This document shows, piece after piece, positions 1 to 47,721 of a DNA stretch of 47,721 bases. A program made the position numbers and the translations under genes. Origin of the DNA: a bacterium (GTDB lineage: Bacteria > Elusimicrobiota > Elusimicrobia > UBA1565 > UBA9628); the NCBI GenBank assembly GCA_021810245.1, contig JAJZJF010000006.1, positions 1 through 47,721 on the forward strand. The letters are read 5' to 3'. Below the pieces are notes generated by a model that was given only the letters and a program-made list of their open reading frames with translations, did no database searches and was not told the origin of the DNA. Every line of letters starts with the position of its first letter. The first letter of the stretch is position 1.

Positions 1-895
1 ACTCCATAAACAGTGGATCCAAACTGAAGCCCCGCTTCCATGGGACTCGGCGTCCCCGTTTTTCCAAACGGCTGAGCGCAAACTTTTCCTTGATTGAGAG
101 TCTCTCCCGGCAAGACCGCCAAAAGACGGCTGGCCGGCTGACCCACGATGGGAACCGGCGTCGAAGGATTATCGGAATTAGGATAGACCCCCGCGCCCGA
201 AGCCGCCAAGGTTTGATTTCCCGCCGTAACAAAGATATGGTTAACCGTCGTTGAACCGGTGAAAACCAAGGGAGCGCTTGAGTTCTCGCAATAATCATTG
301 GGATCTGAACTCAACAAATTAACAGTCACCGAACTTGAAACGGTCAAGTTCCAGAATTGATCGGTGACTTGAACCAAGAACGGAACGGGAGTCCCGTCCG
401 TAAATGAAGAGGGCGAACCGCTCACTCCGTTCGATGTTCCCGGCGCCGGGGTTTGTCCGCTGGGATAATCGGCGATGACTTGAACTTGATACGGACTCGC
501 TGGCTGCACCGTGATCGGCAAAACTCCAAAGATAGAGGAATTGTTAGACTGCTCTACCCGCAATTGCCTATTTCCCGCTTTACGGATTAAAACATCGGTA
601 AATGTGTGAATACCGTTGTCGCCCCCCACGCCTGAGGTAAAGGTATAGGCCGAAGGAAGCCCGTAGGCGAGATCATGAGCGTAATTACCATTGTCGCCCA
701 TCACTTCAGGGCCACCGGGAACCCCGTCAATATAGAAGCTCACATTTCCCTGATATCCGCTCGCGCGGTTGCCGTTGGCGTCAATGGCTTCAACCGTCAT
801 GCTAATTTCAGATCCGTTGGAACCGGCAACCGAAGGGTTCGAGCTAATCGTCACGTTAAAACCGACCGCAGGAGCCGCGATGAAAAATAGCGGCC
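1..895 (-). other. Invasin/Big_1-like modules at the left edge of the giant protein
   Basis: After the last Ig-like unit (ends DNAGNVENV, about 905-940) the sequence type changes. FNVTISSNPSVAGS leads to TVEAIDANGNRASGYQGNV, a YTFTSGVGGDNGIHTF strand, then a second module with FLVQVTDQFWN and a third beginning AVLPGETLNQGK and AGLQFGSTVYG. The pattern 'V.A.D..GN...gy.G.v ... nGvhtFt' is typical of invasin/Big_1-like domains. This region probably continues past the edge. Confidence 0.7.
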
Positions 896-3800
896 CGTTA
901 TTAATCACGTTTTCGACATTGCCCGCATTGTCAATTGAGCGCGACCAGGTGTAATACTGTTGACCGTCCTGCCAACAGGGAACATTGTTGGTATTAGGGC
1001 TCGGACAGACAAGGCCAGTATAGGTCCAATCCCCCAATCCATCAGAGCCGTAGTTGGCGTTGACCCAAACAGGCGGGGTCGTGACTGATCCCGCCGCAAC
1101 CCAGGTCGAGCCATTCCACCAATATCCGGTTGAGTCCCAGCCAGGATAGGCAACGGGGCCGGAGGTCTCGGCGTAGGGCGCGGTATCTAAAAAGATAGCG
1201 ACCTGAATCGCGCCTTTCTGCCACGTGGGCGAAGCTCCGGGATAGACTCCAGATCCTGTTCCCGCAATCCCACTGGTAAAGCCCGGATCGGAAGCGCCGC
1301 CGGAAATAATCTCATCCTGGGCGTCGGTCGCGCCGTTAGAAGGAGAAATGACATTTGAGGTCGGCGGCACGGTGTCAAAGAGAACTTCAGAAGCGCTCAC
1401 CGCCGTTTGAACATTGGTCGCGACATCGGTCGCGGAAGAATAGAAAATGTAATGATCGCCATTGACAAAAGAGAGGCTGCCATTGAGATAGGTCCAAGAA
1501 GAGATATAGAGACTCGGAGTAATCCACATTTGACTTGCGGAGTTAAATCCCGTCCCATTAAAATAGTTCGCTGTCTCATTTTGATAAATTGAAATGACAT
1601 CGGATTTAACTCCGCTGGCGTCGTCAGCCGCGGTTCCGATGAGTTCCCCAATGGAATTTTGAGCGGAGTTAGGCGGCGGGTTTTGAAGACCCGAAGTCGG
1701 CGGAACATTGTCGAAATTAAAGGTCGCGGTCGAATACAGGGTCTGGACGTTTCCGGCGGCGTCAACGGCCTGAGTAATTAAATTAAAGGTCATTCCATCA
1801 GGAGGCAGATTTCCCCCGCCGCCATGCCAAGAGAAATTATTTGAAGTGGGATCGTTAAAATCAACGCCCGTATAACTCCAGGGAATCGCCGAACCCTCGG
1901 CGCCCGTCACATTGAGCGGAACAAACCCGGGGGTCGTTGTCCAATGCGGCAAAACCGTCTCCCAATAATTGGTGACTCCATTGGTGGAGTACCACATCTC
2001 AAGCGAGACATTCGTAATCGGAGCGTAATTATCCAAGGCGGTGCCGTTAATAATCGTCATCGAATCGAACCATATACCATTAGGAGATGGGAAGGTCACC
2101 AAGGAACTGGGTGGAACATTGGTGAACCCAAAGGTCGTCGAGGTAACGGTATAGTTTCCGGCATCGTCTAAAACCCAAACGTCTATGCGATATCCCGATC
2201 CCGTCGCCCAGTCTCTGGGCTGCCAATTAATAACGGAGGTATTAAAAGCCCAATTAAAGGGCGCTCCAGTCGAAGAAGAAGAATTGGCGACATTCCACGC
2301 GGAAGTGGAGGTCTCTGGTAAATCAAATTTATTATCCAATGAATCCCAGGCCTCGGCCAAGCTGATATCGTAAATGCGAACGCGGGGAAATAAGACGTTA
2401 AAATCTCCCGGCGCATTATCCTGGGCTGTGCCCGTGATATCGGGGACGGAATTGTAATACTTATCCTGGAGTGGAAATTGAACGACGGCAGTCGGAGAAG
2501 ACGCGTCAAAATAGAAGCTGTTTTGGGTCGTCACCGTTTGAGTGTTGGTCGCCAAATCAAAAGCTTGCGATGTCACTATGTATTGCGATCCATTGGCAAA
2601 ACCGCCGGAATTGTTGGATGGCGGAAGATTGGAAGTATCCGTCCAGGGATAAACTCCGCCTACGGGGACTCCCAACACGGCGCCGCTAAGCCAAACTCCC
2701 GTTGGACCGCAGGTCCCGGTAAAGGCCGATCCCGTCCAGCAGGAATTTTGACTGACAGATTCAATCTGGGTCTTAACTCCCGCGACTCCTGAAGGAGTTG
2801 CGCCGGGATCTTCGGCCGTTCCGGTGATAGAACTGATATTGTTGACATATGAAACGTTTGCCGGGAAAGTGGGCGCCGACAACGGGGGAGTCGTGTCCCA
2901 CTCAATCGTAATTGAAACGGGAGCGGTCAAAACGCCGGATAAATTGGCGGCCTCGGCATAGACGTTGTATTTGCGTCCCGTCGTTGGGGCAATGGGGGGC
3001 CAGGTCGAGCTAATCCAGCTGAAATTGGGGGCTGTCCCTGTCACCGGCGCGTTAAACCAAATAGGCGTCGTTGATGAAAAAGTGGAAGTCACCCCGCTGT
3101 AATACATCAAGGTATCGGCCTCTTGGAAGGCAACCGAGGCATATGAAATTCCAAATTGATCGGAAGCGGTTCCGGCAAGGGTCGCAGCAGCATTGAGGTT
3201 TCCGCCCACAGAGGGAAGTCCCTGGGGCGCGGTAATTGCAATTCCCGGAGCGGTCGTGTCATAAGTAAAGGTCATCGAAGACGCCGAGGAAACGGGTTCG
3301 ACGTTTCCGGCGTTATCGGTGACCTGAACCCAAACGCGGTAAGTGTATTTTGTGGTCAATGGCGGCGCGCCCATATTCCAAAAGCCAGCTGAGTAAGTTC
3401 CGGCAATTGCGCTGTTGGAGATCGGGTAAAAGATTGGGCAGCCGGTCAAAGTAAATGTCCCGCCCGTGATTGTGCCGTTCCAGCATCCATTCCCAGGGCT
3501 CACCTGGCCAATAGCGACCGCGATTTGAGAGGCATTGGACACTCCCGAAGGGTTGGGACCCACGTCCTGGGCAGTTCCGGTGATGGTCGTCAAAGAGGCG
3601 ATGACCGCGCCGTTTGTTGGAGAAGTGACGACTCCCGTCGGCGGTATCGTGTCGACCACGACTTGAGAATTAATGGAAGAGGAATAGGCTTCGACATTGC
3701 CCGCGGGATAAGCGTTATCGGTCCCCGAAGTCGTCAAATAGTAAGAATCTCCAGAGATTAGATCTGCCACCGGCGGCACATATGCGGCATTAAGCGACCA

Positions 3801-6800
3801 GCTGGACTGATAGACCGGGACAATGGCGTTTCCGCCTAAAACCGGGCAAGGCGGAGCCTGAAACGAGGTCCCATTCCAACAAGTGTCGTTGCTGATATTA
3901 TTAATTTCGATGTCGACCGTCGTCACCGTCCCGGTGTCGGCGCCGGTCTGGGTTTGGTCCTCCATCGTTCCATAAATCTGGGCGATGCCGCCGGCGTTAA
4001 TATAGGTCCCGCTTGCCGGTAAGACGACAGCGGTAATCGGCGGGGTATTGTCGAAAACGATGTTATAGGTTGAATAAGGAACCGAGAAATTTCCCGCCGC
4101 ATCTTCCGAGCGCGCGATAATCGCGTATTGGTCGCCGCTAATCCAAGGAATGGCCGTCGCCGTCGACCAATTCACCCAAGAATTAGCGGTCGTCGCCGTC
4201 ATCCAGTCGCAACTGGTCTGATCAAAAGCCCCCGCCGCCGGATTCCAGAAGTCTCCCAAGCCTCCGGTCAATTGCTGGACGCACACTTGAACTTGAGCGA
4301 GTTGATCCGGCGCCGCAACCGAGGCCGTCCCGGAAATGGGAGACACCGAACTCATGCGGAAATTTCCCGGCGGCTCAGGCGTTGACGCCGGCGGAGTGGA
4401 AAGCCCGACCAAGGGCAAGGTCGTATCAAAAACAAATTCGTTTGAGCTCACCCCAACGGCAAAGACGTTTTGAACGTTGGAGGCCAGGTCTTCGGCCTTG
4501 GACAAAACCAAATACTGGTGTTCGTTAACCCAGGCAATATTGGAATAACTCCAGGAGCAACTCGCCGGGCTCCCAACGACATTCTGGCAATTTCCCCCCA
4601 CCGGGAAATAATCCGGACACGCCCCGCCAAAACTTCCAGTCCCCGTGCTGTAACAAACCCCCGTCGTCAAATCTTCAATTGAGATCGTCACCGTCGCAAT
4701 TCCCACATTGTCGGTCGCCGTTCCTGAAATCGTCGCAAGCGAGTTATAAAACGCGCCGCTTGACGGCGTAATGATTCCAGCTATCGGCGCCTCATTATCG
4801 AAGGTGAAACTTCCAATATTTGCGATCGTCTGATTATTGGCGGAATCTTCTCCAAAGGCCCGCACTAAATACTCAACGCTGTTGACCAAATAATTCGTCG
4901 GCGAAATTGCCTTATTCCATTGCCACAAATCCGGGCTCCCCACCGTAAATGAAGAGGTCGAGCTATAAACCGGACTATTCGACGTAAACGTCGCCCCATT
5001 CCACCAACCTCCATTCCCATTGGCCGAAGACAAGGCAATCGACAAACTCGTGACAAACCCCGGAGAATCCGTAATCGTTCCAGAGGCATCGGCAATAGAG
5101 GCGTTGACATATGCCGAAGTAAGCAATGTCACCGTCGGACCTTCAATATCAAACAAAAACGCCGCCGAAGAAATGGAAGTCTGGACATTCCCCGCCAAAT
5201 CCGTCGCGGAAGAGTAAATCACGTAATTGTGATTATTCTCCCAGGGTTGCGGCGAAAAATTATAGAACCAGGAATTAGTCGAGCCTTCCGCCGCGAACCA
5301 ATTGGGACTATTTAAATCAAAGGTGCTTGTCGCTAAATCATAATACTGCCCGGTCCCCGCATCCTCCACAGCCAAGGAAACGGTGGAGAGCCCGACAACG
5401 GCAGGGAAAGCGGCAAGCGCTGTCCCAGAAACCGTGGGCAAGCTGTTAAGTTGCGCTTGACTGGGAATGACAATCAAAGAATTGGGCGGCGTGGTATCGA
5501 AGAAAACGGTTGAGGGAAGAGACGCGGCATAAGACTCAATGTTGCCAGAAGGATTGGCGTTATCAATACCTTGGGTCGTCAAATAATAGGACGTGCCAGA
5601 ATTAAGAGTCGGCAAAAGACTTGAAAGCGTCCAGGTCGAGACATATACGCTCACCTGCCCCAGACTTGATTCCAATGCGATAGAGCCTATCTGCCAAGCA
5701 GTTCCGTTCCAATAATAACCATCCGTCAAACGAGTGATTTCAATATTGACTTGAGACACGGTTCCGGAAGACAAAGGCGCAAGCGGCTCATCGACCATCG
5801 TACCGGATATCGCGGCAAGATTATTAATAAAGGAGTTGTTGGATGGGACGGCAACGGCCGTCAGCGGCGGTGTATTGTCATAAACCACGGTAAAGGTGTC
5901 ATAGGGAATAGAAAAGTTGCCGGCCTGATCCTTGGCACGCGCCTGAATTGAATACTCAACTCCGCTGGTCCAGGAAATTGCGGGACTGGTGCTCCAAGAA
6001 GCGGAATAGCCAGAAACCGTCATGGTCGTCCAAGCCAAATCGGGACTTGTTGGAGCGATATCAAAAGCGCGAGTTCCCGGGTCCCAATAATACTGAATAG
6101 CCGTGTCCGTTAATTGCTGGACACGGACATTGACTAGAGACAGTTGATCGGGAGAGGCAACAGAAGCCGTCCCTGAAATCGCCGTGAGGCTATTTGTACG
6201 ATAATTAGGTTGATATCCCGCTCCCGGGGGGTTGGTCAGCCCTATGGTCGGCAAGGTCGTGTCAAAGACAAATTCATTAGAGCTAATTCCAACGGCAAAC
6301 GTATTTTGAACGTTTTGAGCTAAATCCGTTCCCTGAGAGACCACCAAATACTGGTGTTCATTAACCCAGGCAATATTGGAATAACTCCAGGAACAATTCG
6401 CCGGATTTCCAACGACATTCTGGCAACTTCCCCCCACCGGGAAATAATCCGGACACGCTCCAGCAAAGCTAGATGTCCCCGTGCTGTAACAAACCCCCGT
6501 CGTCAAATCCTCAATTGAGATTGTCACCGTCGCAATTCCCACATTGTCGGTCGCCGTCCCTGAAATCGTCGGCAAACTATTGTAAAACGCTCCGCTGGAC
6601 GGAACGACAATTCCCGCGATCGGCGCCTCATTATCAAAAGTAAAGCTTCCAATATTGGCAATCGTCTGATTATTGGCGGAATCTTCTCCAAAGGCCCGCA
6701 CTAAATACTCAACGCTGTTGACCAAATAATTCGTCGGCGAAATCGCCTTATTCCATTGCCACAAATCCGGGCTCCCCACCGTAAATGAAGAGGTCGAGCT

Positions 6801-9800
6801 ATAAACCGGCGTATTCGACGTAAACGTCGCCCCATTCCACCAACCGCCATTCCCATTGGCCGAAGACAAGGCAATCGACAAACTCGTCACAAACCCCGGA
6901 GAATCCGTAATCGTTCCAGAGGCATCGGCAATAGAGGCGTTGACATATGCCGAAGTAAGCAATGTCACCGTCGGACCTTCAATATCAAACAAAAACGCCG
7001 CCGAAGAAATGGAAGTCTGGACATTCCCCGCCAAATCCGTCGCGGAAGAGTAAATCACGTAATTGTGATTATTCTCCCAGGGTTGCGGCGAAAAATTATA
7101 GAACCAGGAATTAGTCGAGCCTTCCGCAGCGAACCAATTGGGACTATTTAAATCAAAGGTGCTCGTCGCTAAATCATAATACTGCCCGGTCCCCGCATCC
7201 TCCACAGCCAAGGAAACGGTGGAGAGTTGAACATCCGAAAAAGCCGCCGCCGCGCTTCCGCTGGTCTGCGCCAAACTATTGAGCTGCCCTTGATTGGGAA
7301 TGGATATAAAGGAAGTGGGAGAGACATCATTAAAGGTAATCGTCGAGCCGCCGGCGCTGTAAAACCCTTCCACATTTCCGGCATTGTCGGTGGCGGAAGC
7401 CGTAATGTAATAAGAAGCTCCGCTGGTCAGTTGAGCGGTCGTTAGCCCGCTGTAAGACCAAGGCGCGGTCGAGGCCAAGGTAAAGGAAAATAGAGAGCTT
7501 GAGTTAAAGGAACTTCCGCCCCACCACTGTCCAGTCTGATTATCGCGAATCGCGACTTGAACCAAGGACACTCCCGAGTCATAGGGCGCGCCCGGATCGT
7601 AGGAAGTGCCGCTAATCTGAGAGAGAGAATTGATATAGGAGCCGTTGGCGGGAGACAAGACATTAGAGACCGGCGGAACGGTATCATAGAGGAAAGTGCG
7701 GGTCGAGGTCACGAGGTCAAAATTGCCCGCCGCGTCTTCGGCCATGGCGTTGACGCTGTAAATCGTCGCATTTGAGAAGGTAAATGTCGCAAACCAGGTG
7801 GTCCAGGCCGAAGAGCCCGACAAGGTCGTCGAAGAGATAAACCAGGCATTGGAAGCGGAGATATTGTCAAAGCTGTGGGCTGATTCATCCCAGTATTCAG
7901 TAATATTTTGATCAAAGAATCTGACCCAAACCGCTTGAAGGGGAACATTGGCCTCCGCAGACGCCGCGGTTCCGGATATCTGGGTCAAAGAGTTTTGCGG
8001 ATTATTGTTGGGTGGAAGCGTGATATCGGTCGTCGGAGCGGAAGAGTCAAAAACAAAGGTGTCGCAACTTTGAAGAGAGACGTTTCCGACTTCATCCAAA
8101 GCCTGGGAGCAAACCTCATACTGCGTTCCGTTGACCCAGGTCGGAGTCGAACCCGTAAAACTCCAGTTCGCGCTTTGAGCTCCCGCTGTCACCCCCGAGG
8201 CGTTAAGCCAGGTCTGAGCCGCGACGGCAAAACTCGTCCCGTTCCAAAAGTTCCCGCCAGAACCCGGATTAATTTCAATTGAAACTTGAACAGCTTGAAG
8301 CCCGGAATAGAGCCCAGGCGGTCCCGGATCAATGGCGGTTCCCGATAGAGTTGAAAGCGGACCGGAAACATAGGCCGAGGAAGTGCTGGGAATTAAAAGT
8401 TGGTCATCCGGAGGGGCGGAGTCCCAAACAAAAGCCGCGGTCGCCCCTTGAGAAAGATTTCCGGCCAAATCATATAAACGGGCATTGGCTTGATATTCGA
8501 CCGCATTTTGCCAACCATTGACTCCGGAGGGCTCAGGATAACTCCAGGTCGCGGTCCCGGTGGCCGTGTTCCATGTATTAGCAGAGCTAACCCAAGAGCT
8601 TCCGTTCCAATAGGTCTGACTACTGAGCGGGCCGCTTGACAAACGCACCTGAACCTCGGCGACCCCGGTCAGAGGACTGACGGGAATATCCGTCGCCGTT
8701 CCGGAAATATCGGGCAAGGGCTTATTGGGACCGTAAAACGCGCCCGCAACCGGCTTGATAATCACCGGCGGAACGGTCTGCGTGTCATACATGAAGACGT
8801 TCGTTGATCCCGCCACATTGACGTTTCCGGCGTTGTCGACTCCGTAGGCAAATAAAGTGTAGAGGTTTCCCGAAGTCCATGCCCCGGCAAGAGAGCTGTC
8901 GGTATAAGTCCAGGTTCCGGAACTAAATCCGGGGCCCGTTCCTCCAGTATAAGTCGGCGAGAGATTTGTCACCGTCATCGAGCTCCATGAGAAATTGGGG
9001 GTGGTCACGGTTCCCGTCCAATAATAGGTGTTTCCATCCGACAAAACCTCGCTGATTCGGAGATTCATTTGATGAACTCCGGAATAATCATCGGAAGCCG
9101 TGCCGGAAATGGAGGAAACGGAATTAGTCGAGGTCTCGGTCGCGGGAGAGGTAATCGCGCTTAAGGGCGGAACATCGTCAAAGCCGAAAATATTTGAGGA
9201 CACTCCCACGCTAAACACGCTCTGAACATTTCCGGCGTTGTCGGTTCCGCGAGACAAGGCGAGGTATTGAACTCCGGAAGTCAAGCTCGGAGTTCCCACG
9301 CCCCAGTTCCAGGTTCCGGAACTTGAACCCGTAAAAGAAACCGTGTTCCACGCAAGCCCCGAAGCATAGGCCGTTCCATTCCACCAGGTATTGAAATTGG
9401 GGCCGGAGCTGACAGCAATTTGAACGGAGCCGTTCGGGTAAATTCCGGAGTCGGCCGGCTGACAAGTTCCTCCCGTACCGAAACAATCCGTCGCCGTTCC
9501 GTAAAGATCGTTGAGTTTATTGTAATAAGACCCATTGCTGGGAACAGTGAAGGCGGCCACCGGCGGCTGATTGTCAATGTCAAAGACATTTCCCGGGCCC
9601 GGAGTTTCTATATTTCCGGAAACGTCGATCGCTTTACTTAACACGCGGAAAACTCCGTTTAAGCCCCAAATTCCGGAGGTCGCGTAGGACCAATTGGCAG
9701 TGCCGACTGCGATAACCCAGGTTGAAATCAAGGATTGGAACTGAGTTCCATTCCAAATCTCATCATCTCCCCCGAGAGAACAGCCAACGGAATCCTCGAC

Positions 9801-12800
9801 CTGATCCGCGCCGAAACTCTTGATGCAGACTTCAACGGTTGAAACCGCGACCAGATCGGTCGCCGTTCCGTAAATGGAAGTGAGATTTTGGTAGGCTCCG
9901 CCATTGGGCGGCTGCTGAATGTAACTGGTCGGAGGCTGGGTATTGACCGAGAAATGGCGGTAGGCCCCGGGATTTTCGACATTGCCTGTCGGCAAAGCGG
10001 CGTCAGTCGCAACCGTATGAATCGTGTAACTAGATCCGCTGATAAAGCAGTTAGAACTGAAATTAAAGCTCCAGGGATCAAAGGGAGCGGTCCCTGTTGA
10101 CATCATGATTTCAGTTGAGGAATTAAAATCGCCTTGCGGACATCCCGGCTGGACAGGAGAAGCGGTCGGGTTCCACCAGGCTCCCGCGCCTTTGTCATAT
10201 TCGATGGAAAGTTGAAGCTGCGCGATCGGCGCTCCCGGAGTGGGAGATTGCGCGGTGCCGGTAATGGCGGTAAAAATATCGGTTGCGTTATATCCCAGCC
10301 CCTCGCCAGGAACCGTCACATAGGACACCGGCGGAACCGTGTCGTAGATAATCGTATAGGTCGAGTAAGGAGTTTGAAAATTCCCCGCGTTGTCAATGGC
10401 GAAAGCGACGATTTGATATTGATTTTGCGTCGTCAAAGCGGGGAGCGCATAACTCCATGAATTAGTTCCCGAAGCGGTGACCGTTGACGACGCTGATACC
10501 CAAGAAGTCCCGTTCCAATATTGGGCCGGGCTGGCCGTCAGATTCTCAATTTGAAGTTTGACCGTCCCCACTCCGCTGGCCAGGCCTCCAGGACCCGCGG
10601 GATCAGCCGCGGTTCCGGAGACCGAAGACAAGGAGGAATAGGTCGCGCCATTTTGCGGAGACTGAATAAAGGCTGTCGGAGGAGTGTTATCAAATAGAAC
10701 GGTTTCCGAGGAAACGGGAACGTTAAAGACGCTCTGCGTATTTCCCGCGTTGTCTATCGCGCGAGCCAAGACAATATAGTTTTTGCCCGAAGTCGGGGTC
10801 GCGAAAGAATAGTTCCAGGTTGCGGAAAGAACCCCGGTATTAGTTGTCGAAACATTCACCCAGTCAATAGAGGCCCCGGTAAAATTAGTCCCATTAAACC
10901 AATAGCCTCCTGTCTCGTCATACATCGCCGTTTGGACATTGTAGACGCCGGAGAAATCATCCGTCGCAGTTCCAACCAGGAAATCAAAAGAATTGACGTA
11001 TTGCGTTTGTGGCGTGGTGATCCCAGCCGTCGGCGCGACATTGTCAAACCCAAAAGTCGAGCCCCCCACGGTGAAGAATGATTCTACGTTTCCGGCATTG
11101 TCGGTCGCCGCCGCCGTAATGTAATAGGAGGTGGCGCTGGTTAAATTGGCAAAAAGAGTTCCTCCGGAGTTTGAGCTGTTATAGGTCCAAGAAGATCCCG
11201 CCGGCCACCAGCTTGCAAGGTAATTATAAGCCTGGGGACTTATTCCATCAAAAGCTCCTGATCCTCCGTCCCACCACTTTCCGTTTTTGAGATCTTCAAC
11301 CGCCAAAGAGATAGAAGCCACTCCCGAGCCTCCCAGTCCCAGGGCTTGAGAGTCGGTCGCGGTTCCATTGATTTGAGAGAGGGAATTGACAAATCCTCCC
11401 GGCGGAGCCACGACAAAACTCTCCGGTGCAACGGCGTCATAAAGGAAATTAACGGTTGAAGTAATCAAATCATAATTTCCCGCCTGGTCTTCCGCCATGG
11501 CCTCGACAGAATATTGAGTTCCAGTGGCAAAGGTGAAGGTGGCATGCCACTGCGTCCAGTTGGAAACCGTGGCGCTGGAGGGAAACCACGCCTGATCCGG
11601 CGGAAGAGTCGTTTGGCTCACCCAACCCTGCGTCGCATTGTCCCAGTAATCTCCTAATCCATTGTTAAAGAATCGCACCCAGACGGTTTGAAGAGGCACG
11701 CCATTGGCCCCGGCGGCGGTCCCTTGAATCTGAGTCAAACTCGCGTTTTGATCGCTGTTTAAAGTCGCCGGAACGGTAATCTTGGTCGTGGGTCCCGTGG
11801 TGTCAAACTCAAATGAATTGGAACTCACTCCAACAGTAAAAACGTCTTGGACGTTTCCGGCCAAATCCGTCGCCTTTGAGACAACTAAATAATTGTGACC
11901 ATTGGACCAGGGAATTCCGGAATAACTCCAGGCCCCGACGGTTCCTTGAGCCGGGAAATATCCCGGGCAAGCGGCGCCAAAACCGCTGACGGGATTGTAA
12001 CAGCCGCCCACGGTTAGGTCCTCAACGCTTAAGGCAATGGTTGAGACCCCAACATTGTCCGAGCTCGTGCCTGAAATCGTGCCGAGACTGTCATAATAAT
12101 CTCCATTGACCGGAAGCGTAATACCGGCCACCGGCGGCTGATCATCATAGGTCACGTTTCCAAGGTTTTGAACCCGAACTGTTCCCGCCTGGTTGGTGGC
12201 CTGACTTTGAATCAGATAGATCTGGGAATTAACCAAGAGGATAGTTGATGTCGAGAAGCTCCAGGAGATGGAAGTTCCCGGGTTGGGAACAAAGCTCGCG
12301 GGATAATAGCTTGGCGCGCTTCCGGTGTAGCTTGTCCCATTCCACCAGCCGCCCGCTCCGGCCGCAGACGAAACCGCAATCTGTAGATTAGTTCCGGAAA
12401 TTCCCGCCGGGCTGTCCACCCCAACTCCGGAAGCGAGATTGGTGACAGTCGCGTTGATATACTGAGAAGAGTTCATCGTGATCGTCGGCTCTTCCACGGC
12501 ATAAGTAAACGAATAAGAGCTGATGGCGGTCTCGATATTTCCGGCCACGTCGGTCGCGGTCGAAGAGAGGACGTAAGTATGCGCCTGTTCCCATGGCTGG
12601 GAGGCAAAAGAATAATTCCAGCTCGTCGTCGTCCCGCCGGCGGCAAACCAATTGGGAGAGCTTAAATCAAAAGTGCTGGTCGCTAAATCATAATATTGGC
12701 CCGTTCCGGAATCTTCAATTTCAATAGCCACCGTTGAAACGGGGATATAAGAGAACACGGCTTGGGAGGCTCCCGAAAGAGTCGCCAACGAATTGTAAAA

Positions 12801-15800
12801 AGGTTTATTAGGCGCAGAAATCGATGTAGTCGGGGGCGTGTTGCTGTAAGTAAAAGTCGAGCCCCGAGGACTATTAAAAGCTTCTTGATTGCCCGGCGCC
12901 GGGAAGGCGTTATCAAAACCCGAGGAAGTTATGTAGAAGGAAGTTCCCGCCGGCAGATCGGCCCCACTGGGCAAATTAGACTGAGAAATCGTCCAGGAAC
13001 TGGGATAGACATTGACCTGACCGTTCGCTGAGTCCAGGGTATAAGCCGACACCCAAGAGCCCGTGTTCCAATACTGTTTGGTGTCCAATCTTTCAATCTG
13101 AACCTGAACGCGTTGAACCGTTCCCAAATTAATATTGTTGGGGCCGGGGACGTTGGTAAAATCAATGGCTGTTCCCACAAGCGCGACCCAAGAATTCGTA
13201 GAAATGCCGTTGGCTGGATCCGTTACGCCGGTCTCAGGAGGATAAATATCGTAAATCGTCGTCATTGTTGAATAGGTGGTTGAAACGTTTCCCGCGGCGT
13301 CCAAAGCGCGGGAGCTGAATTGATATTGTCCCCCGCTATTCATCGCGGAAAAAACCGCCGCGCTGGAAACCGACCAGCTGGCCCAGTTATCCGAAGTTGC
13401 CGCTCCAAACCACGCCGTGTCTTCATTGGCCGGCAAAATGTCAAAGGTGCCGTTGGAAGGATCCCAGAAATATGCAGGCGTCGGAGACACTTGCTCAATT
13501 CGAACCTGGACCAAGGTCAACGGATTTCCCGACGGGTCCACCGCGCTTCCCGTCGATTGCTGGACGCTCAAGAGATTATTCCCCTCAATTCCGGTCCGGT
13601 TGGCCGATGGAAACACAATTGAGCTCACCGGATTGCTGACATCATAGGTAAAGGAATAATTGATGACGGGCGAAACATTGCCCGCGACATCGGTCGCCTG
13701 CGCATAGATGGTATAGGTCTGACCGCTCACCCATGGAGGAGTCGAGGTATAAATCCAGGAGTTAAGACTGCCTGAAACTGTCAGCCAGTAAGGCGTCGAA
13801 CTCGTCCAACCCGTCCCGGTCCAATCCTGAGACGCGGTCGAAATCCGGATCTGAACCGCAGTGACATATCCCGGCGGAGTTTCTCCCGAGGTTCCCGTGA
13901 TGGAGATGGGGTTGTTGTAGTAAAGTTTGTCCGGCTGGGTAATGGCGATAGAAGGCGTCGCCGTGTCGTAGACAAAGGCGTTGAGGAAATCTTGGGTCCT
14001 GGAATTTCCGGCATTGTCTTCTTCAAAGATTTGGATATAGTAAGTGTCTCCACTAATTAAATTCAGGTTTGCCGTCGCTTCGCTCCAAGTATCGGGATTT
14101 CCAAAGACAAAAGTCGAAGTCGCGAGATAAACGGGACCGCTCGCGGTATAGGTCCCATTTTTGCCGCTCAGCCAAGAACCCGCCGCGCCGGAGTTCGATG
14201 AAACCGCGATTTGAAGCGTAGAAACCCCGGCGGGGCTGTCAAAAGCCGTGCCGCCAATGGATGCCACGGAGGCGTTGATATAATGGGCGACGATGACCGC
14301 CGCGGTCGGAGCCTCGATGTCATAGGCAAAGGTGGCAGAACTCACTAAAGCCTGAACGTTTCCGGCGACATCAGTCGCGGAAGAATAGACAATGTATTGA
14401 TGCGCTTGGGTCCAAGGGTTGGACGGCAGGGTGAACGTCCACGCATTTGTCGAGCCTTGGGCCGCAAACCACGCGGGGCAACTTAAATCAAAAAGATTAT
14501 TGGAAGCGTCATAGCAAGACGGAGATGTCGTATCCTCAACTTCAAGCGCAATCGTCGATAAAGCCACGTTCGGAAAAGCGGCGCTTCCGGATCCCGACAG
14601 AAAAGTCAGATTATTGTAGAAGGGCTGATTGGGAATCGCGACAAAAGAGGTCGGGGTCATCGTGCTAAAGGTGAAGGTCGAAGAAAAAGCGTTCCCAAAG
14701 GCCTCGGTGTTGGCGGGGCTTGCGCTGTCTATCGAGCGCGCCGTAATGTAATAGGAGGTTCCGGAGACAAGACCGCTATTAGCCAAGGTCGGCATATCGG
14801 CCGGGGTCACATTCCAGGTTGAAGGATAAATGTCTTGCCAGATTTCAATTTGCGCCAAGGTTGATTGCAAAGTGGCGGCGGAAACCCATCCCGAACCGCT
14901 CCAAAACTGTCCCGTGTCAAGGCGCTTAATCTGAACGTCGGTTTCGCTGAGAACGCTGGGGTTCACGCTCGGCTGATCGGCTGCGGTTCCGGAGATGACT
15001 GGCAAGGAATTGATGAAGCTGCCGTTGGCCGGCAAATTCACGACGGTAATCGGAGGCAAATTATCGTAGACGAAATTGGGAGAGGTAGAATAAGGAACGG
15101 AATAATTTCCCGCCTCATCTAAGGCCCGCGCGACGACGGTATAGGTGTCTCCCGCAACCCAGGGGATCCCGCTTGAGACTGTCCAGTTAAAATTGGTGGG
15201 GCCACCGGTCACCGCCGCGTCAAAAAACGCCAGGCTTTCGTTAGTCTGACTGAAATTCAAGCTATTGGTTGGATTGGCCCAAGCGGCATTGGCCTGGGAG
15301 TAAATCGCGACTTGAACATTTTGAAGGGCGCCAAAACTGGGAACCGAGGCGGTTCCGTAAAGAGTCGCCAAATTAGATTCCCGCGCCGCATTGGGATATT
15401 GCACTAAAACACCGGGCGGAGTCGTGTCATATGTAAAATTGACGGTATTAAGAGAGCTAATCGCCTCAACGTTTGCCGTCGGCTGCGCGTTGTCTTCGGA
15501 ATTAACCGAGAGTTTATAAGATAAGCCGTCCTGCCAGGCCAAGGTCGGGCTAGAGGCGACAAAACTCCAGGTCGTTGACGCCGCGTCGTAGGTCGCGGTA
15601 TCGGTAAAGGGAGTAATCGAAGCCACCCAGGTACTGGTCGCCTGATTCCAGTATTCATTATTGTCAGTTCTCTGCAAGGTAATATTGATTCCGCCGGGAT
15701 TTTTAATGCCGGAGGCTATGCCGTTGATGATGGCGTCTTGGGCGGTTCCGGACAAAGTCGGAACGGCGTTGACATAAGAGGCATTGGCCGGAAAATTGAC

Positions 15801-18800
15801 GCGCGAAATCGGAGAAGATTGATCGATGAAAAACTCAAGCTGCTGGTTCGGGCTCTCGGCAATGCCTGCCGTGTTAAAACCCGTTTCCGTAATCGTGTAG
15901 CTGGTGTTATTGACCCAAGCCGGAATGACGTCCGAGCCCGAGGGATAGCTCCAGGTCGGTGATGAAGGACTAATGGAACGCGTGGCGGGACAAGTTCCCC
16001 ACGCCGATCCCGTCCAACATTGAGCGGTGTCTAAGCGTTCAATTTGAATATTGTTTGATTCGGTGTTGGCGTTGGCGGTTCCCTGAATCGTAAGAAGGGA
16101 ACTGTAATAATTCAAGCTCACGGGATAGGTAATAGCGGTGACCGCGGGCGGCGGCTCATATTCCACGACTCCGGAAGAAATGACTGTCTGGGAATTTCCG
16201 GCGATATCGGTCGCGCTGGAAGTCAAAACATATTGAGAATAAACCGTCAGCGTAGAATTGAGATTGGCTGAATTAAAGGTCCAATTGGGTGCTGTAAAAA
16301 CCGCCGGGTTCCATACCTGGTTCGACGACCAAACGCCGCTCGCCTGATTCCAGTATTTACCTTGGTTGGGATCTCCCGTGCCGCCTCCTTTGTCGAAAAT
16401 ACTGAGCGCCACAAGTCGAACTCCGGAAGAACTGTTATTGACCAGGAAATCTTGAGCGGTCCCCAAAATCGTATCCAGACTTGAGGCGATACTTCCACCC
16501 GCCGGGGAAGTGACCTGGGCCAAGGGCGGCGTCACGTCCATCGTCAAGACAACCGAAGTTGAAAACGCGATAGAACCATTGTTTCCCGCCCGGTCCACCG
16601 CCCAGACGTTGACTCGATAGCGATCTCCGTCCGAGGGATAATATCCCTGAGTCCAATCCGTCGGGAAATTGGCATAGGTCCACGAGCTTTGATAGAGAGT
16701 GGCGCTTTGCGTGCTTGAGGCCGTTTGCCAGCCGCTTGAGTTCCACCAGGTGTTCGAGCTAATATCATAAACCGTCAGGAACACGTTCGCGACCCCGGAG
16801 GGGATATCGCCGCCGACCAAGGGATCGGCCACGGTGCCGGAGGAAAACACGAAATTGGAAGTACTGATATAAATCTGCGGAGGTATCGGCGTCATCATCG
16901 AAATCGTCGGCGTGTCGTCATCGACGATAAAAGAGGTGGTCGTTAAATTAACCTGGACATTGGGAGGATTGGATAAATCTTCCGCTTGGGAAACGATGTG
17001 GTAGAGGTATCCATCCTCAAAAGCCGAGCTTGGAAGAGAGTTCGTCGAGGCAATCCAGGAAGCCAAGGTCCCGCCAGGAACTCCGCCAATCAAGGAAACG
17101 CTGGTGTATCCCGGATTGGTCGTCTGCCAGGAACCAAGGAAATTCCAATAGTTGGTGGTTCCGGCGGAATTGACCTGAAGGGCTTCAATGCCGACCGAAG
17201 CCACCCCAGCGCCGTTTAAATCATCTTCGGCCGTTCCCGCGACAGGGACGACATTTCCCTGCAAATAAGCTGCGGCGGGATAGGTCGTAATCGACACCGG
17301 CGGGAAATGATCGACGGTAAATCCGAAGTCCGCGGTTCCCGAGACCGGAACCGTCGTTGTCGAGCGCGTAACATTTCCAGCATTGTCAATGACGGAAGCG
17401 TAAAGCGAGAATTGAAGAGAAGTCGCCGTGGTATTAAAATAAGCGCTGAGGTTGGTCATCGTGCTGCCGGAAAGCGCCCAATTGGCGCTTGAAGTAAACA
17501 CCGAGGTCAACGCGGCGCTCAGGAAAGGATCGGTCGTCCCGCCTGAACCGTTCGAGCAAGTGCCGAGCCCCGAACCGGTGCAGGAAATGTTGAATCCGGT
17601 CCCATCCCAGAATTTTCCGTCTTGTCTTTGAACCGCCATATAGACCGCCGCTTCTCCGCCATTCATGGTACTGATGGGGTCGTTCGCCGTGCCGTTGATC
17701 GAAGAGACTCCTTGGACGTAGGAATAAGCGGGGCTTAGAATCGCGAAAGTCGGCGGCTGATTGTCATAGGTAAAACTCTTGATCGGCTGATGAGACAGAG
17801 CCTCGACATTTTGAGAATTATCCGTCGCCCGCGTTTGAACTGTGTAATTACAGCCGTTAGCCCAAACCGGAATCGTATCTCCCGCGGGATTAGACGGCGG
17901 ATAATTCCAGGTCGCGGGATTGGCGGTATTGGTTGAAACCACACGCCAATAGGGCCCGCCAGTCGGCGCCCAAGCCGTTCCGTTCCAATATTCCAAGGAA
18001 CAGCCGTTGACGTTATTTTGAGTGATGGAAACCTGGACATTATTAAGGCCTGACATTGTTTGGGTCGAAGGATACGTCACCCAGTCAAAAGCTTCTCCAT
18101 TAAGAACGGCGGGCTGACCTGAGGGATAAAAAGGAAGAGACGGAACCGCGATGGTAGACGTCGGAGCGTTGACGTCATAGATAAAGGTCACCTGCTGATT
18201 GGTTTGTCCGGTCGGAGACAAATTTCCCGCCGCGTCGTAGGCTTTAACCGAAGCCACATATTCTTTATTATTAATCCAGGTTGGGGAATTAAAGCTCCAA
18301 GGCTCCGTGCCACTGACAATGAGATACGTCGAAGTGTAAACGCCCCAAGCGGAACCGTCCCACATCAAGGATGGGCTATCGGAAATATCGTTGAGTTGGA
18401 CCAAGACTTGAGTCACTGGGGCGACAGACTCAAAGGAGGTTCCATTGACCACGCTCAAAAGCCTGGTTGAACCGTAATCAGGCGCGGAGGCCATGGGAGT
18501 TGAAATCGCGACATCGGGACCGGTTTTGTCTAAAATCACTTGCGAAGTGGTCGGCGTCTCTAAATTTCCGGCATTGTCTTTAGCCTGAAAAGCGATAGAA
18601 AAAACCGTGCCGTTGGGCTGATTAGTCGTCGGCGCGCTTTGACCGGGTAGAGCGGGAGAGCCGGGATAGGTCCAATCCACCGTTCCGGTCGAACCCGTCA
18701 CCTGAACTGGCAATTCAAAGAAAGAGTTCGCGGGCCCCCAACTCGCCCCGGTCCAGTAATAGTTATTTCCGGAAGAGTCCTGGGTGCTGATGAAAAGATA

Positions 18801-21800
18801 ATACGTGTCTCCACCGGCAAGACCCACATTGGCGGTTCCGGAAATTGAAGTAAAGCTCTGAATATAGCTTCCCGGCGGCGGCGTAATCAACTGCGAAACC
18901 GGCGGTGTATTTTGGATGATGAAGCTCATCAGGTTTTGACCATTGGTAAAAACGGAAGTCGTATTTCCGGTGATCACTCCCGCGGCGTTTAAAGCGTTGT
19001 CGGTCGCGCGCGCCTTGACGAAATACTGTTCTTCATTAATCCAGTCCGTTCCGGTAAACAAGAAATCCCAGGTCGCGGTTGAATTGGCCGCTTGCCAAGA
19101 AGCCCCCTCGGTGGTGTTAGACGAAAATTTAGTTCCGTTGGAGCCGACGACTCCGGTATAGTAATAGCTCGTTCCTCCCGGCAAAGCGTAGTTAGTCGGA
19201 TCCGCCATAAACCAAATGACCACTTGCGCGTCCTGAAGAGCGTTATTTCCGGGATAAAGCGCGGCATCCGGGCTTGAGGCCGTTCCGTTGATGGCGGAAG
19301 CTCCGGTCAAGCAATTGGGGCTTCCGGTCGCGCAGGAATAGGCGGCGTTATTTTGGGGCAAGACAATCCCTACATCAGGCGGGACATTGTCGAAAGCGAA
19401 AGTCAGGCTTGAAATCGGAACTGTATACACGCTCTGGACGTTTCCCGCATTGTCAGTAGCCTGAACGGTCACGGCGTACTGCTCGTCATTAGTCAAAGCC
19501 CCGTTTAGATTCGGATTATTATAAGACCACGAAGCCGTGCCGCTGACGATGGTAAAACTCGGGCAAGCGACATTAAATTGATTATTGGAATCAGACCAAC
19601 AGGCGTTTCCGGAAATGGATTTAATTGAAATTTCAACTTTTGCCAAATCCGATTTCAAATGATTGCCGTTGGCTCCGGCCGGGTCAAAAGCGGTTCCCGT
19701 GATGGGTGTGACTCCCAAATAAACCTGATTGGCCTCGGGCGCGGAGAGATACGCCGTGGGCGGGCTGGTGTCATAAAGAAAAGTGAAATTGGCCATATTG
19801 GATTCCGTCAAGGTGTCATTTCCGGCCAAGTCCGCGGCGTGAGCCAAAATTTCGTAGGTGATGCCGTCTTGAAGGCCCAATCCCGCCAAGGTCGAAGTGC
19901 TCCAGGAATAAGTCGGCGGACTGCCGGAAAAACTAAAAACTCCGGGATTAAATTCCTGGACCGAACCCACAAAGGCTTGGGAATTCCAATAATCGTTGTT
20001 ATAAAGATTTTTGACGCGGACATTGACCAAGGATTGCGTCACCGACGGCGGGGCGACGTTTCCCGGATCGATGGAAGTCCCGGAAATAAAAGGCATGGTG
20101 TTAAAACAGGCGTTGGTTCCAGAAACCGGGCAATAGTTGGCGACGGGGGTGGCGATAAAGCTCTGGGGTTTAACATTATCAATGACGAATGTGACTTGCG
20201 CCGGAGTCCCGGGCAAATTCGCGCTGTTATATCCCGTGACCGTCAAACTGTAAGACGCGTTTTGAATCTGATACGGCGCCCCCGGAGTCACAAGTCCATA
20301 ATTCCAGCTCGTGGCGTTGATGGGGGACGTCGGCGTATAAGTAGAAGAGTCATTAGACCAAAGCTCGCTGGGGTCATACCAGTAACTGGTGGGACTGGTC
20401 AAACGCTGAAGTTGAATTTCAATTCCATTGGGGTTGGATGAATCAAGATTGGACCCGCCGCCGGAAAAAGTGTTGACGGCGGAAGCCAAGGTCTGATATT
20501 GACCGCCCACCACTGGCTGGGTAATCGTGGGATTGGAAGGCGGAACCCCTAAGCAGAAAGTGGTGTCATATGTGAAATGAGCGGTCTCTAGGTTGCCCGC
20601 CTTGTCTAAGGCACGAGAAGTCACTTGATAATTGGCGTTATTATCAAAAGCGATGTGAGAGGTATTCATCGCCCAAGCATAGGTGCTCGATAAAGCCACA
20701 AAGCCGCCGATGACGCCGGAATCAACATAAATCTGGCCCGTCTGCCAGGAAGAGCCGTTCCAATAATCATTGGAATGCGGCGGCGTTCCTCCGCCGTTGC
20801 AGCCGCTGGTTTCTTGAAGCGCGACGCCGACGACTTGAAGCTGGTCGGGGCTGACCGCGTAGGCAGTTCCAGTAATAGCGGCGACTTGAGTGATAGATCC
20901 CGCCGGAGACGTGGCGATAGAGACCGGAGGCGTGGTGTCAAAAATAAAGGTATTAGTCGTTAAATTCACTTCTTCAATATTTCCGGCGTTGTCGGTCGCG
21001 TAGGCGGAAGCCGCGAATTTGTGCTCATTGGTCAACGCCCCGCCAGGCAAATTGTAAACCCAGGTTCCGGAAGAGGCGCCGATGAACGTCGCGGTGGACC
21101 AAATCGGGGTCGCTGAAGTCACGAAGGAAGTCCCATTCCACCAAGTGGTTCCTTGGGTTAAATCTTGAATGGCGACTTCAATGGTCGAAATTCCGGATTG
21201 GAAATCTCGCCCGGGAGAGGGACACAGCGTCGGATTCAAGTCGCAGAAGAAATCATCCGCCGTTCCGGTAATCGAGCTGACATTATTGGCGAAACCGTTA
21301 TTGGGCGGCCAAACCGGGGCGGAAACAGGGGTCGACAAGTCCACGATAAAATCATGCGTAGAATAAGCGGTCTCGACGTTCGTCGCATTATCGGTCGCCT
21401 GGGGATTGACGGCATATTGGTATCCATCGGCGAAAGCGCCCGAAAAATTGGAGAAAGTCCAGTTCGTCAATCCCACGCGGCTGACATTGGTAAAGCCGGG
21501 GTTTGAACTCTGCCAGCTTTGGGAAACCATATTCCAGTAATCTCCATCCGAACGCGCAAGAAGAATTTCGACATCATTAACCCCCGAGGGCTGATAGAGC
21601 CCCGGGTCGGTCGCGGTGCCTGAAATCGTGGCTGGAACCGCGTTAAAATACGCCGGAGGATAGGTCGCGCGTGAAATCGGTGGAGTATTGTCGTAAATAA
21701 ATTCAAGGACTGCGGATCCGTTGGCGTTTTGATTATTGTCGAGCTGGGTATCACTCGGAAGACCGACGGAAGAAGACGGCATCGTGCCGACATTTCCGGC

Positions 21801-24800
21801 ATTGTCATTGGCCCGAACCCAAAGGCTAAATTGCATGGAATCCACATCCGACATCGGAGGATAGGTCGTCGTCCATTGGAGGAGCCCGGTCGCCGGCTGC
21901 CAGTCATTGTATTTGGTCCCGCTGGTGTCCCAGTCGCTTGAGAAAACCCCGGTCCGGGACCCGTTCCAATAGGCCTGTAGGCTTTGGGCTTTAAGCAAAA
22001 TCTGAACGGACTGAAGCCCTGAGTTTCCCGTCGTCGCGTCGTTGGCGGTTCCGGCAATTAAAGCGAGATTTGCCAAATTAAGATAAGACGCGGTGACAGG
22101 TTCAGTCGAGGCGACCAAAGGCGCTTGATTGTCGAATCGAAACTGCGAACCCGCACCGGAGACAGAGGCGTTTTGCTCGACGTTGGTCGCTTGATCTATC
22201 GCCAAGGCCGTCGCCTGGTAAACCGAAGACGACACCGCCATTCCCGCCGGCGTCGGAGTCGACCAAACGACACTTCCCAGATCCTGAGCCGTCGTCGAAT
22301 AGACCAAGGTCCAAGCGGCGTTAAACGGCGGAGCGGTGGGAGAAGGGTTTGACAAAGAGGTGTTAAAAGCCCCCGTCGTCCAGTCCCACCAAGCGGCTCC
22401 TGTCGGGCACGCCGATCCGCTTAAACATTGAACCGCCAGCCAAACCTGGGACACCCCCGAAGGAGACGGCAAAGGGTCGGTCGCATTGCCCGAGATTGCG
22501 GCCCAGGTGTTGGTGCTCGTGTTATTGGCCGGGAAACTGACCGTCGCGGTCGGGGTCGATGAATCATACAAGAACGCTTGGGTCTGTTGGGCATTTGAGG
22601 AAGTCGGGTTTGAGACAAAATTCGTCGTATTTCCGGCATTATCCTTGGCGTAGGTAAACACCGTGTAGGTAATACCGCTTGAAAATGTATTTTGAGACTG
22701 CTGAAATCCCGCAGGGCAATAGACCCAAGCATTTCCACTTTGATAAACCTGGGTTGACCATTGAATGGCGGAATTATTGAGTGAGAAAGTCTGGGTCGCA
22801 TCATCCCACCAAACATTGTCATTAGAACCCGATGAAATCGCGATCCAGACCTGGGAAACGCCCGGAGGATTGGTCCCGGGAGAAGAGACCGTCCCATAAA
22901 CGCAGGTGGAGATTCTTGTTGATTCAAAGTTATTGGAATAGGGCGGCACCGCCGGCGGTTGATTCGGGAAAGAAATCGCGAGATTGGGGGGTTCGGTGTC
23001 ATAGGTGATGACAAATTCAGTCGGGGTTGTTTGAACGTTTCCGGAATTATCGGTCACTTCTGAGAAAATATGATAGACCGTCCCGGTTTGAAATGCATTG
23101 GTCAAGCTCGAATAAGTCCAGGTCAGGGTCGAAGTCGTAGGTCCGGTTTGAGCGGTGAAACTCGCCGCATTATAAATAGGAACCCCGGTAAAAGTCCAGG
23201 CCGACCCGTTCCAGTCCGGCCCGGTCACGGGATTAGTCGTAATGCGAACCTGAACATTTGAAATTCCGGCAAGTTGGGCCTCCGCCGTTCCGGAAATCTG
23301 AGTCAAGGAATTGACGAAGGTGTTGTTGGTCGGAACCGTCATGGAGGACACCGGCGGAACGCCGTCGACGATAAAGGCGTCAATGGGCGTAAACGCGCTT
23401 AGGTTTCCGGTGGAAGGAGAAACCTGGCCATTGGCCAAGGTGGAAGCGTCATGGGCCTGGGCCCAGGTGAAAAATTCTTGCGGCCCCACCGCCGAATAAT
23501 CTCCGGCATCGGGCGCGGATGGGGAATTCCAAGAAGTTCCATTGGCGGTGAAAGTGGACGGCGAGGCGAGCCACCCGGCCGCGCCTTGCCCCGGGCTTCC
23601 CTGCCAGTAATAACTGGTTCCGCCTTGTAAATACCACAGTTGAATGTCGATGCCGGAGGTCAAAAGCCCGGAGGCGACCCCATTGGTAATCGGGTCAACC
23701 GCCGTTCCTTGAATGCCGACCCCTCCGGTGTTGATGCCGACCCCATTGGGCTGATAGTAAAAGCTAAAAGGCTGGGTGATGACGATATTGGGCGCGGTTT
23801 TATCCACGCGGAAAGTCAAAGACGAGATGCCGACCTGGAAGCCGTTTTGGAGATTTCCCGCGTTGTCTTGCGCCCGAACCAAGATCAAATAATTTCCGTC
23901 CAAAGCCGCGGAGTTAAGCCCGGCAGAGGTAAAGCTCCAGGTCGCCTGCCCGACAGAGGATTGATAGAAGGAAGCGCTGTTCCAAGAGGGACAAATCGCG
24001 TTAAAATTTGACCCGCCGTTATAACAATATCCACTGTTTAAATACTCAAGCGAAAACTGAACCGAGCCGATGCCGGAAGGCGCGGAGTTGACGTTTCCGG
24101 GATTGGGATTGGGGTCAACGGCGGTTCCGTTTAAGGTGTTGAGCAAATTCGCGTAAACGCCGGTAATGGGTTCTTGAACCCCGGCGGTGGGCAAGGACAC
24201 GTCATAAAGGAAAGAGCGGCTGTTGACCGTCGCGATGTTTCCGGCCAAATCGGTTCCGTGCATTTGAATGGTATAAGAAAATCCGTCCTGCCACATGGCA
24301 TTTCCCAAAGCCGTCGCGGATGAAAAATTAAGCCCGTCTGAAGTCACGGCTACAATGGCCGCCGAAGTGGAATAACTCGTTAAATCAAAAGTGTCCTTGT
24401 CGACGTCCCAGTATTTCCCGTCAAAATTTCTTTGCACGGAAAAAGCGATTTGACTAATGGAACTGGGAGGAACCTCGGTCGCCGTTCCGCTTAAGGTGGT
24501 CAAGGTGTTGGTTGAAGTTCCAGGCGGGGAATCTACCGCGACCGTCGGAGCGGTGGACTCAATAATGAATTCCGCCGAGGCTAAGGTCCCGCTTTGGAGC
24601 GTCGCGTTTTGAATCGCGCAGACGGTGACGGTGTAGCTGGAATTGCCAATCCAATCGCTGGACGCCGGCCAATTATAAGTCCACCCTTGGCTGCTGCCCG
24701 AACCCGTCAAAGAACTGGAATTGACCCAATTTCCGCAACCGCCGGGATTGTTCACCGTCCATGATGATCCGGTCCAATAGTAATTATTTTTAATTTCGTT

Positions 24801-27800
24801 AACTAAAAGTTGCACGCTGGTCGCGTTGGCCGCCGCTCCGGAAAAAGTGGTTAAAAGCTGGCTCGATCCCAGGGAGCCGTCCTTCGCGTAATTGGGAATT
24901 CCGGAAGGCGGAACGACAATTGAAGAAGTCGGCGGAGGCGTCGCGAAAGTAAACTCAATGTGATCCGAATTGGCGACGGCATTTGAAACCGCGGTCTCTA
25001 AATTATTGACCGTGTCCGAGGATTGAACGATAATGTCGTAGGTCGTGTTATTTGAGAACGTATTTTGGGCGACGGGAAATATCCAGTCGTAAACTCCATT
25101 GGAATAAGAAGTCGTCGTCGCCAGTATCCAATAGGGACTGGCCGAGCTAAAAGAAGCTCCGAGAGAAGTCTGTTTGTTGGCCAAGGCGGTAATGTCGGTC
25201 TGGGAAAGGGCTTGCGTATAAATGCGAACGTCATCCAAGGTTCCCGCGAAATAGGTGCCCCAGGCGGCATCGTAACCGAATTGAGTTCCGCCGGAACCCG
25301 TCAAAGGCGAACTTTGAGATCCAATGGACGCAGCCGTCGTCGTCACCTGGGTTCCGTCCACATAGAGAGTAAATTGCGTGGCGGCAATCCCTGTTCCGCT
25401 CGGCGCGCTCCAAACTCCGATGACATTGTGCCAAACCCCGTCGTCAATTGTCTTAGTCGAAGCCGCAATGCCGATATCGGTCCCATTGCTGTCTAACTCA
25501 AAAAAGGGCAAACCCGGGCCGCCGTTTCCGCCGCCGTCGGTACCCATTCCCAAGGTCAAGCTAAGCCCCGCGCCCGATCCCCGGTCTTGAACAAGGGCCA
25601 ATTTGCCGGCGCTATCGGTGGTATTGACCCATAAAGAGATTGAATAAGCCGTCACGCTGTTTTGAACATAGGGAGTGCTGATGTCGCCGCTGGTTCCGTT
25701 GAGGTTGACCGCCGCGCTTTCAAGCCCCGGAACGCCAGAAACCCAGGTGTATCCACCATAAATAGTCCCGTTATTTCCATTGCCCGAAATATCCTTGACG
25801 GTAGTTCCAGTCCCGTCGTTAAGCGGCCACTCTCCCGCCAAGTCCACGGTCAGGGGGTTTCCGCCATAATAAGTGTTGGCCGCGCAAGTTCCGGAGCCGG
25901 AATCTTCGCACATCGTGACGAAGACCCCGCCCAAGCCCGAGTTAAACGGCTGGGGGTTATCCTGAACTGTTCCTGAAATAGTGGTGAGACTGTTCAAGGT
26001 CTGCCCATTACTCGGAACGGTAATCACGGAATTGGGGGCTTCCGAATCCCAGAAGAAGAAATGCGTGTCGGAATAGGGCGGCGTAGTTTGTTGGCTTTGA
26101 AGGATATTAGCGGGATTTTCGGTATTGCCGGCTGAATTTCCGTTTTGATCGACAGCCGCGTCAATGCCCTGGACCCTTGTGCGATAGGTGTGCCCGCTGG
26201 TTAAATTCGGCTCTAAATTAGAAGTTGGAAAGCTCCAATTTGATGGATTGGGATTATTGATCGTTAAAGTGGTCGGGTTAAAAATGGAACTTGTCACCCA
26301 AGACTTCGTCGCATCATCCCAGTAAAGACAATTCGGGCAAGTGTTTTCATCACGAATTTCGACGCCCACGGAAGACATTCCGGCGGCGTCGGCGGAGCTG
26401 ACCGCCGGGGGCCCGGGATAAGCCGGATTGTCCGTCGCGGTTCCGGTCAAATCGGGCAAATTGCTCGGACTGACATTGGAATACCAAATTTGATCGGCGG
26501 GAGACACGATGGTGGAAGTCGGGGCCTCGGTGTCATAGTTAAAAATATCCTTGAGCGTCGTTGAGGACTCGATATTTTCAACCGAGGGAGTCGAAGAAAG
26601 CGTTTCGTTTTGAACTTCGTCCTCGCTCCAGGAATAGATTTTGAACCGGTCCGCAAGACTAATCGAGGTCCAAAAACCGGCGGGAAGAGAATAGAGCCAG
26701 GTGTTGGGGCTGGCCGAAGTATTTAAATTGACCGAAGGCTGTCCAATATCCGAGCGCGTTTGAGTCCAGCCGCCGGTCGTCCACCAGGAGCCGTCCGATT
26801 GTCTTTGAACTCCCAAAAAGTTCGCGAAAATGCCGGAGTTAAACGGTTGCGGCTGGTCAAGAGCTGTTCCTGAAATGGTTCCGATCTGAACGGAATAGGC
26901 GTCATTGTTTAACGGATATTTCGCGGCCGTAATTGGGGCGGAGGAGTCATAGATAAAATTGGTCGTCGAATAAACGACTTGAACGTTGCCGGCATTGTCG
27001 ACCGCCTTGGTAATCAGTTGAAAAGAATGGCCGTTAAGAAACGGAATATTGTTGATTTCCCAACCCGCCCAAGACGGGGTCGTGGTCGTTTGAGAAATAA
27101 TCCACGGCGCGGTTTGACCGACGCCAATCGCGATAAACCCGGCCGAGGCTGCCCCGTAACAAGAGCTATTGGGCGCGGTGGAAGTGGGATTACACCAATA
27201 ATCGCCGGTAATCGTGTCTTGGAGCGTGTATTCTTCGGCGAAAATTCCGGAAACGTCCGTTGCCGCCGAAGCCGTTCCCCACAACATCGACAAAGAAGAC
27301 GCCGTTTGAGAATTGTCATCGCCAAAAGCGTTGGGGGTGGCTAAAGTCGTCGGAAAAGTGACGGCAGAAGTCGGCGGATTATTATTGAAATTAAAATAGC
27401 CGATAAAAGCCGGGGCTTGGGAAGTCGCGCTGCCATCCGAATCAGAAGCGGTGGTTCCGTCTCCGCCGTCGCAACCGGGAGAAGCTGGCGAGCCAATCGG
27501 CTCCGTGGGGTTACAGGCATACATCGCGATGCGATAGTCATGCCCGTTTTGAAAGGGAATACCGGAAATGACGTCGGCCCAAGAGCCGTTGGTGGTTCCA
27601 TAATAGAAATACATAAAGGGATCGGCGCCATTTTCGTTGGAGGGAACGGCCGAGGTCGAGATGAAGGTTTGGCTTGAGCCTTCAATTAACGAGCTTGAAC
27701 CGTTAAAAAAGTTTCCATTAGTCAAATCCTTAATCTGAATCGCGACGGTGTTATTGACCGAGAAAATCGTGTTTCCACTGATGATGTCTAAATCCGAAAT

Positions 27801-30749
27801 AGAGCCTGAAATCTGGGTTAAGGAATTAAGCCAGGTGGGACTCGCGGAGTTGGCGCTAATGACGGGAGAGATAATCGTCGCCGTGGGATTATTGACATCA
27901 TAAAAGAAGTTGATCGCGGACGCGGCCTGATAATGACCCAAGGCGTCTTGTCCTGCGGCCTGAATGCTGTACTCGGCCCCATTATTCCAAGCCGGAACTT
28001 GAATGGTAGTGGCCGAGTTAAAGGTCAAAATCCCCGGATTTTCCTCCGGAGGAGAGAAAACCATATTCGGCGATCCTCCGCCCGCGCCGTTGGTCGAAAT
28101 AAACATCGCTCCGGGAATTGCGCTCCAGGAAGACCCGGTCCAGGAAAACGAATTGGTGTCTTCGGCCAAGATCCACATCTGCGACACGCCAACCCCGGCG
28201 TCCACCGATTGAATTTGAATATCCGGCTGGGAATTGACGACAGTGCCTCCGACCGGCGTCAAAACGCTCGACACCGGCGGGGATTTATCGATCGTCAAGG
28301 TAAAGCTTGAAATGGGATAACTCCAGCCCTCATCTGCCGTTAGTCCCCGCCAAGAGATGTTATAAGAAGTTCCATCGGCTTGCTCGGTGTTGTTGTTAGT
28401 CCAACCGCTGTAATTCCACGGGGTGGCCGCGCTGGCCGGCTGCCATTCCGTTTCGGAAGCCGGAGCGGTAAAAGCCGAAACCGCCTGGAAATTGGCCCCG
28501 TTCCAGAAATAGCCGGCGTTGGTTCCGCTCAATTGCTCGATTTCGGCTTGACTCGTCAAGAGGGAGGTTTGCCCCGAAGCCGGAGAATAAGACGCCGTTC
28601 CCGCGACGCTGACGACTCCCGACGAATAGTAAATTCCCGTGGTGGGGTTATAAACGACGCCGACAGACGGCGTCGGCGAGGTCGCTGCGGCGGTTGGAAC
28701 CGTCACGGTAAAAGTCGAAGCGATGGCGCTGGAGGCTTGGCCGTCGGCGTTGACGACATTGACGCTGTAAACCCCGCCCGCAGCATTGGTCGTGACATGG
28801 ATATTGGCCGTGAACTGCCCCGTGCCCACATAAGTCACCGAGTCGACCAATATTCCAACTCCGGAGAACTGCAAGTTGGCGACCTTAGAAAGCCCCCATT
28901 TTTCAAAATTAGACCCAACGGCCACGAGTTGCCGTGTCGGGCGACCGCAGAGATCATTGTCGCAGATGACCGAGTCTGAAACGTTGGGCTCGACCCCGCC
29001 GGAGTTATTTGATCCCGAAATATAAAGACTCGTCAGTGTTGGCGGCGGTATCGTAATCGCTTTTGAAATTGTCGCGCTGCGCCCATCCGGATTTGAGACT
29101 TCGAGATCGTAGGCTCCGCCTGGCGCCGTCACTTGATTGATCACGATTGAAGCGCGAACCTGATTGGCGCTGACAAAGGTGGTTGATGTAACCGTGATAT
29201 CCACTTGCGATGCCCCGGAAACCAACAGGGAAACAGCAGGATTAAATGTCCCTAGTTGAAAAAACCCGGAACCATTGATGATTAGATCATAGACGTTGGT
29301 GCTATACGGCGCGGTTGTGGGAGAAGAGCTAATAGATGTCACTGAGGGCGGCGACCGCTGTGAGTCAATAATCTCGTCAAAAGTGACGCCTAAAGGTCCG
29401 TTCCATTCGACCGGGATCGGGTAAGGGCCGTCTATGTGCGATGGAATGATCGGATAACTGTCGCCGCCCGTCGGCTCATGCCAGTCATGGACCACATTCC
29501 AAGCCCCGCCCGCCTCGGCGTTGGTGACGGTGGAAGAAGCGTAGTTAATCGAGCCGTATGAGGAAATATAAACAGCGTAAAGAGCGTCCACGCTGCCGCC
29601 AACGCCCGGATCCGCCTTGACGTAAACAAGAGAGGGCGCAGCGCAAGCAGGCGGAGCGCCGCTTGCGTCGTTGGCGCAAAGGTCAATTGCATATCCCTGG
29701 CCCGTAGTCGTTCCTTTAATCCACGACTCATACCCATTGCGGTAAGTATAGTCCACGCCGCCGGTCACGGGATCAATGAAAGCGGCATGAGCCAAATAAG
29801 TTCCAAAATGTGCGACCAAAGACTGCCCGCTGTAAAGACCCTTAGTTCCGAGATTAACGCTGGGATCAAACTCGTTTCGGCCGCCAGGAGAAGCGCCAGT
29901 ATTAGTCCAGACTTGAACGCGCAGATTGCCGCTGTAATTGGCCTGGTCATTTTGATAGAGCAACACATCGTCGCTTCCCCCAGACGCCGTATCATTGACC
30001 GCGACAATGGATCCCAAATTTTTTCCGAGCGTTCCTTCGTTGTTTGCTGATTGCGCGTCCACGGCCACGAGGGCTCCTCCGGAAAACGTGCCATTGGAAT
30101 TCATTCCAATTTCACCCAACTGTGACGTCTGCACGTTAGTGACAGCCCTCTTAGCATCACACACGGCATCAACGGTTCCACCGTCATCGACCGTAATACC
30201 CACGCCGTTTCCCGCCCAACAACTGCCAGTATTGGAGCCTCCGACTCTGCCAACCGGCGTTTTAAACTCCAGCGTTCCCCAACTAATCGTCCCATTCCCG
30301 TTAAGAGAGCCTCTTTTAAGGAAAATATTATTATTCGTTGCACCATTTATATATGCGTTAGGATCATTGGCGACTACAAAAACAAAGCTGGAGGATTGCT
30401 GATAGTAAACGCTCCCATACATCTCATTGGAGTCCGTGGCTCCGGAGGGATCAGCGGCAAGAGCTTCGCTTGTTGAGATCGCAACCCCTTCGGATAACCA
30501 GGAAGCGCCATTATAGGCCTGATAGCAAAATCCTTGGCCGCACTCGAAAAATGTCCAAATGAGGCCATGTCCCTCATCCACGAAGTTCTTGCGGCTGCCC
30601 GACCAAGAAGTATCAAGCGCGTCCGAGGCTGGAATTGATTGTTCCGTAGCCCGCGCGGGGCGCGGAAAAAAGGCAAAAAGGCCGCAAAAGCCCAGCGCCC
30701 AAAGCGCCAAGCTCATCCGCCTTAAAGCCTTCTTTCGACCGCTAGTCAT
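1..30749 (-). CDS. Giant secreted Ig-like repeat protein (C-terminus beyond left edge)
   Basis: One frame stays open from an ATG at 30749 to the left edge: 10,249 complete codons with no stop, so the C-terminus is missing. The start follows a GGAAGG ribosome-binding site 4-5 nt upstream. Visible order by residue: signal peptide 1-34, probable sialidase-like beta-propeller about 45-455, two IPT/TIG-like domains about 466-680, then about 70 Ig-like repeats about 690-9950. A LamG-like jellyroll lies at about 1633-1860, and invasin-like modules begin after about 9950. Typical repeats contain NSLxxIsGTAxD, YWNGxxW, W-S-Y and a closing RAxDxAGNVE followed by FxYDxxxP. No transmembrane segment is visible in the parts I translated. 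By analogy with giant bacterial adhesins I infer an exported cell-surface or attachment protein; substrate and secretion route are not visible. No frameshift was found. Confidence 0.92.
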   Translation of the reverse strand, partial: MTSGRKKALRRMSLALWALGFCGLFAFFPRPARATEQSIPASDALDTSWSGSRKNFVDEGHGLIWTFFECGQGFCYQAYNGASWLSEGVAISTSEALAADPSGATDSNEMYGSVYYQQSSSFVFVVANDPNAYINGATNNNIFLKRGSLNGNGTISWGTLEFKTPVGRVGGSNTGSCWAGNGVGITVDDGGTVDAVCDAKRAVTNVQTSQLGEIGMNSNGTFSGGALVAVDAQSANNEGTLGKNLGSIVAVNDTASGGSDDVLLYQNDQANYSGNLRVQVWTNTGASPGGRNEFDPSVNLGTKGLYSGQSLVAHFGTYLAHAAFIDPVTGGVDYTYRNGYESWIKGTTTGQGYAIDLCANDASGAPPACAAPSLVYVKADPGVGGSVDALYAVYISSYGSINYASSTVTNAEAGGAWNVVHDWHEPTGGDSYPIIPSHIDGPYPIPVEWNGPLGVTFDEIIDSQRSPPSVTSISSSPTTAPYSTNVYDLIINGSGFFQLGTFNPAVSLLVSGASQVDITVTSTTFVSANQVRASIVINQVTAPGGAYDLEVSNPDGRSATISKAITIPPPTLTSLYISGSNNSGGVEPNVSDSVICDNDLCGRPTRQLVAVGSNFEKWGLSKVANLQFSGVGILVDSVTYVGTGQFTANIHVTTNAAGGVYSVNVVNADGQASSAIASTFTVTVPTAAATSPTPSVGVVYNPTTGIYYSSGVVSVAGTASYSPASGQTSLLTSQAEIEQLSGTNAGYFWNGANFQAVSAFTAPASETEWQPASAATPWNYSGWTNNNTEQADGTSYNISWRGLTADEGWSYPISSFTLTIDKSPPVSSVLTPVGGTVVNSQPDIQIQSVDAGVGVSQMWILAEDTNSFSWTGSSWSAIPGAMFISTNGAGGGSPNMVFSPPEENPGILTFNSATTIQVPAWNNGAEYSIQAAGQDALGHYQAASAINFFYDVNNPTATIISPVISANSASPTWLNSLTQISGSISDLDIISGNTIFSVNNTVAIQIKDLTNGNFFNGSSSLIEGSSQTFISTSAVPSNENGADPFMYFYYGTTNGSWADVISGIPFQNGHDYRIAMYACNPTEPIGSPASPGCDGGDGTTASDSDGSATSQAPAFIGYFNFNNNPPTSAVTFPTTLATPNAFGDDNSQTASSLSMLWGTASAATDVSGIFAEEYTLQDTITGDYWCNPTSTAPNSSCYGAASAGFIAIGVGQTAPWIISQTTTTPSWAGWEINNIPFLNGHSFQLITKAVDNAGNVQVVYSTTNFIYDSSAPITAAKYPLNNDAYSVQIGTISGTALDQPQPFNSGIFANFLGVQRQSDGSWWTTGGWTQTRSDIGQPSVNLNTSASPNTWLYSLPAGFWTSISLADRFKIYSWSEDEVQNETLSSTPSVENIESSTTLKDIFNYDTEAPTSTIVSPADQIWYSNVSPSNLPDLTGTATDNPAYPGPPAVSSADAAGMSSVGVEIRDENTCPNCLYWDDATKSWVTSSIFNPTTLTINNPNPSNWSFPTSNLEPNLTSGHTYRTRVQGIDAAVDQNGNSAGNTENPANILQSQQTTPPYSDTHFFFWDSEAPNSVITVPSNGQTLNSLTTISGTVQDNPQPFNSGLGGVFVTMCEDSGSGTCAANTYYGGNPLTVDLAGEWPLNDGTGTTVKDISGNGNNGTIYGGYTWVSGVPGLESAAVNLNGTSGDISTPYVQNSVTAYSISLWVNTTDSAGKLALVQDRGSGAGLSLTLGMGTDGGGNGGPGLPFFELDSNGTDIGIAASTKTIDDGVWHNVIGVWSAPSGTGIAATQFTLYVDGTQVTTTAASIGSQSSPLTGSGGTQFGYDAAWGTYFAGTLDDVRIYTQALSQTDITALANKQTSLGASFSSASPYWILATTTSYSNGVYDWIFPVAQNTFSNNTTYDIIVQSSDTVNNLETAVSNAVANSDHIEFTFATPPPTSSIVVPPSGIPNYAKDGSLGSSQLLTTFSGAAANATSVQLLVNEIKNNYYWTGSSWTVNNPGGCGNWVNSSSLTGSGSSQGWTYNWPASSDWIGNSSYTVTVCAIQNATLQSGTLASAEFIIESTAPTVAVDSPPGTSTNTLTTLSGTATEVPPSSISQIAFSVQRNFDGKYWDVDKDTFDLTSYSTSAAIVAVTSDGLNFSSATALGNAMWQDGFSYTIQMHGTDLAGNIATVNSRSFLYDVSLPTAGVQEPITGVYANLLNTLNGTAVDPNPNPGNVNSAPSGIGSVQFSLEYLNSGYCYNGGSNFNAICPSWNSASFYQSSVGQATWSFTSAGLNSAALDGNYLILVRAQDNAGNLQNGFQVGISSLTFRVDKTAPNIVITQPFSFYYQPNGVGINTGGVGIQGTAVDPITNGVASGLLTSGIDIQLWYLQGGTSYYWQGSPGQGAAGWLASPSTFTANGTSWNSPSAPDAGDYSAVGPQEFFTWAQAHDASTLANGQVSPSTGNLSAFTPIDAFIVDGVPPVSSMTVPTNNTFVNSLTQISGTAEAQLAGISNVQVRITTNPVTGPDWNGSAWTFTGVPIYNAASFTAQTGPTTSTLTWTYSSLTNAFQTGTVYHIFSEVTDNSGNVQTTPTEFVITYDTEPPNLAISFPNQPPAVPPYSNNFESTRISTCVYGTVSSPGTNPPGVSQVWIAISSGSNDNVWWDDATQTFSLNNSAIQWSTQVYQSGNAWVYCPAGFQQSQNTFSSGITYTVFTYAKDNAGNTTNFVSNPTSSNAQQTQAFLYDSSTPTATVSFPANNTSTNTWAAISGNATDPLPSPSGVSQVWLAVQCLSGSACPTGAAWWDWTTGAFNTSLSNPSPTAPPFNAAWTLVYSTTAQDLGSVVWSTPTPAGMAVSSSVYQATALAIDQATNVEQNASVSGAGSQFRFDNQAPLVASTEPVTASYLNLANLALIAGTANDATTGNSGLQSVQILLKAQSLQAYWNGSRTGVFSSDWDTSGTKYNDWQPATGLLQWTTTYPPMSDVDSMQFSLWVRANDNAGNVGTMPSSSVGLPSDTQLDNNQNANGSAVLEFIYDNTPPISRATYPPAYFNAVPATISGTATDPGLYQPSGVNDVEILLARSDGDYWNMVSQSWQSSNPGFTNVSRVGLTNWTFSNFSGAFADGYQYAVNPQATDNATNVETAYSTHDFIVDLSTPVSAPVWPPNNGFANNVSSITGTADDFFCDLNPTLCPSPGRDFQSGISTIEVAIQDLTQGTTWWNGTSFVTSATPIWSTATFIGASSGTWVYNLPGGALTNEHKFAASAYATDNAGNIEEVNLTTNTFIFDTTPPVSIATSPAGSITQVAAITGTAYAVSPDQLQVVGVALQETSGCNGGGTPPHSNDYWNGSSWQTGQIYVDSGVIGGFVALSSTYAWAMNTSHIAFDNNANYQVTSRALDKAGNLETAHFTYDTTFCLGVPPSNPTITQPVVGGQYQTLASAVNTFSGGGSNLDSSNPNGIEIQLQRLTSPTSYWYDPSELWSNDSSTYTPTSPINATSWNYGLVTPGAPYQIQNASYSLTVTGYNSANLPGTPAQVTFVIDNVKPQSFIATPVANYCPVSGTNACFNTMPFISGTSIDPGNVAPPSVTQSLVNVRVKNLYNNDYWNSQAFVGSVQEFNPGVFSFSGSPPTYSWSTSTLAGLGLQDGITYEILAHAADLAGNDTLTESNMANFTFLYDTSPPTAYLSAPEANQVYLGVTPITGTAFDPAGANGNHLKSDLAKVEISIKSISGNACWSDSNNQFNVACPSFTIVSGTASWSYNNPNLNGALTNDEQYAVTVQATDNAGNVQSVYTVPISSLTFAFDNVPPDVGIVLPQNNAAYSCATGSPNCLTGASAINGTASSPDAALYPGNNALQDAQVVIWFMADPTNYALPGGTSYYYTGVVGSNGTKFSSNTTEGASWQAANSTATWDFLFTGTDWINEEQYFVKARATDNALNAAGVITGNTTSVFTNGQNLMSFIIQNTPPVSQLITPPPGSYIQSFTSISGTANVGLAGGDTYYLFISTQDSSGNNYYWTGASWGPANSFFELPVQVTGSTGTVDWTYPGSPALPGQSAPTTNQPNGTVFSIAFQAKDNAGNLETPTTSQVILDKTGPDVAISTPMASAPDYGSTRLLSVVNGTSFESVAPVTQVLVQLNDISDSPSLMWDGSAWGVYTSTYLIVSGTEPWSFNSPTWINNKEYVASVKAYDAAGNLSPTGQTNQQVTFIYDVNAPTSTIAVPSLPFYPSGQPAVLNGEAFDWVTYPSTQTMSGLNNVQVSITQNNVNGCSLEYWNGTAWAPTGGPYWRVVSTNTANPATWNYPPSNPAGDTIPVWANGCNYTVQTRATDNSQNVEALSHQPIKSFTYDNQPPTFAILSPAYSYVQGVSSINGTANDPISTMNGGEAAVYMAVQRQDGKFWDGTGFNISCTGSGLGTCSNGSGGTTDPFLSAALTSVFTSSANWALSGSTMTNLSAYFNTTATSLQFSLYASVIDNAGNVTRSTTTVPVSGTADFGFTVDHFPPVSITTYPAAAYLQGNVVPVAGTAEDDLNGAGVASVGIEALQVNSAGTTNYWNFLGSWQTTNPGYTSVSLIGGVPGGTLASWIASTNSLPSSAFEDGYLYHIVSQAEDLSNPPNVQVNLTTTSFIVDDDTPTISMMTPIPPQIYISTSNFVFSSGTVADPLVGGDIPSGVANVFLTVYDISSNTWWNSSGWQTASSTQSATLYQSSWTYANFPTDWTQGYYPSDGDRYRVNVWAVDRAGNNGSIAFSTSVVLTMDVTPPLAQVTSPAGGSIASSLDTILGTAQDFLVNNSSSGVRLVALSIFDKGGGTGDPNQGKYWNQASGVWSSNQVWNPAVFTAPNWTFNSANLNSTLTVYSQYVLTSSATDIAGNSQTVISSGVVEYEPPPAVTAITYPVSLNYYSSLLTIQGTANANTESNNIQIERLDTAQCWTGSAWGTCPATRSISPSSPTWSYPSGSDVIPAWVNNTSYTITETGFNTAGIAESPNQQLEFFIDQSSPISRVNFPANASYVNAVPTLSGTAQDAIINGIASGIKNPGGINITLQRTDNNEYWNQATSTWVASITPFTDTATYDAASTTWSFVASSPTLAWQDGLSYKLSVNSEDNAQPTANVEAISSLNTVNFTYDTTPPGVLVQYPNAARESNLATLYGTASVPSFGALQNVQVAIYSQANAAWANPTNSLNFSQTNESLAFFDAAVTGGPTNFNWTVSSGIPWVAGDTYTVVARALDEAGNYSVPYSTSPNFVYDNLPPITVVNLPANGSFINSLPVISGTAADQPSVNPSVLSETDVQIKRLDTGQFWSGSGWVSAATLQSTLAQIEIWQDIYPSTWNVTPADMPTLANSGLVSGTSYYITARSIDSASPANTEAFGNAFSSTFTFSTMTPTSFVAIPNQPFYNNLTFLSGSGSAAFPNVALSTIALEVEDTTSPSCYDASNNLFDLSCPAWFAAQGSTNAWTFTLPSNPWTQAHQYIVYSSATDVAGNVQALVSSATFAYDIEAPTAAVIVAHYINASVASIGGTAFDSPAGVSTLQIAVSSNSGAAGSWLSGKNGTYTASGPVYLATSTFVFGNPDTWSEATANLNLISGDTYYIQIFEEDNAGNSRTQDFLNAFVYDTATPSIAITQPDKLYYNNPISITGTSGETPPGYVTAVQIRISTASQDWTGTGWTSSTPYWLTVSGSLNSWIYTSTPPWVSGQTYTIYAQATDVAGNVSPVINYSFTYDVSNPVSSIVFPSANRTGIEGNNLLSVQQSTGSAVDPSGNPLTLVQVRIEQVSPTPAYFWDPSNGTFDILPANEDTAWFGAATSDNWASWSVSSAAVFSAMNSGGQYQFSSRALDAAGNVSTTYSTMTTIYDIYPPETGVTDPANGISTNSWVALVGTAIDFTNVPGPNNINLGTVQRVQVQIERLDTKQYWNTGSWVSAYTLDSANGQVNVYPSSWTISQSNLPSGADLPAGTSFYITSSGFDNAFPAPGNQEAFNSPRGSTFTYSNTPPTTSISAPNKPFYNSLATLSGASQAVFSYIPVSTVAIEIEDSGTGQYYDLATSTFDLSSPNWFAAGGTTTSWNYSFASQPWEQAHTYVLSSTATDVAGNIETAISSYSFTYAVEEPTITMNSSQYINATVTNLASGVGVDSPAGISGTNLQIAVSSAAGAGGWWNGTSYTGSAPSYYPASFVPNPGTSISWSFSTSTILLVNSQIYLIQSQATNQAGTVRVQNLGNVTYDDQPPVAGITLPVNGDYYDSLGTISGTSSDNVGVSTIALSVEDLTVGGCYNPVSGFGAACPGYFPAQGTVGAWSYSGIPWSNGHNYLVVSKATDLAGNVQDVFTVGVSSNSFEFDTTGPTTKITVPATLNSDQNASLTQIQGTAAGANGVPLQTVWVRFFNNGLGDYWDNATQGWVSQTTLPPDQAWFPSSATVSNWTQWHATFTFATGTQYSVEAMAEDQAGNYDLITSTVNFLYDAVAPESFVVAPPGGFVNSLSQINGTATDSQALGLGGSGVASISLAVEDLKNGKWWDGGSGAFDGISPQAYNYLASWWPAGSSWTYNSSNSGGTLFANLTSATSYYITAAATDNAGNVESFFTVGGSTFGFDNVAPTAGITTPQTQYVNSFDFLVGTATDDFSGVYNVQTAMYDETGGYWFNGTNFTGASIDWVNVSTTNTGVLSATWNYSFATPTSGKNYIVLARAIDNAGNTQSVFNVPVSSETVLFDNTPPTAFIQSPQNGATYSSLSSVSGTAADPAGPGGLASGVGTVKLQIENLTASPAQYWNGTSWVSASSTVTASGTNSWSYALPALTTQNQYQIVAFAIDNAGNFQTPYSTYTIIYDTVPPVSYVTVPGEGLGYNATDIFTAITGTAQSPTPGAPIAQLQLSIEYDKGAGAWWNPTASPVQPGCPQGDFNSSTEIMMSTGTAPFDPWSFNFSSNCFISGSSYTIHTVATDAALPTGNVENPGAYRHFSVNTQPPTSYIQQPPNGGAYQNLTSIYGTATDLVAVSTVEVCIKSFGADQVEDSVGCSLGGDDEIWNGTQFQSLISTWVIAVGTANWSYATSGIWGLNGVFRVLSKAIDVSGNIETPGPGNVFDIDNQPPVAAFTVPSNGSYYNKLNDLYGTATDCFGTGGTCQPADSGIYPNGSVQIAVSSGPNFNTWWNGTAYASGLAWNTVSFTGSSSGTWNWGVGTPSLTSGVQYLALSRGTDNAGNVQSVFSVGVSSNIFGFDDVPPLSAITSPATETSTNSVSSISGTASDDYSGVHQMNLRISEVLSDGNTYYWTGTVTTPNFSWSSMTVTNLSPTYTGGTGPGFSSGTWTYTDSSLAGAWTSGNLYTLFAYGVDNAGNVNVAGSTNVFMYDTQTVPPVIIKPVAGAFYGPNKPLPDISGTATDIPVSPLTGVAEVQVRLSSGPLSSQTYWNGSSWVSSANTWNTATGTATWSYPEPSGVNGWQNAVEYQANARLYDLAGNLSQGATAAFVWDSAPPDDQLLIPSTSSAYVSGPLSTLSGTAIDPGPPGLYSGLQAVQVSIEINPGSGGNFWNGTSFAVAAQTWLNASGVTAGAQSANWSFTGSTPTWVNGTQYEVCSQALDEVGNVSLQSCDTFVFDSSAPTTDITLPPNNNPQNSLTQISGTAASAEANVPLQAVWVRFFDQNITEYWDESAHSFDNISASNAWFISSTTLSGSSAWTTWFATFTFSNATIYSVNAMAEDAAGNFDLVTSTRTFLYDTVPPVSNVLSPANGSYINSLSQISGTSYDPGAPYDSGVSLVQVAIRDNQTGQWWGGSSFNSSSLFSFTLASTAPWSYSGLTTAQLTSGASYYITASATDNAGNVEGFYSAGGSTITFNDVSPTSFISIPNQGQLNSLAQTSGSAAAAFSDVQLSTVSLAVEDAGTGQYYDLATSTFDLNSPNWFAAEGSTNSWFYNFSPQPWENNHNYVIYSSATDLAGNVQTSISSAAFLFDIEGPTVTLLTSAYVNASIADASGTITDSPGFVTSLSIALSSANGNGGWWNGATFTSNTPVYSSTSSFTVGSPDLWQWNKAISPTNYLVNSVEYLVRAFGEDSANNQTIANIGSFTFDNEAPIAGIVVPSSGAFYNSLPTISGTATDNVGIATVTISIEDLTTGVCYSTGTSSFAGACPDYFPVGGSCQNVVGNPANCSWSYSNIAWVNEHQYLVVSQGTDLAQNVQNTFAVGISSNEFVFDTTLPTIGLTNPPGAGYQPNYRTNSLTAISGTASVASPDQLSLVNVRVQQLTDTAIQYYWDPGTRAFDIAPTSPDLAWTTMTVSGYSASWSTSPAISWTSGVEYSIQARAKDQAGNFSIPYDTFTVVYDNTPPLTAVAVPSNNSFINNLAAISGTMVDEPLAPLSSGTVSQVNIEITRLTDGYYWNGTAWQIGSIALESSLGQVSVYVSTWTLSSLLPTLNSGTSYYLTTQGIDNANPSGNIESYAASLPSTVFFDTTPPNSLIVIPSQAQLNSLPTVSGTALAAFPAVVGLSTVSLAVEDAGTGQYYDLATSTFDLNSPNWFAAEGSTNSWFYNFSPQPWENNHNYVIYSSATDLAGNVQTSISSAAFLFDIEGPTVTLLTSAYVNASIADASGTITDSPGFVTSLSIALSSANGNGGWWNGATFTSNSPVYSSTSSFTVGSPDLWQWNKAISPTNYLVNSVEYLVRAFGEDSANNQTIANIGSFTFDNEAPIAGIITPSSGAFYNSLATISGTATDNVGIATVTISIEDLTTGVCYSTGTGSFGGACPDYFPVGGNCQNVVGSPASCSWSYSNIAWVNEHQYLVLSKAEDLASNVQNVFAVGVSSNEFVFDTTLPLVGLSTPPASTPEPPGNFRMSSVSPISGTASVAAPDQLAQVQVCVQQLTGGLGDFWNPAAGAFDQTSCDWMTATTANSWVNWSTATAIPWISGDQYAIIARSEDAAGNFSVPYSTYNIVFDNTPPITAVVLPASGTYINAGGIAQIYGTMEDQTQTGADTGTVTTVDIEINNISNDTCWNGTSFQAPPCPVLGGNAIVPVYQSSWSLNAAYVPPVADLISGDSYYLTTSGTDNAYPAGNVEAYSSSINSQVVVDTIPPTGVVTSPTNGAVIASLTTITGTAQDVGPNPSGVSNASQIAVAIGQVSPGNGCWNGTITGGTFTLTGCPIFYPISNSAIAGTYSAGFWNMGAPPLTTKYTYRVWVQVTDNAGNVEPVSSASSMTFTYDTTAPGIAITAPQGLPSVGGNLNAAATLAGTASDQFGISYASVAFQEADTLMYYSGVTSTFSSTTPIWFNAPVTGTAPNFSWISSTWPPIAPTTGRKYNVYAEAANLSGVLTAPVSITIEWDTTPPLSAPTFPANVSYVNNISSITGTAEDPGATPSGVAGVKTQIESVSQNSCWTGSAFTGTCGPTGVWLSGAVLGVPVGGVYPWTDTSNLPPSNNSGGFANGSQYIVTSQAFDLATNTQTVTTQNSFYFDASSPTAVVQFPLQDKYYNSVPDITGTAQDNAPGDFNVLFPRVRIYDISLAEAWDSLDNKFDLPETSTSAWNVANSSSSTGAPFNWAFNTSVINWQPRDWATGSGYRIDVWVLDDAGNYTVTSTTFGFTNVPPSSLVTFPSPNGIWFDSMTIINGTALDNYAPITNVSLEMWYSTNGVTNYWETVLPHWTTTPGFVPLNVTGAEGSAIPWSYTGVDFNDPTSNNFSWHGGGGNLPPDGMTFNLITQAVDAAGNVQTLYSTATFNFDNVPPTSGLQNPPPNSAQNSIGELIGTAADDASGVKSDVISIYQNETANYFNGTGFNSASQMWITPSLYISSWTYLNGSLSFVNGDHYIFYSSATDVATNVQTAVSASEVLFDTVPPTSNVISPSNGATDAQDEIISGGASDPGFTSGIAGTGSGVYPGASPTWQKGAIQVAIFLDTAPYAETSGPVAYPGWDSTGYWWNGSTWVAAGSVTTPPVWVNANYGSDGLGDWTYTGLVCPSPNTNNVPCWQDGQQYYTWSRSIDNAGNVENVINNGPLFFIAAPAVGFNVTISSNPSVAGSNGSEISMTVEAIDANGNRASGYQGNVSFYIDGVPGGPEVMGDNGNYAHDLAYGLPSAYTFTSGVGGDNGIHTFTDVLIRKAGNRQLRVEQSNNSSIFGVLPITVQPASPYQVQVIADYPSGQTPAPGTSNGVSGSPSSFTDGTPVPFLVQVTDQFWNLTVSSSVTVNLLSSDPNDYCENSSAPLVFTGSTTVNHIFVTAGNQTLAASGAGVYPNSDNPSTPVPIVGQPASRLLAVLPGETLNQGKVCAQPFGKTGTPSPMEAGLQFGSTVYG
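4441..5388. repeat. Recent intragenic direct repeat, copy 1 (within giant gene)
   Basis: This stretch is nearly identical to 6277-7224, with a constant offset of 1836 bp, an exact multiple of 3 (612 codons). Between 4861 and 5388 I count only about 8 mismatches against the partner. Identity stops abruptly at 5388. It covers about two and a half Ig-like units. Confidence 0.9.
6277..7224. repeat. Recent intragenic direct repeat, copy 2 (within giant gene)
   Basis: Partner of 4441-5388 at an offset of 1836 bp. Homology to the left of each copy continues at a lower level, so the duplicated block was at least one five-repeat module, later diverged or partly converted. Confidence 0.9.
25170..25853 (-). 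other. LamG-like (concanavalin-type jellyroll) domain inside the giant protein
   Basis: About 228 residues with the standard LamG_3 signature. It starts AGEWPLNDGTG and DISGNGNNGTIYGG, followed by YSISLWVNTTD, DGVWHNVIGVW, FTLYVDGTQV and FAGTLDDVRIYTQALSQTDI. Family knowledge: these jellyrolls often bind glycans or extracellular matrix-type ligands. It is the only such domain seen among about 70 Ig-like repeats and lies near the N-terminal end of the array. Confidence 0.9.
28705..29354 (-). other. Two IPT/TIG-like Ig domains of the giant protein
   Basis: The first domain (about 29047-29354) starts PPSVTSISSSPTTAPYSTNV, has LIINGSGFF and ends GGAYDLEVSNPDGRSA. The second (about 28705-29040) starts PPTLTSLYISGSNNSGG, has LVAVGSNFEKWG and ends GGVYSVNVVNADGQAS. 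The pattern 'P.ltsi.p..g...g..v.i.GsgF ... y.v.V.NpdG' is the usual IPT/TIG signature. They form the linker between the propeller and the long repeat array. Confidence 0.7.
29385..30617 (-). other. N-terminal beta-propeller-like domain of the giant protein
   Basis: Residues about 45-455 contain recurring short strands. Examples are NFVDEGHGLIWTFFECGQGF, which resembles a BNR/sialidase-type blade, then Gly/Asn-rich turns and blocks such as SLVYVKADPGVGGSVDALYA. I read this as a sialidase-like beta-propeller. It differs from the later repeats: YWNG and AGNV motifs are absent. Fold assignment is by pattern only; a structure prediction would settle it. Confidence 0.45.
30648..30749 (-). other. 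Sec signal peptide of the giant protein
   Basis: Residues 1-34 begin MTSGRKKALRR (basic n-region), continue with a hydrophobic core (LALWALGFCGLFAFF) and end PRPARA before TEQS, a good signal peptidase I site. A near copy of the first 20 residues is encoded at 31309-31367. Confidence 0.85.
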
Positions 30750-30764
30750 GTTTTCCTTCCGTGC
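30691..30764. repeat. Direct repeat copy A: active start region of the giant gene
   Basis: About 74 bp covering the ribosome-binding site and the first 20 codons of the giant gene. It matches 31309-31382 at an offset of 618 bp with only about 5 differences. Confidence 0.9.
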
Positions 30765-30770
30765 GGGGAG

Positions 30771-30789
30771 ATAGGGACAGTCCCCATTT
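30771..30789. repeat. REP-like palindrome, copy 1
   Basis: ATAGGGACAGTCCCCATTT. The core GGGAC-A-GTCCC is palindromic around one base and could fold as a short hairpin. It lies between the giant gene and hicB, in the untranslated leader of the giant gene. The family has four copies in the window. Confidence 0.85.
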
Positions 30790-30796
30790 CCCAACC

Positions 30797-30825
30797 TTGA
30801 CTTTTTAGAAGTCTCATGTTACACT
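30797..30825 (+). promoter_or_regulatory. hicBA promoter with overlapping inverted repeat
   Basis: TTGACT (30797-30802), a 17-bp spacer and TACACT (30820-30825) make a strong sigma70-type promoter. The transcript start would fall about 7 nt later, at or next to the hicB ATG (30832), so the mRNA is probably leaderless or nearly so. An inverted repeat GACTT-TTTAG-AAGTC (30799-30813) overlaps the -35 box and spacer and is a candidate operator. Confidence 0.7.
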
Positions 30826-30831
30826 AACCTC

Positions 30832-31053
30832 ATGGTTATCCCTAAGTCGAAAATCAGCCTGCGCCGAGACGAAGACGGCGTGTGGATCGCCAAATCCAGA
30901 TTCTTGCCGGGTTGCCACGCCCACGGCTCCACGGAAGCCGAAGCCTGTTTAAATTTCGAGGAAGCGGCCGAAGCCCATTTGGAAGCTTTGCTGGAGAATG
31001 GCAAGCCCATCCCCGCGCCCTTTCGCGATAAATTTGTTTTGCGCGCCGCGTGA
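30832..31053 (+). CDS. hicB: HicB-family antitoxin
   Basis: A 73-residue protein of the HicB/UPF0150 type. It has the core SLRRDEDGVWIAKSRFLPGC, then HGSTEAEACLNFEEAAEAHL, the usual strand-helix pattern of the HicB RNase H-like fold. Known role of the family: it binds and neutralises the HicA mRNA interferase. The size fits minimal HicB proteins with no separate C-terminal DNA-binding domain, so autoregulation through the operator-like repeat upstream may need the complex. It comes before hicA, the reverse of the E. coli order. Its stop overlaps the start of hicA. The pair runs opposite to the genes on both sides and is bracketed by repeats, which suggests acquisition. Confidence 0.85.
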   Translation: MVIPKSKISLRRDEDGVWIAKSRFLPGCHAHGSTEAEACLNFEEAAEAHLEALLENGKPIPAPFRDKFVLRAA

Positions 31054-31289
31054 TGGGCGGCAAATACCCCGCTCTGGGCTCTCGGCAACTGGACCGGCGG
31101 TTGCGCGAATTGGGATGCGTCTTTTTGCGCCAGAAAGGGAGTCATCGCCATTACTCCAACCCCTTTAAACCAGCGCGCCTCATCACCTACCCGGACCATG
31201 GCGGGGACATCCCTCGCGGCATTATTGCCGACATCATTGAAGACCTGGGGCTGAGCAAGGATCAGTTCTATAGCCCTGATTTTCCCTAA
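31053..31289 (+). CDS. hicA: HicA-family mRNA interferase toxin
   Basis: A 78-residue HicA/YcfA-like protein. SRQLDRRLRELGCVFLRQKG leads to the GSHRHY motif, whose first His is the expected catalytic residue of this double-stranded-RNA-binding-like fold. It ends GIIADIIEDLGLSKDQF, the usual C-terminal helix. Known role: ribosome-independent mRNA cleavage, blocked by HicB. I chose the ATG at 31053, which overlaps the hicB stop as TGATG; an in-frame GTG at 31050 would add one residue. All expected motifs are intact, so it is probably functional. Confidence 0.87.
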   Translation: MGGKYPALGSRQLDRRLRELGCVFLRQKGSHRHYSNPFKPARLITYPDHGGDIPRGIIADIIEDLGLSKDQFYSPDFP

Positions 31290-31308
31290 GGTAAAAAATC
31301 CCCGCGCG

Positions 31309-31367
31309 CCCAGCGCCCAAAGCGCCAAGCCTCTCCGCCTTAAAGCCTTCTTTCGACCGCTAGTCAT
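31309..31367 (-). pseudogene. Orphan 5' fragment of the giant gene
   Basis: An ATG at 31367 with a GGAAGG ribosome-binding site encodes MTSGRKKALRRRGLALWALG, nearly the same first 20 residues as the giant protein. After that the frame runs antisense through hicA and hicB until a stop at 30819, with no similarity to the giant protein. It is a remnant of the gene start left upstream of the hicBA insertion. It lies 40 nt after the HEAT gene stop, which suggests that the giant gene once followed that gene directly. Confidence 0.8.
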
Positions 31368-31382
31368 GGTTTCCTTCCGTAC
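31309..31382. repeat. Direct repeat copy B: duplicated giant-gene start
   Basis: Second copy of the 30691-30764 block, 618 bp away in the same orientation. The two copies bracket hicBA, and each is followed on its right by a REP-like palindrome. Confidence 0.9.
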
Positions 31383-31385
31383 GAA

Positions 31386-31406
31386 AAATGGGGACTGTCC
31401 CTATTT
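31386..31406. repeat. REP-like palindrome, copy 2
   Basis: The core GGGACTGTCCC is flanked by AAATG and TATTT, the inverse orientation of copy 1. It abuts the TGA stop of the HEAT gene (31407-31409). With copy 1 it brackets hicBA as an inverted pair. Confidence 0.85.
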
Positions 31407-32054
31407 TCATGGCGCAAGCCCCCGGACCCTGGGGTTGGGGTCATTGGCCGCCTGCTTTAAAGCGCTTAAAGCCGCTCCGCTACCGATTTCCTTCAGCGAC
31501 TGCGCCGCCTGAAGGCGAACATTGGCGTCTTTGTCCTGGGCCAAGGCCTGAGAGAGAGCCGAAACCGAAGAACTTCCCCCCAATTGTCCCAGCCAAAAAG
31601 CGCTGGTCATTCGCGCGCCAGGATCGTGATCCGTGGCCAAAATCGGAGACAAATCCGTGACTGCCCGCGGATTTTTGGACTCTCCCAAGGCGACAATGGC
31701 GGCCTCTCGAACCTGAACGCTGGGATCTTTGAGCGCGGTCTCTAAAAATGGGATATTGCCAGGATTGGCATGGTTTTCAGCTCGCACAATCCAAGCCCGG
31801 ATAGAAGCCCGCGGTTCTTGAGCGAAGGCCGCCTTTAAGGCGCCAGCCGCCCGCCTATTGGGACCTTGAAAAACGGATTTAACCGCCGCAAGCCTCGACA
31901 TCGAGGATTTCCCCACACTAAAATCAATCGCCCAGTCGCGCATATGCGCGGCCTGTCCCTTGGGCGCCACGTCCTGGGCATCAACCCTCAAAACGCCTCG
32001 ACACCCTATCACGCCCAAAACCAGGATTATTAATCCCGCCGTTTTGTTTTTCAT
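31407..32054 (-). CDS. HEAT-repeat lipoprotein
   Basis: 215 residues. The N-terminus MKNKTAGLIILVLGVIGC is a lipoprotein signal with Cys18 in a VIGC lipobox, so it is probably lipid-anchored outside the inner membrane. From about residue 90 there are HEAT/PBS-lyase-type repeats: NPGNIPFLETALKDPSVQVR, EAAIVALGESKNPRAV, MTSAFWLGQLGGSSSVSAL, LQAAQSLKEIGSGAALSALK. Such repeats mediate protein-protein contacts. The start has an AAGGAG site 4 nt upstream. It precedes the duplicated giant-gene start by 40 nt on the same strand, so a role in exporting or anchoring the giant protein is possible but unproven. Confidence 0.8.
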   Translation of the reverse strand: MKNKTAGLIILVLGVIGCRGVLRVDAQDVAPKGQAAHMRDWAIDFSVGKSSMSRLAAVKSVFQGPNRRAAGALKAAFAQEPRASIRAWIVRAENHANPGNIPFLETALKDPSVQVREAAIVALGESKNPRAVTDLSPILATDHDPGARMTSAFWLGQLGGSSSVSALSQALAQDKDANVRLQAAQSLKEIGSGAALSALKQAANDPNPRVRGLAP

Positions 32055-32178
32055 CTTCTCCTTTTCTTGACTTCGCGCGCGAGAGCGCTTAAAGTGCTAA
32101 AGAACCCGACGCGCAAAGATTTAAAAACTTCTCGACAAGCTTGTTCGCTACTGGATTATGAGGGGGAGAAAAGAAGAA

Positions 32179-32697
32179 TCAACAGCGGAGAACAGAAAAG
32201 TCAAGGTAGGATACTTCCCGATGGAAGGAAATCAGACAGGAAATCAGAAATACGCCTGAAAAAATCGGAAGCCACCCCAAGAGAAGGCGCCGCGCCAACA
32301 AGGACCTCTTTTTGGAAACGGGAAGGGCCCAAACGCGCGCGCCGGCCTTAAACAGAGAGGCGCCCCAAGAGAAAATCGGGAGCTTCCAAACACATTCAAT
32401 AAAGAAACTAATCGCCCGCGCCTTGGGAAGGGAAGAGAAAAAAGAAGTCCGGGCGCGGCCTCTTGCCTCTGAAACCTTCAGCTCTTTTTGGATGAGAGAA
32501 GGGGAAACCGGCCGCCCCAAGGCATCGCGAACGTCTAGGTGAAGGGCGTTAGCGACCGCGTAACTGACGCTCACCCCTTGGGCTTTAAGACCGATAGGGG
32601 TTTCGGCAAAAGCCCGGGAAAAACACAATAAAAAGGCAGAAGCGACCGCTAAAACGCCCGCGATCCGCCCCCGCATCAAAAACGATTTATAATTCAT
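32179..32697 (-). CDS. Riboswitch-led small exported protein, possibly degenerate
   Basis: 172 residues from an ATG at 32697; a TTG one codon upstream is also possible. Residues 1-31 form a clear signal peptide (hydrophobic GVLAVASAFLLCFSRAFA before ETPIG). Residues 32-75 (GLKAQGVSVSYAVANALHLD) look like a normal secreted protein. From about residue 80 the sequence turns Arg/Phe/Leu-rich with a hydrophobic stretch (LLLGWLPIFSGVFLISCLIS), unlike a natural domain, so a frameshift or truncation is likely. It directly follows a c-di-GMP-I riboswitch and a strong promoter. I do not recognise a family. Confidence 0.45.
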   Translation of the reverse strand: MNYKSFLMRGRIAGVLAVASAFLLCFSRAFAETPIGLKAQGVSVSYAVANALHLDVRDALGRPVSPSLIQKELKVSEARGRARTSFFSSLPKARAISFFIECVWKLPIFSWGASLFKAGARVWALPVSKKRSLLARRLLLGWLPIFSGVFLISCLISFHREVSYLDFSVLRC

Positions 32698-32700
32698 CAA

Positions 32701-32792
32701 TCAGATACCTTCGGCAGCCGGGCGATCCAACAAGGACCCCGCGCTTTGCGCCCCTTCCTTTCGAAAGGTTTGCCTTTTCGGTCTCACTGACC
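32701..32792 (-). promoter_or_regulatory. Cyclic di-GMP-I (GEMM) riboswitch
   Basis: On the minus strand the conserved GEMM parts appear in order: GGCAAACC (32767-32774), a perfect 6-bp stem closed by a GAAA tetraloop (32753-32768), GGGGCGCAAAGC (32743-32754), a P1b-like helix, and GGCTGCCG (32712-32719) in place of the usual GGGUUACCG. Closing pairs TCAG...ACC / GGT...CTGA bring the ends together. The order matches the Vibrio Vc2 aptamer. The ribosome-binding site of the next gene (GAAGG, 32708-32712) lies in the 3' strand of the closing helix. Ligand binding could therefore block translation; this is inference. Confidence 0.85.
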
Positions 32793-32806
32793 GCGATACA
32801 AGAGTT

Positions 32807-32834
32807 AGTATAACAGACATTTGTTTCCTGTCAA
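32807..32834 (-). promoter_or_regulatory. Sigma70 promoter for the riboswitch transcript
   Basis: TTGACA (32829-32834) and TATACT (32807-32812) are separated by 16 bp, near consensus. The predicted start, around 32800, is just before the riboswitch aptamer. The -35 box lies only 4 bp from the thiN stop codon. Confidence 0.85.
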
Positions 32835-32837
32835 GAC

Positions 32838-33503
32838 CTATTTTAGGCCTAGGCCACGGCCAAGCAAAAACCAGGCATTTCCTCGGCGCAATTTAACGGA
32901 AACCGGGCCCTCGGCCGTGTTTCCAAGGCCCCGGCTGGACGAAGACAAAATCTCTTCTTTCAGCTCGTAGCGCGCGCCCAAAAGACTGAGCTCCGCTTCT
33001 CCCAAAGTCAAAAGGCTAAAGCGCTCTCCTTTATTAAGCGCGAACTGATAAAGCCCTTTCGACAAAAAAATTCCCTGTCCGCGTCCCAAAGCCACGAGCC
33101 TCATCTTAAGGCCGAAGCGTTCCATCATAGCAATATTGACCAGGGCGTGGTCCAGTCCTCCGCCGAGAAGTCCGCAGACAAAGGCGGTTTTAAACCCGCG
33201 CTCAAGCGCCCAAAGAAGAGTTTTCTCAAAATCAGAGGAGTTCTCATCAAAATCGCAAACAAACGCCGGCTTTTTAAAACGCAGGCGCGGCAAGGGCTTG
33301 GGGAGAGAATCCATATCTCCGATGACGAGGTCGGGTATTATTTTTAATTTCAACGCCTGCTTGAGCCCGCCATCGGCGCAGAGAACGGCCCCTTGGTGGC
33401 GTCGGCAAAATTTCGCCGCTTCAAGAACGCTTTTTCGGTCATCGATATCGCCATTGAGAAAAATGAGACAAGGCCGCGGGAAAAGAGACTCAGAACCGTT
33501 CAT
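32838..33503 (-). CDS. thiN: Thiamine pyrophosphokinase
   Basis: 221 residues, a usual length for the family. It transfers pyrophosphate from ATP to thiamine to give thiamine diphosphate. Motifs: CADGGLKQAL, PDLVIGDMDSLP (metal/ATP site), DENSSDFEKTLLWAL (usually TDxE; here SDFE) and GLLGGGLDHALVNI (usually GGRxDH). The C-terminal part with FSLLTLGEAELSLLGARYEL matches the thiamine-binding sandwich. Its ATG overlaps the stop of the cation exporter gene by 4 bp, so it is the last gene of the cysS-rlmB-CDF-thiN run. Confidence 0.9.
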   Translation of the reverse strand: MNGSESLFPRPCLIFLNGDIDDRKSVLEAAKFCRRHQGAVLCADGGLKQALKLKIIPDLVIGDMDSLPKPLPRLRFKKPAFVCDFDENSSDFEKTLLWALERGFKTAFVCGLLGGGLDHALVNIAMMERFGLKMRLVALGRGQGIFLSKGLYQFALNKGERFSLLTLGEAELSLLGARYELKEEILSSSSRGLGNTAEGPVSVKLRRGNAWFLLGRGLGLK

Positions 33504-34360
33504 TTCTCTATTTGAAGCGTCACATGCGAGAGCCCAAAGCGCTCTTTTAAAACGGCTGTTGCGGCCTTAAGGGCTTGGTCGGAATCAAATTCGGGAGTAA
33601 CAATGATATGCCCGCTCATCGATTCGGAACCTTGAGTCAACGACCACAGATGAATGTCATGGACGTCTTTCACCCCCGGAATTTCCGACAAAGCCTTTTG
33701 AACTTCATCCATATGGATATGGGCCGGAGCGCCCTCCAGCAAAATATGAATCGAATCTCTAAGCAACCATACCGAACTCAAAATAATGCCGAAACAAACC
33801 AAAACGCTAGCGACCGCGTCCGCCTGATACCAGCCCGTTTTGAGAATGACAATTCCCGCGATGATGACCAAGGCCGAACCAAAAGCGTCAGTCATCACAT
33901 GGAAAAAAGCGCCCCGGAGATTGATATTTTTGCGGCTGGAAGAATAAAGAATCCATCCGGAAGAAAGATTACAGACAAGACCCAAGACCGCAATGGCGGC
34001 CATGGGGCCGCCGGAAACCTGTTTGGGAAACGAGAATCTTTGATAAGCCTCTCTCAAAATAATTCCAACCGCGACCCACAGCAAAATACCGTTGGCCAAA
34101 GCCGCTAATACTTCCAGACGCTCATATCCAAAGGTGCGTTTTTCATCCGGCGGCCTTTGAGAAGCGAAAGCGACAAACAAGGTCATCCCCAGAGCGATTA
34201 AATCCATGAGAAGATGCATCGCGTCGGCAATCAAGGCCAAGCTGCCAACATAAATCCCGCCGGAGAGTTCGATGAGAAAAAAAGGAAATGCAATGCCAAA
34301 AGCCCAAGCGGCGGGCTTGACCGCCCCATGATCTTGGACAAACACCCGTTCACATTGCAT
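33500..34360 (-). CDS. Cation diffusion facilitator (CzcD/ZitB-like zinc or cobalt exporter)
   Basis: About 286 residues in the inner membrane; exports divalent metal in exchange for protons. Six hydrophobic segments can be followed. Metal-site motifs are ALIADAMHLLMD in helix 2 and AFFHVMTDAFGS in helix 5 (HxxxD in both). The cytoplasmic C-terminal domain has PGVKDVHDIHLWSLTQG, typical of CzcD-type proteins. I chose the ATG at 34360, 9 nt after the rlmB stop; an in-frame TTG at 34399 would add 13 residues overlapping rlmB. Neither start has a clear ribosome-binding site. Metal preference cannot be read with confidence. Confidence 0.9.
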   Translation of the reverse strand: MQCERVFVQDHGAVKPAAWAFGIAFPFFLIELSGGIYVGSLALIADAMHLLMDLIALGMTLFVAFASQRPPDEKRTFGYERLEVLAALANGILLWVAVGIILREAYQRFSFPKQVSGGPMAAIAVLGLVCNLSSGWILYSSSRKNINLRGAFFHVMTDAFGSALVIIAGIVILKTGWYQADAVASVLVCFGIILSSVWLLRDSIHILLEGAPAHIHMDEVQKALSEIPGVKDVHDIHLWSLTQGSESMSGHIIVTPEFDSDQALKAATAVLKERFGLSHVTLQIEK

Positions 34361-34368
34361 AGTAATAG

Positions 34369-35160
34369 TTAGAGATTGCCCCTGACTCCTCTTCGACAAA
34401 TCTCATACATTAAAATTCCCGAGGCGACCGAAGCGTTTAAGCTTGAAACCCCGGATTCCGAAATTGGAATTCCGAGCAACTCATCGCAGAGGTCTTCTGT
34501 CGATTTTCTCAGACCTTCCCCTTCGGAACCGATGACTAATATCATCGGAGTATTGAGCGCTGATTCCCACGCTGGTCTCCCACCGGCGGCGGCCCCATAA
34601 ATCCAGAATCCGGCTTTTTTTGCGCTCGCCAAGGCTTGCCCTAAATTCGCGGCCTCATAGAGGGAGATTTTTTCAAGAGCGCCGGCGGAAGAGCGCACGG
34701 CCCCCGAAGAAGCGGAAGCGGATCTTCGGTCGCAGAGAATCAACCCATGAGCGCCAAAAACGGAAGCGGAGCGCGCGATAGCCCCTAAATTATGGGGATC
34801 CTGAATTTGATCCAAAGCGACTAAGAAAAAATTGTCTCTTTTAAAATTCCCTTTTTCCTCCCAGCGGTTTAAAAAATCAGAAAAAGAAAGAACGCTCTTC
34901 TCTTTGGCTCGGGCGGCCAAGCCCTGATGGCGATCGGTTTTTGTCACGCGGGACAGTTCTTCTTTATCCCGAAAATGAACTGGAATTCCGCGCTTGCGGG
35001 CGCGCCGGATGATTTCCTGGGTTTCCAAATCCTGATTTTTTACCGCCGCCACCCACAACTCAAACACGTCTTCCGGGCGCGAGTCCAAGGTCTCCTTGAC
35101 CGCATGAAACCCTCCAACCCAAAATGGGGACAGTCCCCTTTTTTCCCTTTCATTTTTCAT
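34369..35160 (-). CDS. rlmB: 23S rRNA 2'-O-ribose methyltransferase, SPOUT family (RlmB/TrmH-like)
   Basis: About 263 residues. The N-terminal substrate-binding part (VGGFHAVKETLDSRPEDVFE, ending HQGLAA) is followed by the SPOUT knot: QDPHNLGAIARSASVFGAHG (motif 1), LVIGSEGEGLRKSTEDLCDE (motif 2) and IPISESGVSSLNASVASGIL (motif 3). It uses S-adenosylmethionine. I chose the ATG at 35160 because upstream codons have no support; 35163 (ATG) and 35178 (TTG) are alternatives. Residues about 7-13 (RGLSPFW) are encoded by a REP-like palindrome and probably are not ancestral. No good ribosome-binding site is visible. It could also be a related TrmH-family enzyme. Confidence 0.87.
   Translation of the reverse strand: MKNEREKRGLSPFWVGGFHAVKETLDSRPEDVFELWVAAVKNQDLETQEIIRRARKRGIPVHFRDKEELSRVTKTDRHQGLAARAKEKSVLSFSDFLNRWEEKGNFKRDNFFLVALDQIQDPHNLGAIARSASVFGAHGLILCDRRSASASSGAVRSSAGALEKISLYEAANLGQALASAKKAGFWIYGAAAGGRPAWESALNTPMILVIGSEGEGLRKSTEDLCDELLGIPISESGVSSLNASVASGILMYEICRRGVRGNL
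35122..35141. repeat. REP-like palindrome, copy 3 (inside rlmB)
   Basis: AAATGGGGACAGTCCCCTTT. It lies within the predicted 5' coding region of rlmB on the minus strand, where it is read as RGLSPFW. Confidence 0.85.
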
Positions 35161-35229
35161 CATAAAATTAGATTTCAAAACCGGATTTACTCAGAATTTT
35201 TAAATTGTCCTTTATTTTCAATCAAAAAA

Positions 35230-35249
35230 AAAGGGGACTGTCCCTATTT
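35230..35249. repeat. REP-like palindrome, copy 4 (at the cysS stop)
   Basis: AAAGGGGACTGTCCCTATTT, inverted relative to copy 3. Its last base is part of the cysS TGA stop. Copies 3 and 4 bracket an 88-bp AT-rich stretch that holds the rlmB start region and no other recognisable feature. Confidence 0.85.
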
Positions 35250-36634
35250 CAGACGCGCCTCCATTTTTGTCCGGAGGGAGTGTCCTCAATTAAAATCCCC
35301 AAAGAAAAAAGTTTCGCCCGAATTTCATCCGAGCGACGAAAATCGCGATTTTTTCGCGCAAGGGCTCTGGCCTCAATGAGTTCAAGAATTTCAGGGCTTA
35401 ACGACTCTTCGGTATTCTCATCCAATAAACCCAAACCTAGAACCCCCTCGGCCATTTCGGCGAAATGAAGGCGCGCGCCTTCCGGCAAAGCGCCGTTTTT
35501 TAAATCGCTCCATAACGCCGAAAGAGCCTCCGGCATGTTGAGGTCATCGGATAAAGCCTCCTTAAAGGCGTTGAGAGAATCCGCGCAGGCAGGTTTTTTC
35601 AAAGCTCCGCGAATTTGTCCGATTAAATCCTTGAGCTTACGCCGCGCGGTTTTGGAAGACTCCAAAGCCTCCCAAGTAAAATCTAATTGTTTTCGGTAAT
35701 GCGCGGTCAGACAATGGTAACGGTAGTCCAGCGGATCAAAACCCTTTTTTCTCAAGTCTTCCAGCGTAATAAAAGTCCCGTCTGATTTGGCCATTTTAGA
35801 GCTATTGACCAGCAAAAATTCTCCGTGGAGCCAATAGCGAACAAAGGGTTTTCCCGTCGCGCCCTCCGACTGGGCGATTTCATTGGAATGATGAATCGGA
35901 ATATGGTCGACGCCGCCGCAATGGATGTCAAAGGTCTCGCCTAAATATTTCATCGCCATCGCCGAACACTCGATATGCCAGCCAGGAAAACCTTTTCCCC
36001 AGGGAGAATCCCACTCCATCTGCCGCTTTTGATCTTTCGGCGAAAATTTCCAGACCGCAAAATCGGAAGGAGATTTCTTTTCCGGACTGGCTTCGACCCG
36101 GGCGCCAAATTGAATGCCGGAAAGATGGGCTTTCCCCATGAGTTTGTCATAATTGGGAAATTTCGCGGTCTCGAAATAAACTCCGTCCGAAGTTAAATAC
36201 AAGAGACCGTTTTTTTCAAGCTGGCCAATCAAATTAATCTGTTCTTGAATATGATCAGTGGCCCGGCACAAGACATCCGGCGGCAAGATATTAAGAGATG
36301 CGCAATCTTTTAAAAACGCGTCGGTATAAAATTTCGCCAAGTCCCATGCGCTTTTCCCTTCGTGACGAGCCATCACCTCGACCTTATCTTCCCCCTCGTC
36401 TCCCTGGCTGGTCAGATGTCCGACATCGGTAATATTCATCACATGAAAAGGCTTAAAGCCGAAAAAGCCGAGGGTTCGCTTCAAAACGTCCTCGAAAATA
36501 TAGGTGCGATAATTTCCGATATGCTGGTAATTGTAAACCGTCGGACCGCAGGTGTAAATTCCGACTGCGGGAAATTTGAGAGGCTTAAATTCCTCTTTTA
36601 AGCGTCCCAGGGTATTGAATAATTTTAAAGGCAT
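35249..36634 (-). CDS. cysS: Cysteinyl-tRNA synthetase
   Basis: 461 residues, the normal length. Class I synthetase that charges tRNA-Cys. [13 protein letters not shown] carries the zinc-binding Cys29 and the HIGH-type motif, followed by [17 protein letters not shown] and [16 protein letters not shown] supply further zinc ligands, and [15 protein letters not shown] is the KMSKS loop. The C-terminal anticodon-binding part includes [19 protein letters not shown]. The first gene of its run, it is divergent from rnpB with only 30 bp between; no ribosome-binding site precedes the ATG, so a very short or absent leader is possible. The stop codon touches a REP-like palindrome. Confidence 0.97.
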
Positions 36635-36651
36635 CAGGACATTTTACTATT

Positions 36652-36660
36652 TGCTAGAAT
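36652..36660 (+). promoter_or_regulatory. Probable rnpB promoter (extended -10)
   Basis: TGCTAGAAT forms an extended -10 element (TGnTAGAAT) 6 bp before the first base of the RNase P RNA. The -35 region is weak. Confidence 0.5.
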
Positions 36661-36664
36661 GAAT

Positions 36665-37038
36665 TTGGGGGCGGCCGGGAATCGCTTCCGGGATTTAATT
36701 TCCGGGAGAGGAACTTCCGGACTCCACAAAGCGCGGCGCTTGCCGAAAGGCAAGACGGCGAGAAGGCGACTTTTCGCCGATGGACAGCGCCACAGAAACA
36801 AACCGCCTTCGAGGTTATGGCCTTGAGGGCAAGGGTGAAAAGGTGGGGTAAGAGCCCACCGCTTGTCTCGCGAGAGACAAGGCTAGGCAAACCCCGCCGG
36901 GAGTAAGGCAATAAACGGCGATAAGCGCCGCTTGCGCATTTTCGCGAAAGCGAGAGTCGCCCGGTAGCCGCTGAGAAAAATGATTCCACCCAGTCCGCAA
37001 GGACCGGAGACAGAATCCGGGGTATCGGCCGCCTCCCA
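36665..37038 (+). ncRNA. rnpB: RNase P RNA, class A
   Basis: About 374 nt; the catalytic RNA that trims tRNA 5' ends. The ends pair as P1: GGGGGCGGCCG (36667-36677) with CGGCCGCCTCC (37026-37036). Conserved blocks in order: GAGAGGAACTTCCGGACTCC (P3/P4 side), GGTGAAAAGGTGGGGTAAG (P10-P11 core, near 36832), CCCCGCCGGGAGTAAGGC (near 36893) and ACAGAATCCGGGGTAT (3' P4 strand, near 37010). All key elements of the bacterial class A RNA are present. Short ORFs across it on either strand are spurious. Confidence 0.97.
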
Positions 37039-37047
37039 ACTATTTTC

Positions 37048-38862
37048 ATGTGCGGCATCGCCGGAATTTTAAACCTCAAAAATAATCCCTGTCCTCCCCA
37101 GGGTTTAGCGGCTTTACAAGAAGCCCTCATCCATCGCGGGCCCGACGATTCCGGAGCGTTTTCCGACGGCCCCATCGCTCTCGCCTTTAGAAGGCTTTCG
37201 ATTTTGGACCTTGAACGCGGCCATCAGCCCATGAGTTCTCCCGATGGGCGCTGGACCCTCGTCTTCAACGGAGAAATCTACAATCATCTCGAACTCAGAA
37301 AAGAGTTGGGGCCGGAAATAAAATTTAACACTCATTCCGATACCGAAACGCTGCTCCAGGGTTTTATCCGGCATGGGACCGATTTTTTCTCGCGCCTCAA
37401 CGGAATGTTTGCCTGCGCCCTTTGGGATCAGAAAGAAAAAACCCTTACTCTCGCCCGCGATCCTTTGGGAATTAAGCCGCTTTACTTTTATCAAAGCGAA
37501 GAATTTTTTTATTTTTCTTCGGAACTAAAATCCTTGCTTAAGGCCGGTATCCCAGCCCGCATCCATTGCGAGTCTCTACTAGACTACCTCGCCTACGGAT
37601 ACGTCCACGCTCCCGCAACCATCATCGAGGGCATCCAGAAATTTCCCGCCGGCCATTGGCTTCAAATCAAAAATTTTCAAATCTCAAAACCGCAATCTTT
37701 TTGGAGCCTGCCAGAAGAGAGTTTTTCAAAAATCGATCCTATTCAAGCGGAAACAGAGCTTAAAGTCCTGCTCACAAAAGCCGTTTCGGATCAAATGCAA
37801 AGCGACGTTCCCTTGGGAGTCTTTTTATCCGGCGGAATCGACTCAAGCGTGGTCACCGCCTTAATGGCCCGGGCCTCCTCTAAGCCTGTTTGCAGCTATT
37901 CCATCGGCTTTGACGGGGACAGCGTCGATGAAAGCGCATATGCCGAAACCGTCGCGAAATTTCTAAAAACCAAGCACCAGACCATTCGCCTTCCAGCAAC
38001 GCTTCTCAACCAAATCCCAAAGATGGTCGAATGTTTAGATGAGCCCATCGCCGATGCCGCCATTCTTCCAACCTGGCATCTTTCCACCGAAGCCCGCAAG
38101 GAAGTTAAGGTGGTTTTAACCGGCGAAGGCGGAGATGAGGTCTTTGCCGGCTATGGAAGGCACAAGGCGGCCTACGTCAGCGAAGCGCTGGAAAAATTTC
38201 CGTCTTGGATGCGCCCGATGGCGAATTTAATCGCTCGAAAAACCGGCTCTGGCGCCTATTTCCGCGCCATTCCTCTCGACGGCCCCCGAAGCTGGGCCCA
38301 AGCCGAGGCCGGAGGGCGACTTCAAACCGCCCTTCATTTGCTCAATTTACCGCAAAATTCCCAAAACTGGGCCTGGATGGATTCCTTTCAAGGCTTAAAG
38401 GGCCTCAACGGGCTTCTGCGCTTTGATCTCCAAACCTCGATGCGCGATCAACTTCTGATGAAGGTCGATAAAACCACGATGAAAGCGTCTCTGGAGGCGC
38501 GCGTGCCGCTTTTAGATCTTCGGCTTATCGATTACGCTTTTCGCCTTCCCACGCCGCTTAAAATTAAATTTTTTCGCGGCAAATACCTTTTGAGAAAAGT
38601 CGCCTCCCGAATGCTCCCGCGAGAAATCGTCGCCCGGAAAAAACATGGATTTATTCTGCGCACTCAAAATTGGATGCGCTCGCCTCAAAATCCATTTCTT
38701 GAAGAAGCCTTGAACAACCCTCTTCTTATCGAAACCGGTCTATTCAAAAGAGAGGCTCTTAAATCCGGGGCTCGCCTCTTAAGAGAAGGCTCCGCCGATG
38801 TCGACGTCTATTTTAGAATTCTTCTCTTTTCTTTGTGGCTTAAAAGCCTAAAAAACTTCTAG
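37048..38862 (+). CDS. asnB: Asparagine synthase, glutamine-hydrolysing
   Basis: 604 residues. Makes asparagine from aspartate, glutamine and ATP. The N-terminal glutamine amidotransferase starts MCGIAGIL (Cys2 nucleophile) and has IHRGPDDSG, FRRLSILDL and FNGEIYN. The synthetase domain starts near residue 240 with the PP-loop VFLSGGIDSS, followed by YSIGFDG, TGEGGDEVFAGYGRH and EARVPLLD. Such proteins often sit next to glycosyltransferases and may act in surface polysaccharide amidation; here a GT4 gene converges on it with a 4-bp overlap. It begins only 10 nt after rnpB and has no ribosome-binding site. Confidence 0.93.
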   Translation: MCGIAGILNLKNNPCPPQGLAALQEALIHRGPDDSGAFSDGPIALAFRRLSILDLERGHQPMSSPDGRWTLVFNGEIYNHLELRKELGPEIKFNTHSDTETLLQGFIRHGTDFFSRLNGMFACALWDQKEKTLTLARDPLGIKPLYFYQSEEFFYFSSELKSLLKAGIPARIHCESLLDYLAYGYVHAPATIIEGIQKFPAGHWLQIKNFQISKPQSFWSLPEESFSKIDPIQAETELKVLLTKAVSDQMQSDVPLGVFLSGGIDSSVVTALMARASSKPVCSYSIGFDGDSVDESAYAETVAKFLKTKHQTIRLPATLLNQIPKMVECLDEPIADAAILPTWHLSTEARKEVKVVLTGEGGDEVFAGYGRHKAAYVSEALEKFPSWMRPMANLIARKTGSGAYFRAIPLDGPRSWAQAEAGGRLQTALHLLNLPQNSQNWAWMDSFQGLKGLNGLLRFDLQTSMRDQLLMKVDKTTMKASLEARVPLLDLRLIDYAFRLPTPLKIKFFRGKYLLRKVASRMLPREIVARKKHGFILRTQNWMRSPQNPFLEEALNNPLLIETGLFKREALKSGARLLREGSADVDVYFRILLFSLWLKSLKNF

Positions 38863-39935
38863 GCTTTAGCTAAAATCCGCTGATAGACAGCGCGGGTGGA
38901 TTGCGCCATTTTTTGAGCGGAAAAAAATTGAACCTTTTCCCGACCGCCCGCGATCAACCTTTCACGCAGAGCCGCATCCAATAAAATCCGCTCTATAGCT
39001 CTAGCCAAAGAAGCGGGATCGCCAGGCGCAACCAACAGCCCCGATACCCCTTCTTCAATCATCTCCGGAATTCCGCCCGTGCGGCTGGCGACGACCGGGA
39101 CGCCGGCGGCCAAAGCGTCTAAAATCGAAGTTCCCAGCCCTTCCCAGCGCGAAGAGAGAACGAAAACATCCAAATGCCGAAGAATCTCAAGCGCGTCTTC
39201 CCGAAAACCCAAAACAAAAACTATGTCCTTGAGATTTAAACGCTTAATCTCCTCCTCAACCTTTATCTTTAATGGGCCATCGCCCGCCATCAGCACGCGA
39301 AAATCAACGCCCTTTTGGGCTAATACCGCCATCGCCTGGACAAAATTGAGCGGATCTTTCTGATCGGATAAAGCCGCAATCTGGCCAATCAGAATTTTTG
39401 AATCCGGAAGTCTTAAGTCCTGGCGGCTTTTTTTGTCTCCCTCAAAGCGCTTTAAATTAACTCCGCTGTAGAGAACCTCGATTCGTTCGGGAGAAATGCC
39501 GTCTTGAATCAGAATCTGCTTAATCGCGGATGAAACCGCGAGAATCTTGGCCGCGCGAAGATATTTCCAGCGCGAGAAAGGATTTTTCGATAAATGGAAA
39601 TCGACACGGCGGGAAACGATCAGAGGAATATCCCCGCGCAAGCTCGCCAAGGCGCCCAAGGCCGCGGCATGGGCGGTATGGGCGTGCAAAATATCGAAAT
39701 TGGCGCCCCGCAAACGGCGGCGAATTAAAAGCGCTTCAAAAAAATCCCATTCCATTTTTGGAGAGACGGGAAAACAAGAAAAGCCCGCCTGTTGGGCTTT
39801 GGACTCAAGCGCGGAACCCGAGCGCGCGATAATCAAATTTTCATCGCCGGCTTCTCTTAAAGCCTCGGCCAAATAAAGAATCTGTTGTTCCCCCCCTCTC
39901 CAGGAAATTTCGGTGTCTAAATGGGCGATTTTCAT
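38859..39935 (-). CDS. Glycosyltransferase family 4
   Basis: 358 residues, GT-B fold. N-terminal Rossmann half with SWRGGEQQILYLAEALREAG (acceptor side) and ILHAHTAHAAALGALASL. The C-terminal half has VLMAGDGPLKIKVEEEIKRL, VFVLSSRWEGLGTSILDALA (EX7E-type donor site) and GVPVVASRTGGIPEMIEEG. It probably transfers a sugar from a nucleotide donor to a surface glycan on the cytoplasmic side; sugar unknown. Its ATG overlaps the tilS stop by 4 bp (ATGA), so the two are translationally coupled. Its 3' end overlaps the asnB 3' end by 4 bp, leaving no room for a terminator. Confidence 0.9.
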   Translation of the reverse strand: MKIAHLDTEISWRGGEQQILYLAEALREAGDENLIIARSGSALESKAQQAGFSCFPVSPKMEWDFFEALLIRRRLRGANFDILHAHTAHAAALGALASLRGDIPLIVSRRVDFHLSKNPFSRWKYLRAAKILAVSSAIKQILIQDGISPERIEVLYSGVNLKRFEGDKKSRQDLRLPDSKILIGQIAALSDQKDPLNFVQAMAVLAQKGVDFRVLMAGDGPLKIKVEEEIKRLNLKDIVFVLGFREDALEILRHLDVFVLSSRWEGLGTSILDALAAGVPVVASRTGGIPEMIEEGVSGLLVAPGDPASLARAIERILLDAALRERLIAGGREKVQFFSAQKMAQSTRAVYQRILAKA

Positions 39936-40669
39936 AAGCGAAGGGCGCGAACTTGTTCTGAAATTCCCGCCAGATGTTCGCGAATCCTGGGATTTTTCTC
40001 CTCAAGAAGAGGGAAGACCATATGGCGAATCCAATTCCTACTCAATTCCAAATTAGAATTGGTTTCGTCAATTTTATAATCGATCTGGTGAATCTTTAGG
40101 TAGTCTAAAATCTCCGAGCGCTTAAGGCATAAAAGCGGACGAATCAGTTGAACTTTTGAAGACAAATTCCGTCTTGGCGGCATCGCCCCTAAGGCCTTGA
40201 GTTTGACCCCCCGCAATAGATTTAAAAGGACGGTTTCCGCCTGATCATCCATTTGATGCCCCACCGCCACCGCCGAAAACTGAAGGCGTTCCGCTTGAGC
40301 CAATAAAGCTTGATAGCGCAATTTTCGGCACGCCTCTTCTAATCCTAGGCCCCGGGATTTTCTCGCGCCTGGGGCGTCAACCTTTAAAATAGAAACTGTA
40401 ACCCCCCATTTCCTTCCCAGTAAACGCACGAAGGCGGCCTCTTTTAAAGCCTCTTTTCTCAGCCCATGATCGATGTAAGCTAGTTCCAATGGGAAAGAAA
40501 GACGCCGTCTCAGTGAAACTAAATAATGAGCCAAGCAAGTGGAATCAGGGCCGCCCGAAACAGCCGCCAAAACTCCCTTGCCTTTGGCCACCAGCCCTTC
40601 TTTTTTTTGGGCCAAAGCCAATTTAGACCAAATGCGCGCCATAAATTCTTTTCTTCGCATACCCGCCAT
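39932..40669 (-). CDS. tilS: tRNA(Ile)-lysidine synthase, short form
   Basis: 245 residues. Converts C34 of the CAU-anticodon tRNA-Ile to lysidine using ATP and lysine. The PP-loop AAVSGGPDSTCLAHYLVSL, then AYIDHGLRKEA, GLGLEEACRKLRYQALL and AVGHQMDDQAETVLLNLLRG are the canonical TilS N-terminal motifs, with RPLLCLKRSEILDYL and DETNSNLELSRNWIRH after. It ends near residue 245, so it has the catalytic domain but none of the C-terminal domains of the E. coli protein (about 430 residues). Short TilS forms exist in other phyla. It is the first gene of the tilS-GT4 pair. Confidence 0.93.
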   Translation of the reverse strand: MAGMRRKEFMARIWSKLALAQKKEGLVAKGKGVLAAVSGGPDSTCLAHYLVSLRRRLSFPLELAYIDHGLRKEALKEAAFVRLLGRKWGVTVSILKVDAPGARKSRGLGLEEACRKLRYQALLAQAERLQFSAVAVGHQMDDQAETVLLNLLRGVKLKALGAMPPRRNLSSKVQLIRPLLCLKRSEILDYLKIHQIDYKIDETNSNLELSRNWIRHMVFPLLEEKNPRIREHLAGISEQVRALRL

Positions 40670-40677
40670 TTCTCAGA

Positions 40678-40686
40678 TGGTATAAT
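40678..40686 (+). promoter_or_regulatory. Extended -10 promoter of the envelope operon
   Basis: TGGTATAAT is a consensus extended -10 element 15 bp before the ATG at 40701. The leader would be about 8 nt. No good -35 box is seen. It sits in the 31-bp gap between the divergent tilS and GT9 genes. Confidence 0.6.
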
Positions 40687-40700
40687 AATGTATCCTTTTC

Positions 40701-42155
40701 ATGCCCGCTCCTAGAATATTGGTGATTCGCCTCTCCTCGTTGGGAGACATCGTTTTAACGGCCCCTGTTTATGAGAAAATCAAACAGGCATGGCCGGAAG
40801 CGGAGATATGGGTTCTGGTAAAACCTTCTTACGCCCAAGCCCTCGCGGGAAACCCCCATATTACCCAGGTGATCTCTTTTGGCGGCCTTTGGAAGACTCT
40901 GAAGATGATTCGCTCCAAGAAATTTACCCATTTGCTGGACCTCCACAACAACCTTCGCTCTCTGCTTTTGCGCCGTTTAAGCGGAATTCCCAATATTTCC
41001 GTCTACCGCAAGGACGCCTGGGCGCGCCGCCTCTTTGTCTTTTTTAGAAAAAATTCTTCCGGCCTAAAAAAACATGTCTTGGAAAAATATCTCGAAGCGA
41101 TTTACCCCTGGACCGGCCTTCCCGAACCCCAAAGAGCCGTCATTTTGCAGAGCTCTTTTCTGGGGGATTCGGTTTTGACGATTCCCCTGGCCCGCGAAAT
41201 TAAATCGCGCTGGCCCAACGCGACGCTTGATGTCCTCACTCTAAAAAACTCCGCTTCCCTCTTTCAAGATTCCGGCTGGGTGGATCAGGTTTTAGTGGAA
41301 GAAAAGAAAGGTTTTTTGAACAAGACCTGGGGGCTTTTAAAAACATCCCGTCTGCTTAAGGGAAAAAATTATGATTGCGTTTTTATCCCCCACCGCTCGT
41401 TGAGAAGTGCGCTTTTAGGGTTTTTGGCTCAAATTCCGAGAAGAGTTGGGTTTCAAAAAAGCGCCGGAAAAATATTTTTAACCCATGACCTTCCTTTTGA
41501 CTGGAAAACCCATGACCTAGAAAGAAATCTCTCGCTTCTTTCCGTGTTCGCGCCGAATGCGGCTTTAAACCCGCAAGCGGCGTACCTCTATGCCGATCCC
41601 CTAACTGTCGACAAAATTCTTAAACGTCTGCGAGAAGAAACCCAGGGGAAACCCCTCGAACTCATCGGCGTTCACCCCGGATCGGTTTGGCCGACCAAGC
41701 GTTGGCCCGCGAGAAAATTTAGGGCCTTGTGCCTGGGGTTTCTCAAATCCGGATATAAGCCGATCTTGGTCGGCGGCCCTCAAGATCAAGCTCTGTGCGA
41801 AGAAATCTCAAACGGGAGCGGCGCGCTCAACTGGGCGGGGAAAACCGATCTCGGAGAACTCAAAGCTTTGATCAGCCTTCTTTCTTTGTTTATCACTAAT
41901 GATTCAGGCCCCATGCATATCGCCACCGGCCTTGGAATTCCCACCTTGGCTATTTTTGGGGCCACGACCAAGGAATTAGGGTTTTTCCCCTACGGCTCGC
42001 GGCACAAGGTGATTGAAAAAGAATTGCCTTGCCGGCCTTGCGGGCTCCATGGAAAGAAGAAATGTCCGCGCGGACATTTTCTTTGCATGGAACTAACCAG
42101 CGTTCAGGAAGTCGAGAAAACCGCCCAAGCCATGCTCGGGTATCAAATGCCATGA
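40701..42155 (+). CDS. Glycosyltransferase family 9 (heptosyltransferase-like) with doubled N-terminal half
   Basis: 484 residues, longer than the usual 320-360. Residues 4-145 look like a GT9 N-terminal half (RILVIRLSSLGDIVLTAPVY, EAEIWVLVKPSYAQ, LLDLHNNLRS). Residues 150-484 start again as a full GT9 (AVILQSSFLGDSVLTIPLAR, CVFIPHRSLRSALLGFL) and include the C-terminal donor site (GVHPGSVWPTKRWPARKF, FITNDSGPMHIATGLGIPT, LAIFGATT). The end carries a Cys-rich patch (CRPCGLHGKKKCPRGHFLC). The full part resembles WaaF-type heptosyltransferase II, which adds core sugars to LPS. It is the first gene of a seven-gene operon. Confidence 0.88.
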   Translation: MPAPRILVIRLSSLGDIVLTAPVYEKIKQAWPEAEIWVLVKPSYAQALAGNPHITQVISFGGLWKTLKMIRSKKFTHLLDLHNNLRSLLLRRLSGIPNISVYRKDAWARRLFVFFRKNSSGLKKHVLEKYLEAIYPWTGLPEPQRAVILQSSFLGDSVLTIPLAREIKSRWPNATLDVLTLKNSASLFQDSGWVDQVLVEEKKGFLNKTWGLLKTSRLLKGKNYDCVFIPHRSLRSALLGFLAQIPRRVGFQKSAGKIFLTHDLPFDWKTHDLERNLSLLSVFAPNAALNPQAAYLYADPLTVDKILKRLREETQGKPLELIGVHPGSVWPTKRWPARKFRALCLGFLKSGYKPILVGGPQDQALCEEISNGSGALNWAGKTDLGELKALISLLSLFITNDSGPMHIATGLGIPTLAIFGATTKELGFFPYGSRHKVIEKELPCRPCGLHGKKKCPRGHFLCMELTSVQEVEKTAQAMLGYQMP

Positions 42156-43195
42156 ATATCCTCTTCTTGCATGACGAACCCTGGGACTCCGGGATTCTCT
42201 CTTATGCTTTGACGCTTGTCTTGGAGATGAGAAAACGCGGGCACGCGGTCCAGTTTTGGTGCCGAGAAAATTCCTTCGCCGAAAAAGAATGTCAAAGGCT
42301 TTCCATAAATTATTTGCCGCTTAAAAGGCCTTGGCTTTCCTTGCCTCAATTAAGGCGAAAAATAAAAGCGGACCAAATTTCGATTATTGACGCTTTTACT
42401 GGCTCGTCCCAAAGCCTCGGTCTGGCTATTCGCGGGAAAGTTCCCCTCGTCCGCACCTTCGCCGATGCCCGGCTTCCAGGAAGAAATTTCTTTTCAAGGC
42501 TGGGACTTAAAACGATTTCTCATTTTATCGCCGCCAATACGGCAATCCAAGAAAGCCTTAAGCCCGCCTCCGTTTCCGCCTCCATTGATCTGGTCTTTCA
42601 GGGAACTCAAGGCCCGACGCGAGAGATTCCCTGGGCGAAAGATGGCGCAATAGGAATCCTGGGCCGCTTAGATAAAGTGAAGGGACATGAAACCTTTATT
42701 AAGGCAGCGTCTATTCTCAAGACCCGATACTCGAACATAAAATTTTTGATCGCCGGAGAAGCGGCCCCCGAAAGGCTGGGATTTCTTCAAAATAAAGTTC
42801 GCCAGCTGGAACTGGGAAGTTCCGTCGAATTTTTAGGGCGAGTCGAGGATATTTGGGAATTTATTTCCCGCTGCCGAATAGGGGTGGTCTCATCCTTGGG
42901 CTCTGAAGCGGTCTCGCGCGCGGCTTTGGAATGGATGTCGGCCGGGCGTCCGGTCATTTCAAGCCGCGTCGGCGGCCTTCCAGATTTAGTCCACGAGGGG
43001 GAAAATGGATTTTTATTCTCGCCTGGAAATGCCGATGAGCTGGCGTCTTGCCTCAAAAAACTGATTGACTTTCCTCAGGAAGCCCAAAGAATGGGACAAG
43101 AATCTAAAAAGCGTTTCGAAACTTTATTGAACCTCCGAAAATTTGGAGAAAAATCCGAACAGGCATTTAAAAAAATACTGGGAGAGAATTCTTGA
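42152..43195 (+). CDS. Glycosyltransferase family 4
   Basis: 347 residues from the ATG at 42152, which overlaps the previous stop as ATGA; the frame is open further upstream but only antisense-like sequence is there. GT-B fold: MNILFLHDEPWDSGILSYAL (acceptor half), then IGILGRLDKVKGHETFIKAA, FLIAGEAAPERLGFL, VVSSLGSEAVSRAALEWMSA and GRPVISSRVGGLPDLVHEGE in the donor half. The EX7E region reads SEAVSRAALE. It probably adds a sugar to LPS core or a related glycan; sugar not predictable. Confidence 0.9.
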   Translation: MNILFLHDEPWDSGILSYALTLVLEMRKRGHAVQFWCRENSFAEKECQRLSINYLPLKRPWLSLPQLRRKIKADQISIIDAFTGSSQSLGLAIRGKVPLVRTFADARLPGRNFFSRLGLKTISHFIAANTAIQESLKPASVSASIDLVFQGTQGPTREIPWAKDGAIGILGRLDKVKGHETFIKAASILKTRYSNIKFLIAGEAAPERLGFLQNKVRQLELGSSVEFLGRVEDIWEFISRCRIGVVSSLGSEAVSRAALEWMSAGRPVISSRVGGLPDLVHEGENGFLFSPGNADELASCLKKLIDFPQEAQRMGQESKKRFETLLNLRKFGEKSEQAFKKILGENS

Positions 43196-43962
43196 GCCCG
43201 CATCGTCTAAGCGCGATTATCATCGCCAAAAACGAAGAAGAGGATTTGCCGGGATGCCTGCTAAGCCTCAAAGGCTTGGCGGAAGAAATCGTTGTCATCA
43301 TTGATGCCGAGAGTTCCGATAAAACCGAAGACATCGCCCGCGCCCATGGGTGTAAAATTCTAAAAAGAGGCTTTACTTCATATGCCGAACAAAAGCAGGC
43401 AGCTTTGGAACTGGCGACTTCGGATTGGGTCTTATCCATTGACGCCGATGAACGCATGAGCCCGCTTTTGAAAGAAGAGATTCTCCGTTTTATCTCTCTC
43501 CCCAGCGAAATTGACGGAGTTGTCTTGCGCTTTCAAATCGAATTCATGGGGCGCGTTTTAAAATTTGGCGGGGTTGGACATGAAAAACATCTAAGATTAT
43601 TTAGGCGTTTAAAGGGACGCTTCACCGGGGGCCTCATTCACGAAGGACTCGAAATTTCAGGAACAAAAGCGTTCCTTTTTTCCGGCTTTGTCGAGCACAA
43701 GCCCTATAAAGACCTTAAGGAATATTTGAATAAGATGACGTCTTATCTTGATTTCTCAAGCCAAAAAGGGCGCCAAGAGGGAAAGCGCTTCCATTTCTGG
43801 CATCACCTGATTTTGCCCTGGGAAATCTTTTCGCGCTTGTTTCTCAAATTCGGGATTTTAGATGGCAATCCTGGAATTATCTGGGCGGCTTTGTCGGCAT
43901 TCCACCATTGGCTCAAATATGTCAAACTAAAAGAATTAGAAATCAAGGAGAATCAACGATGA
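43192..43962 (+). CDS. Glycosyltransferase family 2 (WaaE/KdtX-like)
   Basis: 256 residues starting with TTG at 43192, which overlaps the previous stop as TTGA. GT-A fold: LSAIIIAKNEEEDLPGCLLS, IVVIIDAESSDKTEDIA and VLSIDADERMSP (the DxD metal site) are the usual motifs. The middle and C-terminal parts (KHLRLFRRLKGRF, GLIHEGLEI, YLNKMTSYLDFSS) match the LPS core beta-glucosyltransferase WaaE group. It acts at the cytoplasmic face of the inner membrane. Confidence 0.9.
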   Translation: MSPHRLSAIIIAKNEEEDLPGCLLSLKGLAEEIVVIIDAESSDKTEDIARAHGCKILKRGFTSYAEQKQAALELATSDWVLSIDADERMSPLLKEEILRFISLPSEIDGVVLRFQIEFMGRVLKFGGVGHEKHLRLFRRLKGRFTGGLIHEGLEISGTKAFLFSGFVEHKPYKDLKEYLNKMTSYLDFSSQKGRQEGKRFHFWHHLILPWEIFSRLFLKFGILDGNPGIIWAALSAFHHWLKYVKLKELEIKENQR

Positions 43963-44771
43963 TCGCGGGGCTTATCGGAATTGGAATGGGAGCGGCAACT
44001 GGAATTAGCGCGCGCTGGAATTGGTGGCGGCCTCGGGCGCAAGGGGTTCCGGTCTTGATGTATCATAAAATAGGAATCCCGCCCAAGGGTTCCAAGCTTA
44101 AAAAACTCTGGGTCAGTCCCGCGCAGTTCCGCGAGCAGTTGGCCTACTTAAGAGCCCATCAATACACGCCCATCCTGTTTTCGGAAATCTCCAAATTTGA
44201 AGCGCGAAAACAAGGATTACCCCCAAAGCCGGTTTTAATCACCTTTGACGATGGCTACGCCAATAACTATCAAGAAGCGTTCCCTATCCTCAAAGATTTC
44301 GGGATGAAGGGAAATATTTTTCTCGTCTTTGAGACCATCGGGAAAGACAATGTCTGGCATGAGCCGGAAACCGAAATCCGCATTCCAATGCTGACAAAAG
44401 AAGAAATTCTGGAGATGCAGGAGTCGGGGCTCGTCGAATTTGGCTCCCACACCATGCGACACCGCAATCTCGATCGCGCGCCAATTTCCGACGTCATCTG
44501 GGAACTTACCGAAAGCAAAAAGCGCCTTGAAGAACTTTTGGGAAGGCCTGTCGACGCCTTTGCTTATCCCTACGGATCGGGAGCCTTTAACCCCAAGGTC
44601 CGCCAGGCCGCGTTGGAAGCGGGATACCTCTATGACTTTAGCGTCAAGCAGGGCTTAAGCCCCTTTCCCTGGAAACAGGGGGCTTCTCCGATTCGGCGCC
44701 TTTTTATTCGCGGAGACGATTTCATGCTTGATTTTCATCTCAATCTCACGCGGGGGCGAGCCCGACTTTGA
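43959..44771 (+). CDS. Polysaccharide deacetylase (NodB homology, CE4)
   Basis: 270 residues. The ATG at 43959 has AAGGAG about 8 nt upstream and overlaps the previous stop. A short N-terminal hydrophobic stretch (IAGLIGIGMGAATGISA) may be a membrane anchor. NodB domain: GVPVLMYHKIG, PVLITFDDGYANNY (motif 1, catalytic Asp and metal Asp), VEFGSHTMRHRNLD (motif 2, metal His pair) and DAFAYPYGSGAFN (motif 3). It removes N- or O-acetyl groups from a cell-surface glycan; in this operon the substrate is probably an LPS or exopolysaccharide intermediate. Confidence 0.92.
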   Translation: MIAGLIGIGMGAATGISARWNWWRPRAQGVPVLMYHKIGIPPKGSKLKKLWVSPAQFREQLAYLRAHQYTPILFSEISKFEARKQGLPPKPVLITFDDGYANNYQEAFPILKDFGMKGNIFLVFETIGKDNVWHEPETEIRIPMLTKEEILEMQESGLVEFGSHTMRHRNLDRAPISDVIWELTESKKRLEELLGRPVDAFAYPYGSGAFNPKVRQAALEAGYLYDFSVKQGLSPFPWKQGASPIRRLFIRGDDFMLDFHLNLTRGRARL

Positions 44772-45766
44772 AAATTCTGGTCATACAACTCTACCGCATC
44801 GGAGACGCTCTTCTGACCACTCCCGCGGTTAAAGAACTCAAAAAAAATTTTCCAGAAGCGATCGTGGACTTTCTGGCCGAAAACCCGGCGGCTGAAATCC
44901 TTAAGGGAAATCCGCATATTGATCACGTGATTGTTTACGATAAAAAAAGTCCTTGGCGCTTTATACGCCAAATACGCGCTCAAAAATACGATTGGGTCAT
45001 CGACTTTTTAGGCACCCCGCGAAGCGCCGTTTTAACGGCGCTGAGCGGCGCCAGTATCCGGGCCGGACTCGCCCGCGTTTTTCATCGCTGGGCTTACAAT
45101 CATCCCCTGCCGGACCCAAAGGAAGAGCTCTACATCGTCGAAGAGAAAATCCGCCTTTTAGAACCCTTGGGAGTTCGATTTCACGGCGATTTGAGCGCGG
45201 AAATTATAATCCCAGAGGAGTCCAAAGCCTTCGCCCGAGATTTTTTTTCCAAAAATCCAATTTCCCGCCCCCAAATCGTTTTATCTCCCGTTTCCCGAAG
45301 GCATTTTAACCGCTGGCCCTTGGACCGTTACGCCGCGTTAGCCGACCGGCTGATCTCCAATCTTGGGGCCTCGGTTTTGATCGTTTGGGGACCGGGAGAA
45401 AAAGAAAATGCCGATCAAATCGCCTCCAGAATGAAACAAAAGCCCTTAATTGCCCCCAAAACCAATAATCTCATGGACCTAGCCGCTCTCATTAAAGGAG
45501 CGGATTTGTTCATTGGAAACGACAATGGCATCAAACATATCTCCGCGGCCTTGGGAGTTCGGACCTTCACCATTTACGGCCCGCATTCTCCGATTAGTTG
45601 GACCTTTCCCGATCCTAAGCGCCATCGTTTTATCCAGAAATCCTGTCCTTGCCGCGAAGAGTCTAAAAATGAGCATCTCTGTCAAAGCCTCCAGTGTCTT
45701 AACTCTATTTCTACCGACGAAGTTTTTGAACAAGCCGGCGATTTCCTGAGAAATCTCGTACAATAA
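44768..45766 (+). CDS. Glycosyltransferase family 9 (heptosyltransferase-like)
   Basis: 332 residues, standard GT9 length, starting with TTG at 44768 overlapping the previous stop as TTGA. KILVIQLYRIGDALLTTPAV and AIVDFLAENPAAEILKGNPH form the acceptor half. IVLSPVSRRHFNRWPLDRYA, VLIVWGPGEKENADQIA, LFIGNDNGIKHISAALGVRT and FTIYGPHSPISW form the donor half. Cysteines near the end (KSCPCREESKNEHLCQSLQC) resemble those of other GT9 proteins. Probably an LPS core heptosyltransferase; heptose genes are not in view, so the donor is unproven. Confidence 0.92.
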   Translation: MKILVIQLYRIGDALLTTPAVKELKKNFPEAIVDFLAENPAAEILKGNPHIDHVIVYDKKSPWRFIRQIRAQKYDWVIDFLGTPRSAVLTALSGASIRAGLARVFHRWAYNHPLPDPKEELYIVEEKIRLLEPLGVRFHGDLSAEIIIPEESKAFARDFFSKNPISRPQIVLSPVSRRHFNRWPLDRYAALADRLISNLGASVLIVWGPGEKENADQIASRMKQKPLIAPKTNNLMDLAALIKGADLFIGNDNGIKHISAALGVRTFTIYGPHSPISWTFPDPKRHRFIQKSCPCREESKNEHLCQSLQCLNSISTDEVFEQAGDFLRNLVQ

Positions 45767-45770
45767 AGAT

Positions 45771-46898
45771 ATGCTTGAAACTGAAAAACCGCTTGATGAG
45801 CTCAACGATCGCCGCGTCTCGGTTGGGAGCTGGGAAAACCGCCGCGAGCAGATCAAGGCTCATCCTCTGGGACCCGCCTTTTTAAAACTCCTCAGTTTCG
45901 GATTTTGGTTGGGGTTGGTTCTTCGCAAACTCGCTTACGCCCTTGGCCTGAAAAGATCAGTCCGCCTCCCGGCGCGGGTGATCTCCATTGGAAATTTAAG
46001 CGTCGGAGGGACCGGAAAAACTCCCGCCGCGATATTGGCCGCCGAAACTCTTCACAGCCACGGTCAATCTCTCGCCATTCTCAGCCGCGGATATAACCGC
46101 TCGAAAAATTCTTCCGAAGTCGTCACCTTGCTTGATGATAATCCGCCCCACTGGGAAGAATGCGGAGACGAACCCTGGATGATGCACCAAGCCCTCTTTG
46201 GACTCAACATCCCAATCCTGGTCTCTAAAAACCGAGTGAAAGCCGGGCAAGAGGCGATCACCTTTTACCATTCAAAAGCCCTCATTTTAGACGATGGATT
46301 TCAGCATTGGAAAGTCAAGCATGATCTCGACATTGTCCTTGTCAACGCCGCCTCTCCGTTTACCGAGGACCGCCTTCTGCCCGCCGGAAATCTCAGAGAG
46401 CCCGCTTCCGCTCTCAAACGCGCTCAACTCGCCGTCATCACCCACGCCGATTTAATCAGCAAGAAAGACCTTGCGCTTCTCCGTGAAAAAATAGCGGACA
46501 TCAGTCCCAAAGCGGAGATATTAGAAGCCTCTCATGTTCCGGATTTTTTATTGGATATCAGAACTCAGAGAAAACTCGACGTCTCACTGTTGGAGGGAAG
46601 AAGAATCGTTACCGTTTCCGGAATCGCCTTCCCTCAGCTCTTTGAAAACCAGCTTAAAGAATTGGGAGCCCGCATCGAGCAGCGCTGGAGGTTCCCCGAT
46701 CATCACCCCTATCAAATTGAGGAACTTAGAGCTATTGAGACCATGCGCTCAGGACGAGCGTTTTTGACCACGCTTAAAGACGCGACTCGCTTACCCATTG
46801 GCTGGAAAGAGGCCTTATCCGGAGAGTTATACGCTCTAGCCATCAAATTAAAAATCACCCAGGGACAAGAAATCTGGGAAAAAGCGCTTCTGGGATGA
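45771..46898 (+). CDS. lpxK: Tetraacyldisaccharide 4'-kinase
   Basis: 375 residues. Phosphorylates the 4' position of the lipid A precursor DS-1-P at the inner membrane. The Walker A is VISIGNLSVGGTGKTPAAI, followed by LAILSRGYNR, GDEPWMMH, ILDDGFQHWKVKHDLDIVLV (the DDGFQH motif) and LLPAGNLREP. The C-terminal part ends FPDHHPYQ and TTLKDATRL, as in the family. It is about 45 residues longer than E. coli LpxK, with a charged N-terminal extension before the membrane-associated segment (LLSFGFWLGLVLRKLAYAL). It shows that the cell makes lipid A. Confidence 0.94.
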   Translation: MLETEKPLDELNDRRVSVGSWENRREQIKAHPLGPAFLKLLSFGFWLGLVLRKLAYALGLKRSVRLPARVISIGNLSVGGTGKTPAAILAAETLHSHGQSLAILSRGYNRSKNSSEVVTLLDDNPPHWEECGDEPWMMHQALFGLNIPILVSKNRVKAGQEAITFYHSKALILDDGFQHWKVKHDLDIVLVNAASPFTEDRLLPAGNLREPASALKRAQLAVITHADLISKKDLALLREKIADISPKAEILEASHVPDFLLDIRTQRKLDVSLLEGRRIVTVSGIAFPQLFENQLKELGARIEQRWRFPDHHPYQIEELRAIETMRSGRAFLTTLKDATRLPIGWKEALSGELYALAIKLKITQGQEIWEKALLG

Positions 46899-46921
46899 AA
46901 AATACTTGGAGAATGAGGCTA

Positions 46922-47721
46922 ATGAAAAAACTCTCTTTTTTGCTGTTGTTAATTTCCTTGCCAGGCTCTGCCGCAGAACTAAAGCTCCCTCTGATTTCCT
47001 CTTCCACATTATCGGATATCCACAAATTAGAAAAGCCCGAGCTCGCTGTTTCAAGCGTTCCGTTAGCCGCTTTGACCGTGTTTCCTGAAAATTTAAAATT
47101 TGAAATCTCCTGGGGCCCGGTCAATGTCGGCGAGGCTTCCCTGGAAGTCGCCCAAAAAGTCTCTTTTGCCGAAAAACCGGCTTACCACATAATTAGCCGG
47201 GCACACTCAAACTCTTTTTGCGACGTCTTCTACAAGGTCCGAGATCTCAACGAGTCTTGGATGGACGCGACCAATCTTTCCTCCCTAGGATATTCAAAAA
47301 ATTTGAGAGAAGGACATTTTTTTAGAGACGAATGGGTCTTTTTTAACCATGAGACCCACTCTTTTTTAGCCAAAACAGTCTCAAAGACCGGAAGTGTTTC
47401 CTATTCAACGGGAACGATTATCCCCCACATTCAAGACATTCTCTCAAGCCTCTATTATCTTCGCTCTCAAACCCTGACTCCCGGGAAAAACGTTTTTGTC
47501 AATGTCAATACGAAGAAAAACTGGCCGCTCTTGGTTCGAGTGCTCCGAAAAGAAAAAATCACCGTTCCCGCCGGGACCTTTGACACGGTGTTAGTCGAAC
47601 CCCTGGTTCGCAAGCATGGCATCTTTGTCCAAAAAGGCCGCAAACTCCAGGTCTGGCTGACTGATGACGCCCAAAAAATTCCCGTTCAGATGCAAGTTGA
47701 CATTCTCTTTGGCCACGTCAA
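46922..47721 (+). CDS. DUF3108 exported protein, 3' end beyond right edge
   Basis: At least 266 residues are visible; the stop lies outside. The start ATG at 46922 has GGAG 10 nt upstream; an in-frame ATG at 46913 is possible. Residues 1-18 form a signal peptide (KKLSFLLLLISLPGSAA). The body has FEISWGPVNVGEASLEVAQK, YHIISRAHSNSFCDVFYKVR, VNTKKNWPLLVRVLRKEKIT, VPAGTFDTVLVEP and LQVWLTDDAQKIPVQMQ, which matches the DUF3108 beta-barrel-like family, a periplasmic or outer-membrane-linked group of unknown function. It follows lpxK by 23 bp and is probably in the same operon. Confidence 0.85.
   Translation, partial: MKKLSFLLLLISLPGSAAELKLPLISSSTLSDIHKLEKPELAVSSVPLAALTVFPENLKFEISWGPVNVGEASLEVAQKVSFAEKPAYHIISRAHSNSFCDVFYKVRDLNESWMDATNLSSLGYSKNLREGHFFRDEWVFFNHETHSFLAKTVSKTGSVSYSTGTIIPHIQDILSSLYYLRSQTLTPGKNVFVNVNTKKNWPLLVRVLRKEKITVPAGTFDTVLVEPLVRKHGIFVQKGRKLQVWLTDDAQKIPVQMQVDILFGHV

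Follow-up and report, generated by a model that had tools for sequence, protein, structure and literature searches.

A probable cyclic-dinucleotide riboswitch at the head of a giant surface protein locus in Elusimicrobiota

Elusimicrobiota are among the phyla most prone to encode huge proteins, and these proteins are poorly characterised (PMC11573180). How might the production of such a protein be controlled? The question is raised by a 47,721-nt stretch of DNA (the window) from an Elusimicrobiota bacterium, the relatives of which are named Elusimicrobia or Elusimicrobiota and are mostly groundwater metagenome assemblies. A gene for a giant surface protein occupies one end of the window, and a c-di-GMP-I (GEMM) riboswitch had been predicted from the letters alone at the head of the strand that leads to it. 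The analysis reported here supports this original prediction in its main points. The element probably works as a riboswitch for a cyclic dinucleotide, most likely c-di-GMP, and controls a transcript carrying a small exported protein (ORF1), a HEAT-repeat protein and, ancestrally, the giant protein. The features of the locus are collected in Table 1. Another structured RNA, a bacterial RNase P class A RNA, lies elsewhere in the window (36667-37040, plus strand, 212 bits).

Table 1. Features of the riboswitch locus and of the genes that follow it in the window.
Feature	Coordinates	Strand	Basis
Sigma-70-type promoter, TTGACA-16-TATACT, TG before the -10 element	32807..32834	-	11/12 matches
5' hairpin CGGTC-AGTGA-GACCG, candidate anti-P1 element	32779..32793	-	identical in 5/5 genus members
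c-di-GMP-I-GGC riboswitch aptamer	32709..32783	-	RF03167, RF01051, covariation in 43 relatives
Shine-Dalgarno-like GAAGG overlapping the P1 3' strand	32708..32712	-	sequence
ORF1, 172-aa exported protein, undescribed family	32179..32697	-	no Pfam match; family alignment
HEAT-repeat protein, lipobox-like signal sequence	31407..32054	-	PF13646 E 1e-23; same place in orthologous loci
Insert: hicB and hicA (+ strand) between 19-bp inverted repeats, with a copy of the start of the giant gene	30771..31404		between HEAT and giant genes
Gene for the giant surface protein (partial, 10,249 aa or more)	3..30749	-	open frame; cut by contig end

The clear GEMM aptamer of the original prediction passes the gathering scores of two Rfam covariance models. 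Positions 32783-32709 (minus strand) were identified as a c-di-GMP-I-GGC aptamer (RF03167) with 61.1 bits and an E-value of 4.1e-12, which exceeds the gathering score of 59 by 2 bits only. The canonical c-di-GMP-I model (RF01051), with which a check had been proposed, finds the same aptamer with 58.8 bits, where the cut-off is 35. The GGC variant is thus the best-fitting family by a small margin, its name and ligand assignment resting on Rfam. The aptamer sits in a 5' leader, with the promoter (32834-32807) before it and the ATG at 32697 after it. The promoter had been called near-consensus, and this holds: TTGACA (32834-32829) and TATACT (32812-32807) match at 11 of 12 positions and are 16 nt apart. 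All four genus orthologues share it, and similar promoters are found in other families; on its other side lies a thiamine pyrophosphokinase-like gene (33503-32838, named by reading of its translation). A ribosome-binding site inside the closing helix had also been proposed. It was confirmed as an overlap, since the Rfam model assigns G32712 and G32709 of GAAGG (32712-32708) to P1. GAAGG is followed by 10 nt and by the ATG (32697-32695), and the motif and its spacing to CTGATTGATG are kept in all five genus members. In the four other genus genomes the promoter, the 5' hairpin CGGTCAGTGAGACCG, the aptamer and GAAGG...CTGATTGATG are all in place.

How would such a leader act? In the window's genus, translational control would be the most likely mechanism. 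The transcript would start about 7 nt after TATACT and would code for ORF1 and the HEAT-repeat lipoprotein; ancestrally it would also have carried the giant surface protein, which would be of the type IX secretion (T9SS) type. The 3' arm of the 5' hairpin doubles as the 5' strand of P1, and because both use the same nucleotides the hairpin excludes P1, which suggests an anti-P1 role for it. Without ligand, CGGTC-AGTGA-GACCG could hold the P1 5' strand. With ligand, this strand (GACCG, 32783-32779) would pair with the ...CCGAAGG... segment that carries the Shine-Dalgarno sequence of ORF1. Such a choice between two partners for GACCG, one of which contains the Shine-Dalgarno sequence, is how translational switches are classically built.

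For the direction of the ORF1 switch we lean weakly towards OFF. The Shine-Dalgarno sequence of the genus overlaps P1, and this overlap, together with the conserved and mutually exclusive 5' hairpin, fits ligand-dependent masking. That ligand binding would turn the genes on rather than off has a chance only a little short of even. Attachment is usually promoted by c-di-GMP, which would favour an ON switch at a surface protein locus. The direction is left unsettled by folding calculations: without ligand, forcing P1 costs about 4-13 kcal/mol relative to the free minimum, and the accessibility of GAAGG varies among orthologues, with no single consistent switch or direction. In the GEMM-I class, a dynamic P1 and competition for P1 have been documented, and related aptamers act both as ON and as OFF switches (PMC9262584).

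Outside the genus the leader has a further element. A 22-bp hairpin with the invariant loop CGGGAYAGAGGGG and a U-tract lies between the GGC aptamer and ORF1 in most of the other genera. Of 57 relatives, 28 carry this hairpin, nearly all of them as a single copy (L046:1465-1539, L108:1711-1785, L154:1146-1220 and 26 other loci), and 10 of its pairs covary. Genomes that lack the aptamer and the giant gene can also have it, by itself and preceded by a similar promoter. Four of its loci matched no Rfam family up to an E-value of 1, and the CGGGAYAGAGGGG-loop hairpin is a candidate for a new small RNA or attenuator. Because a long conserved hairpin and a U-tract stand between aptamer and ORF1, transcription-level control is suggested outside the genus, and control by transcription termination would fit this arrangement.

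Which genes does the switch precede? Two exported proteins had been predicted downstream, and the reading of their translations agrees: ORF1 has a signal peptide and the motif DVRDxxGRPVS, and the HEAT protein has the lipobox-like sequence LGVIGC. The C-terminal cysteine of the ORF1 family (VLRC) is nearly invariant. The idea that ORF1 is a frameshifted remnant was rejected, as it is full-length in all genus members and its family is order-wide. The gene order of the genus (several names being assigned by reading translations) is cysS, a tRNA/rRNA methyltransferase-like gene, a CDF-type transporter, a thiN-like gene and the aptamer, followed by ORF1, the HEAT protein, variable small inserts and the giant gene. 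The order of aptamer, ORF1, HEAT protein and giant protein recurs in other genera and families, which supports the proposal that the giant gene lies on a strand headed by this switch. Conservation upstream of homologous loci, proposed as a further check, was found in whole-genome searches of 57 related genomes. All 29 ORF1 homologues lie 12-376 nt downstream of a same-strand aptamer, and all 19 giant N-terminal domains lie 0.8-4.5 kb downstream of one, where the chance of an upstream aptamer is about 2e-4 (ORF1) and 2e-3 (giant domain) per locus; part of these full counts arises by construction, because the search seeds (15 ORF1 rows and 7 giant rows) came from aptamer loci. No ORF1 or giant locus without the aptamer was found in these searches. 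A separate scan of GTDB contigs returned 11 giant loci. Ten of them had enough upstream sequence, and in each of these an aptamer core lies 1.6-1.8 kb before the giant gene. When five of these loci were checked against Rfam, four matched RF03167 at 50-53 bits, which is below the gathering score of 59, and one matched RF01051 above its cut-off.

The step from the HEAT gene to the giant gene is less uniform. A direct layout had been proposed as the original one, and outside the genus the HEAT and giant frames indeed overlap or lie at most 7 nt apart in seven of the eight loci measured. In the window, 612 nt separate the HEAT stop from the giant open reading frame, which starts with the ATG at 30749 (minus strand), and the distance in genus relatives is 1.5-2.7 kb. 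The insert in the window carries hicBA (30832-31289, with matches to PF15919 and PF07927) and a 96-bp copy (86%) of the start of the giant gene. Other kinds and numbers of small inserts occur at the same place in genus relatives, including identical duplicates in one of them (G004). Because the relatives differ in the number and kind of their inserts, the place before the giant gene looks like a cassette-like insertion site. Since the 0.6-kb hicBA insert separates the HEAT gene from the giant gene, we infer co-transcription in the window genome, by read-through into the giant gene, and the insert may weaken the coupling of the switch to it. A rival reading is that a real riboswitch controls only ORF1 and the HEAT protein here, and that the giant gene, split off from the operon by the hicBA insert, is expressed from signals of its own. 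We regard this as possible but on the doubtful side. The gaps within the genus agree with it, as do the opposite strand of hicBA and its inverted repeats; on the other side, no convincing minus-strand promoter was found between the HEAT and giant genes, terminator-like sites there are not above chance, and all five genus members have the same gene order.

What kind of protein stands at the end of this order? A complete orthologue in G004 has 14,077 aa and is 91% identical to the window copy over about the first 8,950 aa. Other orthologues have 14,133 aa (G015) and 11,262 aa (G030). Past the end of the giant gene in G004 (L097, L114-L116), about 42 nt away and convergent, lies a gene for a PAS-GGDEF protein with an intact GGDEF motif. 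The middle of the giant protein consists of Ig-like repeats, for which Big_13 scores below its cut-off. The N-terminal domain of a relative's protein was modelled with low confidence (pLDDT 62, pTM 0.70). In a Foldseek comparison this model resembles Photorhabdus beta-propeller lectins (E 3e-6, TM about 0.4), which suggests a lectin-like beta-propeller N-terminus, as a lead only. The C-terminus (NYPNPF ... GGYIARI ... RKIGVIH) resembles a T9SS type A sorting domain and the C-terminus of PorU. The scores for it come from orthologues, as the window copy ends before its C-terminus: two complete orthologues reach 18.0 and 19.1 bits against TIGR04183 (cut-off 23), one of two C-termini reaches 27.7 bits against PF13860 (cut-off 27), and the PorU C-terminal match has E-values of 1e-5 to 3e-5. 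Another protein in the window's genome, of 2,896 aa, also has a T9SS-like end. The label "adhesin" is a reading of this architecture, that is, of the lectin-like propeller, the Ig-like repeats and the T9SS-like C-terminal domain of the relatives.

The ligand of the window aptamer would most likely be c-di-GMP. A cyclic dinucleotide signal is plausible because the genome encodes two GGDEF proteins, both with GGEEF motifs. These proteins count for c-di-GMP; cGAMP is also produced by some GGDEF enzymes. It is unlikely that cGAMP or another cyclic dinucleotide takes the place of c-di-GMP here, as the canonical c-di-GMP-I model matches strongly and the family is named as a c-di-GMP variant. The class can nevertheless include cGAMP sensors, and the position equivalent to G20 of Vc2 acts as a selectivity factor and is no hard filter (PMC9262584).

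Control genomes and covariation support the aptamer as a real RNA element. RF03167 matches were found in 43 of 57 relatives and in 114 of 235 genomes of the class, and 14 control genomes gave none. Among 43 alignable related aptamers, 10 of 17 pairs have two-sided changes. In this alignment 98.6% of cells are paired, against 83.0% in the shuffled control, and 122 cells have two-sided changes against 38, while slid structures leave only 34-51% paired. Chance is excluded for the window aptamer by the lack of matches in the control genomes and by this covariation. A chance match or a decayed riboswitch without function, for which a score barely above the RF03167 gathering score might speak, is thus extremely improbable and is ruled out by synteny, with sequence, promoter, spacing and position kept in all genus members, and by the clade-wide covariation.

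The same aptamers precede other genes. Among the first genes after 78 surveyed aptamers, clustering showed the PorV/UPF0164 type to be the commonest target (32). Further clusters are formed by the ORF1 family, SprA-like proteins (7) and CsgG-like proteins (5), with various large exported proteins besides. The PorV family assignment rests on NF033709, which is matched at 90.3 bits against a cut-off of 90 in the genus relative G004. PorV-linked aptamers of the genus (L102-L105) have an extra stem of about 50 nt within the P2 region and score 44-46 bits with RF03167; this locus is absent from the window's own assembly. The CsgG-like targets, a third kind of outer-membrane export gene, are found at L040, L045, L069, L071 and L073. 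In the window's genome a second such aptamer (C134:10306-10379) lies upstream of a gene for a 1,917-aa SprA-like protein. The SprA-like protein matches TIGR04189 at 94 bits (cut-off 200, E 4e-27) and is a homologue, not an equivalog; its sequence gave no match to solved structures. SprA was rejected as a general target of the switch: SprA-like genes are present in 55 of 57 genomes, and only about eight loci, in genera g1 and g9, have the aptamer. Searches of the window's genome for GldM and peptidase C25, run without a positive control, gave no match. Because the aptamer at SprA is limited to these two genera and GldM and C25 are unmatched, "T9SS-like" is used as a working label and not as a claim of membership. 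Under this label, the wider regulon of the GGC aptamers looks like type IX-type secretion, and the simplest reading would be a regulon in which a cyclic dinucleotide governs T9SS-like secretion together with its giant cargo. In its full form, this reading holds that the Elusimicrobiota GGC regulon jointly controls T9SS-like export (PorV-like proteins widely, SprA-like proteins in two genera) and the giant lectin-like cargo operon, with the CGGGAYAGAGGGG-loop hairpin RNA in the control element of most of the clade. We regard the case for it as evenly balanced.

Part of this picture is already known, namely the aptamer family and riboswitch control of surface genes by c-di-GMP. The aptamers described here share sequence, the P2 and P3 helices and overall architecture with RF03167 and GEMM-I (RF01051); they differ in their targets, which in Elusimicrobiota are the giant surface protein operon and PorV- and SprA-like proteins. 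GEMM-I switches at surface or motility genes include Vc2 of Vibrio cholerae (translational), Cd1 of Clostridioides difficile (OFF) and the pilM switch of Geobacter metallireducens, which responds to cGAMP and is ON (PMC9262584). With these the Elusimicrobiota element shares a cyclic-dinucleotide aptamer before surface or motility genes and P1 as the switching helix (PMC9262584), whereas the last protein of the operon here has 10,000-14,000 aa, and aptamers of the same class also stand before T9SS-like export genes. The SprB/SprA gliding system of Flavobacterium (type IX) is similar in its giant repetitive surface protein with a T9SS-like C-terminal domain, and an SprA-like translocon and a PorV-family protein occur within the clade. 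It differs in that here the scores of SprA and of the C-terminal domain fall under curated cut-offs, and GldM and C25 have no match. We know of no riboswitch control of an SprB/SprA-type system in Bacteroidota. Giant repeat adhesins of the LapA type are likewise tied to c-di-GMP, but their control acts after translation, through LapD and LapG, and here it would act on the mRNA.

No description of the giant operon, the ORF1 family or the T9SS-like link in Elusimicrobiota was found in the freely accessible literature that was searched. A riboswitch at the head of a giant-protein operon offers a first handle on how such proteins might be controlled. The conservation of the switch on the giant operon and on secretion-type genes makes this regulation testable in vitro without culturing. 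The switch predicts when the giant protein would be produced and suggests the route by which it may be exported.
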